A DNA stretch of 64,000 nucleotides, from the NCBI GenBank assembly GCA_036362985.1, contig JAYGXS010000010.1, positions 6,138,722 to 6,202,721 of the forward strand, read 5' to 3'. The DNA is from Ligula intestinalis (Eukaryota; Platyhelminthes; Cestoda; Diphyllobothriidea; Diphyllobothriidae). Below the pieces are notes generated by a model. It searched no databases, had not been told where the DNA came from, and worked only from the letters and a program-made list of their open reading frames with translations. Positions 1 through 64,000 of this stretch are shown piece after piece; position 1 is the stretch's first letter, and every line of letters begins with the position of its first letter. The translations under genes and the position numbers were made by a program.

Positions 1-126
1 CGAATAAATGTCCCCTGTTTCACAGATCGCATCTGCTTCTTCTGACTAGTCTATTCTCTGTCATCTCGCAGGCGGCTTCCAAAAATATCGTACACATCGT
101 TTTCTGCTCCAAGTTCAGTTTGCGTA

Positions 127-526
127 NNNNNNNNNNNNNNNNNNNNNNNNNNNNNNNNNNNNNNNNNNNNNNNNNNNNNNNNNNNNNNNNNNNNNNNNNN
201 NNNNNNNNNNNNNNNNNNNNNNNNNNNNNNNNNNNNNNNNNNNNNNNNNNNNNNNNNNNNNNNNNNNNNNNNNNNNNNNNNNNNNNNNNNNNNNNNNNNN
301 NNNNNNNNNNNNNNNNNNNNNNNNNNNNNNNNNNNNNNNNNNNNNNNNNNNNNNNNNNNNNNNNNNNNNNNNNNNNNNNNNNNNNNNNNNNNNNNNNNNN
401 NNNNNNNNNNNNNNNNNNNNNNNNNNNNNNNNNNNNNNNNNNNNNNNNNNNNNNNNNNNNNNNNNNNNNNNNNNNNNNNNNNNNNNNNNNNNNNNNNNNN
501 NNNNNNNNNNNNNNNNNNNNNNNNNN
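127..526. other. Assembly gap of exactly 400 Ns, probably spurious
   Basis: The 11-mer CAGTTTGCGTA ends immediately before the gap (116-126) and starts again immediately after it (527-537). In the other arm of the inverted duplication (around 19776-19790) this 11-mer occurs once and the flanking sequences are contiguous. The gap therefore probably marks two overlapping contig ends rather than missing DNA. Apparent open reading frames that run through the Ns are not real. Confidence 0.85.
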
Positions 527-1430
527 CAGTTTGCGTATTTTGTCCAATAATAGGTATCCCTGCTTAAACAATTCCTGTAAGTATGTTGATAGTGGGCTTT
601 CTTTATTATTGTGAGGCTGTTTAAGCTTCAATGAAGAAAGAATATCAGAAATAATTGATTTACCAAAACTTTGTTATAAACTGCAAATACATTACGATTT
701 TAATGGCTTAATTTACTCAAATACATTGATAATGATACTCGGACCCATTTTAGGGTAATTTGCCCTCAGCAAAAAAATTCCGAAAAGTGTTGACCGTCTG
801 GTTTTTATAAGTGCTTAGTTCCAGGAAAAAAACTGCTAGTGCGTCTGCTGACAAGGTTTCGCCCAAGGACTTTAATTCCGTTTACCACTAAAAGTTTCAG
901 CTGCCTCTTGTTTACTCCTCGAAAGGCTTATTTTAGATGAAACTGAAAAAATCACTCGGCACATTCTCAAGAGTTTAAGTTCCAAAAAAGGAACTGACAG
1001 TACCATTTATCCCTAGCGAGATAACGTCTGCATCTTTATGCTCTCATTGCTGATTTCAGACTCCTTAGTCCACTATAAGTTAGTTTACAGATGAACCATT
1101 CTAATCGTCCTGCACTTAAAAACATTCAGAATACCAAGAGAACCCACTGGTTGCACGAATTTTGAAAGGACACGAAAATATCCATTGATTTAGCCAAAAT
1201 TTGAAACCTTTAAGGCTTGTTTATATAATTGAAATCACTTTTACTAGGTATAAATTTGAAGCAAGCAAACACGGCAAAATTTATTTGTTTAAATAACTTT
1301 CGGAGAGCTTTTCGACTGCTTTCGGCGTTTGCATGAATAACCTAACAATTGGAGAACACAGAATCGATAGTAGCAAGGTCATAATAAGGCGGGAAGGGAG
1401 GGGATTTAACAAAATAAGTGTGGCATGTAT

Positions 1431-1553
1431 TTACCAGGGCAGTTGAAGAATACTTACATGGTCTAATTGCTTATAAAAGTCGGGTTTCTCCCGCCGTTTA
1501 TAGGCCATTTCAATAAAGCGCAGAGTCCGGTTTGTTTGTACTCGAACAAGAAC
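1431..1553 (-). pseudogene. PLE GIY-YIG endonuclease, C-terminal end, inverted
   Basis: The minus strand reads VLVRVQTNRTLRFIEMAY...KPDFYKQLDHV...LQLPW and then a stop. This is the C-terminal end of the same endonuclease family as the copy at 43089-43450, which reads VLVRARKNRILRYLEAAY...KPELCKQLQLPW. It lies head to head with the N-terminal half of the domain at 1550-1843 and partly overlaps it, so the gene is broken by an internal inversion. The other arm carries the same arrangement at 18756-18878. Confidence 0.8.
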
Positions 1554-1843
1554 TTGTGTACTTTACTCCATATAAAAGCCTTCCAGTTTATCGGCTAAAA
1601 GAAGCCTTGCCTTTGCACGCCTTATCAAACAGCGTCCATGAATTCACGTGGACTTGCAGATGCAAGTATATTGGCCATACGCAAAGGCAACTGGGGACCA
1701 GGGCTGCTGAAAGTTTGCCTTCTTGGCTTTTAAAACAAGAAAACAAAATGCCCCGGTCACTCATTACAAAACACTTGTTAGACAGTGGGCACGCAGTGTG
1801 TAAGCAATTAGACCATGTGGTTAATCTTCAACTGCCCTGGTGA
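1550..1843 (+). pseudogene. PLE GIY-YIG endonuclease, N-terminal half
   Basis: The plus strand encodes ELVYFTPYKSLPVYRL, then TCRCKYIGHTQRQLGTRAAE, then LPSWLL and ITKHLLDSGHAV. Expected PLE endonuclease features are visible: the Cys pair just before the YIG-like KYIG, the R of the RAAE helix, and the His of DSGH. Compared with the copy at 43089-43450, about 35 codons after SGHAV are missing and the frame jumps straight to CKQLDHVVNLQLPW and a stop. The missing part exists in inverted form at 1431-1553. This is a degenerate retroelement gene, not a host gene. Confidence 0.8.
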
Positions 1844-2250
1844 ATGCATGTCAGACGCTTATTCTTGTAGACTCTTATCCCGTCTTTTCGTCCTAAATTT
1901 AAAGGTTACACTACTTTTGACCATTCGCCGCGTCCTAATGAACTTGTTTTTATGAGTTTTGTGAAAATTCAAAACAACAACAATTTTACAGTTGTTATGT
2001 TACTCGTGCAAAGAGAGAAAGTGGTTTAAAATTTCTCTCAAAATCTGTTTGCAAACAAATAAATTCTGCCTTTTTTGCTTGCTCTAAATGCGTTTGTATA
2101 GGTTTGACAGCGTCCCATAACTAGTAATGCACTGATTTCTGTCATAAAGTACAATTTTAAAAGGTTGTCTGCAGAAAACTTATCGTTTTCTGGATAAGTT
2201 TTGTTATATTTTTTATGCTAACTGTGCAGACGCCAGCATCGTGCCGGGTC

Positions 2251-3859
2251 ACATCAAAAATAATAATATAAGTGCCCTCTGTTTTAGTTCTTTTTAAAAA
2301 CGGTCACTACGGTAGGCAACAGACAGGTCCTAGCAAGGTTTACCAAACCACATTAATTATCACCAAACCTGCACTATAAGGGCGATTTAAAAAAAATTTC
2401 GCTTTCTTTTAACCTTGTAGAATTTTATGGCAGCCCCGTTAATGCACTTCTGACTGGCTTTAAAAGAACCTTCTCGAAGCGAAGAAAGAACTATCATATC
2501 AGTAATCTATTTTTGACAAGCACTAAAGTGGTTTATTTATTTGCTCAGAAACATGTTCCAATTGGCCAATCTATCTTAACTTCTATTTATTGCATTGTTT
2601 GAAAGCGTCACTAGGGCAGGGATTAGCTTAACGAGATCGCTGTGGCAATAGAATTTGCGACTTAAGTGTCTATTCTTATTTTACTTCGTTGCTCATAAAC
2701 TTTCTAATGAAGATAAATTTACACTTCCAAATCAATCTTTTTCGCGGCTATTTATAAAAGTCACTGAGGTGTTAATGCTCGTAAAAACTGTTGAAGTGGG
2801 AGCTGCAGTAATATCGTGAGCGTGATTGTGGATACATAATTGCAGTTATAAATTTATGAACAGTTGTGCTTTTCGAAATCTATTGTATATTGAGGAAAAT
2901 GTTATTACGAATTAGCAGATGGCTAGCATGCTTCTTTTAGGTTGTTTGTCCAGCTCACGAAGCATATCATTTTTAGCTGTTTTATGTCGGTAAATTGTAA
3001 CTATCGTTGGTAGATGAACATAAGTAACCAGTATCATTCTAGATATTGTTATATGCTTGCAAATAAAAATAAGAAGTGCTTTACAAACGCTTTGAATGGA
3101 TATCACCACCATGTGCGCATTATAAAAAGCATTGAAGATCAACGGTGTTATAAATGCGTAGAATTTAAGAAGTGAAATACGTTTTTCAATTCTGAACTTA
3201 AGGGAAAGATGGTGAGACTCTAGAATCGACCGATTCTTTAAAATCTGTGGACCCATGAGCAATATCAGAATTTTCAAAAAAATTCTATAAATTAAAATGA
3301 AATTACGCATTTTACGTTTTTTTTACCCTCAAACTTACATTAAAATCGTCGCACTCATTGCTACAAGCTTTTCATACTTCGCTGTAGTAAATTTAATGTC
3401 TATTGTATGCACAAAAGTTGAGCTTTAATGAATAATAGAACAGATTCTACAATACTAATAGGCGTGAGCAGCATTGGCTTATATTTTTCAGCGAGAAGGA
3501 CACTAATTGTCAGTCGGCCGAATGAAAATCGCCAGAATAATTTTGTATTGGGCTACCGGTGATGTAAAGCTTCAGATTTGAAAGGTAGGCGCGGCAAAAC
3601 AGTTGTCGTCGTAGGCGGGTGTTGTAACCGATACAATGTAGATACAGATACACATTATACGTAAAACTAATAATCTGGGTGTAGCCAGAAAGCATGGTAT
3701 GAGTTCATCGAAATTGCCGTCAACAAGGTCGAGTAGCCAAAAAATGGTGAGAGATGATGAAGCCTAAATGAAAATGTATTAGGCGATGATATCTTGCGTC
3801 CTAATACCTCACAACAAACCCCTAGCCATGAACGACATGAACTTATTGTCGGAGTATTT
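2251..3859. other. AT-rich stretch without recognised gene
   Basis: I see no recognisable coding region or repeat here. A 132-codon open frame on the minus strand (2912-3310) is rich in Ile, Leu and Phe, as expected from AT-rich DNA, and has no motif I recognise. The stretch lies downstream of the HCN exon in gene direction, so it may be intron. Confidence 0.4.
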
Positions 3860-4010
3860 CTGACCCTTTACTTCTTCACCCTTTTCCGTCCTTGTTTATC
3901 AATTAGGACGACAATTTGACTTTCATTAACTTTACTCTCCCTTATATTATAACAATGCCTGATGATGAATTAATCGAGATCATTTGTGCGCCTAACATGA
4001 ACTCTTGACT
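3860..4010 (+). repeat. Interspersed repeat G, copy 1
   Basis: The core GCCTGATGATGAATTAATCG is preceded by a pyrimidine-rich stretch and CCTTATATTATAACAAT. It matches copies at 40105-40290 and 61230-61395. The strings CTGATGA and, in copy 3, TCGAAAA give it a weak resemblance to a hammerhead core with a very short stem II, but the fold is not convincing. The ends of the repeat are not defined. Confidence 0.6.
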
Positions 4011-4481
4011 ACGCTAAAGTTAGCTTTATATCGAATGTTCATTTAGTGCTCTAAATATTAAACAAACTAACAGCGTAATGAGGAAGAAGTTAAAATCCTG
4101 GAAAATAGTAAAGCACTTTTCTGTCGCATGAAGACAACATTGCTAAAGTATCTACCCTCAGGTTAAGTCCTCCGATGAGGCAGTATGTAAACACTTTCCT
4201 GCCTTAATTAATTTAAAGCTTACAAGGGGAAAAGTAGAAAAACATACTTAAGTTAAGTTGGCAATTTTACAGATCTTGGGGTGCAAAAGTGATAGCCAAA
4301 TCACTCGGAGATTGAAAGCTGGTGAATACGTTAATGTAGATTAACATCGTAACCGCTGTTAGGCTCCTTTTTCACACGGACAAATTTTTCTTCGAGCGTT
4401 AGTATTTTCGTCCTAGTAAGAGTAACAAAAATGCTTGACTAAGGTATTATGATACGATTTAAAATACGGAAAAGTAACCAA

Positions 4482-5427
4482 CAGTACGCGCCAGAATTCG
4501 TGCAAAATGCCGAAATGTGCGAAAGATTTAAAAACCTTAGATTTATTGGCATTGAAACAGATTACGATACTGATTTTCGTGCAGTCCATTCTGAAGTTAT
4601 TTCAGCCGTGCTACGATGTCGGCTTTTTAACAAGCTTATTTCTCACCCCGCACAAAGATACTTCTTAACTAATACGTGTTCTTATTATTGATGCTGACTG
4701 CGTTTATAAATTCAAATATGTTTTATGGAAAAAGGTGCATAAATAAATATTTATTGTATTCGTTTTGGCAGAAAATACACCTCCTTTAAATCTTATACTG
4801 AAAGAAATAATATCGTTCGATTTTAAAAAGTTTATAAATGGGCGAATAATGTTAAAACCTAATTACTACAACTCTTGAATTCAAGGTTTCCAAATTGAGC
4901 ACTGTGTACATCCTGTTACAGTAAAAGTTAGCTTTTACCTTCATTCTGAGTAAGAAATCATATAGTTCTCATCAAATGTTGCAATATGTGCAGCATTAAT
5001 AAATTGCGGTACGATATATTGTGAATGAACTCCTTTCAATCGTAAAAGTTCATGAATATTATTTTTTAAAACCGAAAGATACTCTTCCTTTGAGTATAAA
5101 ATTTAAAGCAATCATTATTTGCTATCAAACGAGTAAAATAAATTTCTTTTTCATAAACGTTTTCCATAACATATATTTAAATTTATAAAGGCAGTCTAAA
5201 TCACCGATAAATGCACCTACAATTTTAGTTGTTACGTTTTGCAGAACACGCTTTTTGTTAGCGGTCAGAAATAAGCTTTCTTAAAAGCCCGAATATTATC
5301 ATGACTGAAATAACCTCAGAATAGACTACACGATAATCAACGGCACCACCTGAGTCAATACCAATAAGCGAAAGAGTATCAATCTTTCGCAAATGTCGGC
5401 AGGCTGCGCAACTGCTGACGCGTACTG
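4482..5427. mobile_element. TA-flanked element with ~250-bp terminal inverted repeats, copy 1
   Basis: The left arm (4482 to about 4725) is repeated in reverse complement at about 5180-5427. Both ends begin CAGTACG, and the right end is followed by TA. The arms share the piece TTTATAAATT near their inner edges. A second element with the same arms and a related AT-rich centre lies at 22376-23443. Weak reading frames in the arms translate to similar peptides (FIGIETD... and LIGIDSG...), which follows from the arms being copies. No transposase is visible, so this is probably a non-autonomous DNA transposon. The TA flank would fit the Tc1/mariner superfamily. It sits about 90 bp inside the intron next to the HCN exon. 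Confidence 0.75.
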
Positions 5428-5517
5428 TAATAAAAATATGACAAGATATTGCCTTTTTTAGGACAGATATGCCATTTTTTTTCAAGGTTTTCAAAATGCA
5501 TTAGTGCTTTAGCTTAC

Positions 5518-5998
5518 TTAAAACAGCTGTATGGATGAATGATCCAAGAGCGCATGGCTACAAGCCGTTTCTTCTCCATATTCACAGCCTGTTTTGTTCC
5601 AAAGAACTTTAAGCAGGCCTTATTTTCCTCGGGTGCGATTATAGTGAGAAAGTGCTCCTTCATGCTGTTTCTGCTTTCCAGCCGTGCTCTAGGCGTGCTC
5701 ATCGTGTCCGAGTTTGGGGACTGTACATTGTCTTGTGACGTGCAAGACATTCCGTAGAGGTTATCAGCACCACTGAAGCTATGACGCTGGTCAGACAGAT
5801 GCCGTGGTCGTAAAAGTCGGCTCAGTCTCTGCCGGTGTCCAATCACGCGCTCTTCCCAAATCCGTGAGGCACGTGGAACGTTTTGGGGGCGGGGTTCCCG
5901 CCGAAACAGCCTCTCTGGCGTCAGGCTACGGGACGTAGGATTAAGCTCCATGTTTTCCATGTTTATTCTTTGAGGTTGATCCATGGTCATCTACGCTC
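5518..5998 (-). CDS. HCN (Ih) channel, N-terminal coding exon (partial gene)
   Basis: This exon encodes about 157 residues, starting MTMDQPQRINMENMEL and ending SWIIHPYSCFK. The last 49 residues align without gaps to the HCN domain before S1 in hyperpolarization-activated cyclic nucleotide-gated channels, where vertebrate proteins read FGSQKAV...FWIIHPYSDFR; here it is FFGTKQAV...SWIIHPYSCFK. A donor, GTAAGCT, follows directly at 5517, leaving a partial codon where family members continue FYWD. Upstream of the exon there is a good acceptor (pyrimidine tract, then CTGCAG at 6004-5999), and an in-frame TAG just before the first ATG supports the start at 5990. The first 100 residues are Arg, Ser and Pro rich and variable, as in other N termini of the family. 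The channel is a plasma-membrane cation channel. I could not find its S1-S6 or cyclic-nucleotide-binding exons in this window; they would lie to the left. An EAG-type channel is less likely given the WIIHPYS motif. Confidence 0.85.
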
Positions 5999-7706
5999 CT
6001 GCAGTACAACAGGAACATGAACGAAAATCATTAAGTTTGCTTTTTTTTCTATGATTTACTGCATAGCATTTTAGAGCTTAGACATCACCAATTCAAAGCA
6101 GTACACTGATTCATGCAAGAAGACTTTATAGGTGTTGCCGGTACTTTACATTACACTGCTAAAATTCCCATTGGTTGTCGAGTAAAACAACCTGATTGGC
6201 TTATAATGCAACCGGCGCTAGGTGGCCTTATTAATAGGCATTTTACTTGCGTAAGAAGTATTTGTACTTGTTAACTTATGCCCTGACTTTGCGAGTAATA
6301 TCTCGTTCGTTTAGTTTGCTATGCTGGAATAGCACTTATTTCAATTTTGAATGCATGCTTTGTCGGAATTTGGTGGTAGTACACTTTCATAGCAGGTTTA
6401 AGTGGTTAATTATTATATGCACTGGCTTGTATATCTGACAAAATATGAAAGTCAAAATTTTAGTTAGTGATTTACTACACATTTGAGGTTTTTCATTAAT
6501 TTTTGAGTTGACTTAAGGTGCAAAATGCTGTTTATTAGAAAATAAATCAGTTCAGACAAGATCACGGTTGGGGCAAATAGTGGCTATATTGGGCTAATTC
6601 CAGCATTTGCTGAAATCCGACGAATTGCTTACGCTAGTGAACGCTTAAAATTAATAAAAATCGCGAAGTTTATGAGCATATCTGTTTTGAAAATACAACA
6701 TTTTGCTTTGCCTTCAATAAATTGAGGTAAGTGCGAGTATGAAATAACAAATTATAGCCAAGAAAAGAAAAGCAGACTCACTTTACAAATTTTAATTTGC
6801 ACATACATTACATTTTTCATAAAGATATGTAATCAACATATCGAACCGCAATATGACTCTCTACATCGAAAATAAACGGTGGTTATACAAAATTTTCAGT
6901 CTTATCAGACGTTTTCTATGTAATACCGTTAAGTAAGTCCAGCCAACTTTTTTCAACATATGGGAGAGAATCAATGCATATATATGTATATATATACTTC
7001 AGACGGAACGGGTAGAAAATTATTATTTCCAGAAATATCGAAGCACATACTATTCAGTCTGTTGTTGTCACACCGGTCGGACATAGACGTAAAGTATAAA
7101 ACGTATACTGAGAACTGCAAAGTGAATTCTTTCAGGTTCAGCAAACGTTTACCCTAAATTTTTAGGGAATTCAAAAAACTCGACCAAGTATTTGTTTTCT
7201 ATTTTGACATAAAACTTTAATGAAGGTGAAATACACTGATAAAAGACGCAAAAATGTCTGCTAAAATCGTTTTTAATGGGTAAATTTTTAACGAAACCTT
7301 TTAATTTGTTCGCAAATTTTTGTGTTGTTGACGTTAATTATTTCGGCATTGATTTGGCGTGCTTAGCTTATTTTAAAACCCTGACGAGAGCAGACAACTG
7401 CATTAGAAAGAATGTCTAAAGACTCATTAAGCATGTAACTGCTAAAATAATTAACTTTTTGGGAATTTTTTGGTAACCAGTAAAAAATTTTAGCATTTTT
7501 GGACAAAGGAATGGAAACAGTGAAATTACGAAATTGCTTAACAGAATTTGAGAAGCAATCTGAAACTCGTCGCATTCGAATTCTTAAAATAGTCCAAAAG
7601 GTTTGTGATCCAAGAAAGTTTTTCTCGTTATATAAAAGATGGTGCGAATCCAATTTCCAGTTTAAACGCAATTTAAGTTGTAAGTAAAATATTAGCTCCT
7701 CCGTAA
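5999..7706. other. AT-rich stretch, probably intron or 5' flank of the HCN gene
   Basis: It lies upstream of the HCN exon in gene direction and begins with that exon's acceptor. I see no further exon. A short ATATAT run lies near 6976-6996. The region is otherwise unremarkable. Confidence 0.4.
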
Positions 7707-7979
7707 GTGGCACCCAAACTATTTGTTATTACTGCCAACTCCCTGGATCTGATTCCCATAGAAAATCCTTTTAGCTATCATCAGAAATTTGCACAAGGCA
7801 AAAAAGAAGATTTCCGTTCAAGAAAAAACTTGCTTTTCTACAGAATAATCACATTGAACAAACGACTCCAGATAATTGATACGTGTCTTTGTTGGACAGG
7901 TATAATGTTGCTTCGACTGTTAAAATACAATCTAACTAGTACTTACATTGAGCATTTTTACTTATTCTGTATAAAGTAG
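7707..7979 (+). pseudogene. Tc1-like transposase C-terminal remnant
   Basis: The plus-strand frame includes ITANSLDLIPIENPFSYHQK, which matches the catalytic-glutamate block of Tc1/mariner transposases (typically SPDLNPIENLW). A second, clearer block of this kind is at 12173-12475. Only the C-terminal region is recognisable and no terminal repeats are seen. The assignment rests on this one motif. Confidence 0.55.
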
Positions 7980-9013
7980 CCGTTTTTGCGTTCCCTGCTT
8001 TAAACACATTTATATTTAAAATTATATCCGTCAGTTGTTATAAAGCCATTATCTCAATTGCAAGGTTTGTTTATTGATAACAAGCGTTTTTATATTACTT
8101 AGTAGTAATTTGCCAACCAAACTGTTAATTTTTTTATTTCTGATACTTTGTTTACTGCCAAACACTGGGAAGACGCCCTATGTGATGATTTCGCGCGACT
8201 GGCATTTTGTCTTCTAAATATGGCTCGATGTTTTACATACTACATACTGTGCCGACAAAAAAAGAGATTTGTCCGTGCCTAGACAAAAAATGAACCATTA
8301 TTAGACATAAGGGCCTCCCCCAACCGTATTGGTACTACCTTTAGCTGAAACTCTCTCGAGGTTTGCTTGCAGACATATTAAACAAGAAAGTAGGTGCAGA
8401 GTCTAATTGAAACCTGAGTATGCAAAACAAGTCTTCCTATCTCTCTTACCCTCCAGAAAGGACGTTGTAGTCCTGTTGTCGATATTTTTAGCAACCAGAA
8501 TGACAGAGTTCAAAAACTGAAGAAGGCATATGGCCTCTGTTTGCGCTCAATTTGCAACCGTTTTTTGATGTCCGTTATTTACAAATTTGTTTCTAACCTT
8601 TAAATGCGTGGGACTAGTATTCGGCAATAAACTTTACCCTGCGAAAGACGGTAAGAATAGAAAATTAAATCGAACAGTGTTTTTTTTAGGTTAAACCATT
8701 TTCTTTTATAATCTTAACCTTCCTTTCACGTAATAAAATTAACTTTTTAACAAGCATGTGGAAAGCAACATTCACAACGGATAACCGACTAATGTGCCCT
8801 GGGGCTGTAATGGAATTTACATGGGATACATAAACTGCTCCAGAGAAAAGTATTCTTGTAGTCATTACCCATCAGCAACATCCCAAAGGCGGGCTAAAGA
8901 TAGTTTGATGGGGTCGCAAAGCTGCTAACAATCATTAACGTGACTTGAAGATTTTGATGAATATTTTAGCGTAACACTTTTAAAGTAAACTTTATACTTT
9001 TCACTATCGCATT
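7980..9013. other. No recognised feature
   Basis: AT-rich sequence with no coding region, structural RNA or clear repeat that I can recognise. Confidence 0.4.
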
Positions 9014-9822
9014 CATCATCTCCCAAAGGTAAGGAAGAAGAAAAGAGGGGGGTTCATGGACCAAATTATATTTAAACTGACGTTTCGAATACCTTTTCTA
9101 TTACATCGTCAGAGTTTAGTGGTAGCTGCGTTTGGTGGTCTTGAGGTAGCCCACCTTACCATCTGCCTCAAATTATATCGGTGGTGGACGTGTGAACTTT
9201 GACCTGCCCGTTCGTTGCTGACCACATTTTACCTGCCAGACGTTGGCTTCTGATGGGCTGGCGTGACCTTCGTCCCCTCTGCGGTCAGCGTAGTTGTAGG
9301 CAAGTCAGTATGCTTTTTGACCTCCCCACGTCACCCGGCGGACTGATCACTCGTTGCTGTTCACTTGGGTTGTTCTTTGCTTCGCGGTTGCGACGTTGAG
9401 ACAGTGTTTGCTGTTGGTCGCGTGACCTCCGACTTCCACCCCTATTTTCCCTTTGCTCTCGGTCCTAGGTACTCGTTTGCCCTACTGGCCCAAGTGAACA
9501 GCAACGTGGGGGAGGTCAACAAGCCTACTGACTCGCCTACAACTACGCTAACCGCAGAGGGGACGAAGGTCACACCAGCCTACCAGAAGCCAACCTATGG
9601 GAGACCAAATGTTGTCAACACCGAACGGACCGGTCAAACTTCACACGTTTAACACAGATATAATTTGAGGCAGACGGCAAGGTAGGCTACCTCAAGACCA
9701 CAAAACGCAGCTACCACTAAACGCTGATTATGGAATATAAAAGGTTTTCTCAACGTCAGCTCAACTTATATTTGGTCCATGACCTACCCTCTCTATTTCT
9801 CTTTTACATTTGGGAGGTGATT
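9014..9822. mobile_element. Fold-back element with ~350-bp inverted arms
   Basis: The left arm (9014-9370) and right arm (9489-9822) are imperfect reverse complements. Shared pieces include CATGGACCAAAT, GTGGTCTTGAGGTAGCC, TCTGCCTCAAATTATATC and CCTTCGTCCCCTCTGCGGT. The spacer is about 120 bp. A transcript would fold into one long hairpin. The outer part of each arm carries a hammerhead-like motif; the left one keeps CTGACGA and GAAAC, the right one has lost both. A 95-codon frame across the right arm is explained by the repeat and is not taken as a gene. Confidence 0.85.
9077..9112 (-). ncRNA. Hammerhead-like ribozyme motif (weak stem II)
   Basis: The minus strand reads CTGACGA, then 19 bases, then GAAACGTCAG. 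The core strings fit a hammerhead (CTGANGA and GAAA), and the ACGT after GAA is self-complementary as in the other copies. Stem II is poor: only AATA with TATT can pair. It lies in the left arm of the fold-back element. Confidence 0.4.
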
Positions 9823-11346
9823 AACGTGACTGTATACTGTATATATCACTTCAGGTGGAAGCGTTTAATATGCGTGTTAAATCATCCGCAATAACAACAT
9901 CCAAAAACATTGAAACTGTGCTTAATTGCTTGTTAACGTAGCCCAAAGATACGACAAACAGCAAAGTTAACTACGTTGATTAATTTTTCAGATGACGATA
10001 AGTCACCACCATGCTCTAATGTTTCGAGGCAGGGAATTAAAGAGGTGTTTCTATGGCCAACATGTACAATAATCAATTACTTGCAAATTTTAAGTAGGGT
10101 GAATTTTCAATAATCTTCAATTTTTCACTCCTGGCCGTTGTTTCAGTGGGATTGATGAGGTTATTGAACTGCAGGGGGGTACTTGCAAGGCCAACATGTA
10201 TAATGACAATTTGCTAGACAAACTTACTTTTCAAAGCAACCATTGGAATAAGTCCTTTCTTACAAATGTCGAGAAGGGGAAATTTTTAAAATTTTCCTAT
10301 ATTGCACTTGCCCACCGTTGATCCAGTTGGGCTTACTGATTATATTTTTAAAAATTAACCTCAGTGACCTCACCCAATAGCCGTAAACACCCCCCCTACA
10401 CACAAGCGCCTGCCGTTGGTCTAGTACTCGATACTGATGATATTACAATGTACCTGAGCTACATCGACTCATGTCAGCGAACACTCTCCGACTTACACAC
10501 GTAACTTTCTTAACTAACATGATAATTGCGCTCTGATTTGAACCCCTCTTCACTTATATGCCCTACTCATTCTACCTCCTAAAACCAGGTGCCCGTATTG
10601 GAGTGGAGGGCACTTTGCGTGCACTGTGGAGACCCCACGATAGTTCCATACCATGTGGGCATTGTGTATTAACTACATTGAGTGAATTACCGAATCCAGT
10701 TCGCATGTCCATTATTATTTGTCGCTATATTCAAACAAACCAAAGCATCTCAGAATGCAGTTGCTTCCTCAGTCTCGATAAATAGCACCATTTCTAGCTA
10801 GTGGGAAAAGTTCAGTCGTTAGCCATCCGTTATATTTGAACATTATCCTAAAATCCTTAGACTTGTCCGATTTGGCGGGTCGATACCTGGATGTGATGCC
10901 TGATTTAGTTGATGAGGAGATTTACGGTACTGCAATTCCTGCAATCAACTATCATTAAGAAATTTAACTTCGCAGTTTGGCATATTGTTGGACTGGTTAT
11001 TTTGATGAATTAAATGGATTTGATAATAAAAAAGCTTAAGTTTAGAAAACTGCCATCTTAGTTAAAGATATGGAGCGAAATAGGCACCAATTTTGGCCTC
11101 TAAGGTATGACAGAATCAAAGTTCTAACGAATATGCATTGTGCTGTGGAAGAATTTCAGAATGAGTAAAAAATAAGAATACTACTCTCTTCCAGAACTGG
11201 AAAATTTTGTCCGAAGTTGAAAAAATGGAAATAAAGCCAACTTTAAGGAATTGCATTGAGTTTAAAAACAAGGACAGATTGGAGTGTTAAAATTTATTTT
11301 TTGCTAATATGCAAAGTTTTCCGCCATAAAAGCCAGTTTAATATAT
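9823..11346. repeat. Mostly unassigned; degenerate local tandem duplication at 10040-10350
   Basis: GGCCAACATGTA is followed by related sequence at about 10051 and again at about 10190. The blocks ending TGGCCGTTGTTTCAGTGGG and CCACCGTTGATCCAGTTGGG lie in the same relative order, which suggests an old duplication with a period near 150-180 bp. I see nothing recognisable in the rest of the stretch. Confidence 0.4.
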
Positions 11347-12475
11347 TTGTATGGAAAATTTTTTAATCGTACCGATATCTATGAGAGTCAGCTTGATTAT
11401 AAGGGAAACCAAGGAGTTGCTTTCATGTTTCTGTATCCTTTCGTTGTGTACAGATGTCAAAGCATTTCCTGTCTGTCACCAACATTGTGCGAACACGAAA
11501 ATTGGCAGCCGAAGGACTGCCGCATAACAAATATGTTCGATATTAAGAAGGCCACAATTTTAAGAAGTGTTAACTATACAACAGTGCCATTATGTAATAT
11601 TTATGAGTAAAACTGTCAACAACGAAGCAATATATCTATTTTATTCGTGGAATAGTAAAAAGTTACCATTACATGTCCGTAAGCGCTATTCAAAGGGAAC
11701 ATTTCTCAATGTTTTCTCGGTAAATAATTGCAAAAAGAATGCACAAAAGCGGTTTTCGTCAGCAGACAGCAACAATGAAGCCATGTTTTAGTAGAGAACT
11801 AATTGAAGAACGTTTCTCTTTTCTAAGGAATATATTAGTCGCAGGCTTTCATATAAGAAGAGTATTTACTATTGCGATGAAATCATACTTTTAGACAAGC
11901 CACCAAAGTCGACGCAAATGGTAATATGTGGTAAAAAAATTCCAAAAATATGCACAGTCAACGCCGACTTTCAAGAACTACCATCGCCTAATGGTTTTGA
12001 TGGCTATCAAGTTCAAGGAGCGACCAATTTGGCGGTCAACATAAGGTGCTATAAAAAGCCATACTTTCGTGGACATAGTAAAGGATGCCCTTGGATACAA
12101 CAACATTAAAAAACGTTAGAAGGGCACGGTTGTGTTAAAAGATGATGCCCCTGTTCATCGATCAAAGGAGGTATGATAATCATTACCCTTAAGAATAAAA
12201 TTAATTTGTTTCAGACGACAGCCTGCCTTTCGGCCTGCGGTCTGCGGAGCTCTTTAATTCCTCCCAACTATCCGGACCTTAATCTGATTGAAAATCTTTT
12301 TGTTTTAATCAAAAGAAACTGGGAGAAGCAAGTTAAACATCTATCAATGGAACATAAATTGGAATTCGCAATTAATAATTGTACAAATCTAATAACCATT
12401 AACAACTTGGTTTTCTCCTTCTCGTCCCGCGTTCCGGCTGTTTTGAACGCTAAAGGACAATCTATGAAATATTAG
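11347..12475 (+). pseudogene. Tc1/mariner-like DDE transposase, frameshifted
   Basis: Pieces of a DDE transposase follow each other in several frames. The first catalytic block is around 11878 (YYCDEIILL), the second at about 12133 (VVLKDDAPVHRS), and the third at 12267-12330 (PPNYPDLNLIENLFVLIK). The C terminus ends VPAVLNAKGQSMKY, which is typical of Tc1 transposases. The frame breaks near 12170, just after HRSKEV, and earlier around 11790 and 12110. An N-terminal part may lie at 11347-11790 but is not diagnostic. No terminal inverted repeats are visible nearby. It is a dead DNA transposon. Confidence 0.8.
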
Positions 12476-14191
12476 TGTGGTACAAATTTCTCAATTTTCT
12501 TTATTTTGTACCTTTATCTCTTTTTCTTGCGCTGGTGTCACTTGCACAAAGACTTGAATAATTCAGCGAAAATTCCAATTTTTACGATTGAAAAGTCGTG
12601 TTGGCAAACGATCGTTTTTGGTTTTTCATCGTCAGGCCAGTACATGACATGGAGAATAAAATAAAAAAATAAAATAAAATAAACAAAATGAACGAATGAA
12701 TAAAATATATTATTTATAATTTATAAATAAATACTAATTGACCTCCCGTTCATTTTTTTTTCCGATTTTACAATTTTCGAGAAAACTAATTAGTACTCTC
12801 TTGATTAATGATACTTGGTAAATTCAAATATGCTTTCCTTTTGAGATGTATTGTTTTTCTGACGTTATATACATAGTGCGTCCATGAGGTAAACGCTCTG
12901 TGAGATAGAAGGGTTTTCGTATGACTTTGACTGTGTTGCTTGCAGCACTTGCAGGACTGTATGTCAAATGAATAAAATAAATTTAATCAAATATCTATAC
13001 GAGGTGGTGCAGTTCGAGGGCTGATTTAAGAATAACAATATGAAGAAAAGATGGGCTAATGACGCAGATTTTGCTGAATGAAACGTAAAAAATGTGTTTT
13101 TTAACTATCTAGTAAAGAAAAGATTTGTTCAGTTACTTTATCCTACGAAAAAGCCCAAATCACAGAGCAAAACTGCTGTTCGTTTATCAGTCTGACACTG
13201 CTTATTTTGATTATAAATTTGGATATTTTGCTGCGTTTAAATAAAATGGACACGACTAATTTTCAGAGGAATAACCATTATTTTACCTATAATCTGTGAG
13301 GATTTGTGAGTATCGGGGGATTTAAGAAACTCACCCTATCACGCAAACACCAAACATCTTGCGGCGAAGCTTAAGCGACTTCAGAGGTGTCTGTGCCCAA
13401 AACGTTTTAAAGGCACACTTGCCTGTTTGAGGCCGGCGAGAATACGAATGTTGGCAAAACGAACTTGCTGACACATTATGTATCTTCACTTTAACAACTT
13501 AGTAGTTGTAGAAACTAATGGGTACCGATCTCACTTCGCACGGGATAAAAAATACTAAATAGGGAAGACTAAAGAGACGGTAAACGTCATAGTCAACTTA
13601 TCAACAGACAATGTACATTTTGTCTTCTATGGACTTACCACGTATAGCATTTTCCGCAAATATATTGGTGAGAAGTTCTAGACAACAAGTCTAAAAGACA
13701 TCATTTATGACTCTGACGTCATATTTAGCCTGGTAAATAGTGTCACTGATAGCGGTGGTCTACCATAAAACTCACAAATTTACTGCGGAAACTGAGTTAA
13801 GTGCTAAGGTCGCCTGTACCAGATGTTCTTTTAGATAGGAAACTTGATTGTTCTACGATATACAATATACTTAAAAAATAAACCAGTACATTAAATTTCA
13901 CAGTTTGTTTGCCTTAATCTCAAAATAAACTTAGTCGATGGATTTGTCGACAGAGAATGATGAAGTTGTTATCCTGATATAACTGAAGCAACGCAGCAAT
14001 CCAGAGAGTTTCAGGCTCTAAAATGACACAGCAGAGAAGAGGAACCTCTTACTCAGGGACACAGCAAGCGAATTACTAAGACGGCGTCTAAGTACAGTGA
14101 TCACGAATGCTTTCTTGAAGACGAACTTACGCGCAAACTCCTTTTTCCTATGGATGAGAGGAAAAGTGTAAAAAATGATCGCCGTTTTATA
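12476..14191. other. AT-rich stretch; short AAAAT-type simple repeat at 12654-12733
   Basis: A run of AAAAT-like units and related A/T-rich sequence lies at about 12654-12733. I see no coding region in the rest, which ends at the MITE at 14192. Confidence 0.45.
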
Positions 14192-14751
14192 CAGGGTGTC
14201 CCAAAAAATGCATACGCATTTTAAATAATTGCAGAATTGATGCCTATTATAGTTTTATTATGGAGAAAATGTTACAAATATTTAAAAAGCATAATTTTAT
14301 TTTTTTTTCACTGCATTTGACTATATTTAAAATAATGATAAACAGCCAATATTAAAAAAACTTTCAATGGCGATGTCGGAAACCAAAAAAGTACAGTGTT
14401 GTGAGTAGAATGAATAACAATGTGTAGAAAATGCAGATTTGTCAACAAGAATTGCATGAAGTAGCGATGCCACATTCAGATTAAATGGTTTCATTAAATA
14501 TTACAACTGTACCTACTGAAGGACCTGAGAATAAATGTTATTTTCGACTGTCATACCAATCAACCGGGAATTTCAGTGTGGTGTGGCATATCATCAAGAA
14601 GATCAATTAGACCATGTTTGGATAAAAAAAACGTCAGTTTGAGAACATGCAGTGAAAAAAATTATAAAAAGATACTTGTAAATATTGTTCAATTATTAAA
14701 ACAATAAAATTACTATAAATACCAAGAAGGTTTATATTTTTGGACAGCCTG
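14192..14751. mobile_element. TA-flanked palindromic MITE (mariner/Tc1 type)
   Basis: The element begins CAGGGTGTCCCAAAAAATG and ends with the reverse complement of CAGGCTGTCCAAAAATATA. Both ends are flanked by TA (14190-14191 and 14752-14753), the target duplication expected for Tc1/mariner elements. The inverted repeats extend about 130 bp; for instance TTTTTTTCACTGCAT in the left arm pairs with ATGCAGTGAAAAAAA in the right arm. The length is 560 bp and no transposase is encoded, so it is non-autonomous. Confidence 0.88.
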
Positions 14752-14769
14752 TACATGTATGTGTACTTT

Positions 14770-15040
14770 TTCCTTCAGCGGCAAGTGAAGTGACATATAT
14801 TGGCCGAAAAACGAGATGGCTGGAGAAGACATTTCTCAAAAATATACCAACCTGGCCATGCAGAGGAGAAATGTATACGCTTACTCGATACGAAGCACCA
14901 CCCTGACGCGAGACAGACTGTTCAAATCACATATCAGGCAGTATCACAAAATCGTTAAAGGCTTAAAACCGAGGCAATGGTGATTCGTTAAGCAATACCA
15001 TCTCTGTTGTCACAAGATCCTGGTGCAGGCGGTTCGTCTA
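14770..15040 (+). pseudogene. PLE GIY-YIG endonuclease remnant
   Basis: The plus strand reads VTYIGRKTRWLEKTF...IPTW, then in another frame HHPDARQTVQITYQAVSQNR and LKTEAMVIR, ending AIPSLLSQ. These match in order the YIG motif, the EHLPxW block, the DxxTAFxV block and the EAxxIRxxKPxLCxQ block of the endonuclease at 43089-43450. At least one frameshift and two stops are present. The 5' side abuts the MITE end. No RT part is visible. Confidence 0.7.
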
Positions 15041-15734
15041 CCCTGGCCGACTGCAGGTAGGAATCGCACAACACCCAACCAACAGACATCAGTTACACGA
15101 CTGCTGTGGGTCTGACGTACAGAACGCACCGTAAGCACCCTCTTCCCTCCAAACTCCAAACCTCAAGGTCATCAACACGGTGTCTCCCCTATGCAAGAGA
15201 CGAGTGAACGGAAAGATCACTTAGCTTGCTCCCCATCACGCGAACTATATTGAAAATATTTGACTTACTTATGTGCAACATTAATTTAAAGGCCTGATTA
15301 TGACTGATCGAAAACAGTTTGAGGAAAAAACAACGTTACAAACGTAAACTTTAAATCTGTGCAGAGCATCTTTTTCTGCCAGTAGCTTTGTGTAAGAAAT
15401 TTAAAAACCTGCAAGAGGGCATTTTCTTCTCAAAAATAAAATATCACGAAAAACCTGCTACTTTTTATTCACGTCGGAGGTGGGTCGGGGGAGTAAAGGA
15501 TGACTCTAACGTACCAGCAGGTTAACAAAGCAAGGTGACTTTTTAACTATCATGAAAACTTTGCTGTGGCATACACATTGTGCTCGGCTGAAGCTCGAGT
15601 CATTTTCAGTGGACAACATATGTAATGAGCAAACAAGCCGTAACTGATCATCTGTACGTTACGCAGAGTCCACAAACAGTGCTCCCAGTCTGACTGACGC
15701 GACCAAAAATTGTGAACAATTGTCCTGATATTTC

Positions 15735-16512
15735 CATAGACGAGTTTAAATGCACTGCATTGCGTTGCATTGCGTTGCTGCATTACAACATCTTCGTTGG
15801 TTACTAAAGGCGAATGGTAATCCGTGCAATTTTGTCAACCAGTGCATACGCAGACAAGGGAAGAAACCACATCCAACCGGATCAAAACGTTTGGCGAGCT
15901 CTTTCATAAGTGAAAAATTTATCGGAAGTGGTCAGCCGTCTACTCAGCCCACTTGGAGTTTGAGTTTTGCACAGGCCAGAAGCAACCGTCAGGCACCGTG
16001 TCATGAGACCGAAAGAGCCACTGCCACGGCAGGAAACGGCTAGAGTCGTTTACCGGATCTGGTGTAGTTGTGGACAAAGCAACTACGTCGGAGAAACTAT
16101 GAGACTACTCTGGACGCAAATGGCCGAGCATGCAGTGGCGGTGAGGAAGAAAGACCCAATTTCCCAGGTTGCAGCTCACTCGACGGGACCCGGCCATATT
16201 TTCAAGTTTGACGAGGCCAAAAGCCTCGCAAGAGGTGACAACTGCGTGAGTCGCAAGCTGCTCGATTCATGGATCTATGGCCCCCATTCTATCAACAAGT
16301 GCAACGATTTGGCGTTCCCATACGGTGTACTGAGACATTTCCTGAGCGAGAGAATAAGTTACCTGGGAAGGGCCGGGCTCAGCAACAACTCTAGCGGCAG
16401 CGAGCTCAATTGTCGCACAGTTACCAAGTCCACCGTCAACACGGATGAGGACATCACGGCAATTACTGAGTCGAACGCGAAGTCTCAAGTCATCACCGCA
16501 CCAATTAAGACC
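15735..16512 (+). pseudogene. PLE linker and GIY-YIG endonuclease
   Basis: An N-terminal linker piece (ALQHLRWLLKANGNPCNFVN) occupies 15778-15870. After a frameshift the frame from 15967 reads HRPEATVRHRVMRPKEPLPR, then VVYRIWCSCGQSNYVGETMR, AEHAVAVRKKD, SQVAAHSTGPGH and FKFDEAKSLARGDN. This gives the GIY (VVY) and YIG (YVG) motifs with two Cys between them, and the paired His of AAHSTGPGH, together the CCHH arrangement of PLE endonucleases. The RT core normally found upstream is absent. A 327-bp RT fragment is inserted in inverted orientation in its tail (next entry). Confidence 0.88.
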
Positions 16513-16839
16513 AAAGACGTGGATGTCTTCTACTTCGCTGCAATGCGTCTCAACGCGCCGTTACAGCGCTCTTACGCAGCTGCGTTTGTGACCGATCAGG
16601 TGGTTGCTGTTGTACTTCAGGAATTGCATAGTGTTGGTCGCTTTCCTAAAAACCACCATTTTTGCGGCAAACGAGGACATCCAGGAAGACCAGTTGGTTG
16701 TTTTCTTCTTCCTCCATCGTAAATTGAATGTCCGGGAAGATGGCGTTTAGACGTTTCTTGAATGTCAGCACCTGATCCTGCTCAATAACGACGAAGGTGT
16801 CGTCCACATACCAAGCCCAGAATTGCAGACGTTTCAATC
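16513..16839 (-). pseudogene. PLE reverse transcriptase fragment, inverted insertion with 22-bp flanking repeat
   Basis: The minus strand encodes LQFWAWYVDDTFVVIEQDQ, then FPDIQFTMEEEENNQLVFLD and VLVCRKN. This is the RT catalytic block with an intact YVDD, followed by the conserved LxFLDVLV region. It continues, after a stop, to RRVETHCSEVED. The fragment points against the surrounding endonuclease and is flanked by a direct repeat of 22 bases with one mismatch, starting CATCACCGCACCAAT, at 16491-16512 and 16840-16861. This is the layout of an insertion with a target-site duplication, although a copy-and-paste rearrangement is also possible. Confidence 0.85.
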
Positions 16840-16925
16840 CATCACCGCACCAATAAAGACCCTAAGTTGCGCTTGTGCAGGTTTTACCCCTATCTGCGTA
16901 TTTCTCAGACTACCGTTAGATAACA

Positions 16926-16963
16926 TATGAATAATGATTCTCGACAGAATCGGAAATGTCAGG
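16926..16963 (+). ncRNA. Hammerhead-like motif, eroded core, PLE 3' end
   Basis: A strong hairpin (GATTC, loop TCGACA, GAATC) is followed by GGAAATGTCAGG and AAAATAAAACTCTTGTTCC. The same tail follows the motif at 31186-31224. The first core block is eroded (AATGA in place of CTGATGA). It is in the right place to be the 3' end of the plus-strand PLE at 15735-16861. Confidence 0.5.
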
Positions 16964-17049
16964 AAAATAAAACTCTTGTTCCAGGTGGTCACATCTTTCC
17001 CTTTGGAACTGCTTCTTGGAGAAGCCATTAAAATTTGCAGCTTTTTCAT

Positions 17050-17719
17050 TTGACCTGTCGTTACATTTTTACTAGGTTAAGAGCAAGTTTCACAGAAAAA
17101 ACTGTTCCCTTCTAATTTTTGCTAAATTCAGTCAATTTGTATTGAAGAGCTGATGACGGAAAATATATAAATAGTTGAGTCAACATTTACCAGCCACATA
17201 GATATAAACGCATACAATACATTAAAGTGCCAAGTAGACAAACGGTAGTACATGAAAGACTTGCAGAATAAAGCATACCGACTAAGAATACATTTGAACC
17301 TGACTTCCTTTAACAAATGCATTAAGGTGTATCTAGTTGGAGTTTTTTTACTTCAACAGTCAGTAAAAATGCATATTTTAGAGCTCAGAGAGTTTTTTAA
17401 TTGATGTCGTTCGTAGTATATATCAAACACATGTTTTTTCGTACTTGGCCATTAGCTTTCCTTATGGGGGAGTGTGCTCTGAGCTTACGGAAATGATTAA
17501 GCTTGGGCTCACTCGGGTTCAACTACTGATTTTTTTCAAATCTTTGAAAGCCAATAGGCACAGTGCATTACAAGTTTAATTGCATTTTTTTCTTTTTTGT
17601 TGTATGCCGCGAAAAATCTTAATAAGGACCCTGAATAATATGCTGACTTAGATATCTGGGTATAAGGTGGCAGAGTTGTCAAGCAAAACAACCCCTAAAA
17701 CATAGTATTTTCTTGGTAA
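17050..17719. other. No recognised feature
   Basis: AT-rich sequence between two PLE ends. I see no gene, RNA or repeat in it. Confidence 0.4.
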
Positions 17720-18058
17720 GGGAGACAAATTGTCCAACACTGGAAAAAAATTAATTTCTTCCTGAGCTTTCGAGCTCCTACAAGAGCCCATCGTCAGATA
17801 GGGAGAAACAGCAATAAATAGGGAAGCTACTTGGACGTGTGTACCATAACCAAAATTTTGAACGTGTAGAAAATCAATAATTGTGTGTTTGTGCCGCCGA
17901 CTTGCCATTGAGGGCTATGTTAACCTGCGCCAGTAGGCAAAATCAACGGTTGAGTTGAAATATTTACAGAAACAGAATCAACAACAAAAAAAATCAAGCA
18001 ACAGTTATGGTGTGAGGGATAGGCAATTAAAAAAGGTCATAGGAGAAAAGGAGGATGA
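17720..18058 (-). mobile_element. 3' end of subfamily A PLE, truncated
   Basis: This matches the 3' untranslated region and terminus of the copy at 26480-27470. Shared minus-strand pieces include TATTGATTTTCTGCACGTTC (CTACACGTTC here), GTTGCTGTTTCTCC and GTTTCTGTAAATATTTC. It is cut off at 18058, exactly where the right arm of the big inverted duplication begins, so the junction is an insertion or rearrangement point. It carries a hammerhead-like motif. Confidence 0.8.
17762..17797 (-). ncRNA. Hammerhead-like ribozyme motif
   Basis: The minus strand reads CTGACGA, T, then a 6-bp stem (GGGCTC with GAGCTC, loop TTGTAG), then GAAAGCTCAG. Both core blocks are intact. There is one extra U between the first core block and stem II compared with the textbook hammerhead. 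Stem III could form only by pairing AGCT with a second molecule. Stem I is weak here. Confidence 0.6.
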
Positions 18059-18489
18059 GACCCGGCACGATGCTAGCGTCTGCACAGTCAGCATAAAAAA
18101 GATGACAAAACTTATCCAGAAAACGACACGTTTTCTGCAGACAACCTTTTTAAATTATACTTTATGACAGAAATCAGTGCATAACTAGTTATGGGACGCT
18201 GTTAAACCTATACAAACGCATTTAGAGCAAGCAAAAAAGGCAGAATTTATTTGTTTGCAAACAGATTTTGAGAGAAATTTTAAACCAATTTCTCTTTTTG
18301 CACGAGTGACATAACAACTGTAAAATTGTTGTTGTTTTGAATTTTCACAAAACCCATAAAAACAAGTTCATTAGGACGCTGCGAATGGTCAAAAGTAGTG
18401 TAACCTTTAAATTTAGGACGAAAAGACGGGATAAGAGTCCACAAGAATAAGCGTCTGACATGCATTTACCAGGGCAGTTGAAGATTAAC

Positions 18490-18760
18490 CACATGGTCTA
18501 ATTGCTTACACACTGCGTGCCCACTGTCTAACAAGTGTTTTGTAATGAGTGACCGTGGCATTTTGTTTTCTTGTTTTTAAAGCCAAGAAGGCAAACTTTC
18601 AGCAGCCCTGGTCCCCAGTTGCCTTTGCGTATGGCCAATATACTTGCATCTGCAAGTCCACGTGAATTCATGGACGCTGTTTGATGTGGCGTGCAAAGGC
18701 AAGGCTTCTTTTAGCCGATAAACTGGAAGGCTTTTATTAGGAGTAAAGTACACAAGTTCT
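18490..18760 (-). pseudogene. PLE GIY-YIG endonuclease, N-terminal half (right-arm copy)
   Basis: The minus strand encodes ELVYFTPNKSLPVYRL, TCRCKYIGHTQRQLGTRAAE and LPSWL, then a stop just after SWL (an extra A in a run). The remaining frame, with ITKHLLDSGHAV and KQLDHVVNLQLPW, continues out of phase. It differs from the left-arm copy by two residues in the first 66. Confidence 0.8.
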
Positions 18761-18878
18761 TGTTCGAGTACAAACAAACCGGACTCTGCGCTTTATTGAA
18801 ATGGCCTATAAATGGCGGGAGAAACCCGACTTTTATAAGCAATTAGACCATGTAGGTATTCTTCAACTGCCCTGGTAA
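18756..18878 (+). pseudogene. PLE GIY-YIG endonuclease, C-terminal end, inverted (right-arm copy)
   Basis: The plus strand reads VLVRVQTNRTLRFIEMAYKW, REKPDFYKQLDHVGILQLPW and a stop. It is the exact counterpart of 1431-1553, so the internal inversion happened before the two arms were duplicated. Confidence 0.8.
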
Positions 18879-19895
18879 ATACATGCCACACTTATTTTGT
18901 TAAATCCCCTCCCTTCCCGCCTTATTATGACCTTGCTACTATCGATTCTGTGTTCTCCAATTGTTAGGTTATTCATGCAAACGCCGAAAGCAGTCGAAAA
19001 GCTCTCCGAAAGTTATTTAAACAAATAAATTTTGCCGTGTTTGCTTGCTTCAAATTTATACCTAGTAAAAGTGATTTCAATTATATAAACAAGCCTTAAA
19101 GGTTTCAAATTTTGGCTAAATCAATGGATATTTTCGTGTCCTTTCAAAATTCGTGCAACCAGTGGGTTCTCTTGGTATTCTGAATGTTTTTAAGTGCAGG
19201 ACGATTAGAATGGTTCATCTGTAAACTAACTTATAGTGGACTAAGGAGTCTGAAATCAGCAATGAGAGCATAAAGATGCAGACGTTATCTCGCTAGGGAT
19301 AAATGGTACTGTCAGTTCCTTTTTTGGAACTTAAACTCTTGAGGATGTGCCGAGTGATTTTTTCAGTTTCATCTCAAATAAGCCTTTCGAGGAGTAAACA
19401 AGAGGCAGCTGAAACTTTCAGTGGTAAACGGAATTAAAGTCCTTGGACGAAACCTTGTCAGCAGACGCACTAGCAGGTTTTCCTGGAACTAAGCGCTCAT
19501 TAAAAAACCGGAAGGTCAACACTGTTCGGAATTTTTTCGCTAAAAGCAAATTACCCTAAAATGGGTCCGAGGATCATTATCAATGTATTTGAGTAAATTA
19601 AGCCATAAAAATCGTAATGTATTTGCAGTTTATAACAAAGTTTTGGTAAATCAATTATTTCTGATATTCTTTCTTCATTGAAGCTTAAACAGCCTCACAA
19701 TAATAAAGAAAGCCCACTATCAACATACTTACAGAAATTGTTTAAGCAGGGATACCTATTATTGGACAAAATACGCAAACTGAACTTGGAGCAGAAAACG
19801 ATGTGTACGATATTTTTGAAAGCCGCCTGCGAGATGACAGAGAATAGACTAGTCAGAAGAAGCAGATGCGATCTGTGAAACAGGGGACATTTATT

Positions 19896-19965
19896 GGTTT
19901 GACGTTTCGGATTCTCGCTGCAACTAATTGGCAGAGATTATCGGAGATAATCACAGAAAGCGATG
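19896..19965 (-). ncRNA. Possible hammerhead-like motif, degenerate
   Basis: The minus strand has CCGATAA where CTGATGA is expected, then a long hairpin (TCTC and TGC pairing with GCA and GAGA), then ATCCGAAACGTC. GAAAC and the self-complementary ACGT are intact. It lies immediately outside the right arm, so it may be the terminal repeat of the element that makes up the arm. Confidence 0.35.
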
Positions 19966-22375
19966 ATATATTTACAGGGTTTGTGTCGCATCTATAAATG
20001 CCACGCGATCACATGCGTACTTAAGTTTGCGACCATTATGCTGACCTGTTAGCGTGCGGATGATAATCAGTTACGTCGAACCAATAAATGTCATGCTTTA
20101 GCGATCGTATCATTTATTTGGCCTGCTTCCTACAGCTCTCCTTCTTCCTTCTAATATAACATTTAACGCTTAATTTATATAAGCGTAACAACACACAGTA
20201 TGTAACAGTTATGTGTTCTCAACGAGCATGTCAATATCAATTTAAACATTTAATTTATTTTGAATTTATCGGAATTTATTCACTTTAACCAATCTGGTTC
20301 AGGCTATCAATATCAGTCTCAGTTTATTGGGGAAAAGAAAGTTGAAATCCTTTGATAAAATTAAAATTTGAAATAAGCCAATTGCTCTAGAATGTTTAGT
20401 TCAAAGCCCTCCGCATCCTGCAGTTCACCTGTTAATGAATGCGTTTGTAGTTGTGATTGACGTTTTTGAAGTTTATACGTTAGATCATATTACAGATGAC
20501 AGCGAAAGTTCACGTTCCAGGTATTTGCATAGGTACAAAATAAAGATACTTGATGATCAGACCATCTTGGTTATTGATTATGTGTTCTGCTACCTTAGTA
20601 GTGGTTTGGGGATAAGGAAAATCTGTGTTGTATTCGATGCATTAATAGATGACGCAAGAACCTGTCCATTTGCAAAAGCGATTAAGAAAAATATGCTTGT
20701 TGGTGCACCTTTCCGGTAAAGCGTATGAAGACAGAGATAATGCTTTATTTTGAAGGGGAATACCCAAAGCCATTCAGCAAAAATGACTTTATTCACAGAT
20801 AGCAAGTGATAAGGTAAGTAATCGGTTTTACTAGAAGGTCACATAATTATTTCCATATCTATTACGGAGACAGGTTGGCTTTCAACTTCTTAATTTGCAC
20901 TTTTCCACACCTGTAATAGCGTGTAAGGAATTGGAAAATAGAATGTTGATATGCTGGTGTACGGAAAAACATATAACAGACGCCTCGGCGCACAGAACGG
21001 CAAAACGTCGCAGCCATTAGTTCAGTGTAGAGAGGGTGAGTGACTCACTAAAGATTCGATCGGCACATTGCTTGACCTTTGTACAGTGTCACTTTGTTAT
21101 AATGTCAGATAAAATTGCATAGGAAACACCGGCAGCTGAAGAGAACATTCAAAGGATACATGTAAGCATGACCAGATTATTTTTATGTTAATCTGAAAAA
21201 GATTACTGAAGAGCAGTAAAAAAGAGAAGAGTTAATACAGGCATCAGTTTACCGCCAAATAAGGCCTTGTGGTGTGTGATATGAACGCATGCGACGTTTA
21301 TAATATGAAAGTTAATGGATTTTTATAAAAAAACCTTCTTTATGAAGAGCAAATGCAAGGTTAGATGACAGAGCAACGCCCCCGTATTAGAAGGAAGGTA
21401 CCTCGTTGGGCAGACTGTCTACAGTTTTAGGACTGGGCGAGCGTCGCTGTCAAAAAATGGACTGGACTGACTTCACTTGTTAATGAGAAGGCCATTTGCA
21501 GACGACCATGTTGAGACGTAGTTCAGGCCATCCTTCAATATTCAGAGATGTATTTGGCGTTCAAGAGGATGCCCAACAACAAAATCATGAGCCTATTTAA
21601 CAAAAAAACATTTGTTTGGCGATCATAGTTCATCAGTGTGGAGGGAGAAGAGATGAGGGGATAGTATGGACCAATGAAGAACTCCAAAGTTGTTTGGAAG
21701 GATCTTGGATTTTCGCTTTCCGCAAAAAATGAATTGAGTGCATAAAAAGAAATAGTCCCCAGATCAATAGGCAGCCCAGCCGGGAGAGCCGCATGCGGAA
21801 GTTTTATAAAGTGAAAGATGTCACGGGATGGTATTAAAGTCTGAGGAGTAGTCAAGAAAATCACAGGCGTATGCACGGCATCCCTTATCTAAATCGTTCA
21901 GGGCAGAACGGACTACCAGAGCAACAGCGTCGAGTGAACTATGCCAAGCCTTATACGCAAATTACAAGGGAGGGGAAAATTCAGAGGAAAAAAAAGGCGT
22001 AACAATATCTAAGGCAACTCATTCTGCAAGTTTCAGAAATGCAGACGAGTAGGCAATATACACGGGAATTGATAATAAAGGTTCATTAGTTGTCAGCATC
22101 CAGTCAAACCCAACCCCAAATCATAAGGTCTTGAACCCACAACCATTTAAACAGGAGTCAAATGGCCTAAGCATTTAAGAGTCACGCTAGTCTTTTTCCG
22201 ATTTACATCGGTATTCTGAAAATTGGTTTGACAACGCATTCCGACCGCTAATCCATCTAATGCTGCTCATTCGCAGCCGGACAGCAGTGAGCAAATGAAC
22301 GCTTCCCGAAAAATTATAAAAAGTTTGGAATGATTGGCTGTAAAAATGAGCATATTTTAATACTTAAGAGCACTA
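19966..22375. other. No recognised gene
   Basis: Two open frames of 94 codons (20435-20719, plus) and 113 codons (21535-21876, minus) have no motif I recognise and are treated as chance frames. No repeat is evident except the TA-flanked element that follows at 22376. Confidence 0.4.
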
Positions 22376-23443
22376 CAGTACGGCCTAGAATTGCCGTAAC
22401 ATGCCGACAGATGCCGACAAATGCTAAAGATTTAAACTTGCTTGGTAATCGGTATTGAGTAAGTTTTATTACCAACTGTCCTGTAGTCTATTGTGAAGTC
22501 ATTTCAGTCACGGTTGGCAGCCAGACCTTAAGCAAACTTCTTTTTGACAACTTACGAGTACTAGTTGTACTGTAAAAAGTGGTTGCTTAAGAAACATGCA
22601 TTTTTTCATCGTTTTTGACTGCCTTTATAAATTCAAATGCATATATTTTGAAAAACATAGACGAAGCAATTAATCCTTTTTATCTTTTGGTAGGATAGTA
22701 CCGTTTCTTAAATGCCGAATAACTTGTAAACCTACTGACTGCTACACACGAATTCAAGGTTCATATATCGCGCGCTCTGTACGCGAAACAATTATTTGTT
22801 ACTCAATTGGTAGGGAATTACGCCTTTTTTAAACTTTATAACTAGAGAAAATGTACTTTTTTTTTTGAAAAAGTGCCTTTATTGTTTACAAACTGCGCAC
22901 TGTGTACATCCTGTTCAAAACACAATAAATTTTTTCCCAAGATTTGAGGTTGAAGTCGCATAATTCTCATTGAATATTGCAAGAGATTTGAATCATAGTG
23001 AATGCATTATAGAGAGCATTGATAAATTGACGAATGTGATATATAACGAATAAGCATCTCACAATCGTTAAACATTTCATAATAATAAATTTTTTTAAAT
23101 TGAAAATACTCTTTGTTTAAGTGTAAAGTTTAAAGAAGGCAAAATTTATTACCAAACCATTATAATTGTTAATGCTTGGCGCATATTTTCCATTAAATAT
23201 ACTTGCATTTATGAAAGCAGTCAAAATTAATGATAAAAATGAATGCTACTTAAGTAGCCAATGTTAACAGTATATGCATTCTGTTCTGTAAGTTCGGTAA
23301 AAAGCCGGCATCCTTCCGTGACTGAAATGCTTCAGAATAGACTACATGCTTATCAGTATTACAATCTTAATCAATGCCAACTAACGACCGATTATCAATC
23401 TTTCACATATGTTGGCATGTTACACGAATTTGAGGCCGTAATG
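22376..23443. mobile_element. TA-flanked element with long terminal inverted repeats, copy 2
   Basis: Its ends match those of the element at 4482-5427. The left end is TA then CAGTACGGCC; the right end, read inward, is CATTACGGCC. The inner edges of the arms share TTTATAAATTCAAATGCATA-like sequence. The arms are about 250 bp with an AT-rich centre and no transposase. It is about 120 bp longer than copy 1. Confidence 0.72.
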
Positions 23444-24795
23444 TTAGTATTACGATCATCAACTAAGGAAAATATAAGCAGAAGGACATTACTGGTAAAG
23501 ACATAAGACACTAGGTAGGTCTTTTTCTGCCTCATTAGGGGTCATCGACTTGTGATTCCCAACCCCAGTGTGGCCGCTGAAATTGCTACCACACACAAAA
23601 TATAATCTTATATTCAAATGGGTTGTATTGTCATCATAAATATGGGTATTCTGTTTACTATCAAAATGCAGTATAGTTGTGTCATGTTTGTTTTAACTTC
23701 ATTCCTGCTCCTACCAACTGCCAAAAACAAATTTACCATGACTTACGTTTAAACCAAAGTGCCTTTGGTAATTTGCAAGGAAATTAAGTCATCTAAGCGA
23801 TGATAAAAACACATTAACATACTGTCATATGACTGAAGAAAACCATAACCGGAGGCTTGGTACCATTCTTTTAAAATTTTTTACATAATGTTGAAATTGG
23901 TAAAGAAAGCTTGACAGTGCCATTTGGGCTACTGAAAAAAATTTCCCACTAGACACCAGCCAATACAAATTAAGGAAGTGCACTTATCACTGACATACAC
24001 CAAAATTAAGTGCTATTCTGTAGTAAATGAGTCTTCCTCCGATTTGGTATCCAGCGATCAACACAAACTCAGATAGGCATGCATTTTCGTCAGTACGTTC
24101 TTCTCGTCTTTCCAAATCAAGCCGTTCTACGAATTGTTGGGATCTTGGCAAGCAAACTTATTTGGATCAAGGTGGGATGTTAGCAGGGAGATAATTATAT
24201 ATTAAGCTGCAAATGGGCTTTTAAAACCCAAAAAAAGTAAATATCTACCACATCCTTTAGAAAAATGTCAGAATAAATTACGTAATGTTTGTATCGTGGA
24301 TGAGAATGTTCATACTTTGCACCTGAGTTCTGCTTCCTGGCAGATAAAATATACAAACAAATGTAGACGTGGAGGGAATCTATAGGATAAATGTCTGCGT
24401 ATTTACATTGATTATTATGTGTATTACATTGTAATCAATTTATTTAACACATGTTATTTGTTATTAATTCTATTATTTGTCAGCTTAACTCTCACTTCCA
24501 GTAGACTTTAAAGAGAAGAATGTTGTCGACTTAGTTTAGTGAACATTTAATATCCTTGATTCTAGGAAGAGATAATATTACTCTTATAAACCTGAGTGTA
24601 TGCAGCCATGGCAGAATTTGCAGGCAATCACAAAAACCGTCACTTCAGCTGATTCCCTTGGGAAAACACATTGTATCTCAAATTAAAACTTTGATAGTAT
24701 TTACCATCACTGCAAAGTCCCTCTTTAAGCTAACAATCCTCTTACCTTAAAGATACTTCACCCAATAAGAGGAGGTTTGGCATATTTTCTTAATT
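23444..24795. other. No recognised feature
   Basis: AT-rich sequence without a gene or repeat that I can identify. Confidence 0.4.
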
Positions 24796-24825
24796 TAAAT
24801 TGACCCAATTGTGAAAAAACTCTAG

Positions 24826-24912
24826 GCGTTTGGCAGGATTTAAACCCACGCATCAGAGAAGGAATTTGCTGGAGGCCAATACTCTAACCGTTAAGCTTCA
24901 AACGGCACAAAT
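24826..24912 (-). repeat. tRNA-like SINE head
   Basis: The reverse complement carries AACGGTTAGAGTATTGG (A box) and GTGGGTTTAAATCCTG (B box), with the TCTCTGAT variable region shared by all four copies. It is degraded and not a functional tRNA gene. Confidence 0.6.
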
Positions 24913-25151
24913 TGCGCCATGAATGGCATCACACTTGGGTTGATACTACCCACCCAACTTTACCGCCTACATAGAATCCACCAGTACAGAACAGCATGCT
25001 GACTGAACAAGCAGGAATTCCTAAGCAACTATCTAGAATCGACCAGAATGACCACTAGGCTGAGTTAATTATTAGCAGGTTTGACAGATTCCATATGGGT
25101 GAAAAGGTTGGGCGGGTAATATCGACCCAAGTGTAATTAAATTCATGGCAC

Positions 25152-25243
25152 GTGGCGGGGCGTTTGTAACTTGACAGTTAGAGAGTTGGCTTTCGGCAAA
25201 GGCCTTTTCTGATACGTGGATTAAAATCCCGCCGAAAGCCAGA
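25152..25243 (+). repeat. tRNA-like SINE head
   Basis: GGGGCGTTTGTAAC starts an acceptor-like strand that can pair with the 3' side. An A-box-like stretch (CAGTTAGAGAGTTGG) and a B-box-like stretch (GTGGATTAAAATCCC) follow. The B box is degraded (AAAA for CAAA). RNA polymerase III promoters of this kind identify tRNA-derived SINEs. Confidence 0.65.
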
Positions 25244-25454
25244 GTTTTTTACAGTTGAGTCATGTAAAAGTAAGCAAATCTGCCAAACCCTCTAATAATA
25301 ACGTCAGCCTAGTAATCATTCTGGTTAAGCAAAGATAAAAATAAATCGACCTTAAGCTCTATCCTCGCACACCTTGTCGATATAAACCATCGAGTTGATG
25401 CAAGAGAAGGCTTAAGGTTGTTTACCGGACACCAGCTACATTTTTCAAGGGCCT

Positions 25455-25580
25455 ATGCAAATGGGTGCTCGTAACAGCCGAAGCAGTAGATGTACGACTA
25501 GTGAGTGCAGTGCAATATTGTCAGAAGACGCTGACACAAGTCCTTAAACTTCCGTGGCCGACACCGATGCCAGATGGCGA
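25455..25580 (+). repeat. Interspersed repeat K, copy 1
   Basis: GTAACAGCCGAAGCAGTAGA and what follows match the reverse complement of 38720-38860 and the plus strand of 39885-40000, whose clearest shared string is AACGGCAGAGGCAGTCGTCA. The copies are divergent. Nature unknown; a SINE is possible. Confidence 0.5.
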
Positions 25581-25924
25581 AAGCATCTCGCCCCCACCCA
25601 CTTGTGGTAGTCACTCGCCCAGCATGCCAATCTCGCCTACTTGCACAGTTTGCATAGTCAGCAGTGGTCAATCGCCGCCCTTACCAATTTGCCTACATGT
25701 TCACATTTTAGTTGTTCCTTACAGCTTTTATTTTCCCTGCAAATGTTTGGCTTGATGCAGACTTGAGGAGAACATATGTTTGCCAGAACCTGATTTTTTA
25801 AACTTGCCATGAAAGTATTTCGAGAAATAACCTACGGTAATGCACATGGTAGTAAAAAACACGCTCGACAAGTTCTAAGTATGTGCTTGGAGTGACATTT
25901 TTAGCTTATTCAATTTGTCGTTTA

Positions 25925-26200
25925 CTTCTACTTTCCTGAGGTCCAACTTACTGTTCTAGAGTTAGATAAGGATATTGTGCGGCGCAAAGCACCACCCAAC
26001 CTTCAGTTTACACGCGAAACAACTTCCTCCCAGGTGCCGCAGGAAAAACATTCAACTGCAGCTTTGCCACTTTAAGCTTACTTCAACAAATTTTCTTAAC
26101 TGCCTATCCTATTTCCCCACCCCCAGAAACCCAATAACCACCGTTTCCGTACGAAAAAATGCTCAAACTAGGGGTATCTAAGCTATTATACTTGAACTTT
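25925..26200 (+). repeat. Interspersed repeat H, copy 1
   Basis: It matches 35895-36160 over about 260 bases. Shared pieces are GGTCCAACTTA, TGTTCT, GCGCAAAGCACC (GCGCGAAGCACC in the other copy), ACCACCGTTT and AGGGGTAT. No coding sense is evident. Confidence 0.6.
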
Positions 26201-26537
26201 ATTGGCCGGATTTAAAGTAACGAACAAATACCATTAAACGTTCTTTTAGTGCCGTTACTGTTGTTGTATGGTAAATCAACAATAAACACATGAGTTTTTT
26301 AACAAAAGTTTTATGCACTTGTTTGTCGCCAGCGCTCGAGCATTCACAAGCTAATGGACTAATAACCAATTGTGTTTCTTCAACCTAGAACCCATTTCCA
26401 TGCAGAAAATGCCAAATAGTTTTACTGGCAAGAAGGTTGGGATATTGGGCCGAAATATTTTACAATGTGAAGCCACCCGCTTAATTTACATCGGTAAAGG
26501 AGACATATGGTCGAACACTGGAACAAAATTTATTTTT

Positions 26538-26575
26538 GCCTGAGCTTTCGAGCTCTTACAAGAGCCCATCGTCAG
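26538..26575 (-). ncRNA. Hammerhead-like ribozyme motif (best preserved)
   Basis: Minus strand: stem I strand CCT, core CTGACGA, an extra T, stem II GGGCTC / GAGCTC with loop TTGTAA, core GAAA, then GCTC and stem I strand AGG. Stem I has 3 bp and stem II 6 bp including one G-U pair. Stem III could form only between two molecules through the self-complementary AGCT. Cleavage would be expected after the CTC. Compared with 40997-41032, stems I and II show paired changes. Hammerheads are known in PLE terminal repeats. Confidence 0.72.
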
Positions 26576-26905
26576 AGGTGGAGAAACAGCAACAAATGTG
26601 GAGCTACTTGGGGCGTGTGTACAATAACTAAAATTTTGAACGTGCAGAAAATCAATAATTGTGTGTGCTGCCGACTTGCCACTGAGGGCTGTGCTAGCCA
26701 GTGCCAGTAGGCAAGAGCGACAAGTTTTGTGGAAATATTTACAGAAATAGAATCGTCAACAAAACAAGTAATAGTTATGGTGGGAGGGATGAGAAATTAA
26801 AAAGTCATAGGAGAAGGGAAGAGAAGTGAGGGATAATGTAGGCTTGGGCGCGAAATGGCCACGTCAGCATCGAAAGTGGGGTGATTATGGAGGATGTTGG
26901 GCCAG

Positions 26906-27439
26906 TTAATTACGGCGGGCGTCTATATAAGATTGTTTGCAAAAGCGTAAGGCCCTGTACGCCGGTGCCAATTCGACACATCTGTTGACCGAATTCTCAT
27001 CCGTGGACCAGGCTTCGATGAATTCTCTGCTCGTCTTGTTTCCCGCATGGGCGAGTACCTTGACTGCAGCGAAGTTAAACTCATGGCCTGTTTCATATGT
27101 GTGTGCTGCAACTTGTGATGATTCGTCGCCTAGTCGCACGGCTTGCTTGTGTTCACCTATACGCGATCCGAGCATGCATTCAGTTTGACCTGTATAATTA
27201 CAGGGACAGTTTAGGCATGGGATGCGATATACTACTCCAGATTGTTTATTCTGCGTGAGCTGGTCTTTTATTTTCATCACTCTGCTGCGCATTGTAGCTT
27301 TGGGTCTGTGTGCAATTCTTACACCTAGTCCCGCAGCGATGCGCTCACTCGCTTCTGAGACGTCTTTTATACATGGCAGGGCGTGCCATATTCCCGGTGG
27401 TTCTTCTGTTTGGGTCCTCCGGGGCCGACGCGTAGGCAT
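26906..27439 (-). CDS. PLE GIY-YIG endonuclease, uninterrupted frame
   Basis: This 177-codon frame has no internal stop. Residues 1-60 form a linker (PPGIWHALPCIKDVSEASER and IAHRPKATMRSRVMKIKDQL). Residues 68-130 form the endonuclease: GVVYRIPCLNCPCNYTGQTE, then GSRIGEHKQAV, SSQVAAHTYETGHEFNF. GIY is VVY and YIG is YTG, with CLNC between them and the paired His of HTYETGH, the CCHH signature of PLE endonucleases. The C terminus has FIEAWSTDENSVNRCVELAP. Intact elements encode this domain as the C-terminal part of an RT protein that makes the target nick. Here no RT precedes it, and the ATG at 27439 is simply the first one in an open frame, so a working protein is doubtful. Confidence 0.75.
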   Translation of the reverse strand: MPTRRPRRTQTEEPPGIWHALPCIKDVSEASERIAAGLGVRIAHRPKATMRSRVMKIKDQLTQNKQSGVVYRIPCLNCPCNYTGQTECMLGSRIGEHKQAVRLGDESSQVAAHTYETGHEFNFAAVKVLAHAGNKTSREFIEAWSTDENSVNRCVELAPAYRALRFCKQSYIDARRN

Positions 27440-27473
27440 CGGTTTATAAATGCTTTTGGATAACCGTTCCGTT

Positions 27474-27553
27474 ACTCGTGAGCCTTTCCACCCTCTTTGC
27501 TCGTGGCTGCCGGCTGTCGGCCCTGCTTATCTCTCGTGGAAACGCTCACGAGT
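27474..27553. repeat. 18-bp inverted repeat flanking a flipped 44-bp segment
   Basis: ACTCGTGAGCCTTTCCAC at 27474-27491 and GTGGAAACGCTCACGAGT at 27536-27553 are inverted repeats with one mismatch. The 44 bases between them (with GGCTGCCGGCTGTCGGCCCT) are in opposite orientation relative to the flanking repeat when compared with 48540-48640. Confidence 0.75.
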
Positions 27554-27800
27554 CACAGAAACGACTTGACACAGTTCAAAAAGACACGAGCAATCCAAAC
27601 ATCCACGAAAATCGATCGGTGCAATCGATCAATGCATGGGTAAATGGTCGTTCACATTTACCTTACATACACAGGAATGCAGACACCTTGCTCTGACAAT
27701 GGAAGCAAGCGGGCTTTTGAAACGTCAGTTGGAATACACTTTGGTCTCAGAAGTCGTCTCCCCTTCTAATTCCTCTTCTGGGGATGATAGAAGGAATATT
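27554..27800 (+). repeat. Interspersed repeat R, copy 1
   Basis: It matches 48612-48890 with shared pieces ACGACTTGACAC, TCGAT(A)GGTGCAATCGA-like sequence, GCAGACACC, GCTCTGACAATGGAA (GCTCTGACGATGAAA in copy 2) and GCTTTTGAAAC. In copy 2 this sequence lies directly upstream of a PLE end with a hammerhead-like motif, so R is probably PLE untranslated region. Confidence 0.65.
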
Positions 27801-28297
27801 TTATCTAGCTCTCGAATTTTCTCATATATTTATAGTATTTTCTAATCAGAAACCAACTTTAGACTTGCCGAATCTCTGGACATGAACATAATCGTAGTAT
27901 ACGCAGCATTTCGTAAACACTCTGTCTAACGCAACATAATAGACCGACTTAATGCGTAAATGGCACAGGGGCAGTCATGAGCAGGACCCTGCCAGACTCG
28001 CATTCGGTTAAGACTGACTCCTTTTTCCTGTACTCATCCAGAGCACAGGATGCTTGACACTTTTGCTGGTGGGCATAAAACCGGGCATTCGCAAACAGTT
28101 TCCTTACACCCAAAGCCGCAGTACGGCCGACTTTGCCATGACCTTTTCGCCGGCATTTCTGTTTTCTCACTACGGGTGGGGGGAGAGGGAAACTTGGTGG
28201 TGTCCATAAACACGTTGCGGTTCTTCAGCTGGCAACGATTTAGCCCCTTGTGCGATGGTCTCAACAGTCGCACGCTATTCTAGGTGTAAGCCAGCTG

Positions 28298-28313
28298 GCC
28301 TGCCTGCCTGCCT
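28298..28313. repeat. Short GCCT simple repeat
   Basis: Four tandem GCCT units (GGCCTGCCTGCCTGCCTGCC). Nothing else is recognised between 27801 and 28560. Confidence 0.6.
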
Positions 28314-28559
28314 GCCGGTGAACTTTACTAATCAGGATCCACGAGCAAGGGACAAACGGGCTTGTTTGCCGGTGGCAGACGAGCAAGTCTGTGTTTGAGA
28401 GCTCATCATATCACACTTCAGTCAGCGCACGCACTCAGACATTAGACACCAGACGAAATAAAGCACAGACTCAATGAAGCAGGGGGTGTGGGCGTTGGAA
28501 ACTCAAGTTATGGCGGCAACATAGTCTGTGAGAATACGACTCGATGGCTGGGACAATAC

Positions 28560-29720
28560 TTTTATTCGTCTGACGTTCCTAGATCCGTCGCAGATTCGTC
28601 ATCAAAGACACAATCAAATAACAGTAATAGATTTGGTACCGTATGCACCAGACTTGGCCGTCTTTATAGAATACAGTCATGACTGCAAACCTATTGCGTC
28701 TATTAACCTTCATTGTCTTTTTGACTGTAGGTAGTCTATTGAACGACATGCGGACTCTGACCTACTGACCTTTCACTATGCGTGGTGGACTACAGCGTGA
28801 TGATTCCCCCATCATCTGGTCCTTCGGTACTGGCGTAGGATGACGCAATGGCCTGTTCGTTACAAAGCGGCGACTTGATTTGGCCAAATTAAGTCTCTAC
28901 ACCAAATATGGATTGGGAAAATCACTGCTCTTGTTGATGGATTGGGGGCCAGTGAACCATGACTCAAGTAGTACTCGGCTCACCCGATTGACACCTCTTG
29001 CGAGAATTTCAGCTTCATCAAATTTGAATGTGTGGCTGGTTCTCGTCGAATGAGCCGCAACTTAAGAATTGGCATCATGTTGCCGCACTGCAGCCGCCTG
29101 TTCGGCAATTTGCGTCCTGAGAAGTCTGCCAGTTTCTCCGACATAGATGTTTTGCTCACAACTGCACCAGATCCTATAGACGACCCCAGATGTTTCCAGC
29201 CGTGACAGTGGGTCTTAAGGTTTCCTTCTATAACGCTTTATGGTTGCCTTCGGCCTGTCTGCGACCCCTACTCCAAGTGGTGCGAGAAGGCGGCCGACTG
29301 CTTCCGATACGTTTTTGACATACGGGATCTCTCGCCAAATGTTGGGGTCGGTGCGACTTTGTTGGCCATCTCTTTTACGCAAGCTATAGTTGACGAATTT
29401 GCGCGAGTAGTCATTTTCTCTGAACATCCCGTCGAATGCATTCTAGCTTGGCAAATGTATCTTATTGTTCGCTGCAGGGCGTCTTAACACGCCGATAGAA
29501 CGTCCTTATGCAACTGCATTTGTGGCTGATTCGGTTACTCCTGTTGTTATTCAGTACTTATATCGTGTTTGTCGCTTTCCAGAGTACTTAAGTCTTGGGA
29601 CCACCGCAATCTTTGTGAGAGACGAGGACACCAAGGAATGCCAGCTGGTTGTTCTCTTCCTCCTCCAGCGGAAAATGAGGAGGCTATTTAGTTTAAGCAA
29701 ACGCCAGGGACAACCAAAAT
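28560..29720 (-). pseudogene. PLE copy: RT tail, linker, GIY-YIG endonuclease
   Basis: Reading the minus strand from 29720: the RT FLDVLV region (antisense to the peptide CQLVVLFLLQRK), a shifted block where the family reads SHKRSCVRTLYRRVETHCSE, then RKFVNYSLRKRDGQQSRTD, VKNVSEAVGRLLAPLGVGVA and ADRPKATIKRYRRKP. After a frameshift at about 29218 come SGVVYRIWCSCEQNIYVGET, RTQIAEQAAAVRQHDANS, a stop, VAAHSTRTSHTFKFDEAEIL and SINKSSDFPNPY. It ends in a hammerhead-like remnant at 28570-28605. The order is the normal PLE order; the RT catalytic core is missing. Confidence 0.85.
28570..28605 (-). ncRNA. Hammerhead-like motif, eroded
   Basis: The core reads TTGATGA (C3 changed) and GGAACGTC (GAAA changed), with a short ATC/GAT stem II and the self-complementary ACGT kept. 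It is at the 3' end of the PLE copy and probably inactive. Confidence 0.5.
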
Positions 29721-29894
29721 AGGCATTTAGAATACTTGTTTTAATAGTGACTGCCATAAGTACATAGAGTTTACCCTGTTTGTAAATTATTGCCAAAGGG
29801 GAGCTCTTCAAAATGATTCGGAGGGCAATTTTGAACCCTATTAATACAGCCGACCTTGGAAGAAGTTTCGTGGATTATGTGTAGTGGGGCTAAT

Positions 29895-29910
29895 GTTAGG
29901 GTTAGGGTTT
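29895..29910 (+). repeat. Two and a half TTAGGG units
   Basis: GTTAGGGTTAGGGTTT is the animal telomere hexamer. The run is too short to be telomeric and could be chance or a relic of repair. Confidence 0.4.
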
Positions 29911-31140
29911 CCTTTAAAAAAGGTAACATCTACTGACAAAGACTTTAGCAAATGGCCGCCTTTTTTCGCTATAACTCTGTGAGCGTGCCTACGTCAACAC
30001 TGTCTATATGCCCAAGTCGTATGTTAGGAAAGGAAGGTGACACGATAGCAGAGAACAATTTACGGCAACATTATCTCTATGCACATCAGCTTCTGTGCGT
30101 GTACCTCAGCGTCCCTGTTGGCAGCTTGATCTTGTTTGCAGCTTGGTCTTCTGTCGTCGGTGGTGCACTCTCGTGTCAATAGCAGTAGCTTGTCTCGGTA
30201 GACAGGATAGCAGATAATAGTTTACCGTCACTGTTTCTGTTTGTACATCAACTCTGTCTTCTGTGTGTCCGGCAGCTCGGTCTTGTCTGCAGCGCGTCCT
30301 GTGTCGGTCAGCAGCATGTCTTCTGTCGTCGGTCTCGTCTCGGTCAGCAGCAGGTCACGGATATTAATTCAATCAGTAGCAGCAGCAGCAATATATCGTG
30401 TCCCCAGCAACTTACCGTGGCCTTGTATCGGTGGCAGCGTATTTAAGGATCAGCGGCCTTTGTTCCCTATCGGCCTCCGTCTGCTAATAACCCATGTGAG
30501 CAGCCATCGTGTGGTGTCCTCAGTGTGACGCTTGGCCCGGTGTTTTTGCCCCTGGCCAGCCGTGACCTCAGACCCCGACCGGCGGCTATCATTCTGTCCT
30601 CACGTATCGGTTCTTTGAAGGTCGCGCTCTTCGCCCATTCTGTATGCGCCCGCTGACATGTTGGCTTCCTTAGTTCTCTTGTCCACAGAACGGCCCGAGT
30701 TATGACTCGTGTGCTGGGCTATCCTAATAGTTTTGCTTGGGTGGGGTGAATGAATGCACTCAGACAGTAGACGCCAGCCTAATTAAATCATAAACAGGAT
30801 AAATGGGGGTGTAAAAAGTGCATACCTAACTAGTCTATGGCTGCTCAATAGTATACTTTATAATGGACGGGAGCGGCGTGCTTTTACGGTAGTTTCGAGG
30901 CCTTTGGGAGACGTTTATGCTTGTTTGGTAAAATAAACGCTAATAAGAAATAAAAGAGGACTTCGGAATGCATACTTTATTCCTGACTGCCATTTAAGCA
31001 TATCCCTTACCCTGCTTGTAAATTATTGCTAATCGGAAGCCCTTCAGATTGTTGGACAAGGGAATTGGGAGCACTGTCAACAATAGAGAAAATGCGCGTT
31101 CCAGTAAACAGTTGAAAGTGACCAACCCTACGCAATTGCA
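29911..31140. other. No recognised gene; TCTTCTGTCGTCGG-like local repetition
   Basis: Imperfect repeats of TCTTCTGTCGTCGG and GGTCAGCAGCA lie at about 30145-30360. Open frames here are short and look like by-products of this repetition. Nothing else is recognised. Confidence 0.4.
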
Positions 31141-31185
31141 CTCCAGAAGAAAAGGATCCGATCACTGGGACAAGAGTTTTATTTG

Positions 31186-31224
31186 CCTGAGGTTTCGGAT
31201 TCCCTCGAGAATCCTTAATCATAG
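31186..31224 (-). ncRNA. Hammerhead-like motif with perfect stem II, broken core
   Basis: Stem II is GGATTC / GAATCC with loop TCGAGG, followed by GAAACCTCAGGC. The first core block has decayed (CTATGATTAA in place of CTGATGA). The ACCT is no longer self-complementary. It lies 3' of the PLE endonuclease at 31289-32050. Confidence 0.5.
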
Positions 31225-31288
31225 GTGATGATAACAAAGTCATGGTCATGCGCAGATAGGGTGGAGACATGCACAGGCTGCACTGTAT

Positions 31289-32050
31289 TTATAGTTCATA
31301 GTGGTCATCCGCGTGTTTGCGATAATTGTTAACTTCTGAAGCCACCGCTTGGGTCTTAATTGATGCGGTTCTGGCTTGACACTTCACGTTCGACTCACTA
31401 ATTGCCACAGTTGCCTTGTCGGCTTTGGATGCGGGCCTGAGAATGGCGTGACAAGTATGCCCGCTGTCATCAGAGTCGTTGCTGCGCCACCCCCTGCCCA
31501 CGTGACTGATTCTTTTGCTCAGGAAGCTTCTCAGTACAGCATATGGGAATGCCAAATCGTTGCGCTTGTTGATGGATTGAGAGAACCATGACTCGAGTAG
31601 CTTGCAGCTCACGCGGTTGTCACCACTTGCGAGGATTTCGGTCTCGTCAAACTTGAAAATACGGCCAGGTTCCGTCGAATGAGCTCCAACCTGGAAGTTC
31701 GCCTCTTTCTTTTTTTCTGCCATTGCATGCTCGGCTATTGCATCCGCAGTTATCTTCTGGTTTCGTTGGCGTAATTTATTTGTGCACAATTGCGTCAGAT
31801 CCGGTAAGTGACCTCAGCCGTTTTCTGCCGTGCCAGTGGGTCTTTCTGTCTCATGAACTAGTGCCTGATGGTTGCTTCTGGGCTGTGCGTAACCCCCAAC
31901 TCCAAGTGGGGTGAGAAGCGGCTGACCGCTTCCCATACATTCTTCACGCATAGAAGAGGTCGCTTAACTTTTGGGCCAGTTGGATATGGCTTCTTCTCTC
32001 ATTTGTATGCATTGGTTGACAAACTTACACGGGGTAACTATTTGCTCTCA
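31289..32050 (-). pseudogene. PLE linker and GIY-YIG endonuclease
   Basis: After a linker with LFYA, HPTWSWG and QKQPSGTSS-like pieces in shifting frames, the frame to 31289 reads IAEHAMAEKKKEANFQVGAH, STEPGRIFKFDETEILASGD and LLESWFSQSINKRNDLAFPY. The GIY and YIG motifs survive only as TYRI and INYANET, out of frame with a stop between. The C-terminal tail, KADKATVAISESNVKCQART, matches the tail of the plus-strand copy at 15967-16512. Confidence 0.85.
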
Positions 32051-32057
32051 GTAACCT

Positions 32058-32424
32058 TCAAAGGTATTGTAATTCAGCAACATTTTCTTCCATTTCGCTG
32101 CAATGCATCTCAACGCACCAGTATAGCGCTTTTACGCAGCTGCGTTTGTGACCGATCAGGTGGTTGCTATTGTACTTCAGGATTCTAGTTTTTAGGCAAC
32201 CATAGTCTTTGCGGCAAATGGGGACATCCAGAAAGGCCGGCTGGTTGTTTTCTTCTTCCTCCATCGTAAATTGAATGTCCGGAAAGAGGATGTTTAGATG
32301 TTTCTTGAATGCAAACATCTGATCCCACTCAATAACGACGAAGGGGGCGCCCACATACCGAAGCTAGAATTTAAGTTTGTGGTGTTGGAAAATCAGCGTT
32401 TCCAACCCTTGCTGTTGTACATTG
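32058..32424 (-). pseudogene. PLE reverse transcriptase catalytic region, active site lost
   Basis: The minus strand reads GLETLIFQHHKLKF, a stop, LRYVGAPFVVIEWDQ, FPDIQFTMEEEENNQPAFLD, VPICRKDYGCLKTRI and RSCVKALYWCVEMHCSEMEE. It aligns with the fragment at 16513-16839, but the YVDD catalytic motif is YVGA, so both aspartates are gone. The stop before LRYV and the loss of upstream RT motifs confirm a dead copy. Confidence 0.88.
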
Positions 32425-32619
32425 ACAGTCTGTGAGATTCACTTTACTGCATGCTTCTATTTGTTACCATGCAACGACGGGATACAGTTAAAAATCCCTC
32501 ACGAAATTGATTCCAATCGATATATCCTGCTGTCAATGCTTTTATGATATTCGTACTGGAGAAAAACTGCTTCAACTATGCATGCGACTGCGGCCCTAGA
32601 AGTTGAGACTGCTGCTCAT

Positions 32620-33110
32620 GATAAGCGCTTAGTTGTCCGTGCGTATCTCATTGAAAATCGTTGGCAGAGCACATGGGAATGGTGGAAGCCATCGGTTAAC
32701 CAACTTTCAAATTGCTTTTGCTCCATAAAATGAAAAGGCAGGGATGTACAGTTTTGAAGCAGTTTTGTGCCTCGGGGTGTGGGACGGCGGATGACACCTT
32801 GTAGTGCCCTAGCAGCCAATTGGAACCCAAGATCGGACGGATGGCGCCTTTCGCCTGTGGTCAGGTGCAGTCCCGGCACCCCCTCTCCGTTCTCACTCAG
32901 TGGTCTGAGCCGCTTACGAACACACCCAGTCTCGCCTTGCCAGGCTTGCGCCAAGGCAACAAATCACAGGCCGACCTTGCCAATGAACGCGCTCTGTATT
33001 CTGGCCTGATTCCTGCGAAGACTGACTTGGGATTCCGCTCAGGCGCGTCGCAGCCGGCGACGCAGCCCTGTCCTACGGGCTTCGCGGTCCTACGACCTGC
33101 AAGACCTATT
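32620..33110. other. GC-rich stretch interrupting the PLE
   Basis: This stretch is distinctly richer in G and C than its surroundings and does not read as PLE in any frame, although it lies where RT motifs 1-4 should be. It has overlapping open frames on both strands (one of 112 codons at 32616-32954, minus), which GC-rich DNA gives by chance. It is probably another repeat inserted into the PLE. I cannot name it. Confidence 0.45.
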
Positions 33111-33189
33111 GGTAACCTTCCCCTCATCCCTTCTGTAAAAAATACACTGTTCCGTCTACTCTGCCTTCCCAAGACTTCTCCTATCTCCT

Positions 33190-33560
33190 AAGGAACCGGG
33201 CCTCGAAGATTGTAGGTGTTAGGGCTAACCGGCTTATCCTTAAGTCCTATATGTCCGTCGGTACGATAACGAGGTCACTGTCTGCTCTGAACTCTTTAAG
33301 TGCCTTACGTTTGACCTTTGAGAAAGCGTCGGGTAGTCAACGTGCCATGAGGCGGGAAGACACCTGTTGACGTATGAGGTTTTTCGTTTCGTCGATCGCT
33401 TCTGTTTGGCTGACACTCTACTCTACTTCAACAACCATATTAGCAGGTCTGGCATCAGCTGTGTTGAGTGAGGCTTCATGCTTTAACACCTGCATTTGCT
33501 CTTCCGTCAGCTTTTTGGATGACAGGTTGTGCACCAGTTTGTCATCGTTTGATTAATTCG
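33190..33560 (-). pseudogene. PLE N-terminal domain
   Basis: The minus strand reads KKLTEEQMQVLKHEASLNTA, DARPANMVVEVE, stop, SVSQTEAIDETKNLIRQQVS, SRLMAR, stop, then ALKEFRADSDLVIVPTDI. This is the conserved region upstream of the RT in PLEs, including the RADxDxVIVPADKG-like block. In-frame stops at E*S and R*L show decay. Confidence 0.85.
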
Positions 33561-33837
33561 GCTGAGGTAGCTTGCGAAACTCAATTTCAAGTGCCCACTC
33601 CCGTTGGCTTTATGGTCTCGGGCTCGTTCGGCCACTCTCTGCTGAAGCAGTTTGGTACCGTTGTCGTTTCTGAACTTAAAGCACTACTCCTTCTCTTCAT
33701 CGAAGCCTCGAGTGACAGTCCTGAAGTATCACTCGGATCATATCTCTGCTGTGCTTGAATGATTTGCGTTTCACCAACTCCGTATTAACCGTACGTCTGT
33801 ACGAAGCACACTTCAGTAAGAAATTATTGTCGAGACA

Positions 33838-33875
33838 CCTGTACAGGAATCGGATCTGTGCATTGAAATGTCAGG
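33838..33875 (+). ncRNA. Eroded hammerhead-like end in inverted position
   Basis: GGAATCGGATCTGTGCATT is followed by GAAATGTCAGGTAAAGTAAAACTCTTGATCC (shown here in part). The sequence after GAAA matches the tails at 16951-16985 and 31170-31195. The first core block is not recognisable. It marks the 5' outer end of the PLE at 31146-33917. Confidence 0.45.
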
Positions 33876-33917
33876 TAAAGTAAAACTCTTGATCCGGTGA
33901 TTGCATCCTCTTCTTCT

Positions 33918-34456
33918 ATTCAGAGCACTCTTAATAGAGCAGCACTTGAAAAAATTTCAGTGTTAGTTTCTGTTAGGGGAACGCATAGGTTAGAGGTTCC
34001 AGCCTGGGACCATTATGTTCACCGGGATCTGCTGAATGACTTCTTGTATGCCAGAGGCTTTAGCGTAATTTAAATCGGCGTGCTTTTTTAAGCGCCATAG
34101 ATGGGCGGTTTTATGACAATAAGCGCACGCTTCCATCACTAATTCCATGCAGGTCACGCACGTCAGAAGCCTAAAGTGTTAAAAAAAGCGAAATCACATC
34201 ACCTCGGACACAAGGCATACATACCTGCAAAACAATTAAAAAACTACATTAGTTGCCAAGCATAACATGCAAGCATCCGTGCATGGAATGACTCCAAACA
34301 AGCAGAGTAACTATGTGCCCTGATCTTGTCTCGTAGACAGTGATTGCTACCTAAATCAAGCACCACATTCTTAAAAATTCAACAGAAAATGAACTAGCTT
34401 TTTATACTTAGGTCCAAAAAACAATTCATTCTGAAGCCTTCCCTATATAGGAGAGA
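33918..34456. other. No recognised feature
   Basis: Mixed AT-rich sequence between two PLE copies of opposite orientation. Nothing recognised. Confidence 0.4.
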
Positions 34457-34830
34457 GTGTCTGAACTCGTTGAAAGTAACTTGGCGCACAAACCAACGAC
34501 TACTACACGCACCGAATTTGTACACCTTAAGGATAGTTTTGCCTATCTCAATGAGAAAGTAGTGATTCAAAAGATCCCATGCGAAACTTATGATACCGTA
34601 TGTCATAGCTCAACGGGAAGGTCCGTCTCCACCGACTGGCAGTGAAGCGACATGACTATATGCCCGAAGTGGTTATGCATAGCCTTGATTTAGGAAACCC
34701 CATCGCATGCGATACAACACGCATAACCAAAGTTTCCCCCTTAAGGAAAGGCCAAGAATTACTTGAGATCATGCACTCCGATGTTTCCTGCATCAACCGA
34801 CATATCGAGTTGGATGCAATGTAGAAAAAT
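34457..34830 (+). pseudogene. GIY-YIG endonuclease of a schistosome-like PLE subfamily
   Basis: The plus strand reads VVIQKIPCETYDTVCHSSTG, then after a frameshift near 34630 RLAVKRHDYMPEVVMHSLDL, GQELLEIMHSDVSCINRHIE and LDAM. PLEs of this subfamily read VYSIxCxxCxxxYIGQTGR, then REFLEAWHSxxxCINRHIELDP. The linker before it (LAHKPTTTTRTEFVHLKDSF) fits as well. YIG has decayed to CHS. It is the only copy of this subfamily I found here. Confidence 0.75.
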
Positions 34831-35894
34831 CTAATAGAATGTTGAAAGAGACGCTGTCCAATCAAAACCGACGAACATAAACCACAACTGCTAATAAATG
34901 CTCAGACAAGGTGATTTTAAATTTTTCCAACCCGAACTGACGGAAATATAGTTTCTTATTAACTATTACACTATTAAGACCAATTATGTATCCACCGTGG
35001 ACTGACGCAAATTGTAAATGCCAGATAGTGCATACGACAGATGACTTTATAATTGTACCAGCATTTTTTAAAAAATTATATTTTTCACTGCATGCACCCC
35101 CAGGTCTGACGGTGACCTGAGGATCCAGGGTCAAAACTTTACTGAATCGACCTACTTGTTTTCCCAAAGAACGGATAGACATTTGCTTCGTGGAGTATGT
35201 ATCCGTCATAATTGACATGATTATTTACCATACTGCCCCTACACGAACCATCTAAAAGCACAGACACGCGCTTCGCAGATATTCTGCTAAACCATGGTAT
35301 AGCCGCAAGGGTTCCCATTCAACCACGAGTCCCCAGAGTTCCCTGTATGCCCCTAGACCCTGCTTGTGTACCGATGCACTCAAAGTCAAACTTGAAAATG
35401 AAAATTCGGTTGTAGATATGACTTCTGTTTTATACGTCCGGAGGACAATGAATCAACGTTAAGGCACGATTTTTTCTGAGTTTACTTTCCACATTCTTTC
35501 AAATCGCATTATTATAAGGAGATCAAAAACCCAAGATACCCTTTACACGTGAACAAATTTAAAGGTGAGTCAATGTGCCTCAAATAGAGAACATAAAATA
35601 ATACCTTACGAATGTGGCAACAAGAGTTTATGTAGCTTAACTCATTAATCCCTACAACCTGCAGGTTTTTTCTATGAACACGGTGGTAATGGGCGAGAAG
35701 TTAGGACACGCAGTGGATAATACTTTAATAAATGCTAAAGGAATTTTTATTTTTCTCTATTAAGAAGTGATGTTGATTTATACCTGTACATTTTCTAATC
35801 TGTATCATCATTTAACTTATTGCGGAAAACCCGATTATCAAATTGCAGGTTTCTTGATATTCCCGATAAATTGAAATCGTGGTAAGAAGGTCGC
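34831..35894. other. No recognised feature
   Basis: Includes a 118-codon open frame on the minus strand (34862-35218) without known motifs. No repeats recognised. Confidence 0.4.
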
Positions 35895-36160
35895 CTACTT
35901 CAGGTGACGTGTGGTCCAACTTATTGTTCTGGAGTTATATAAGTACAGTCCACGGCGCGAAGCACCGCGCACGCCTTCAATTAACATGCGGAAAAACCTG
36001 CTCCCAGTGGCCACGGGAAGCAACTTCGACTACACTTTTTTACTTTGCATTTCTAAAAATTTCCTTGTCTGCATATCATATTTCTTAAACCCATAAAACT
36101 CTTTGACCACCGTTTTTGCAGGACAAAATGCTGGAAGTAGGGGTATATGAGTGGGGCTAC
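35895..36160 (+). repeat. Interspersed repeat H, copy 2
   Basis: Second copy of the repeat at 25925-26200, same orientation, diverged and with small indels. Confidence 0.6.
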
Positions 36161-36339
36161 ACAAGCTACTTTTGCCGAAAGTGTTTTCGACACCAGTCAA
36201 ATTTAATCGTTTATCTTCAAGAAACTTAAAGAAATTCTCAAAATTCTCAAATTTAATTGTGATATTACGTTGGCAAATTTAATACATGCAGAAGTTCGTA
36301 AGCTGAGTATCTTATCAAAGTATTTTCTAAGAGGGAACC

Positions 36340-37010
36340 TTATGGAGGATACTAACAGGCTTGTGAGTTAATTACTTGATGGCACGCCTGTGGGTTGTAA
36401 TCTGCTGAACTTTCATCACGCATAGGGATACTGGGGATGATGATTGCTCGGTCATCGTGCCCTCCGGCACTGCCGATAGACTGCGCGTTGTCCTCTGCGT
36501 TTTCCAAGTGGGGAATTGTTTTTGTCATTTTGGGCCCCTGCATCGACTATGGATTGGGCAGGCCGTTATATTTTTTTATGGAATCGGGTTCCTTGAAATA
36601 TGACTCAAGTAACTCGAACTTGTCGGATTGTCAGCTCTCACGTGAATTTGAGCCTCATATCATTTGAATTTCTTAACAGGCCTCGTTGAATGATCCGCAA
36701 CTGGAGAACTGACTATATTTCTCCGCACTGGTGTCGCCTTCTGGGCAATTCGCGTCTGAAGACGTCTTCCGGTTTGTCTGACGAAGTTGCTGTGTGCACA
36801 ACTGCACCAGCTCCTATAGGCGACTCCAGATATTTCTTCCCGTGGCAGTGGTTCTTTCAGTTTTATTACGTAGCATCTTGTGGTTGCGTCCGGCCTGTGC
36901 GCAACGCTAACTCCAAATGATTCGAGAAGGTGGCCGATGGCCTCCGATATATTTTTGACGGATGAGATCCCCATGTTTGAATTTCCCGTTTCAGTAACTG
37001 CCTTTAACGA
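36340..37010 (-). pseudogene. PLE linker and GIY-YIG endonuclease
   Basis: The minus strand reads GISSVKNISEAIGHLLESFG, VSVAHRPDATTRCYVIKLKE, PLPREEISGVAYRSWCSCAH, SNFVRQTGRRLQTRIAQKAT and SSPVADHSTRPVKKFK, then a stop. GIY is VAY and YIG is FVR. After the stop the domain continues as EAQIHVRADNPTSSSYLSHI and a tail with SIPMRDESSADYNPQ. The RT is absent. Confidence 0.85.
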
Positions 37011-37040
37011 TGAATTGGCGACAAATTTTGACATATCAGA
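37003..37040 (+). ncRNA. Eroded hammerhead-like end in inverted position
   Basis: AACGATGAATTGGCGACAAA, then TTTGACATATCAG and ATGAATATAAATTTGTCCCAGCGATCG (in part). It aligns with the plus-strand arm at 42298-42360, including the TGTCCCAGCGATCG ending. It lies at the 5' side of a minus-strand PLE, as at 33838. Confidence 0.45.
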
Positions 37041-37218
37041 TGAATATAAATTTGTCCCAGCGATCGCATCGACTTATCAGCATTACCTTATGGAAACTTT
37101 TGACTGAAATCAGTGGAAACTTAGTCAAATAAACATTCCTAAAACAGGCCAACATGCGGATCCTGGGAAGCAATTGAGAAGATGTAGAAAGGACCGCTGG
37201 GAAAATGCATTTATTCGC

Positions 37219-37254
37219 CTGACGTCTTCAAATCTGACGCAGATCCATCATCAA
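37219..37254 (-). ncRNA. Hammerhead-like motif, eroded core
   Basis: TTGATGA, T, stem II GGATCT / AGATTT with loop GCGTC, then GAAGACGTCAGGC. C3 and one A of GAAA are changed. The tail GAATAAATGC...TTTTCCCAGCGGTCC is shared with the other copies. Confidence 0.5.
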
Positions 37255-38190
37255 AAATATTAACAGAAAGGGTCTAAACACACACTGTGTTGGAGTATTT
37301 ATAGGACATTTTGATACCACATAAATATGACAACTAACAGCTCCCTGTCGAGGATAATTGTCCGTTTTGTGTGTTAATTAGTTGCTGTATGGCGCACGAG
37401 CTGTAACCTGCTGAAGTTTCATCATATTGACATTGGGCGTGCTGATTGCTTGGCCATGTGGTTAATCGGCGTTGGCTTAAGAAGACGCGTGTCCTGTGCT
37501 TTGGTCAAATTCAACTGCAGCACTGAATAGGTATGGGGCATTTCGTTGCATTGATTTATAGAATGGGGCCTCGCGAACAATGATACTAGTAAGTCGCAAA
37601 TCACATGATTGTCAACACTCGCGAAAATATCGTGATCAGAAAAGTTGAATGTGTGGTCATGCCTTGTCGAAAGGACTAGAACTTGAGACCTCTCGTCATT
37701 TCTCCGTACTGATGCCGCGTGTTTGGCAATTCGCTTCTTGTGGAGTCTTCAATTTTCTCCTACGTAGTTGCTTTGACTGCAAGTGCACCATATCCTATAG
37801 ACACTTCCACTAGGTCTTTCAGTTTTAGTATCTGTCGCCTTATGGCTGCCTCCTGCCTCTGTGCGACTCCAATTCCAAGTGGTGCGAGAAGGCGGCCGAC
37901 GACTAGCGATACAGTTTTGACGTACAGGCTCGCTCGCCAAAATGAAGGGTCAATGCGATTTGTTTGTCCATCTCGTTTACGCATGCACTACTTAAAGAAG
38001 TTGCGCGGGTAGCCATTTTCTGTGAACACCCGTTGAAGATCTTACATTTCGGCAACTTTGTCTTGTGGTTCACAGCAGTGCCTCATAAATCGCCGGTAAA
38101 TCGTCCTTACGCAACCGTATTTGTGGCTGATTGGTTGGTTACTGTTGAATTTTATTGTCGTTTACCTGAAAATGTTGGTCTTTGAGCCTG
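37219..38190 (-). pseudogene. PLE copy: RT tail, linker, GIY-YIG endonuclease, 3' end
   Basis: From 38190 on the minus strand: SHKYGCVRTIYRRFMRHCCE, VFTENGYPRNFFK, MRKRDGQTNRIDPSFWRASL, VVGRLLAPLGIGVAQRQEAA. After a frameshift: SGSVYRIWCTCSQSNYVGEN, stop, KKRIAKHAASVRRNDERSQV, LSTRHDHTFNFSDHDIFASV, PHSINQCNEMPHTYSVLQLN. Both Cys and the YVG are kept. It ends with a hammerhead-like motif at 37219-37254. The RT catalytic core is missing. Confidence 0.87.
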
Positions 38191-38719
38191 TACCGCCAAC
38201 TCTTCAATTCGCGTTTATAGTTCTTTTATGCATTCATCAATTGACCTATTTAGTTCATTTAAACACATTTCCGCCCTCTTTGTTAATTCGAAAAAGGAAA
38301 TTAAGCCCATTAACGCACGACGCCAGCATAGTTTGTGACTCTAGCAAGAACGATTATCCATGATGTTGGCCACTGCAGTCTGCCATAAAAGTGAGCCAAA
38401 GTGGGGAAAAAGAAGGCGTCCGACAATTAGTTAATGTCGCCTCACCGTCACGTTCTCTCGTCGAGTGCGTAGACCTGAAGACCTGCGTTCAGCTTTGTTA
38501 ATTTCGTTTGAAATCAATTTCTGCTCTCGGTGTAGATTCCTTTATTCGAAGTCTATATGCATACTTCAAAATACGATGTATATATTAAGGCTAGTTTATT
38601 TTAGTCACTGCGGATTAACAGTATAATATGCCGACGTCGCAAACATTGTTTGCAGCAAAGACCGGCAAAATACGTGTCCGGGCTTTTACCTAGTACTTAT
38701 AATGCTATTATACTTAATA

Positions 38720-38860
38720 ACTTCGCCTGCTGAGTTGGTCTTCGGCCAAGGCAGCCTTAGTGCCTGCACCCATACTCCATACACGCACAAAATAGAGGGA
38801 GTTAGCCGTATGGTGAATGCCTCTGCCGTCGCCAGTACCCGCGGACGCAGTAACTTGGAG
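38720..38860 (-). repeat. Interspersed repeat K, copy 2
   Basis: On the minus strand GGCGACGGCAGAGGCATTCA and CATACGGCTA match copy 3 at 39885-40000. No gene is recognised in the rest of 38191-39534. Confidence 0.5.
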
Positions 38861-39534
38861 TGTTTCTTCGGCACTTTATGCATGATTCGGAATGCCTCAT
38901 TGAAGTCTATCCGGTTACCGCAATCAATTAAGAGTGCCATACTCACGCTCTATACAAAATGTATCACAACTCAATTAGCCAAACAGGACGGTGCTTTCAC
39001 ATCCGTGTGGATAGCTAGCTAGTTGCTTGCCTTAAATTCCATGAAAAACTTTTGTGTCAGACCTGTTCACTTAACCCACACGCCATTATTCGCATCTGTG
39101 AAGCGGGTTATATTGTTAGAACGACTAGACGAATATCTATACGGACGCCAGAACACTATTCTGCCTTAAGATTCATTTTTCTATTCAACCGTATAAATTT
39201 GTGAAGTGGCCGAAACTTTTGTTAGTTGGGCCTGCTGTACTTTGTCAAAGCAAAACTGACTTTATCGAGCAGCAAATTTAAAGTTGCGGCTGTACGTGTT
39301 GGCCTTGGGCTGATCGATTTTTCTCCGGTGGCTGCTTGGCCATGCGTGTGGATTTAGGCTCGGCGTGATGGCAATTAGTGGTCTGCTCGGTCCCCAATGC
39401 CAGCTTTGTCTGCAAGTCCTGACTTCAATTAGACCATATCCTTTACTTTACTTACGTAATGGCGTAGGATTTTTAGGCCGCAGGGAGCTTCAGATGCATG
39501 TCGACAGAGTTCGCCTCTAACTACCATGCCTCAA

Positions 39535-39850
39535 GCGTCAAGTTTTCAGATTTTGAGGCTCGTCAGCCTACGACGGTCGTTCCTTGAATATCGCAGTCGT
39601 GGCCGGTCTCTCCAACATGTGTTGCAAGCTGTGATTTAGGGTTTATTCTCCGGGCCGCCGCTTTGTGTTCCTGTAGGCGGGTCTGCAATTTGCGTCCTGT
39701 TTCACCAACTTACTTGAAGTCTCCATCATTGTAACGTATTTTGTAGACAACTGCGGGGGTGGCAGTAGGGGGCAGTCTGTCTTTTGGTTGCATCCCTCTG
39801 GCTAAATCAAGGCCTGGCAAATCGCATTTTGATCACGATTTTGGCAGGCA
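39535..39850 (-). pseudogene. GIY-YIG endonuclease of another PLE subfamily
   Basis: The minus strand reads TPAVVYKIRYNDGDFK, stop, VGETGRKLQTRLQEHKAAAR, RINPKSQLATHVGETGHDCD and IQGTTVV. GIY is VVY, the tyrosine of YVG is a stop, and the Cys pair is lost (RYND). The RLQEHK helix and the paired His of THVGETGH are kept. It differs in sequence from all other copies in the window. Confidence 0.82.
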
Positions 39851-39884
39851 CTGGTTAGACATGAGGACAACATTCTGAATATCT

Positions 39885-40000
39885 TTTAAAGTTCCAACGT
39901 CAGCGGATACTTGCAACGGCAGAGGCAGTCGTCATACGGCTACGACCATTTTATGCGCACATGAGGCATTTGTACAGACATAAAGGATCGCTTTCCCTAA
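39885..40000 (+). repeat. Interspersed repeat K, copy 3
   Basis: It carries AACGGCAGAGGCAGTCGTCA and TACGGCTACGACC, and lies directly beside the PLE remnant at 39535-39850. Confidence 0.5.
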
Positions 40001-40104
40001 GACCTACTCTCTATGGATCCTCCATCTGCCTAACATCACTTGCGTCAATAACGACAAGGTTATATGAACTAACTGTCGGACCCATCCCTTCCCTGCCTCA
40101 TGTC

Positions 40105-40290
40105 TGGCATCGTGTTAAGACTAAAATCTCACCCCATGATCTCTGAACACCTTTCTCTCCCTTTCTTACTACTGATTGGTTGCTTAAACGTTTGTTCACT
40201 TTAATTTCTTTCATATTATTGTATTTGCTTGATGGAGAATAATCGAAAGCCTAATTTTTGCCCAACTTACGGAAAGGCATCCTTTGGGAA
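40105..40290 (+). repeat. Interspersed repeat G, copy 2
   Basis: CTTACTACTGATTGGTTGC and TTGCTTGATGGAGAATAATCG match the copy at 61230-61395, in the same orientation. Core strings are more decayed here. Confidence 0.6.
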
Positions 40291-40979
40291 ATAAGTTACT
40301 CTACATTAATACGCGTCCGCAGCTCGCGGAGCATGCAATAATCGATAAGCCAATCATCTGTCGATTACGTCAGTATCCCAGCCAATGACGACCAAGCACG
40401 CGGAAGCGCGTGTTTGCGTAATACGCTAACACGCGCAATGCTATTAGGGCCACCATCATGCTGCGCACGATAACCAATTGTTGTTTGAGGTGTGATAAAA
40501 AGGTGCAGAAATGTTGTCTCTGGCTTAAAATAATGATACAGTTTTAGGTCATGACATTTGACAGTTTTGTCACTTTTTGCAGATGACAACCGTGTGTCAG
40601 ACCCAGAACAGAATCTTCACAGTTGCGCTGTCACAGGTTGTTTCATTTTTTGGACCCAAAACTATCCATTTTGTGTAGTGGATGTTATATATCCCTGCGT
40701 ACGCTTTGCGTTGCATATACCCATTGGCGCCTTGGCAGCTTGGGAGGCTAAAGGTATGCGAAATAAACAAGAAATAGCATGAAGCGTGCCGACTTACCAT
40801 TAAGCTGACAAAACTTCGTTATGTATTTGACAGTGTCTTTATACACAAATGTAGAGAATGGGATTTAAATTTTGTCAGTCTTGGAGCATAAAAACACTTT
40901 ATTTCCAAAACAGCTTTGCGTTTTATTTTATACGAATTATTCTCTGGGTAAAGAAGCAGAAGACTAGTCGAACACCGGA
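40291..40979. other. No recognised feature
   Basis: No gene or repeat recognised in this stretch. Confidence 0.4.
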
Positions 40980-41423
40980 TTGATTTGTGTATTGTTCTGA
41001 GCTTTCGAACTCGTGCAGGAGTCCATCGTCAGAAAACAGGAAACAGCAAAAAAGAGTAGCTTGTTAAAACCTGTGTACAAAACAGTCAACATTTGAACGT
41101 GTAGAAATCAATCACTGTCTGGCGTGGGCGCCGATTGGCCACGTCAGCAACGAAAATGACGCAATTTAATTGTGATGGGTGTCTGGTCGTGACTGTACGT
41201 AAATACGCAATGCTCTGTACGCCGGTGCCAATTTGACACATCGGTTGACTGAATTCCCGTCCGTGGACCAGGCTTGAATCAATTCCCCGCTCGTCTTGTT
41301 TTCGGCATGGGCGAGCACCTTGATGGCCGCGAAGTTAAACTCATGACCTGTTTCATAGGTGTGAGCTGCAACATGCGATAATTCGTCGCGGACATTCTCC
41401 TTCATTCGTAAACTTATTCTCAA
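40980..41423 (-). pseudogene. Subfamily A PLE: truncated endonuclease and 3' end
   Basis: The minus strand reads DELSHVAAHTYETGHEFNFA, AIKVLAHAENKTSGELIQAW and STDGNSVNRCVKLAPAYRAL, nearly identical to the C-terminal half of 26906-27439. The GIY and YIG motifs are missing because the copy is cut off at about 41410. It ends in a hammerhead-like motif. Confidence 0.88.
40997..41032 (-). ncRNA. Hammerhead-like ribozyme motif
   Basis: Minus strand: stem I strand TTTT, core CTGACGA, extra T, stem II GGACTC / GAGTTC with loop CTGCAC, core GAAA, GCTC, stem I strand AGAA. Relative to 26538-26575, the third pair of stem II changes from G-C to A-U and stem I from CCU/AGG to UUUU/AGAA, both keeping pairing. 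This is good evidence for a conserved RNA fold. Confidence 0.72.
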
Positions 41424-41782
41424 TTGATATTAATCGTCCTTAACCCACCTTCTGAGCTTTAAATGCATTACATAGCAGATGATTTGTTTCATTTTTGCAA
41501 ATATCATTTTGTTTCCAAAAAAAGCGTAAAACACCGGCTTGCTGTGGAAATTCTAGCAGACTCTCATAGCAAAAAATGGGAAAGTTATATTTTAGGAAAA
41601 TTAAACAACCCAGCTGTAAGTCGGTTGCGACACTTTTAGTAGGAAGATGGCTGGCCAATGTGTGCATCAGCAGAACATTGTGAGATGTACGTATAAGAGA
41701 GCAAGAATGTTTCGGGAGACTAGTCAACGAAAATTAATAGTTGTACAAAATTAATAGTGTAGAAACATAGATTTGTATAGTC

Positions 41783-41987
41783 TTAGTATTCCGGCAAAGA
41801 CTGGGCACCGTTGTACAACTATTTGTAGCTTTTTGGCTGTCGTCAGCTACGAGACCGATGAGTATGAAACTCGGGTATGGCAGCAATTTGAGCGGCTGCA
41901 CTAGAGTCGGCTACCCGTAGCTGACGACGGCTAAAAAGCCAGAAATAGCTATATACCGGTGCCCTAGCTTTACCGGAATACTAATAC
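41783..41987. repeat. Inverted repeat with ~72-bp arms
   Basis: AGTATTCCGGCAAAG at the left pairs with CTTTACCGGAATACT at the right, and CTGTCGTCAGCTACG with CGTAGCTGACGACGG. The loop is about 60 bp. A compact fold-back or MITE is likely. Confidence 0.75.
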
Positions 41988-42201
41988 TTTAACATAAAAA
42001 GCTATGTTACTAACACTTTATTAGTAACATAAAAATTAGTAGCCTTGCGAAAGCACAAAATCCATCGGTCCGAAGTCGCAGGCATTGATCCAAAATGGGT
42101 AATTCTGAAAAAAAAGATCGGTTTACAATCAACCACAATATAGAAGTATGCTTTAAATGAGAAGAAAAGGATTCGATCGCTGTGACAATATGTTTAATCG
42201 C

Positions 42202-42237
42202 CTGACGTTTCGATATCCGTCGCGGATTAATCATCAG
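42202..42237 (-). ncRNA. Hammerhead-like ribozyme motif, both cores intact
   Basis: Minus strand: stem I strand GTCT, core CTGATGA, then TTA, stem II ATCCG / CGGAT with loop CGA, ATC, core GAAA, CGTC, stem I strand AGGC. Stem I has 4 bp with one G-U pair. Stem II is 5 bp with unpaired bases at its base. ACGT is self-complementary. Confidence 0.65.
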
Positions 42238-42297
42238 AGACATGAGTATGAAACAGTAGCAGACCCGTTTCACTTACTGTTTCCTATTCATGTCTCT

Positions 42298-42332
42298 CTT
42301 GACGAATCCGTGACGAATGTTGAAATGTCAAG
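42298..42332 (+). ncRNA. Hammerhead-like motif, eroded, inverted partner
   Basis: TTGACGA, AATCCGTGACGAATGTT, GAAATGTCAAG. GAAA is kept and C3 is changed. It is the mirror partner of 42202-42237. Confidence 0.5.
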
Positions 42333-42629
42333 GGAATAAACATATTGTCCCAGCGATCGAGTCTTTTTCTTCTTAACCTGTTTAATGCTATAAGTGTTAA
42401 TCCGCACTCAGTTACCGTCGTCGGACGATTATGCCTACGCCTCACCCTCGATGACCTGGGTTGATTGGTGCTCGTTTTTTATGTATATACGAGGTGAATC
42501 GGCGGTGTCTTAAGTGCTTAACGTAGGAAGGCAACGTAAACAGAAGGACCAACATTTGTCCAGATTATCTGGTAGCTGTTCACGTAAGTGCATATTGTAA
42601 ATTTAAATTAAGTTCATGCTTACATTACT

Positions 42630-42815
42630 ATTTTTGTTTAGTTTACGTTATTTCTAGTAAATTATTTAGTCTTACTATACTTATATTAGAACAACTTGAC
42701 TTTAACTTTCACTTGCGTTTAGTTTCCCTGGTTTATTATTTAGTTTAATTATTCTTATTTGAGTTCAACTTGACTTTATATTTTAGTTTAGTTTAGGTTC
42801 CTCGGTTTATTAATT
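42630..42815. repeat. Degenerate tandem repeat, unit ~70-85 bp
   Basis: The strings TTTAGTTTACG, TTTAGTTTCCC and TTTAGTTTAGG recur, each followed by TTATTTAGT or TTTATTA-like sequence and, twice, by CAACTTGACTTTA. Units are diverged. Confidence 0.55.
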
Positions 42816-42868
42816 CGTTTGTGAATTGAAAGCATGCAAAAACAGCAGAATTTATTTAAATCAACAAA

Positions 42869-42887
42869 TTTCGTGACAGCTCATCAG
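42869..42887 (-). ncRNA. Possible hammerhead core in PLE 3' region
   Basis: The minus strand reads CTGATGAGCTGTCACGAAAT: the exact CTGATGA and GAAA blocks with the canonical G and C closing stem II. The rest of stem II (CTGTCA) cannot pair, so the fold is weak. It lies downstream of the PLE endonuclease at 43089 and has a degraded counterpart in both arms of the big inverted duplication (minus strand near 1318-1290 and plus strand near 19000). Confidence 0.35.
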
Positions 42888-43088
42888 CTGCTTCTTGTCG
42901 TTGCATAAGAAGGATAACGAGGATACATACAGCAGTGGTGAATGTCACAGAATTACTATCAACAGCAAGGCACGTGGGTCAGTTTAAAAATTAATCGATA
43001 AAGGACGGGAACGTAAAGTCAACATATGGGGAGTAGTGGATGGGAGAAGTTAACGAAAAACACGTGGGAAATTAACTTAAATGGCCAA

Positions 43089-44050
43089 TCACCAGGGCAA
43101 TTGTAGCTGCTTGCATAGTTCAGGTTTCTCCCACCGTATGTATGCAGCTTCCAAATAGCGCAGAATTCGGTTTTTTCGGGCCCGAACAAGTACTGGAAAC
43201 GCTGTTTTGACGTCGACAGAACGACCGCTGTCTAATAGATGCTTGATAATAGAGGACCTTGGTATTCTGTCTTCTTGCTTCAGAAGCCAGTTGGGCAAGT
43301 GCTCAGCGGCCCTGGCTACCAGTTGCCTTTGCGTTCGCCGAATGCATTTGCATCCACAATTTCATGTGAATTCGTAAACACAATTTGAGGTGGCGTCCTT
43401 TGCTCATTTTACTGGAATACTTTTAGTTGAACTTAAAAAGACAAGTTTTTCTGCGTTGTAGGTCCTTTCTATCGTACAGCATAACCGTCGCTTGATTGTG
43501 TTGGAAATGTCGTCACCCTTGAAAGGTAAGGATATCATGACGGGCTTTTTTGGAACTGACTGTTCCATAAATTTTGGCCATAGGGGATTGCTATACTTTT
43601 GAATAAAGCGTGCCGGTTAGCCACAGTTAAGTAGGGTTGAGTTCAGGCTAGAAAGTTCTTCTGGTAGGGTATCACTAGAGCAAATGTTCCTTGCTCGTTG
43701 AAAGAGGGTATGTACCAGATTACGCTTCCACTGAATTGGCACGAAATTCATGAAGTGTAGGTATTGCCCTTTCCAGGTCTTTTTTGTGGAAAACCGAGCA
43801 CCCTATGGAACCATCATCCTCTCTACACATGAGGACGTCTAGAAAGGGAAGCTTGTTATGCTGCTCTGTTTACAGTGTAAATTTAATTTAAGGATGTGAA
43901 GAATTTATAAATTTGAGGTCGTCATCGGCGTCTTCATTGGAATCAACAATTGTGAACGTGTCATTCTCATATCTCCTTTATAAGTTTGTCTTCTTAAGTC
44001 TTGATGACACTTTTTCTTCTAGATGACCCATTAAAACATCTTTATTTGCC
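43089..44050 (-). pseudogene. PLE reverse transcriptase and GIY-YIG endonuclease, contiguous
   Basis: Minus strand from 44050: DVLMGHLEEKVSSRLKKTNL, stop, RRYENDTFTIVDSNEDADDD, TEQHNKLPFLDVLMCREDDG. After a frameshift: GQYLHFMNFVPIQWKRNLVH, NICSSDTLPEELSSLNSTLL, stop, PARFIQKYSNPLWPKFMEQS, VPKKPVMISLPFKGDDISNT. Then the endonuclease: a degraded KCIRRTQRQL, LPNWLLKQEDRIPRSSIIKH, LLDSGRSVDVKTAFPVLVRA and KPELCKQLQLPW, stop. The YVDD motif is YEND, so the first catalytic aspartate is gone. This is the longest continuous PLE protein in the window and the reference for the rearranged copies at 1431-1843 and 18490-18878. Confidence 0.9.
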
Positions 44051-44342
44051 CTATTCATAGAAGCACTATTACCATCGATCGAGTATTATGCAAACCTTTT
44101 CTCCTTACTTAAGTTCCCGTGAAGGGCATTCCATAAAGTTCATTCTCAAATTGCACGGCAACTTGCGCCTATTTGCGGTAATATGTGTCTGCCATTGGGA
44201 TGGATGAAAATATTAACTTTATGATAATAACTGCTAAACCGGAAGATATTAGCCAACAAGATCCAAACCTGTTTGTCGTTCAGTCAGCCTCAGGCAGCAA
44301 ACTGCCGTTATTTTGAGTTGACCCAATCGTAAAAAAAACTGC

Positions 44343-44428
44343 AGGCGTTCGGCTGGATTTGAATCCGCATATCAGAGAAGGCCTTTACTGGCGGCCAACG
44401 CTCTAGGCGCTATGCTACAAACGCCCCG
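44343..44428 (-). repeat. tRNA-like SINE head, well preserved
   Basis: The reverse complement folds like a tRNA: acceptor strands GGCGTTT and GAACGCC pair over 7 bp, the A box is ATAGCGCCTAGAGCG and the B box GCGGATTCAAATCC. The region between GGCC and GGCC resembles an anticodon arm, followed by a long variable arm (TTCTCTGATAT). No CCA and no plausible anticodon loop, so it is a SINE head and not a gene. Confidence 0.65.
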
Positions 44429-44632
44429 CATCGCACAGTGAATTTAATCAAAGTTGGGTCGATATTACCCGCTCAACTTTACCGCCTATCTGGAATCCAC
44501 CAATAAGGAATAGCAAACTAACTGCCCAAGCAGGATTTTTCCAAGCAACCATCTAGAATCCACCAGAATGACTACTAGGTTGACTTAATTATCAGGAGGT
44601 TTGGCAGATTTGCTTGATTTGAGTTGACCCAA

Positions 44633-44711
44633 TTGTAGCTTAGCGGTTAGAGCGTTGGCTGCCGGTAAACACCTTCTCTGATACGCGGATTCAAACCCCG
44701 CCGAACGCCTC
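44633..44711 (+). repeat. tRNA-like SINE head, well preserved
   Basis: GTAGCTTAGCGGTTAGAGCG (A box) and GCGGATTCAAACCCCGC (T arm with B box) are close to a consensus tRNA. The 3' acceptor strand GAACGCC is present, while the 5' strand is replaced by GACCCAATT, so the 5' end is truncated or fused. Confidence 0.65.
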
Positions 44712-45544
44712 GAGTTTTTTCACAATTAAGTCAACTAGTCTGTGCAAATAGATCAATGGATGTGTCCTTAAAGGATGTCGGCACCTGGATATTTGGCCTT
44801 TCCGAAGACGGATCTCATTAATTGCTTAGTTGTGGCAGAGCAAGCCCCAGCGATGTGTTTCGCTTTCTGTCCTTAGGCTAACAGAAATCCCTTGTAGTCC
44901 GCCCTGCAAGTAGGGCAATTCCGTAGGCGTACCTTCTCTGATATTTTTAGCTAGCTGCACAGGTAACGCATGATTTGCTGCCGAAAAAAGGGTTAAGATG
45001 AGAAAATAATCATTTTATTTCGAAAGCTGAAAGATTAGATGAAAAAGGAAGGTTTATTGTGTTGCTTTCTAACAATGGCTGTTTGTATTGCAGTCTATTC
45101 AGACAGTACGTAGACTAACAAAACCACAGAAAGGTTGGTTTAGGAATGAAATAAGAGGCCTTGCTTGATCTACTACTACGACAGTTTTCAACGTGGATAA
45201 GGGTTATCGGCCATATCTACGCATTCAAAGCCTTTGTATCTTCGAAGGTAAAAACCGACGTGATTTAAATTATGCCAAAAGAATAAAAACGAGAACCTAC
45301 ACCTACTTACAAATTGTTGCTTGTAAAACAGCATAATTGTCAGATCTAGTAGGTAAGGGAAATAACACTTCCAGATTTATTGAATAAGGAACGCAAGGAC
45401 AAGTTATTTTTGCCTAACAAGCAAAGCGCAGGAAGAACTTTGATCGACCACTTCGTCCACTGCCGGTTTTTTATTTGGCCACGAAGGTAAAATAGCGCGG
45501 CTTCTTAACTCCCTCACGGACTTAAGCAAGTCTACACGGAGTAA

Positions 45545-46360
45545 ATTGGTGAAAACCTAAGCATTTGCACAAACTGCTGCCAGTGACTACGACTTGCCTT
45601 GATGCTGGATGCTGCTAGCTGTCCTTCTCTTGCTCGAAGAAGGCAGCAAAATGATGACGACAGTGCGCAGTTGAAAGGAGTCAGCACAAATTGAACGGAT
45701 ACTTATGGCCCGTTTTGTATTCAAACCTTAATTCCAGGCAAGACGTTTTCAAGAGGAGAATCCGTACGCTGTAGTCACTAGCTCAAATTCAGTCTGATTG
45801 GGCCAAGGTTTAACGTCCCAACAACGTCCCAATCTAAGCAAAATGAAGATCTAGTTTACTGATCTACGGCGTAGCGCGTGGAATCACTGATACGACATGC
45901 GGCATATACACCAATTGTCTCTCAGTGATAGGATTTGCATGCGGGGAGGACACTTGAATTAGACGAGAAGGAGACGTGGATGGCTCTTGTTGGAAGCGAT
46001 AGCTCACGGGATTGGCTTGGGTAGCCTGGTGAAAACCCAAACATTTTGCACAAATTGTTGTCAACGAACTCGAGGCGTCTCGGTGTTGGCCATTGTTGAT
46101 AAATATATTTCTCATCCTCAGAATGCATACGAGGGCGCGCAACTGAAGACGGTCAGCAGGTAAAAAACGGACATTTCTGACCGATTTCCATCCAGACAGT
46201 ACTCGTACATGAACACCAAGTAAGAAGTTTTCGAGAGTAATACCCGTGCGGTTTTGTCAGTAGGTCGAATGCAGTCTGACGGGGCCACAGTTTCCCTCCC
46301 CTGACGATCTGTAATCGAAGCAAAATAAAGATTTTACTTATCAATTTACGACTCACCGGT
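45545..46360. repeat. Tandem duplication, ~480-bp period
   Basis: Block 1 (45545-45875) and block 2 (46028-46360) match: GGTGAAAACCTAAGCATTTG with GGTGAAAACCCAAACATTTT, then AATTCAGTCTGA with AATGCAGTCTGA, and AAGCAAAATGAAGAT with AAGCAAAATAAAGAT. The copies are diverged. A 92-codon minus-strand frame (45864-46142) spans the boundary and has no known motif. Confidence 0.7.
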
Positions 46361-48370
46361 GCAATCTACACATTTCTTTCCAGTGATGAAACGTATAAAA
46401 GGGGATATATTGCTATCAGATAGGAACAAGACGTGAATGACTGTTCCTAGAACTGGAAACTGCTGGTACCTTTGCGTTGAACTGCTGAAAATTATAATTT
46501 AGGTCACGTTTTAGTTTACTGTGATGGTAATGGTTACAGTAAGGGAGGTGGTTGAAGGGAGTTAAAGACCGGTTTTTTGGTCGCAGTATGATTAGGGAAC
46601 TGTATTAAGTACTATATGGAACTCAGATTAAAGTCGCTTCAAATACGAGAGATATATTCCTGTTGCGTCTAGATTGTGCCCAAGTTGAACTCAGATCATT
46701 ACTGTGATGACCCGCGCCTCGAAATCAAGATCCCGTAAGAGTGGGATAGAGAGAAGACCGGTTGACCAGAGAGAGGGAGTTTACTGAGACAAGTACGTTA
46801 CAACAATTCAGAGCTAGTCACGGAGTTTGTGTCATGTTAAAAAAAATTAGGGCAACAAATGGCTCTCAGCTACGCCCAGCGAGCCAATCAGCTTGTTGGC
46901 TCCCGGCATCATTGGATGGGACTAAGTAGCTGAAATTTCGAATTATCGATTGATTTGACTGTGAGTCTTGTTTGCTGCCTTTGGCCGATCGATAGCCTGT
47001 TGTGTGCGCGCCGCTTGCGCAGGCTATCTATCTGTTAGGCGTCTGCTACCAGAGACATCATGGGAATGGACGCATTCTAAGCAATTATAATCATCAGATT
47101 AAATCCCGGGTTATAGATAAAAGTCCGAAGGCACCTGTGAATGAATCAGTTTTGCGCGCAGGACGCCCAGTTGCTCTCACATGTAGGTTTGTTCGGTGCA
47201 GATATGGCTACTGTCTTGTTTGTTAGTAGCCATAATTGTAACGGTAATTCAATGTTGGCTGCTACTGCACCTATCTAACCGACTGCCCTCCACCTGCCAC
47301 CCCCCCCCCCCCGTAGTGCCCGGTCGCTTGACCTGCTGCTCTGCCGTCCAACCAACCAGCCCATTGGCGGGCTTCCCATCTTCTCATTTGCCGCTCCCGA
47401 TGCTCTTCCTGCCTCCGCGTCAGCTCCCTTCATCTGGACTGGGCTGACACACCGGCGGTTGACTCCTCTGGCCTCCGGAGACTCCCTTCTTCTACCAATC
47501 GATCTTCTGCCCATTCAACCGCGACTGCAGGTCAGCAAAACACGACTTCGTCAGCGCTTTTTTTTGCCGTTTAGCGCGGAGTTAAAATAGGCCCATTGCT
47601 GACAGTGGGTGGAGCCGTAGCGGTGCTTTTACTCGGAACACTACAATCATTAGGCTGAAGTAAAAGAAAGAAGTCATCTGTGAGACAGATTTATTGTAGA
47701 GAGAACTTCCAGTTGCTGTCTCAGAGGGCAGTGACCACTGCCGAACCTAGGCCTGGTTTTGACTGCATCCATCCAGGCTGACAGAGGTTGAAACAGTGGG
47801 GGCAGTTGCTTAAGTAGGATTGCGGAACAGGTTCAATTGTTCTCCAATTGGTGCGTGTGACACTATCCCAAGGGTGTCGTGCCTGGTAGTGTCTCCCTAT
47901 CGCTTGAGGGTGGAGGAAAGGGCAACCGCTACTAACTGGGAAACTCGGTTAAGTGTCTGCAGGTCAGCACGTCTGAAAGCGCTGGCTGCGATAGTTGATG
48001 ATATCGAGGTAGTTAGCATTTAGTGACAAATACTGACAAGGCAACGTTTGGCGCCGGCTGCATTCGTATTTGCAACCCCTACCCCTTGTTTATTAACCAA
48101 TCATTTCCAATATACATGCATTGTTACACCTTCAGGCTGATCGTTCGACGCTGCAAGAATACACATTGGCGATATTCTAGAGGCGATGAGCTTAATTATT
48201 GTGGAAATAACTAGAATTGGCATGAGTGATTGCGCTGCCAGAAGCGCCTCCTGCCATCAGTGTGGAGGTTAAAAGTTCTATCATATTTTTTATGAAGAGG
48301 CAGCTATCACTAAAAAGTATCAGGCATTTTTTCGTGTCAGTTTGTTAAAATGTTTGGTGTAGACAGCTTA
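46361..48370. other. No recognised gene; C14 run at 47300
   Basis: Mixed sequence with a GC-rich part around 47270-47520 that starts with a run of 14 Cs. Open frames of 60-83 codons have no known motif. Confidence 0.4.
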
Positions 48371-48371
48371 C

Positions 48372-48890
48372 TTACAAACACGAGCGGCCATGCGAGTCCC
48401 AGGAAGTAATTGAGAAGAAGAAGACTCGACCACTGGGAAAATACCTTGATGCACATGACGTTTCGACATCCGCCGCGGATTCATCACCAGCTACATTCCA
48501 CCTACCAAGCGCTCCAACAAAGGCTAACATGGGCTCAGAACAGAGCACTAGGTCAGGCGGAGAGAGGGTAGCAGGGCCGACAGCCGGCAGCCGCGAGTAA
48601 AGAGGGCGGAAACGCTCACGAGACGCAATAACGACTTGACACTGCTTCTGTAGGCGCCAGGGAAGGCGCGAGAAATTCAAACAGCCATGGAACTCGAAAG
48701 GTGCAATCGACTGACATATAGATATTAGGCAAAGCAATTGGTTGGACACAATTATCTGACGCGACCAGGAGTACAGACACCACGCTCTGACGATGAAAGT
48801 GAGCACGCTTTTGAAACATCAGCCACAAAAGACATCGGTCCTAGGAATAGTCTCTTCTTTTTTTTCTTCCGCGGATGATGAATCGAATAC
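48372..48890 (-). mobile_element. PLE 3' untranslated region and terminus
   Basis: Repeat R (48612-48890, second copy of 27554-27800) runs on the minus strand into a hammerhead-like terminus at 48454-48490 and a tail AAGGTATTTTCCCAGTGGTCGAGTCTTC (in part) like those at 31146 and 37201. No protein-coding part remains. Confidence 0.7.
48454..48490 (-). ncRNA. Hammerhead-like motif, one core change
   Basis: CTGGTGA (A6 changed to G), T, GA, stem II ATCCG / CGGAT with loop CGG, GTC, then GAAACGTCATG. GAAAC and self-complementary ACGT are intact; stem II can be extended by GA with TC across one bulged G. Confidence 0.55.
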
Positions 48891-51800
48891 TAAGAACTCT
48901 TTATTGTTAAACGAATTTGCTTCCACTTTTTGTGAAGGGTTTTAAATTATGCACTGCACATTCATTGTAAATCATTCTATATGAAATGTCTGAAATCTTT
49001 TTGTATCAAGCGTCCTCGCCCTTAAAAGTAATATCTTGATGACTGCCAAATTCTACAGTATACATAGCACCATATTTGAATACCACTAAAGTGTAGGGCA
49101 CTTGAAAATATAGACATCTTCAGGTGGTCAATGCAATAAACGATCATGAGTAACACATTTTAAATGCACAATGCCAATTCCTCCGGTTACATAATTTACG
49201 TTTTCATTTTTTATGCAAATTGAGTTGGGAGGTTTTATAACAGGACTATAAGCGCTAATATATTTGCTTTTTTATTTAATAAATACGATTGGATGTACAT
49301 AGTGGCAACACATTAATGAAAATAAATTTGTTACAAAAGTGAATAGCTTCTGTCATTACTATTCAGCTAAGGGTATTTGCCTTGATTCTGCATCCAACCG
49401 GCAGCAAAAATAACTGGTACGGGTATTTGCCATACGCTTGAAAACCTGCCAGACGCGAAGTGATGCGGTGCAGTGACGCTGTAGCGCGTTCCGCCTCACG
49501 CGTCATGCCTCGCAGGAGGTCGTGTGATCGCAATTTTTTGATCTATCTCTAAACATCTCAAAATGGGTGCCGCAACCTGCAATTACGAGCCAGAGAAAAG
49601 ATGCAGAGGACAATAGTCGATGCTGTCTAGACGAGGACGTTTACTAACGATGTGAAAGCCTGTCTAAAAGACAATTAGACTCCTACCTTATCCGTTTTTA
49701 TGGATTTCCTAAGACATGTTCAGGCAACTGACCTCCTCGTTGTGTGGGTCATGCAACACGAGGATTATGCGAGTACACCTTGAATGCATACCGGGCGGAC
49801 TTATGCGGATGCGGCAATTACCTCGCCACAGTAGCAAATTATCTTTGAAGTTGCCTTACATATTAGCCTGTGTACTTAAATGCCGTTGCCTGGTATTTTT
49901 CCATTCCGCTGAGCTGCTGTTGGCAAGATGGTCAGGGTACTTGCTTCTTTCTTTCTTAGTTATCGTGTGTTCTTTTTTGTTGCTATATATTAGCTTTTTG
50001 CACTGTTTTTTGTCTACTATTTTGGCACGCAAATTTTTTTAAACATGAACTGCTGCACCCAGCTATGCCCCTTATGCCATCGGCCTCGTATAAGAAAATC
50101 TTGAGAATTTTGTTTTTTTTGCGGTGTAACTTATAGTATGTTGGCACCTATTAATGCTGCGTTTTTAAACATAGCCAAGATGATTTGCCTAAAATGCACT
50201 CATGGAATTCAGCGACTTATTAGGCTGAAATTCCTTCAAAACATCAAGCAATACAAAAAGTTAGGTGTTCAGCCAGGACTAGAAAAAAAAACCAGCTGAG
50301 AAAAAAAGTGTTCCATTCATCCAAAAAACTCATTTTGTTAACTTTGCACACAAGGCCATCCTTTCACATTTCTGTGAAACTAATGAAAAGTTTTCTTGCG
50401 ATCTCGGCATTAAGTGCAAGTTGTGTGCCACTATCATCCGCTTCAGTTCCCATTACGAGGCGGAGAATAGAAACGCACGGCTTCAGTTTATCCCTCGGGC
50501 AGCGGCCGTTGGTGTCTCCTAACGTCATATCCTGTCTGGTAGATGATGATAATGATAAGACTCTTACATAAGCCGTCCTTAGGAATGCGTGAAGACATAT
50601 TTAGGACTCTGATATCCCACATGTGCGTCATGTTATACGAGGTTTGTACAAATGCGCCTAATATGCACAATGTGCATCTGATTGGTCAAATATGGTGCCA
50701 GATTGGGTCAAAACATGCGCAGGCAACCTGCCGCGAACTGGGCCGCCAGTGATTTTGCGTACAGACTGCACTGCAGATAACTCTAGCGCAACACAGCTGA
50801 CAAGCTCTACGACAGGCGTTTCCACTGAGATGGCTCCAGAACGGGGACTGAGGATGTGCGACACATACCCGAAGATAGCAAATACTAAGCAGGTGAATGA
50901 CAATAATTGCAAAGCGCTCAGTTATGTCTTAAAATGAAAGGGTAGCACGCGGTCGCACTTTAGTGACGGACACGTGGAAGAGTTATGCCCGCCTATTGGA
51001 GGTTGGGTACGAGCACCAGGAAAGTTAAAAGTTTGAAGAGCTGCTTGCTCCACACAACTAGCCGACACACAACGCTAATAAAGGATACTAACACCTATTA
51101 AGGCGTGTACAGCGTAGAGCATTGTCTAATCATATTAATCGGATGGATAGCTCAAGATATTTCTTTACTGATTTTGATTAAGAATAACACGATAAAATCT
51201 TATATCGTTACGATCCAAACCATTCCTTAACTGTATGAACTCAGCGCAGTTGGGGCTATCAAGGTTGACCGAATGTGGCGAACTAAGAAATTGCCAAATG
51301 ACACGATAAGTCAGTTCTGCTTTGTAGCGGAAAATTGAATTCTTACCACATCAGATATAGCTCTTATATGCACAACTGATGGCTCTTCCAACACACAAGC
51401 CAAAGAGTCACCAGTCATTCAAAATGAGGAAGGTCTCGTTAATGAAAAAGTAACCATTTATGACAATAAACTTCCTATTGGGCTTGGTAGGATATATATT
51501 ATTCGTAAAATGTGGAAGGCTGGCATCCCAAGTAATGTAAGTTCAAGGAAAGACAGTCCTTGGGAAGGCAAAGTAACTTTATTCAGTAAATATTTAACGT
51601 TAGTTCCCCAGGTCATCGTCAGACTTGAAAGATGTACAAAAAACACGTAAAAATGCAAATGTGCAAGAGCATTGATGTAGTCAACAGACGTGAGCGCTAC
51701 TTGGCAGCCGCAACTTGCGTCAATCTAAGGTGGGAGAATTAATAGTCGTGACAGTAGTATCGCTTATTGGCAACTATAACTTGCGTAATCGGGCGTCAGC

Positions 51801-52749
51801 ACTAATTGGCTGTTGTGGTTACAGTAAGTCTGTATTGATTGTCTGTCTTCTTTTGCACTTTTCCTTGCCATTTTTGTACATTTCATCCTTTTCTATATGT
51901 CGTTTGATGCATAAACCTTTGCCTGCGTACGTTTTATACCTTTAAGAAGGAGAAGTTCGTCCGGTTCATCAATATGTCCCACCACATCACCACAAACTGC
52001 CACAAGCTTTTCGTCATAACATGAAATTGACCAGTTAGATGCTATAAAACGTGCTAATAGCTAGTTTTCAGTAGTATCACTGTTACTTTAAAGTAATTTT
52101 CTCACCATCACACTTACACAAATACCTTTGCGCTGTCTTTTTTGCCTCTATGTGAACTGCAGCGATCGGGTCGGCCATCGTCTCTACCGTACTCTGTGCT
52201 CCTATGCTACGCGGCATTATAACGTTCCTCCCCATATCGATCCACAAGACTGCTGACGCTCGTGGCGGGTACCCGCTTTCGACAATTTGTTGACAGACTT
52301 GGCAATCCCCATCTTCGCGTCTCCGGCTCTGCTGGATGATCTCATAACCTCTGCGGTCTTCTACTTGTGTGACCCTTAATACAAAGATACTAACCGCAAA
52401 CAGCTCCCATTATCTTACCTCAAAAATGTTCAGCAGCATGTTGGTCCTATCTCGTACATACTTTCCTACAACGAACGACAGTTCTTCTGCTTGAAATCTC
52501 TCAAATGGGATTCCAAGTTCTAGAATTGCTGAGCCATACCCAAGGAGTTTTTTGACTCTCTCTTTTATACCTTATGGCTCGCGTCAATTGGCATCGCTTA
52601 TAAGCCTTGACACAAGAATAATGCTTACGCATGTGATTATTTTACCTGAAACAAGTGAGTAGTCTTGTTTATTATTCCAAACTAACCGGCGTCCACTCGC
52701 CTTTTGCCTGCAATAATGTAAACAATCGCTTTCAAAACGTTATGCTCTA
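48891..52749. other. Long stretch without recognised gene
   Basis: Open frames up to 108 codons (49716-50042, plus) have no motif I recognise. At 51535-51625 the minus strand has CTGACGATGACCTGGGG and AACGTTAAATATTTACTGAA, which resembles the common end of an interspersed repeat but lacks the GAAA block. Confidence 0.4.
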
Positions 52750-53125
52750 CCATTGTGGATCTTAACTGCCGTTTACCAATGGGGAGTTCGAAGGCGTCTG
52801 CCTATTTTTCCCTACCCTCAGTTGTGTGAATTGATAGATTTGGTGATTAGAAACGATCCCTATTACCAATGTTGCCGCTTTAACCGCCGTCGAGGCCTTC
52901 CTAAGTATTTGGTACTCCTCTATCATCACGACTGATCGTGGTGTCAAATTGTATCCCTTCTATTCCAGAACCGCCTCTCCTTCAGCTCTGTGGCTGATCC
53001 AGATACCTGGACTGACCACCCTTCCCTGCTTCCGCTGGATATTTCTTCGTCCCTCAAGCCGGATCTTGACTGTTGCGCCGCTGAACTGGTGTTATAATTA
53101 GCCTGAAAAGTGAAAATGGTACTAC
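52750..53125 (+). pseudogene. Ty3/gypsy integrase core remnant
   Basis: In shifting plus-strand frames: IVDLNCRLPMGSSKASAYFS (family: HVDLVGPLPxSxGxxYLL), IDRF, then ETIPITNVAALTAVEAFLSI, WYSSIITTDRGVKLYPF (family: IITTDRGxQFES) and DPDTWTDHPSLLPLDISSSL, KPDLDCCAAELVL. The first Asp (VDL) and second Asp (TTDRG) of the DDE triad are present; the Glu region is lost. The last block is typical of metazoan gypsy elements. No LTRs or RT are visible nearby. Confidence 0.82.
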
Positions 53126-53890
53126 CTTCCAACATAAAGACGTGGCAGAACTTGAGCTTATCATGAAGAAGAGATGATTCTACTTATTCGGCCTAAAAAC
53201 CTATCGCAGGGGGGAGGGGTAATTTAAACCCTAGCAACTGCGATCTTAAGACCATGGTTCCTCAGGAGATTAGAAGGAATACGGTGGGAAGGCCAGAGTT
53301 TTAGAAATAGTGTATTCTGCACAGAAGGATAGGAGAATAGATGGAGTTTTGACACTCGAATCACTGCAGCCCGGCTGCGAGGGCGTCAATTTTGGAGTAA
53401 TGGGAGTGGCTAGAATCGATGGAATGCTTTGTAACGGCAGCCAATCACGCGGCTAATATCTAGACTACCGGTCGTGGCGCTACCTTGAGATAGGCGAAGG
53501 CTGGCGTTGTCACGCAGGCCTTGCAGGCCAAAGGCGTCATGCGTCTCCAGCTGATCTTGGGTTCCTAGTGACTGCTAGATTCCACCAAACTACTGTCGTA
53601 CTGTAACTTGATTAATAGGACTCCTAGAGTTGGCAATATCCTACTGCTCGCAGAGCAGACTTAAGAGGAACCAACATAGTTTTGGACGGCCGATGTGAGT
53701 GAGTGGAAAAAAGTGCAGACATGTGTTTACTTGGAAAAGCTTGAATCAAGATTCACACTCCCTGTAGGAATACAGGGGACATGAGCTGTGGTGTTGACTT
53801 TAATCAGGATTACCTCTGACTGATATTGGCGTTAGTGATAGCGCCAGTAATTTTACCATTCAATTGCATCGCCAGTTAGAAGCAGTGAAA
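53126..53890. other. No recognised feature
   Basis: No gene or repeat recognised between the integrase remnant and the microsatellite. Confidence 0.4.
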
Positions 53891-54137
<247 letters not shown>

Positions 54138-54705
54138 TGTTCCTCATGGCAATGGCGAGTTAAGTGAGAAGATTCAAGCCGTGATGAGACCATTCGGTCA
54201 AACCGACAACATAGTTGGGGTCAGTTAACGGTACACCGATAGTTCGCTACACTTAAGCTTGCCACAACAAAGTTAGAAAAGTAGCCGACAGCAAGAGCCA
54301 TTTCATTCTGTTATTATGTACCAATAAATTTTTCACGAAAACAGAATAAAGAACATCGCACAGTAAATGAGGAGTGACAGTAAGTTGTGTTTTCACTTGA
54401 AATCTCTAAGCAGATTTTGAAAAAGTATTCGTTTACGGATGCAACGGCATTGTGCACTACCAACTCAAATTTGAAAATGTAACCAAAAATACCGGAAAAT
54501 GTTACTTTGCATCTCTATTTAGTGTGAAATATAACAAAGATCATTCGAAAAGTAGAAAAATAGCCTGATTTACGGAAGCCACATGCGACCAGAAAAACTA
54601 GTCTTCGGTCATTTCGAAAAAGACAAGAAAATAATCTGAAGGGCAGAATCAAAAGGAAAAAAGGAAGCTCTCATAAAAACCCGCCACAGTGGAAGTGCAA
54701 ATTAG
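54138..54705. other. Flank of zinc-finger copy 1
   Basis: AT-rich sequence. The part next to 54706 (from about 54640) resembles the 3' flanks of the other two zinc-finger exons. No polyadenylation signal was identified with confidence. Confidence 0.4.
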
Positions 54706-54804
54706 TCAGAAGCGAAAAAACATACTTTCGTGGACGCGTGCGATATGCCTGTTCAGGTGGCTGCCAAAGTCTCTCCCACAAAACTCACAAGTAAATTTCC
54801 GCTG
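54706..54804 (-). CDS. C2H2 zinc-finger last exon, copy 1 (possibly decayed)
   Basis: The minus strand reads QRKFTCEFCGRDFG, SHLNRHIARVHESMFFRF, stop. The finger is C-x2-C-x10-H-x4-H, two residues shorter between Cys and His than the canonical finger in copies 2 and 3. The acceptor is also altered: where copy 2 has TTTCAG this copy has TTTCAAAG. Both changes suggest that this copy is a pseudogene, although AAG could still be used as the splice site. The upstream exons are not found. C2H2 fingers bind nucleic acids in the nucleus, but one finger says little about the target. Confidence 0.65.
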   Translation of the reverse strand, partial: QRKFTCEFCGRDFGSHLNRHIARVHESMFFRF

Positions 54805-55419
54805 CTTTGAAATATAAAAATTATAGCGTCTATCAGGGAGTGACTTATAAATTCACTTATCACTATCAGTAATGAAATACACTCCTTACAGGATGTGATA
54901 ACAATGTCAACTAATAAGCCGTTACAGTTAAAAGTACGAAACTGGTGACGGACAGATATCTGACAGCTCAAAATTATATATAATACGCGTAGCAATTCCA
55001 CTGGCATTTTACCCTCAACTTAGCATTCATTCAAAATAGAAGACACACCGTGGACAAATGCATTCTATCTGCTATCGGGTGCAGGAAGTTCGAGAGGAGG
55101 AGGGGAATTAAGGCTAGCGGTGTCAGTATGTTAAAAGGTAAGAAAACCGGTCATTTGCGAGATATAGAACGTAATCGACGTAAGAAAAACCTGTCGATTG
55201 CTGCCCTTGCTGCTTGGTGAGCAGCTATTAGTTTTAAATACCTGGGAAAGAGGAAGCCCGATGTTCAGGTCGTCTGCGAAGGATATCTGACAGCATGCAG
55301 CAGGAGCGCGGATGGTTGAACCAGAATGTATAGACGTATAGAAAAAGGAATTCGGTGAATACCACAAAGGTGACTGGTTTGGAGCGCCCGATACTGTTAA
55401 TCATATTTAAATGGATTTT
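54805..55419 (-). other. Intron sequence upstream of zinc-finger copy 1
   Basis: The part at 54805-55030 is similar to sequence upstream of the exons at 57055 and 60569. Shared pieces include ATGTCAACTA(A/G)TAAGCC and TATCTGACA(G/T)CTC. The conservation is that of a duplicated intron. Confidence 0.6.
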
Positions 55420-56180
55420 GAATGCCTGCGAACGCAAGTAATCGTAACAGCATAATACCCTCGTGTTTGACCAACAGCTTAGGAGAATTACGTGCTGCGA
55501 CAATTATTTTACCACTCTGGCCGCGAGGATGCAGCTAGATCGGCTGACGAGGATCTGAAGTTGATGGCAGGCAGCGAAGATGGTTGTATGGAACGGTTTG
55601 TGACAATAGACCGTGTTAACTATAAGCAAATTCACCGACAATGACATCAGCCGAAAGTAATCGTAACTCGGGGACGCCTTAACCGCGGCCAACCGGTTGT
55701 GGTAAACTGAGGCATGTCCTGGGACGCTAAACACAACTGTTCGGAAGCAGCGGTATGGAGCTAACCCGAAGGATAGCATTGTGAAACGCACCCTAGTAAG
55801 CTGCGGACGTAGAAGCTGACCATGACGGTAGGGACCAATCGGTGACAGTGAACACGGTACGGGTTGGGTCACCTGGCCGGTTCATCATTGATTAAATTAA
55901 GGAGAAACGATGGTAAGTATACGGAATCGTATACGGGGAACTCCTTAAGTTTGCACAATGGCCTTAGATAGCTCATCGGCTGTGCTCAGTCGCTATGAAA
56001 TGTTACGTGAAACTGAGTATGTATGATGTTAACTTATCCACTACAGTTACCTGAAAGCATGCTACCCGAGCAAGCTTATGCTGCCGGAACCCGTGACCCG
56101 ACGCGTATATATTCATAGTCTGGATGCGGGTGGTGTGGCCGGTAAGGTAAGTGACAGCATGAAGTCTTTTGCAGGGGACG
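55420..56180. repeat. Duplicated block, copy 1
   Basis: It matches 58965-59995 piecewise: TGTTTGACCAAC(A/T)GCTT, GACGAGG(A/C)T(C/T)TGAAG, CGGCCAACCGG, CGTCCTGGGA(A/C)GCTAAAC-type sequence, GGAATCGTA, and TGACCCG(A/G)CG. The spacing differs by indels, including about 220 bp more in copy 2 near 59040-59255. With the zinc-finger exon that follows each block, this defines a duplicated unit. No coding sense recognised. Confidence 0.75.
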
Positions 56181-57054
56181 CACGTGATGAAAGGGGGACG
56201 ACGGTTCAGAATACCTGAACGCGGGCTCTCTTAATACAGTCAGCAGAAACGATAATGAATCATTATGGTCGCATTTGATTAAATCCTTTGGCCTGCAGCA
56301 GTCACAGATGACTTGTTCTGAAATGGCCGTAAGGTTCTTCATGCCAGCACGATTAAGTGACTGAGATAAAAACATCTCAGATTACGCAGCGGGCAAAGAA
56401 ACTTGTACGGGAAAGTCAGCAGACGCGCAGAAAGGTGGTCCACGGCGCGTCTGTAGGGACAGGGCAGAGCAGATGAGGCAAGCTCCAAATTCCATTAGTA
56501 AGAAGAGGACACAGTAAACCGCGGAATGCGAGGTTAGTGGTGTCTGGATGCTGGGATACATTTTAATGGCAAACGGAGGAGAAAGAATGATGTACATTCT
56601 ATTTAATATTTATCGCCCTCATACATCCGCCCGGGAGCACGATGTTGGCCGAGCATATGCAAGTAGGTGTTACATATGCGATCCCAGAAGGAAACCAACT
56701 CTCCCCACATAATAGGTGCGAAGGTCACTATAGCACACCTGACTCAAGCGTCAATCCGCTGTAAAAATATGTGAGCCACTATCAGTTCCACTAAAAAACA
56801 AATCTGCAAAGAAACGAATGCGCAATGCATCCTCACCACAAGCCCTCATATTCAGCAGTAAACTTATTTCTTACAAACTCGGGTACACACGTACGCCCAG
56901 GACGTCCGTCTCTAGGCTTCGGATTGTTATAAAAAAAACTTTACGGAAAACTATCATTTTTCAATTAATTCGCTGCTTGCGAAAAAAACAATCAAAATAC
57001 TGAGAACGACAATCTAACATTGAAGGTAAAAATGTTCCACCGAGAAAATGTAAA
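56181..57054. other. Between duplicated block 1 and zinc-finger copy 2
   Basis: Open frames of 60-99 codons on both strands have no motif. The region near 57000-57054 is the 3' flank of the zinc-finger exon. Confidence 0.4.
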
Positions 57055-57164
57055 TTAGTCAAAGGAGAAAAGCATACTCTCGTGAACACGTTGGATGTGT
57101 GCCTTCAGATCGGGCTTCCGGCCAAAGTCTTTTCCGCAAAACTGACACGTAAACTTCCACAGCC
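57055..57164 (-). CDS. C2H2 zinc-finger last exon, copy 2
   Basis: The minus strand reads LWKFTCQFCGKDFG, RKPDLKAHIQRVHE, SMLFSFD, stop. This is a canonical C2H2 finger (C-x2-C-x12-H-x4-H) with the conserved F and L. The acceptor is textbook: a run of 13 Ts, ATTTCAG, then GG. The finger sits 7 residues from the C terminus. It is the second of three related terminal exons on the same strand, so the region probably holds tandem zinc-finger genes or alternative last exons of one gene. Confidence 0.8.
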
Positions 57165-57275
57165 CTGAAATAAAAAAAAAAACATTATCGTCTGTCAGAG
57201 ACTGACTTATGCAACTACCAATTCACTTAACACCGTGTGAAATGAAATGTGCGCCTATCGAGATGTGATGAAAAG
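57165..57275 (-). other. Intron sequence upstream of zinc-finger copy 2
   Basis: Similar to the introns of copies 1 and 3 up to about 57275, where a LINE fragment begins. The intron similarity resumes at about 57665 (GATAGCTGACA, TTTACCCTCAACTTAG). Confidence 0.6.
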
Positions 57276-57660
57276 TCCACTGAAGGATTGCCTAGACCAT
57301 TTCTCAACATGGCTGTCAGCAAATGGCCTTCTAATTAACGAGTGAAAATCAGTCTAGTGTATTTTTTTGACTGCGATCCTCTCCCAGTCCCGAAATTATC
57401 GACATTCTGCCCACCAAAGTATCCTCTTTCCGATACCTTGGTGTTACACTAGCATCCAACGTTGCATTTTCTCTTCATATAGAAACCTTTTTATAAAATT
57501 CGTAAACTTTGATATTATATCCGCCACTTACGTTCAGATCACACACCACAAGCCCTAATCTGGCGTTTTGTAGAAACCCGTATTCTCCCCCTTATTCTTT
57601 ACTGCTCTTCGGTTATTTTTCAGCCTTACTTAAAAAAGACCTAGTTGTTTCAATTGGAAC
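57276..57660 (+). pseudogene. Non-LTR retrotransposon RT fragment
   Basis: The plus strand reads LKDCLDHFSTWLSANGLLIN, E, stop, KSV, then in another frame EIIDILPTKVSSFRYLGVTL and ASNVAFSLHIET, stop. This is the region after the catalytic core of many non-LTR RTs (WLSxNGLxLNxxKS ... SFRYLGVxLxxxLxxxxHI). Two frameshifts and several stops show it is dead. The fragment is absent from the other two zinc-finger introns, so it inserted after the duplication or was lost from both. Confidence 0.8.
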
Positions 57661-58964
57661 AGTGAAACTAGCAACATACAGATAGCTGACATTGGCGTAG
57701 AAAGTCAGCTGACTGTTTACCCTCAACTTAGTTGAAATGCTCCTGTTGGGTCGACGTTGCAGAGTATCTCGTATACACTGCGTAACATCGAATGCCGGTG
57801 GTAAGTACGGTCTAAGGCAGGTCTGAACGTAACTGTCAAAGTCGTCACAACGCATACATACGATAGAAGACGGTAAGATGGATGATACGGTTAGACATGT
57901 ACTAGGAACAATATGGGGAGAATATCTATGGGGAAAGGGGTGTGCAAGAGAACAAGTAACGGCGTCTAGAAGGAAGGTGATACTGTCCAACAAGCTATAT
58001 AACCGGTGGGGAACACAGAGCACGTTGGAACTGCAGGTAGAGGATTAGAAGCCTGAGGCGTTGGATGGGCATAGTTTTAGCTAGTTGTGAGGAGGCACGA
58101 TGAGAGCCAGTTGGAACAGGAGAGCCCGTATAGAACGCCTTATAGAGCTAATTCTGGGACTGTGGGAAGGGTCGGCAGTTGAAAGGAAGGGGCACCGGTC
58201 ATTTTCACGCACTCACGAGCTTCATATCTTCATCCCAGGTTCACGCGTAAACAAGTCCCACCTCAGTGGAACAAATCCATTCAGTTTTCTGGGATCGGTA
58301 CATAGCACTCATTCATAACAGCTGCCTTTAGTGTACCTTAAATAAAGCTGCCCTCTGAAGCTTTCCTACAAGCCAGAATAATTTACTCTAGTAGCTTCTC
58401 AAAACTAGGGCCTTCAAAATCTTTTGCATTATCATCACACTCCGCTGCAGGGATTCTTGGTGAGGCCACCCAAGCAAGCACACGATAACTGCACAAGGAG
58501 AACTTAGGTTAAGTTGCCAAGAAGACTTTTTCTAATGAGCTGTAGGTGTTGTTTTGAAGGTCGCAAAAAGCCACACAAGCACGCAAAAAACCGCCGGCCC
58601 AATCGAAAGAAACAAAAACAGTCGGAAAACTGAGTAGTCAACAATGTTGACGATAGAAACTCTAACAAATGCAAAACCAACCGATCAGGCGGCCATAGCA
58701 AATTTTTCGTTATGCACATCGTGAAAACTAAAACGAAAACCCCAAATTGGGAAAGTTAGGGGCCATTTGCTGCTTAGTTTGTTTCTGTTGCACTAAAGGT
58801 GACACTGCCATAAAAGTGACTAAGGGTATTAGTAGAATCAAGAAACATAGGTATGCCGGCAAATCCTTGGCGTTCGTGTTCTCTCCATCTATTTTCCTTT
58901 ACTCTGTGTTCACAATATAATCTTTCAGCACATGCTGGTGTTTATCATAAATATATGGACAGGG
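57661..58964. other. No recognised gene; 136-codon open frame
   Basis: A minus-strand frame of 136 codons (57613-58023) starts MLCVPHRLYSLLDSITFLLD. It overlaps the intron similarity and the LINE border and has no motif, so I do not call it a gene. Nothing else recognised. Confidence 0.4.
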
Positions 58965-59995
58965 AATTACGACGATTACATATAGCCGTAACAGATTAAT
59001 CCCCTCATGTTTGACCAACTGCTTGAGAGAACTTACAGACTGCAGTTAGACATGGACGGCCCCAGAGTGCTAACTCATGTGGCGGTTAGTAGGTATTATG
59101 CAGACAGCCGAAAAGAAAACATTGAGTAATTATCTCAAGCAAGCTGCGATTGTCGTAGCCGGCCGTACGTACGCTTCCTAGACTCATGGATAGATGGATA
59201 TTGTTGTGGTTCAGTCAATGCAACTTACGTGGAGAAAGCCGTCTAGGTAGATGCTTTGCGAAGATTGTTTGACAGCAGACACCCTTGACCGGGAAGGCGC
59301 ATCTCGGTACGATGACGAGGCTTTGAAGCCGATGACAGCCAACAAATACAGTTAAAGGGAATGGCTTGGGATAACTGACCGAGTATGTCATAAGAAAATT
59401 CACACGAATGTAAGCGTGAGTCGACCACCCCTCAGTTTCGGCCAACCGGCTGCTAGAAATCACCGGCTATGGTAAAATGCGGGGCGTCCTGGGAAGCTAA
59501 ACATATATGTGAGAGTGCGGTGGTATGTAAGCAGCCAGAAGTATAACGTTATAAAACCCACCCCAATAACCTATGGATATGGAGGCCGAGGCTGATGGTA
59601 ATGTGAGCAAAATTGTCGATTGCAAACACGGTGAAAGGGAACAACTTGGCTCATCAGACCGGTTTACCCACACTTAAATCTAAGGGGAACGATGGTATGC
59701 ATAAGGAATCGTAGCATGGGAACCGCTGGAGTTTGGACGAATGCTTTAGATAACTCACTGGCCGTGCTCAGTTGTGGCTACTCCTGAGACGCTAGAGAAT
59801 GGTATGTGGAACTCAGTATTTGCAACTATCCGTGAAGAGGAACGTTATTTTACCCACCGGTTACTTTGAAGCATGCTAGCCGAGTAAAGGTAGGCCACCG
59901 CAATCCGTGACCCGGCGTTTGAAGACTATTAGGCGTGATGTGGGTGGCGTGGCAGGTAAGGTAAGGTAAGCTTCAATGTAAATCTTATTGCAGGT
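58965..59995. repeat. Duplicated block, copy 2
   Basis: Counterpart of 55420-56180, in the same orientation, about 3.5-3.8 kb away. Like copy 1 it is followed by a zinc-finger exon on the minus strand, at 60569-60678. A GGTAAGGTAAGGTAAGC run at its end corresponds to GGTAAGGTAAGTG in copy 1. Confidence 0.75.
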
Positions 59996-60568
59996 GCCAT
60001 GGGAACTAGACCGTACGTAGCCAGCCAGAACGACAGCGTTATAAAAACCCATGCTGGTCTTCCTGACATCCAGTTCCCGATGCAGGAAGAAAAGACTGCC
60101 CATTGCCATTCACCGACGTATTCTCTCGCTCGTATTCTGAGTTACATCAGCAACCATCAGGTCTCACACGAACACACTTGTCCGCGAACACTATTTGGCC
60201 GAGTATAAACCTACTGCAGTCAACCAGCCGACAAGGAGGCCCGGGTCCAGTTTCCGCGGAAAATGTTCATCTTGAATGGATATCCTGCCGCATTTTTCGA
60301 AAATTACAGGCGAGCAGCAAAACGAAAAAAAATAACGGACAGTCAGAAACAACAAGCTGTTGAGCAATATCATATTTATACACTAAATAAGGGACCATAA
60401 GAACGCTCATCATATCTGTCCCTAGGTTTCACGTGACCAAACAGTAAAGCATTCAGACAAATTTCATGATAAAAAATAAATTCGGTGCTGCCGAAAAAGT
60501 AGTAAACATATGAGGGAGAAAGACATTATGAAGCCAAAAGTAAAATGCCGCCATAGCAAAAATGCAAA

Positions 60569-60678
60569 TTAGTCAGAGGAGAAAACTATACTTTCGTGGA
60601 CACATTCAATATGTGCCTTCGGGTTATGATTTAGACCAAAGCCTTTGCCACAAAACGCGCAAGTATACTTCCGCTGAC
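60569..60678 (-). CDS. C2H2 zinc-finger last exon, copy 3
   Basis: The minus strand reads QRKYTCAFCGKGFG, LNHNPKAHIECVHE, SIVFSSD, stop. The finger is canonical in spacing (C-x2-C-x12-H-x4-H), but the usual Leu before the first His region is Pro (NPKAH). The acceptor is TTTGTTATTTAG. It is most similar to copy 2 in length and C terminus. Upstream exons would lie at higher coordinates and were not found. Confidence 0.78.
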
Positions 60679-61229
60679 CTAAATAACAAACATTCGTCCA
60701 TCAGAGGTTGCATAATACAATTTTCCACTCACTTTACACAGTCAATAGCGAAATGTGCACCTCACTAGATGTGGTAGAAATGTCAACTAGTAAGCCATTT
60801 CGGTTAAGACAGTGGAAATTGCAGCAGACAGGTATCTGACATCTCCAAAGCATATAGTGCGCGTATCAAGTCTATTGCCTTCTTATCCTCAACTTTACGC
60901 TCACTCACCCATTCGCCTCTAGTGTCTGACGTCATCTCAAACAAATGCTTATGTAGGTTAGTAAGTTATTCCTTTCCCTTGGCAACCCGTAATTTAATGA
61001 ACAGCATACTTGGTTAAGTCTGTCACTTCTCTATTTCGATTAATTTTGATATAGTATCATGGAGCTTACGTAGATACCTAGCAAAAAAGCATTCGCACCA
61101 TCCCTTCCATCACCACAAGGTATATCCAGAAACGAGGACAAGGACCACGGGACGACCTTAACTAATTTTCGGACTCCTTCTCCTTCCCCACCTCCATTGC
61201 TCTGATCCCCAATTACGGCTAGAATTTGA
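60679..61229. other. Intron-like sequence upstream of zinc-finger copy 3
   Basis: The first 230 bases resemble the introns of copies 1 and 2. I recognise nothing beyond. Confidence 0.5.
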
Positions 61230-61395
61230 TCCCTTAGATCCCTTTACACCTCTCTCCCCTCTTTCCACTTGTTACTACTGATTGGTTTGCCTAAAACTTT
61301 CTTCAACTCTACTCTTCCTTATATAACTGTATTGCCTGATGATGAAGTAATCGAAAAGGTTCGTTCGCCTTACTTGACTTCCTGAATGCCTACAC
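61230..61395 (+). repeat. Interspersed repeat G, copy 3 (best preserved)
   Basis: It contains TTGTTACTACTGATTGG, CTTATATAACTGTATTGCC and TGATGATGAAGTAATCGAAA. The match to copies at 3860 and 40105 covers the last 100-150 bases. See copy 1 for its weak hammerhead resemblance. Confidence 0.65.
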
Positions 61396-61856
61396 GGGTA
61401 TCATCGCTGAACTTAAGCAATCTAAGTGACGTTTCTTTCAAATCTGCTGCGTTGTCAACCAGAGATGAAGTCAACTCTTTGTTTTAGCAAACAGAATACC
61501 CATGAAACTGTAAATATCCTGATAAATTTAGGAAACACTCTTTCAAACAATGAATCGCTTGTTAAACTAAGTATGATCGAATCAGCGATTAAGCTTACTG
61601 TAAAACGGTAGTTTTCAAACATTGTAATACATACGCAGTAAAGGGGACGCATTACTTCCAGAGTATGGCGCCGAAAAACCGCAGTTTTATCTGCGTGAGC
61701 TTTGGATATAGATCACTGGACGCGCAGTCATTTTAGCCGTCAAAAGTTTATTCTACAGTTTGTATTAGACTGCCCATTGAAGGCGTTGTGTGTTTTTTTT
61801 CAGAAATCAACAGGTTTGAACCCTTTGAATGAGAGCAGCAAAATCTGAATAAAACA

Positions 61857-61901
61857 CGGAAATTAAATTCTCCTATTCTTAGACTGAGAATTTAATTTCC
61901 G
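61857..61901. repeat. Perfect 16-bp hairpin
   Basis: CGGAAATTAAATTCTC at 61857-61872 and GAGAATTTAATTTCCG at 61886-61901 are exact reverse complements with a 13-base loop. Confidence 0.9.
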
Positions 61902-61912
61902 CCATTTAAGTT

Positions 61913-62087
61913 GGCCGTTTTTCTGTGACACTGAAACTTCTAAAGCCTTTTTTATCGTTTTTATGGAGTGTAACTGCGCATGCACTTACATGCACCAAAC
62001 GTGGACGTTAAGGGGGCATGAGCAATTACATTCTATAAAAGCGATAAAAAAAGGCTTGAGTAGTTTCAATTTCACAGAAAAACGGCC
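61913..62087. repeat. Inverted repeat with ~66-bp arms
   Basis: GGCCGTTTTTCTGTGA at the left and TCACAGAAAAACGGCC at the right are exact reverse complements. Pairing continues inward with AAGCCTTTTTTATCG and CGATAAAAAAAGGCTT. The loop is about 42 bp. This is probably a small MITE or fold-back element. Confidence 0.85.
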
Positions 62088-62285
62088 ATTATATGGTGCA
62101 AACAGTCAAACACTTCGAAATGTAACAATATTGCAACATTAAACTGTCAATATCCTCAGAGCTGATGGTAAATCCCAAAACACAAAAACAAGTGTAAAAC
62201 TTGCAGGACTATTCAAAAAGCAGTAAATTATGCAAAACTTTTCAATAATACCCTTGTAGAAGTCTACGTCTATGGAGAGTCTAAG

Positions 62286-62307
62286 GAATCTCTATGCATA
62301 GAGATTC
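62286..62307. repeat. Perfect 22-bp palindrome
   Basis: The half-site GAATCTCTATG is followed immediately by its exact reverse complement. AGATATCTATCTAATATCTA-type repetition lies just downstream (62344-62370). Confidence 0.9.
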
Positions 62308-62370
62308 TCATATCAAGTTGATATCTATTTTGAACTCCTTTGTAGATATCTATCTAATATCTATTTATAG

Positions 62371-64000
62371 AGATACATAGCGATCGGCCATAAAGGCGGC
62401 TTTCGCCTTGCAGTGGAACCCCTTTCGTGGCAGAACGACCCATTTTTTACGTTTATACCCCCTTTATTTGTAATAATCATAAGTCGGAAGACGTTTAGTA
62501 ATATAATTAGAAAAGTTTATTCAAATATTATAAAAATAAAAATGTACATGGACTCTTGGCCTCAGTTTTGACGTCTTGATATTATTGTCCTGGTTGGTCT
62601 TCGACTTCCCCCAAAGAGCAAGCCGTTATTTTTAGAAGTTATGAGAACGTTAAGTATGCATACGTAGACTTACCATTTGGTGCAGAGCGCTTTTTAAGGC
62701 GTGCCTGGCGCTGATTTTTGGTGTCGAACATCACTTTCATACGCAGTAATTATAATTACTGCCCGACTCAAAATTAGCAATTTTTCATGTATATATAGAG
62801 ATATAGATATATATAACACGTATCATACGTGACAAAACGTACGAATGAATAGTTAGATGCGACGGTGTTGTCATTAACTTACCGTAGTTTCAGCAACATT
62901 CGACGTTGACGGACGCGTTGTAACTTCATCCCGAAAAGCCTCAATATAAACCGGCTTTCTGTGCTGAATATCCTTATATATAGTGCTCCGGTTGAATCCC
63001 TAGTATGATGGCTGCATATTTACTTTTAATCGATGCTGAACAACAAAATTATTCAGATATTTCTGCATATTTGATAAACAGACTGCTTCAGTAATCTTGG
63101 CAGCAAGTTACAATAGGGCGGCACTTATTTTCAATAATTTAACAATAATATTATTAGAAACGTTAAGAAATTACAAAAAACATGCGTATCCGATCAATAA
63201 AGGTAGATATGACGTCAAAATCAAATCAGTGGTAATCACGCGACGAAAGGCCTTCTCGGGAAGTTAAAACAAAACCCTTGGTTTATTCAACGATGCCTAC
63301 TATCCAATTTTACTTTACAAACCTACTGATTTTTAATTTTTACATCTTCTCTGCGTAAAATAATACTTATAAATTACCTCAATTGCGTTTCTACCCCGAC
63401 GAATGTAAAGACACGTCAACGAAAAAAGCTAAGGTTCCTGACTAATTTATATGCCTTAACCTTCACCCCCGGATATCCCCATATGTCCCCGTCGCCAACG
63501 CCGTCCAATCCGGGGATTGTGCTAGCAGGGTAATGTTGCATATCTTCAGTGCTATACGCTCTTCCTTCTCAGAATGTTCTGAAGATTGCGATTTCAGTTA
63601 TTTTTGATTCAAACCTTCAAGATCTACAGATTTCTCATACCACTCGCTCTACAATTTTCCACCAAAGACATTTCGCAGAAATGGCGTGCGTTCGACAAAT
63701 TGCGTGGCCAATTTTCAAAAAAACTGATCAATTGGTTGATTCTGCCATAGCACTTGAATTTATAGAACACTCGAATACATTTATCCAAAGATATCCGCTA
63801 ATATCTGAAAATGTTGTGCGTGGTTCATTTGCACTCAGTGCATAAAGGTTTCTAGGATCAAGCCAGTGAGTTAGTGGGCGTGAGTTTTATTTTGAACCTT
63901 TCTGTTCCCCAAGCTCCCCCAAAAGGGTTATTTATTCATCACGACCGCGACAATTATACAAAATTTCGAGAGAATGAATGAGCATGTTCGAAAGTTTACC
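62371..64000. other. AT-rich end of window, no recognised gene
   Basis: A 98-codon plus-strand frame (63549-63845) starting MLYALPSQNVLKIAISVIFD has no motif I recognise. An ATATAGAGATATAGATATATAT run lies near 62791-62813. Nothing else is recognised. Confidence 0.4.

What the first reader, a model, noticed from the sequence alone, without database searches (positions are those of the whole stretch)
26538..41032. Hammerhead-like ribozymes at PLE ends with paired changes in stems
The sequence shows at least ten copies of a motif at PLE 3' ends: CTGANGA, a hairpin, GAAA and ACGT or AGCT. Comparing 26538-26575 with 40997-41032, stem II changes GGGCTC/GAGCTC to GGACTC/GAGTTC and stem I changes CCU/AGG to UUUU/AGAA, and pairing is kept in both. 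The tetramer that would make stem III stays self-complementary when it changes (ACGT in some copies, AGCT in others). Hammerheads in Penelope-like elements are known from the literature. It is inference that these still cleave and that they act as dimers.
Basis: partly seen in the sequence, partly recalled or inferred. Interest (0 to 1): 0.85.

Follow-up and report, generated by a model that had tools for sequence, protein, structure and literature searches.

The report
Hammerhead ribozymes in tapeworm Penelope elements
A tapeworm genome carries thousands of copies of a small RNA motif of a kind known to cut RNA (a hammerhead ribozyme) near the 3' ends of its Penelope-like jumping genes, and its letters have changed in matched pairs in a way that fits cutting by two joined copies; the kind was already known, so this is a clear new example rather than a new system.

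Summary
The motif is real and fits a hammerhead. A model built from 68 copies finds 13 in the window at E ≤ 0.01 (4 of them used to build it): 6 with intact core, 7 degraded, so "ten copies" holds only with degraded ones. Genome-wide the strict pattern occurs 16,593 times, 188 in the reversed control. On the 68 copies the covariation score is 0.531 (shuffled 0.215, 0 of 500 reach it; slid partners at most 0.168). Cleavage as a homodimer predicts this. Host: a diphyllobothriidean tapeworm, by protein hits. Hammerheads of Penelope-like elements that cleave as dimers are in print (titles and review passages seen; papers not held). Likeness between copies runs 40-80 bases past the cleavage site, so I infer that the inserted RNAs were uncut there. 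Cleavage is untested. New member of a known kind.

The parts
26536..26581 (-). hammerhead, core intact, stem III AGCU, predicted cleavage after CUC
   Evidence: R1 46.3 bits, E 9.5e-12 (used in building R1); PLE coding ends 339 bases upstream
40993..41038 (-). hammerhead, core intact, stem III AGCU
   Evidence: R1 45.4 bits, E 1.7e-11 (used in building R1); PLE coding ends 136 bases upstream
17758..17803 (-). hammerhead, core intact, stem III AGCU, stem I weakened
   Evidence: R1 36.9 bits, E 7.4e-9
42198..42243 (-). hammerhead, core intact, stem III ACGU, foot of stem II weakened; left half of a fold-back pair
   Evidence: R1 46.9 bits, E 6.2e-12; sequence
42292..42335 (+). degraded hammerhead, right half of the fold-back pair with 42198-42243
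   Evidence: R1 18.1 bits, E 0.0042
48781..48826 (+). hammerhead, core intact, stem III ACAU (not self-complementary)
   Evidence: R1 43.9 bits, E 5.3e-11 (used in building R1)
9073..9118 (-). hammerhead, core intact, stem III ACGU, stem II poor
   Evidence: R1 38.5 bits, E 2.3e-9 (used in building R1)
8993..9843 (.). fold-back pair of PLE 3' ends: arms of 335 nt, 82% complementary, hammerhead core intact in the left arm and degraded in the right
27687..27732 (+). degraded hammerhead (CTGACAA), stem III ACGU
   Evidence: R1 32.4 bits, E 1.8e-7
31183..31228 (-). degraded hammerhead
   Evidence: R1 26.4 bits, E 1.3e-5
48451..48496 (-). degraded hammerhead
   Evidence: R1 24.8 bits, E 3.6e-5
35100..35146 (+). 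degraded hammerhead
   Evidence: R1 22.1 bits, E 2.5e-4
51582..51628 (-). degraded hammerhead
   Evidence: R1 19.4 bits, E 0.0017
28566..28611 (-). degraded hammerhead
   Evidence: R1 16.9 bits, E 0.0099
26906..27526 (-). open reading frame (206 aa) with the PLE C-terminal GIY-YIG-like endonuclease region, upstream of the hammerhead at 26536-26581
   Evidence: 76% identity over 78% to a Sparganum proliferum protein; Pfam GIY-YIG only at E 0.08, below its cut-off
41190..41387 (-). PLE endonuclease-region fragment upstream of the hammerhead at 40993-41038
   Evidence: tblastn 68% identity, E 9.6e-25

Best explanation
These are type I hammerhead ribozymes with stem III reduced to one self-complementary tetramer (A-N-N-U), carried near the 3' end, in what corresponds to the terminal repeat (pLTR), of several families of endonuclease-containing Penelope-like elements of a diphyllobothriidean tapeworm. 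Two copies pair through the tetramer to make a shared 4-bp stem III, either two repeats of one transcript or two transcripts, and the RNA is cut just after the base that follows the tetramer (H17). Shown here: the core, stems I and II kept by paired changes, three self-complementary tetramers, and the place downstream of PLE coding. Inferred: cleavage, dimer action, and use in the element's cycle. Genomic copies extend past the cut site, so I infer that the RNAs that became insertions were not cut there and that the ribozyme acts on transcripts (unit-length processing or turnover) rather than making the inserted end.
For: Genome-wide count 16,593 against 188 in the reversed control, 32,295 against 5,909 for the looser pattern. 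Covariation on 68 copies: 76.1% of cells paired against 56.1 (sd 1.3) shuffled; 166 cells changed on both sides against 81.1; score 0.531 against 0.215; 0 of 500 shuffles reach any of these. Sliding the partners by one column gives 41.4-43.9% and 0.14-0.17. Stem III N1-N2 in the 68: CG 28, AU 18, GC 11, UA or wobble 4, unpaired 7; in the first 100 places listed, 63 of 82 of fitting length are self-complementary, 29.3 expected under independence. The class follows the family: 8 changes on a flank tree of 100 self-complementary copies, shuffled mean 44.4, minimum 36. All three classes have members with PLE coding upstream. Stem I pair 2 is C-G in most copies and G-C in most AAUU copies.
Against: RNAalifold predicts no pair on the same alignment. 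The number of pairs with a change on both sides (11 of 11) is reached by 22 of 500 shuffles. Stem I is short: its fourth pair forms in 29 of 68. Stem II is often interrupted: 55 of 100 listed copies have three or fewer unbroken pairs from its foot; with one bulge allowed 67 of 82 have five or six of six. All 12 ACGU, AGCU and ACAU monomers folded prefer a hairpin that pairs the core with the strand after the tetramer, not the hammerhead; of 3 AAUU monomers one folds as stems I and II. No Rfam hammerhead family matches the window to E 10. 19 of 82 lack a self-complementary tetramer. One extra base stands between the core and stem II; its effect is unknown. The expected counts ignore kinship.
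Confidence: 0.83

Rival explanations
1. Hammerheads, but acting as single molecules helped by the element's own protein, as reported for an Anolis element; the tetramer's self-complementarity is a side effect.
For: In Anolis the PLE hammerhead showed no cleavage without PLE protein, and hammerhead mutants did not affect insertion in vitro (PMC11167929, passages read). Copies run past the cut site here.
Against: A single molecule needs only the A-U pair of the tetramer; it gives no reason why N1 and N2 should be complementary in three different ways.
Confidence: 0.15
2. Plain hairpin at a repeat end, kept as a DNA or RNA palindrome (CUGA pairing with UCAG), not a ribozyme.
For: Lowest-energy fold of 12 of 12 ACGU, AGCU and ACAU monomers folded pairs the core with the strand after the tetramer.
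Against: AAUU copies mostly read UCAC or UUAC there, which shortens or breaks that pairing (one of three folded keeps UGA/UCA), yet keep core and stems; stem I pairs covary on both flanks of the core.
Confidence: 0.04
3. Relics: the families once needed the ribozyme, but no living lineage uses it; likeness reflects recent copying only.
For: No stop-to-stop frame over 252 aa in the window, PLE pieces change frame, and 7 of 13 window copies have a degraded core.
Against: Paired changes distinguish families, so pairing was kept while the source elements diverged.
Confidence: 0.1

Closest known systems
Small hammerhead variants of Penelope-like elements (Cervera and de la Peña 2014; Lünse, Weinberg and Breaker 2017)
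   Same: minimal type I hammerheads with little or no helix III, in pLTRs of Penelope-like elements, said to cleave or possibly cleave as dimers (from passages and reference titles in PMC7761336, and PMC6155905; the two papers are not held)
   Different: tapeworm host; an extra base, mostly pyrimidine, before stem II; three self-complementary tetramers in one genome. Whether the earlier papers describe these points I could not check.
Hammerhead of the Anolis element PAc (PMC11167929, passages)
   Same: hammerhead at the pLTR-ORF junction of a Penelope-like element
   Different: its cleavage needed protein; no biochemistry was done here
SMalpha and Sjalpha SINE-like hammerheads of schistosomes (PMC8490949, passages) and metazoan retrozymes (PMC7229834, passages)
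   Same: type I hammerheads in non-autonomous animal elements; they resemble the second hammerhead class seen here in L001-L008
   Different: canonical, with fuller stems; the PLE copies of this finding have only the tetramer as stem III
A viroid hammerhead with an extra core nucleotide (title of De la Peña and Flores 2001 seen in a reference list)
   Same: an extra nucleotide in the core
   Different: unrelated replicon; that its position is the same is recalled, not checked

Membership tests
Hammerhead ribozyme | conserved core CUGANGA ... GAAA ... U-H | tested here: met
   asked for by the pattern: 16,593 places against 188 in the reversed control; 6 intact in the window
Hammerhead ribozyme | stems I and II kept by compensatory change | tested here: met
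   10 of 10 pairs of stems I and II have changes on both sides; 0 of 500 shuffles reach the covariation score of the whole structure. Against: RNAalifold found none
Hammerhead ribozyme | stem II directly after CUGANGA | tested here: not met
   first pair forms in 72 of 81 if one base is left out and in 1 of 81 if not. An extra core base is in print for one viroid hammerhead (title), so I do not take this as excluding membership
Hammerhead ribozyme | site-specific self-cleavage | not testable with these tools
   needs in-vitro transcription
PLE small hammerhead variants | located in a Penelope-like element | tested here: met
   36 of 81 sites have sense PLE coding upstream, 9 antisense only, 36 none; the ORF at 26906-27526 matches tapeworm proteins of that kind
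PLE small hammerhead variants | stem III reduced | tested here: met
   the tetramer is part of the search pattern; it is self-complementary in 63 of 82 and pairs, wobble included, in 61 of 68 (61 of 70 with the two rows left out before that test)
PLE small hammerhead variants | cleaves as a dimer | not testable with these tools
   sequence signature only
Rfam hammerhead families | reaches an Rfam gathering score | tested here: not met
   no hammerhead match in the window to E 10; RF02275 matches 30 other places of the genome, none over its cut-off

The most novel reading that the evidence does not exclude
The stem III tetramer is a self-recognition code: ACGU, AGCU and AAUU pair with themselves and not with each other, so each PLE family cuts only with its own kind, and families that share a nucleus have diverged to mutually incompatible tetramers, each switch needing two coordinated changes.
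Probability: 0.2. Interest if true: 0.62.

Novelty: new member of a known kind. Interest (0 to 1): 0.38.

Why it matters
One genome with thousands of copies, about a dozen stem II types (my reading) and three tetramers is a natural mutagenesis of a ribozyme thought to work as a dimer. It offers ready-made pairs of RNAs to test whether the dimer is obligatory and whether families are insulated from one another. The activity and role of these ribozymes in living cells are called 'still a mystery' in print (PMC7761336, passage). Where genomic copies end argues that cleavage does not make the inserted 3' end.

Tried and rejected
Plain hairpin: rejected mainly because AAUU copies shorten or break the CUGA/UCAG pairing. 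Cleavage products as the inserted molecules: of 144 places with PLE sequence just past the cut site in the fetched loci and the window, 123 have a GAAA-like core just upstream by a loose text test and 21 do not; by eye several of the 21 are degraded hammerheads, repeats of one place or shifted matches, and one (L038) joins close to the cut site. Most of these loci had been fetched because they hold a hammerhead, so this is weak; the unbiased test did not complete. Head-to-head pairs as a sign of RNA dimers: among neighbours within 2 kb in two capped listings 19 of 32 are divergent, 7 convergent, 6 direct. Of six composites printed, four (L022, L086, L116, L124) read by eye as close fold-backs; L027 and L033 share less. 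Head-to-head inverted pLTRs with palindromic junctions, TSDs and an optional 31-bp tail are described for rotifer PLEs (PMC3846280, passages), so I dropped this as new. Single-linkage clustering merged families and gave no usable test. The protein tree rests on 25 fragments and places some oddly; I count no switches on it. Genome-wide counts for ACGU, AGCU and AUAU and for a SINE-PLE fusion were asked and never answered.
Full report
Setting. The hits of the ORF at 26906-27526 (minus) are named Sparganum proliferum, Schistocephalus solidus, Dibothriocephalus latus or Spirometra erinaceieuropaei (52 proteins with E ≤ 0.001 among 175 candidates, best 76% identity over 78%), so I take the host to be a diphyllobothriidean tapeworm; the species is not known. 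The genome held is 644 Mb in 2,377 contigs, the window lies on C10. For S. proliferum, Penelope elements are reported as 9.95% of the assembly (PMC8166898, passages read).

Observation. The motif at the two named places is real and on the minus strand. Six PLE-type copies in the window have an exact core. A covariance model built from 68 copies (R1), four of them from the window, gives 13 matches at E ≤ 0.01, those 6 and 7 degraded ones. 'At least ten' is right only with degraded copies. A stricter filter that also asks for stems finds 3 in the window and 0 in each of 6 shuffles; at one core mismatch 4, and 0 or 1 in the shuffles. That filter misses three core-intact copies: 9073-9118 and 42198-42243 for stem II, 17758-17803 for stem I.

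Genome-wide. CTGANGA-N14-30-GAAANNTCAG occurs 16,593 times against 188 for the pattern read backwards; without the last three bases and with H 32,295 against 5,909; with AATT 3,712 against 600. The tool lists only the first places; samples below come from the first few Mb of contig C1 (up to 10.3 Mb for the AATT pieces), a few loci apart, and from the window.

Covariation. 83 core matches with flanks were collected from loci and window without any filter on pairing; 2 with a 15-16 base middle were dropped, 81 kept. Many loci were fetched with a pattern that fixes CAG after the tetramer, and six pieces and twenty were picked as AATT. With the 40 added pieces, 119 sites had 40 bases upstream and 60 downstream, 116 kept by length. 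For the test 68 were used: near-duplicates were thinned, and the rows of L018 and L049, which looked doubtful to me and both lack a self-complementary tetramer, were left out. On the MAFFT alignment, which knows no structure, the hammerhead pairs give 76.1% of cells paired (shuffles 56.1, sd 1.3), 166 cells changed on both sides (81.1), 43 further pair types (35.3), score 0.531 (0.215), each reached by 0 of 500 shuffles; 11 of 11 pairs have a change on both sides, which 22 of 500 shuffles reach. Partners slid by one to three columns give scores of 0.073-0.168. Shuffles ignore kinship; the slid controls keep it. Against: RNAalifold predicts no pair on this alignment, which I put down to short stems, a bulge in some families and mixed families. 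Stem I is about three pairs long (its fourth pair forms in 29 of 68), and stem II is broken within three pairs of its foot in 55 of 100 listed copies, though 67 of 82 reach five or six of six pairs if one bulge is allowed.

Stem III. In the first 100 places, 82 have a 19-22 base middle; their N1N2 are CG 37, GC 13, AT 12, TA 1, others 19: 63 of 82 self-complementary, 29.3 expected if independent (kinship ignored). The 18 of other length, mostly chance by look, give 7 of 18. The class follows the family: 8 Fitch changes on a flank tree of the 100 copies among 116 with CG, GC or AT, shuffled mean 44.4, minimum 36; deep nodes are weak, so I claim no number of switches. Most AAUU copies have stem I ..GU/AC.. 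where the others have ..CU/AG.., and some have PLE coding upstream.

Extra base. The first pair of stem II forms in 72 of 81 copies if one base after CUGANGA is left out (T 55, C 23, A 3) and in 1 of 81 if it is not. An extra core nucleotide is in print for a viroid hammerhead (title seen in a reference list); whether PLE hammerheads elsewhere have it I could not check.

Place in the element. 36 of 81 sites have sense PLE coding upstream, 32 of them at 65-600 bases; 9 have antisense coding only, 36 none. Past the cut site the mean frequency of the commonest letter, in steps of 20, is 0.91, 0.91, then 0.55 (9 copies); 0.74, 0.71, 0.63, then 0.46 (14); 0.77, 0.69, 0.73, 0.63, then 0.47 (18); 0.89, 0.85, then 0.62 and slowly falling (6). 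Likeness thus ends at about 40-80 bases; two of the four groups had been picked by letters in that stretch. AATAAA a few bases past the cut and a CTTCTT stretch near the end recur, by eye. In the 30 loci, where nothing past the cut was asked for, 26 carry family-like sequence past it and 4 look like chance matches, by eye. I infer that the RNA that was inserted ran through the site uncut. In the Anolis element hammerhead mutants did not affect insertion in vitro (PMC11167929, passages).

Mechanism. A lone molecule closes a two-base loop poorly (established knowledge of RNA stems); two molecules with a self-complementary tetramer make a 4-bp stem III. PLE hammerheads are reported to cleave as dimers (title seen). 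I therefore hold dimeric cleavage most likely; it is inferred. All 12 ACGU, AGCU and ACAU monomers folded prefer a hairpin that hides the core; of 3 AAUU monomers one folds as stems I and II. A ribozyme that is off until paired would suit this, but that is speculation.

Known or new. In the held library no paper joins hammerhead ribozyme, Penelope and tapeworm (40 papers hold two of the three, 20 listed, none of these all three, and papers with more terms are listed first); hammerhead with Penelope-like gives 22; hammerhead, cestode and retrotransposon gives one, on another subject by title and the start of its abstract. The two key papers are not held, so absence from print is not established. 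I file it as a new member of a known kind.

Noticed in passing
L001-L008; window 41867-41947 (+) and 23524-23594 (-) as old relatives: A second hammerhead class, canonical type I without the extra base: stem II GACCU/AGGUC in L001-L007, stem III octamer AUACGUAU (AUACAUAU in L003), behind a stretch that reads by eye like tRNA A and B boxes, so SINE-like as in schistosomes. L008 is divergent with AAGCUU. The window copy at 41867 (73% identity) has AUAGCUAU, again self-complementary.
   Followed up: partly
L006 near 1593: The SINE-type hammerhead is followed by a tail like that of PLE 3' ends (55 bases match other loci, best E 1.8e-12). One case; it may mean that PLE enzymes mobilise the SINE, or be chance adjacency.
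   Followed up: partly
window 8993-9843 and about 42160-42370; L022, L086, L116, L124; less clearly L027, L033: Hammerhead-bearing 3' ends in head-to-head pairs, several as close fold-backs. In 2 of 6 composites read by eye a repeat of 12 (L086) or 8 (L033) bases lies outside, like a target duplication, with extra bases at one end. Fits the known PLE inverted pLTR with tail.
   Followed up: partly
past the cut site in many families: A second stretch alike across families about 15-30 bases past the cut (TTGTCCCAGCGATCG, TTGATCCGGTGCTCG, TTTCCCAAAGA), by eye; possibly where reverse transcription starts.
   Followed up: no
window 53890-54116: AGT trinucleotide array of about 76 units.
   Followed up: no
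window 24825-24905, 44344-44424, 44629-44709: tRNA-like matches below Rfam's cut-off, in repeats; perhaps SINEs.
   Followed up: no
window 828-2255 and 18054-19481: Inverted repeat of 1.4 kb, 98% complementary, 16 kb apart; perhaps a recent duplication or mobile element.
   Followed up: no
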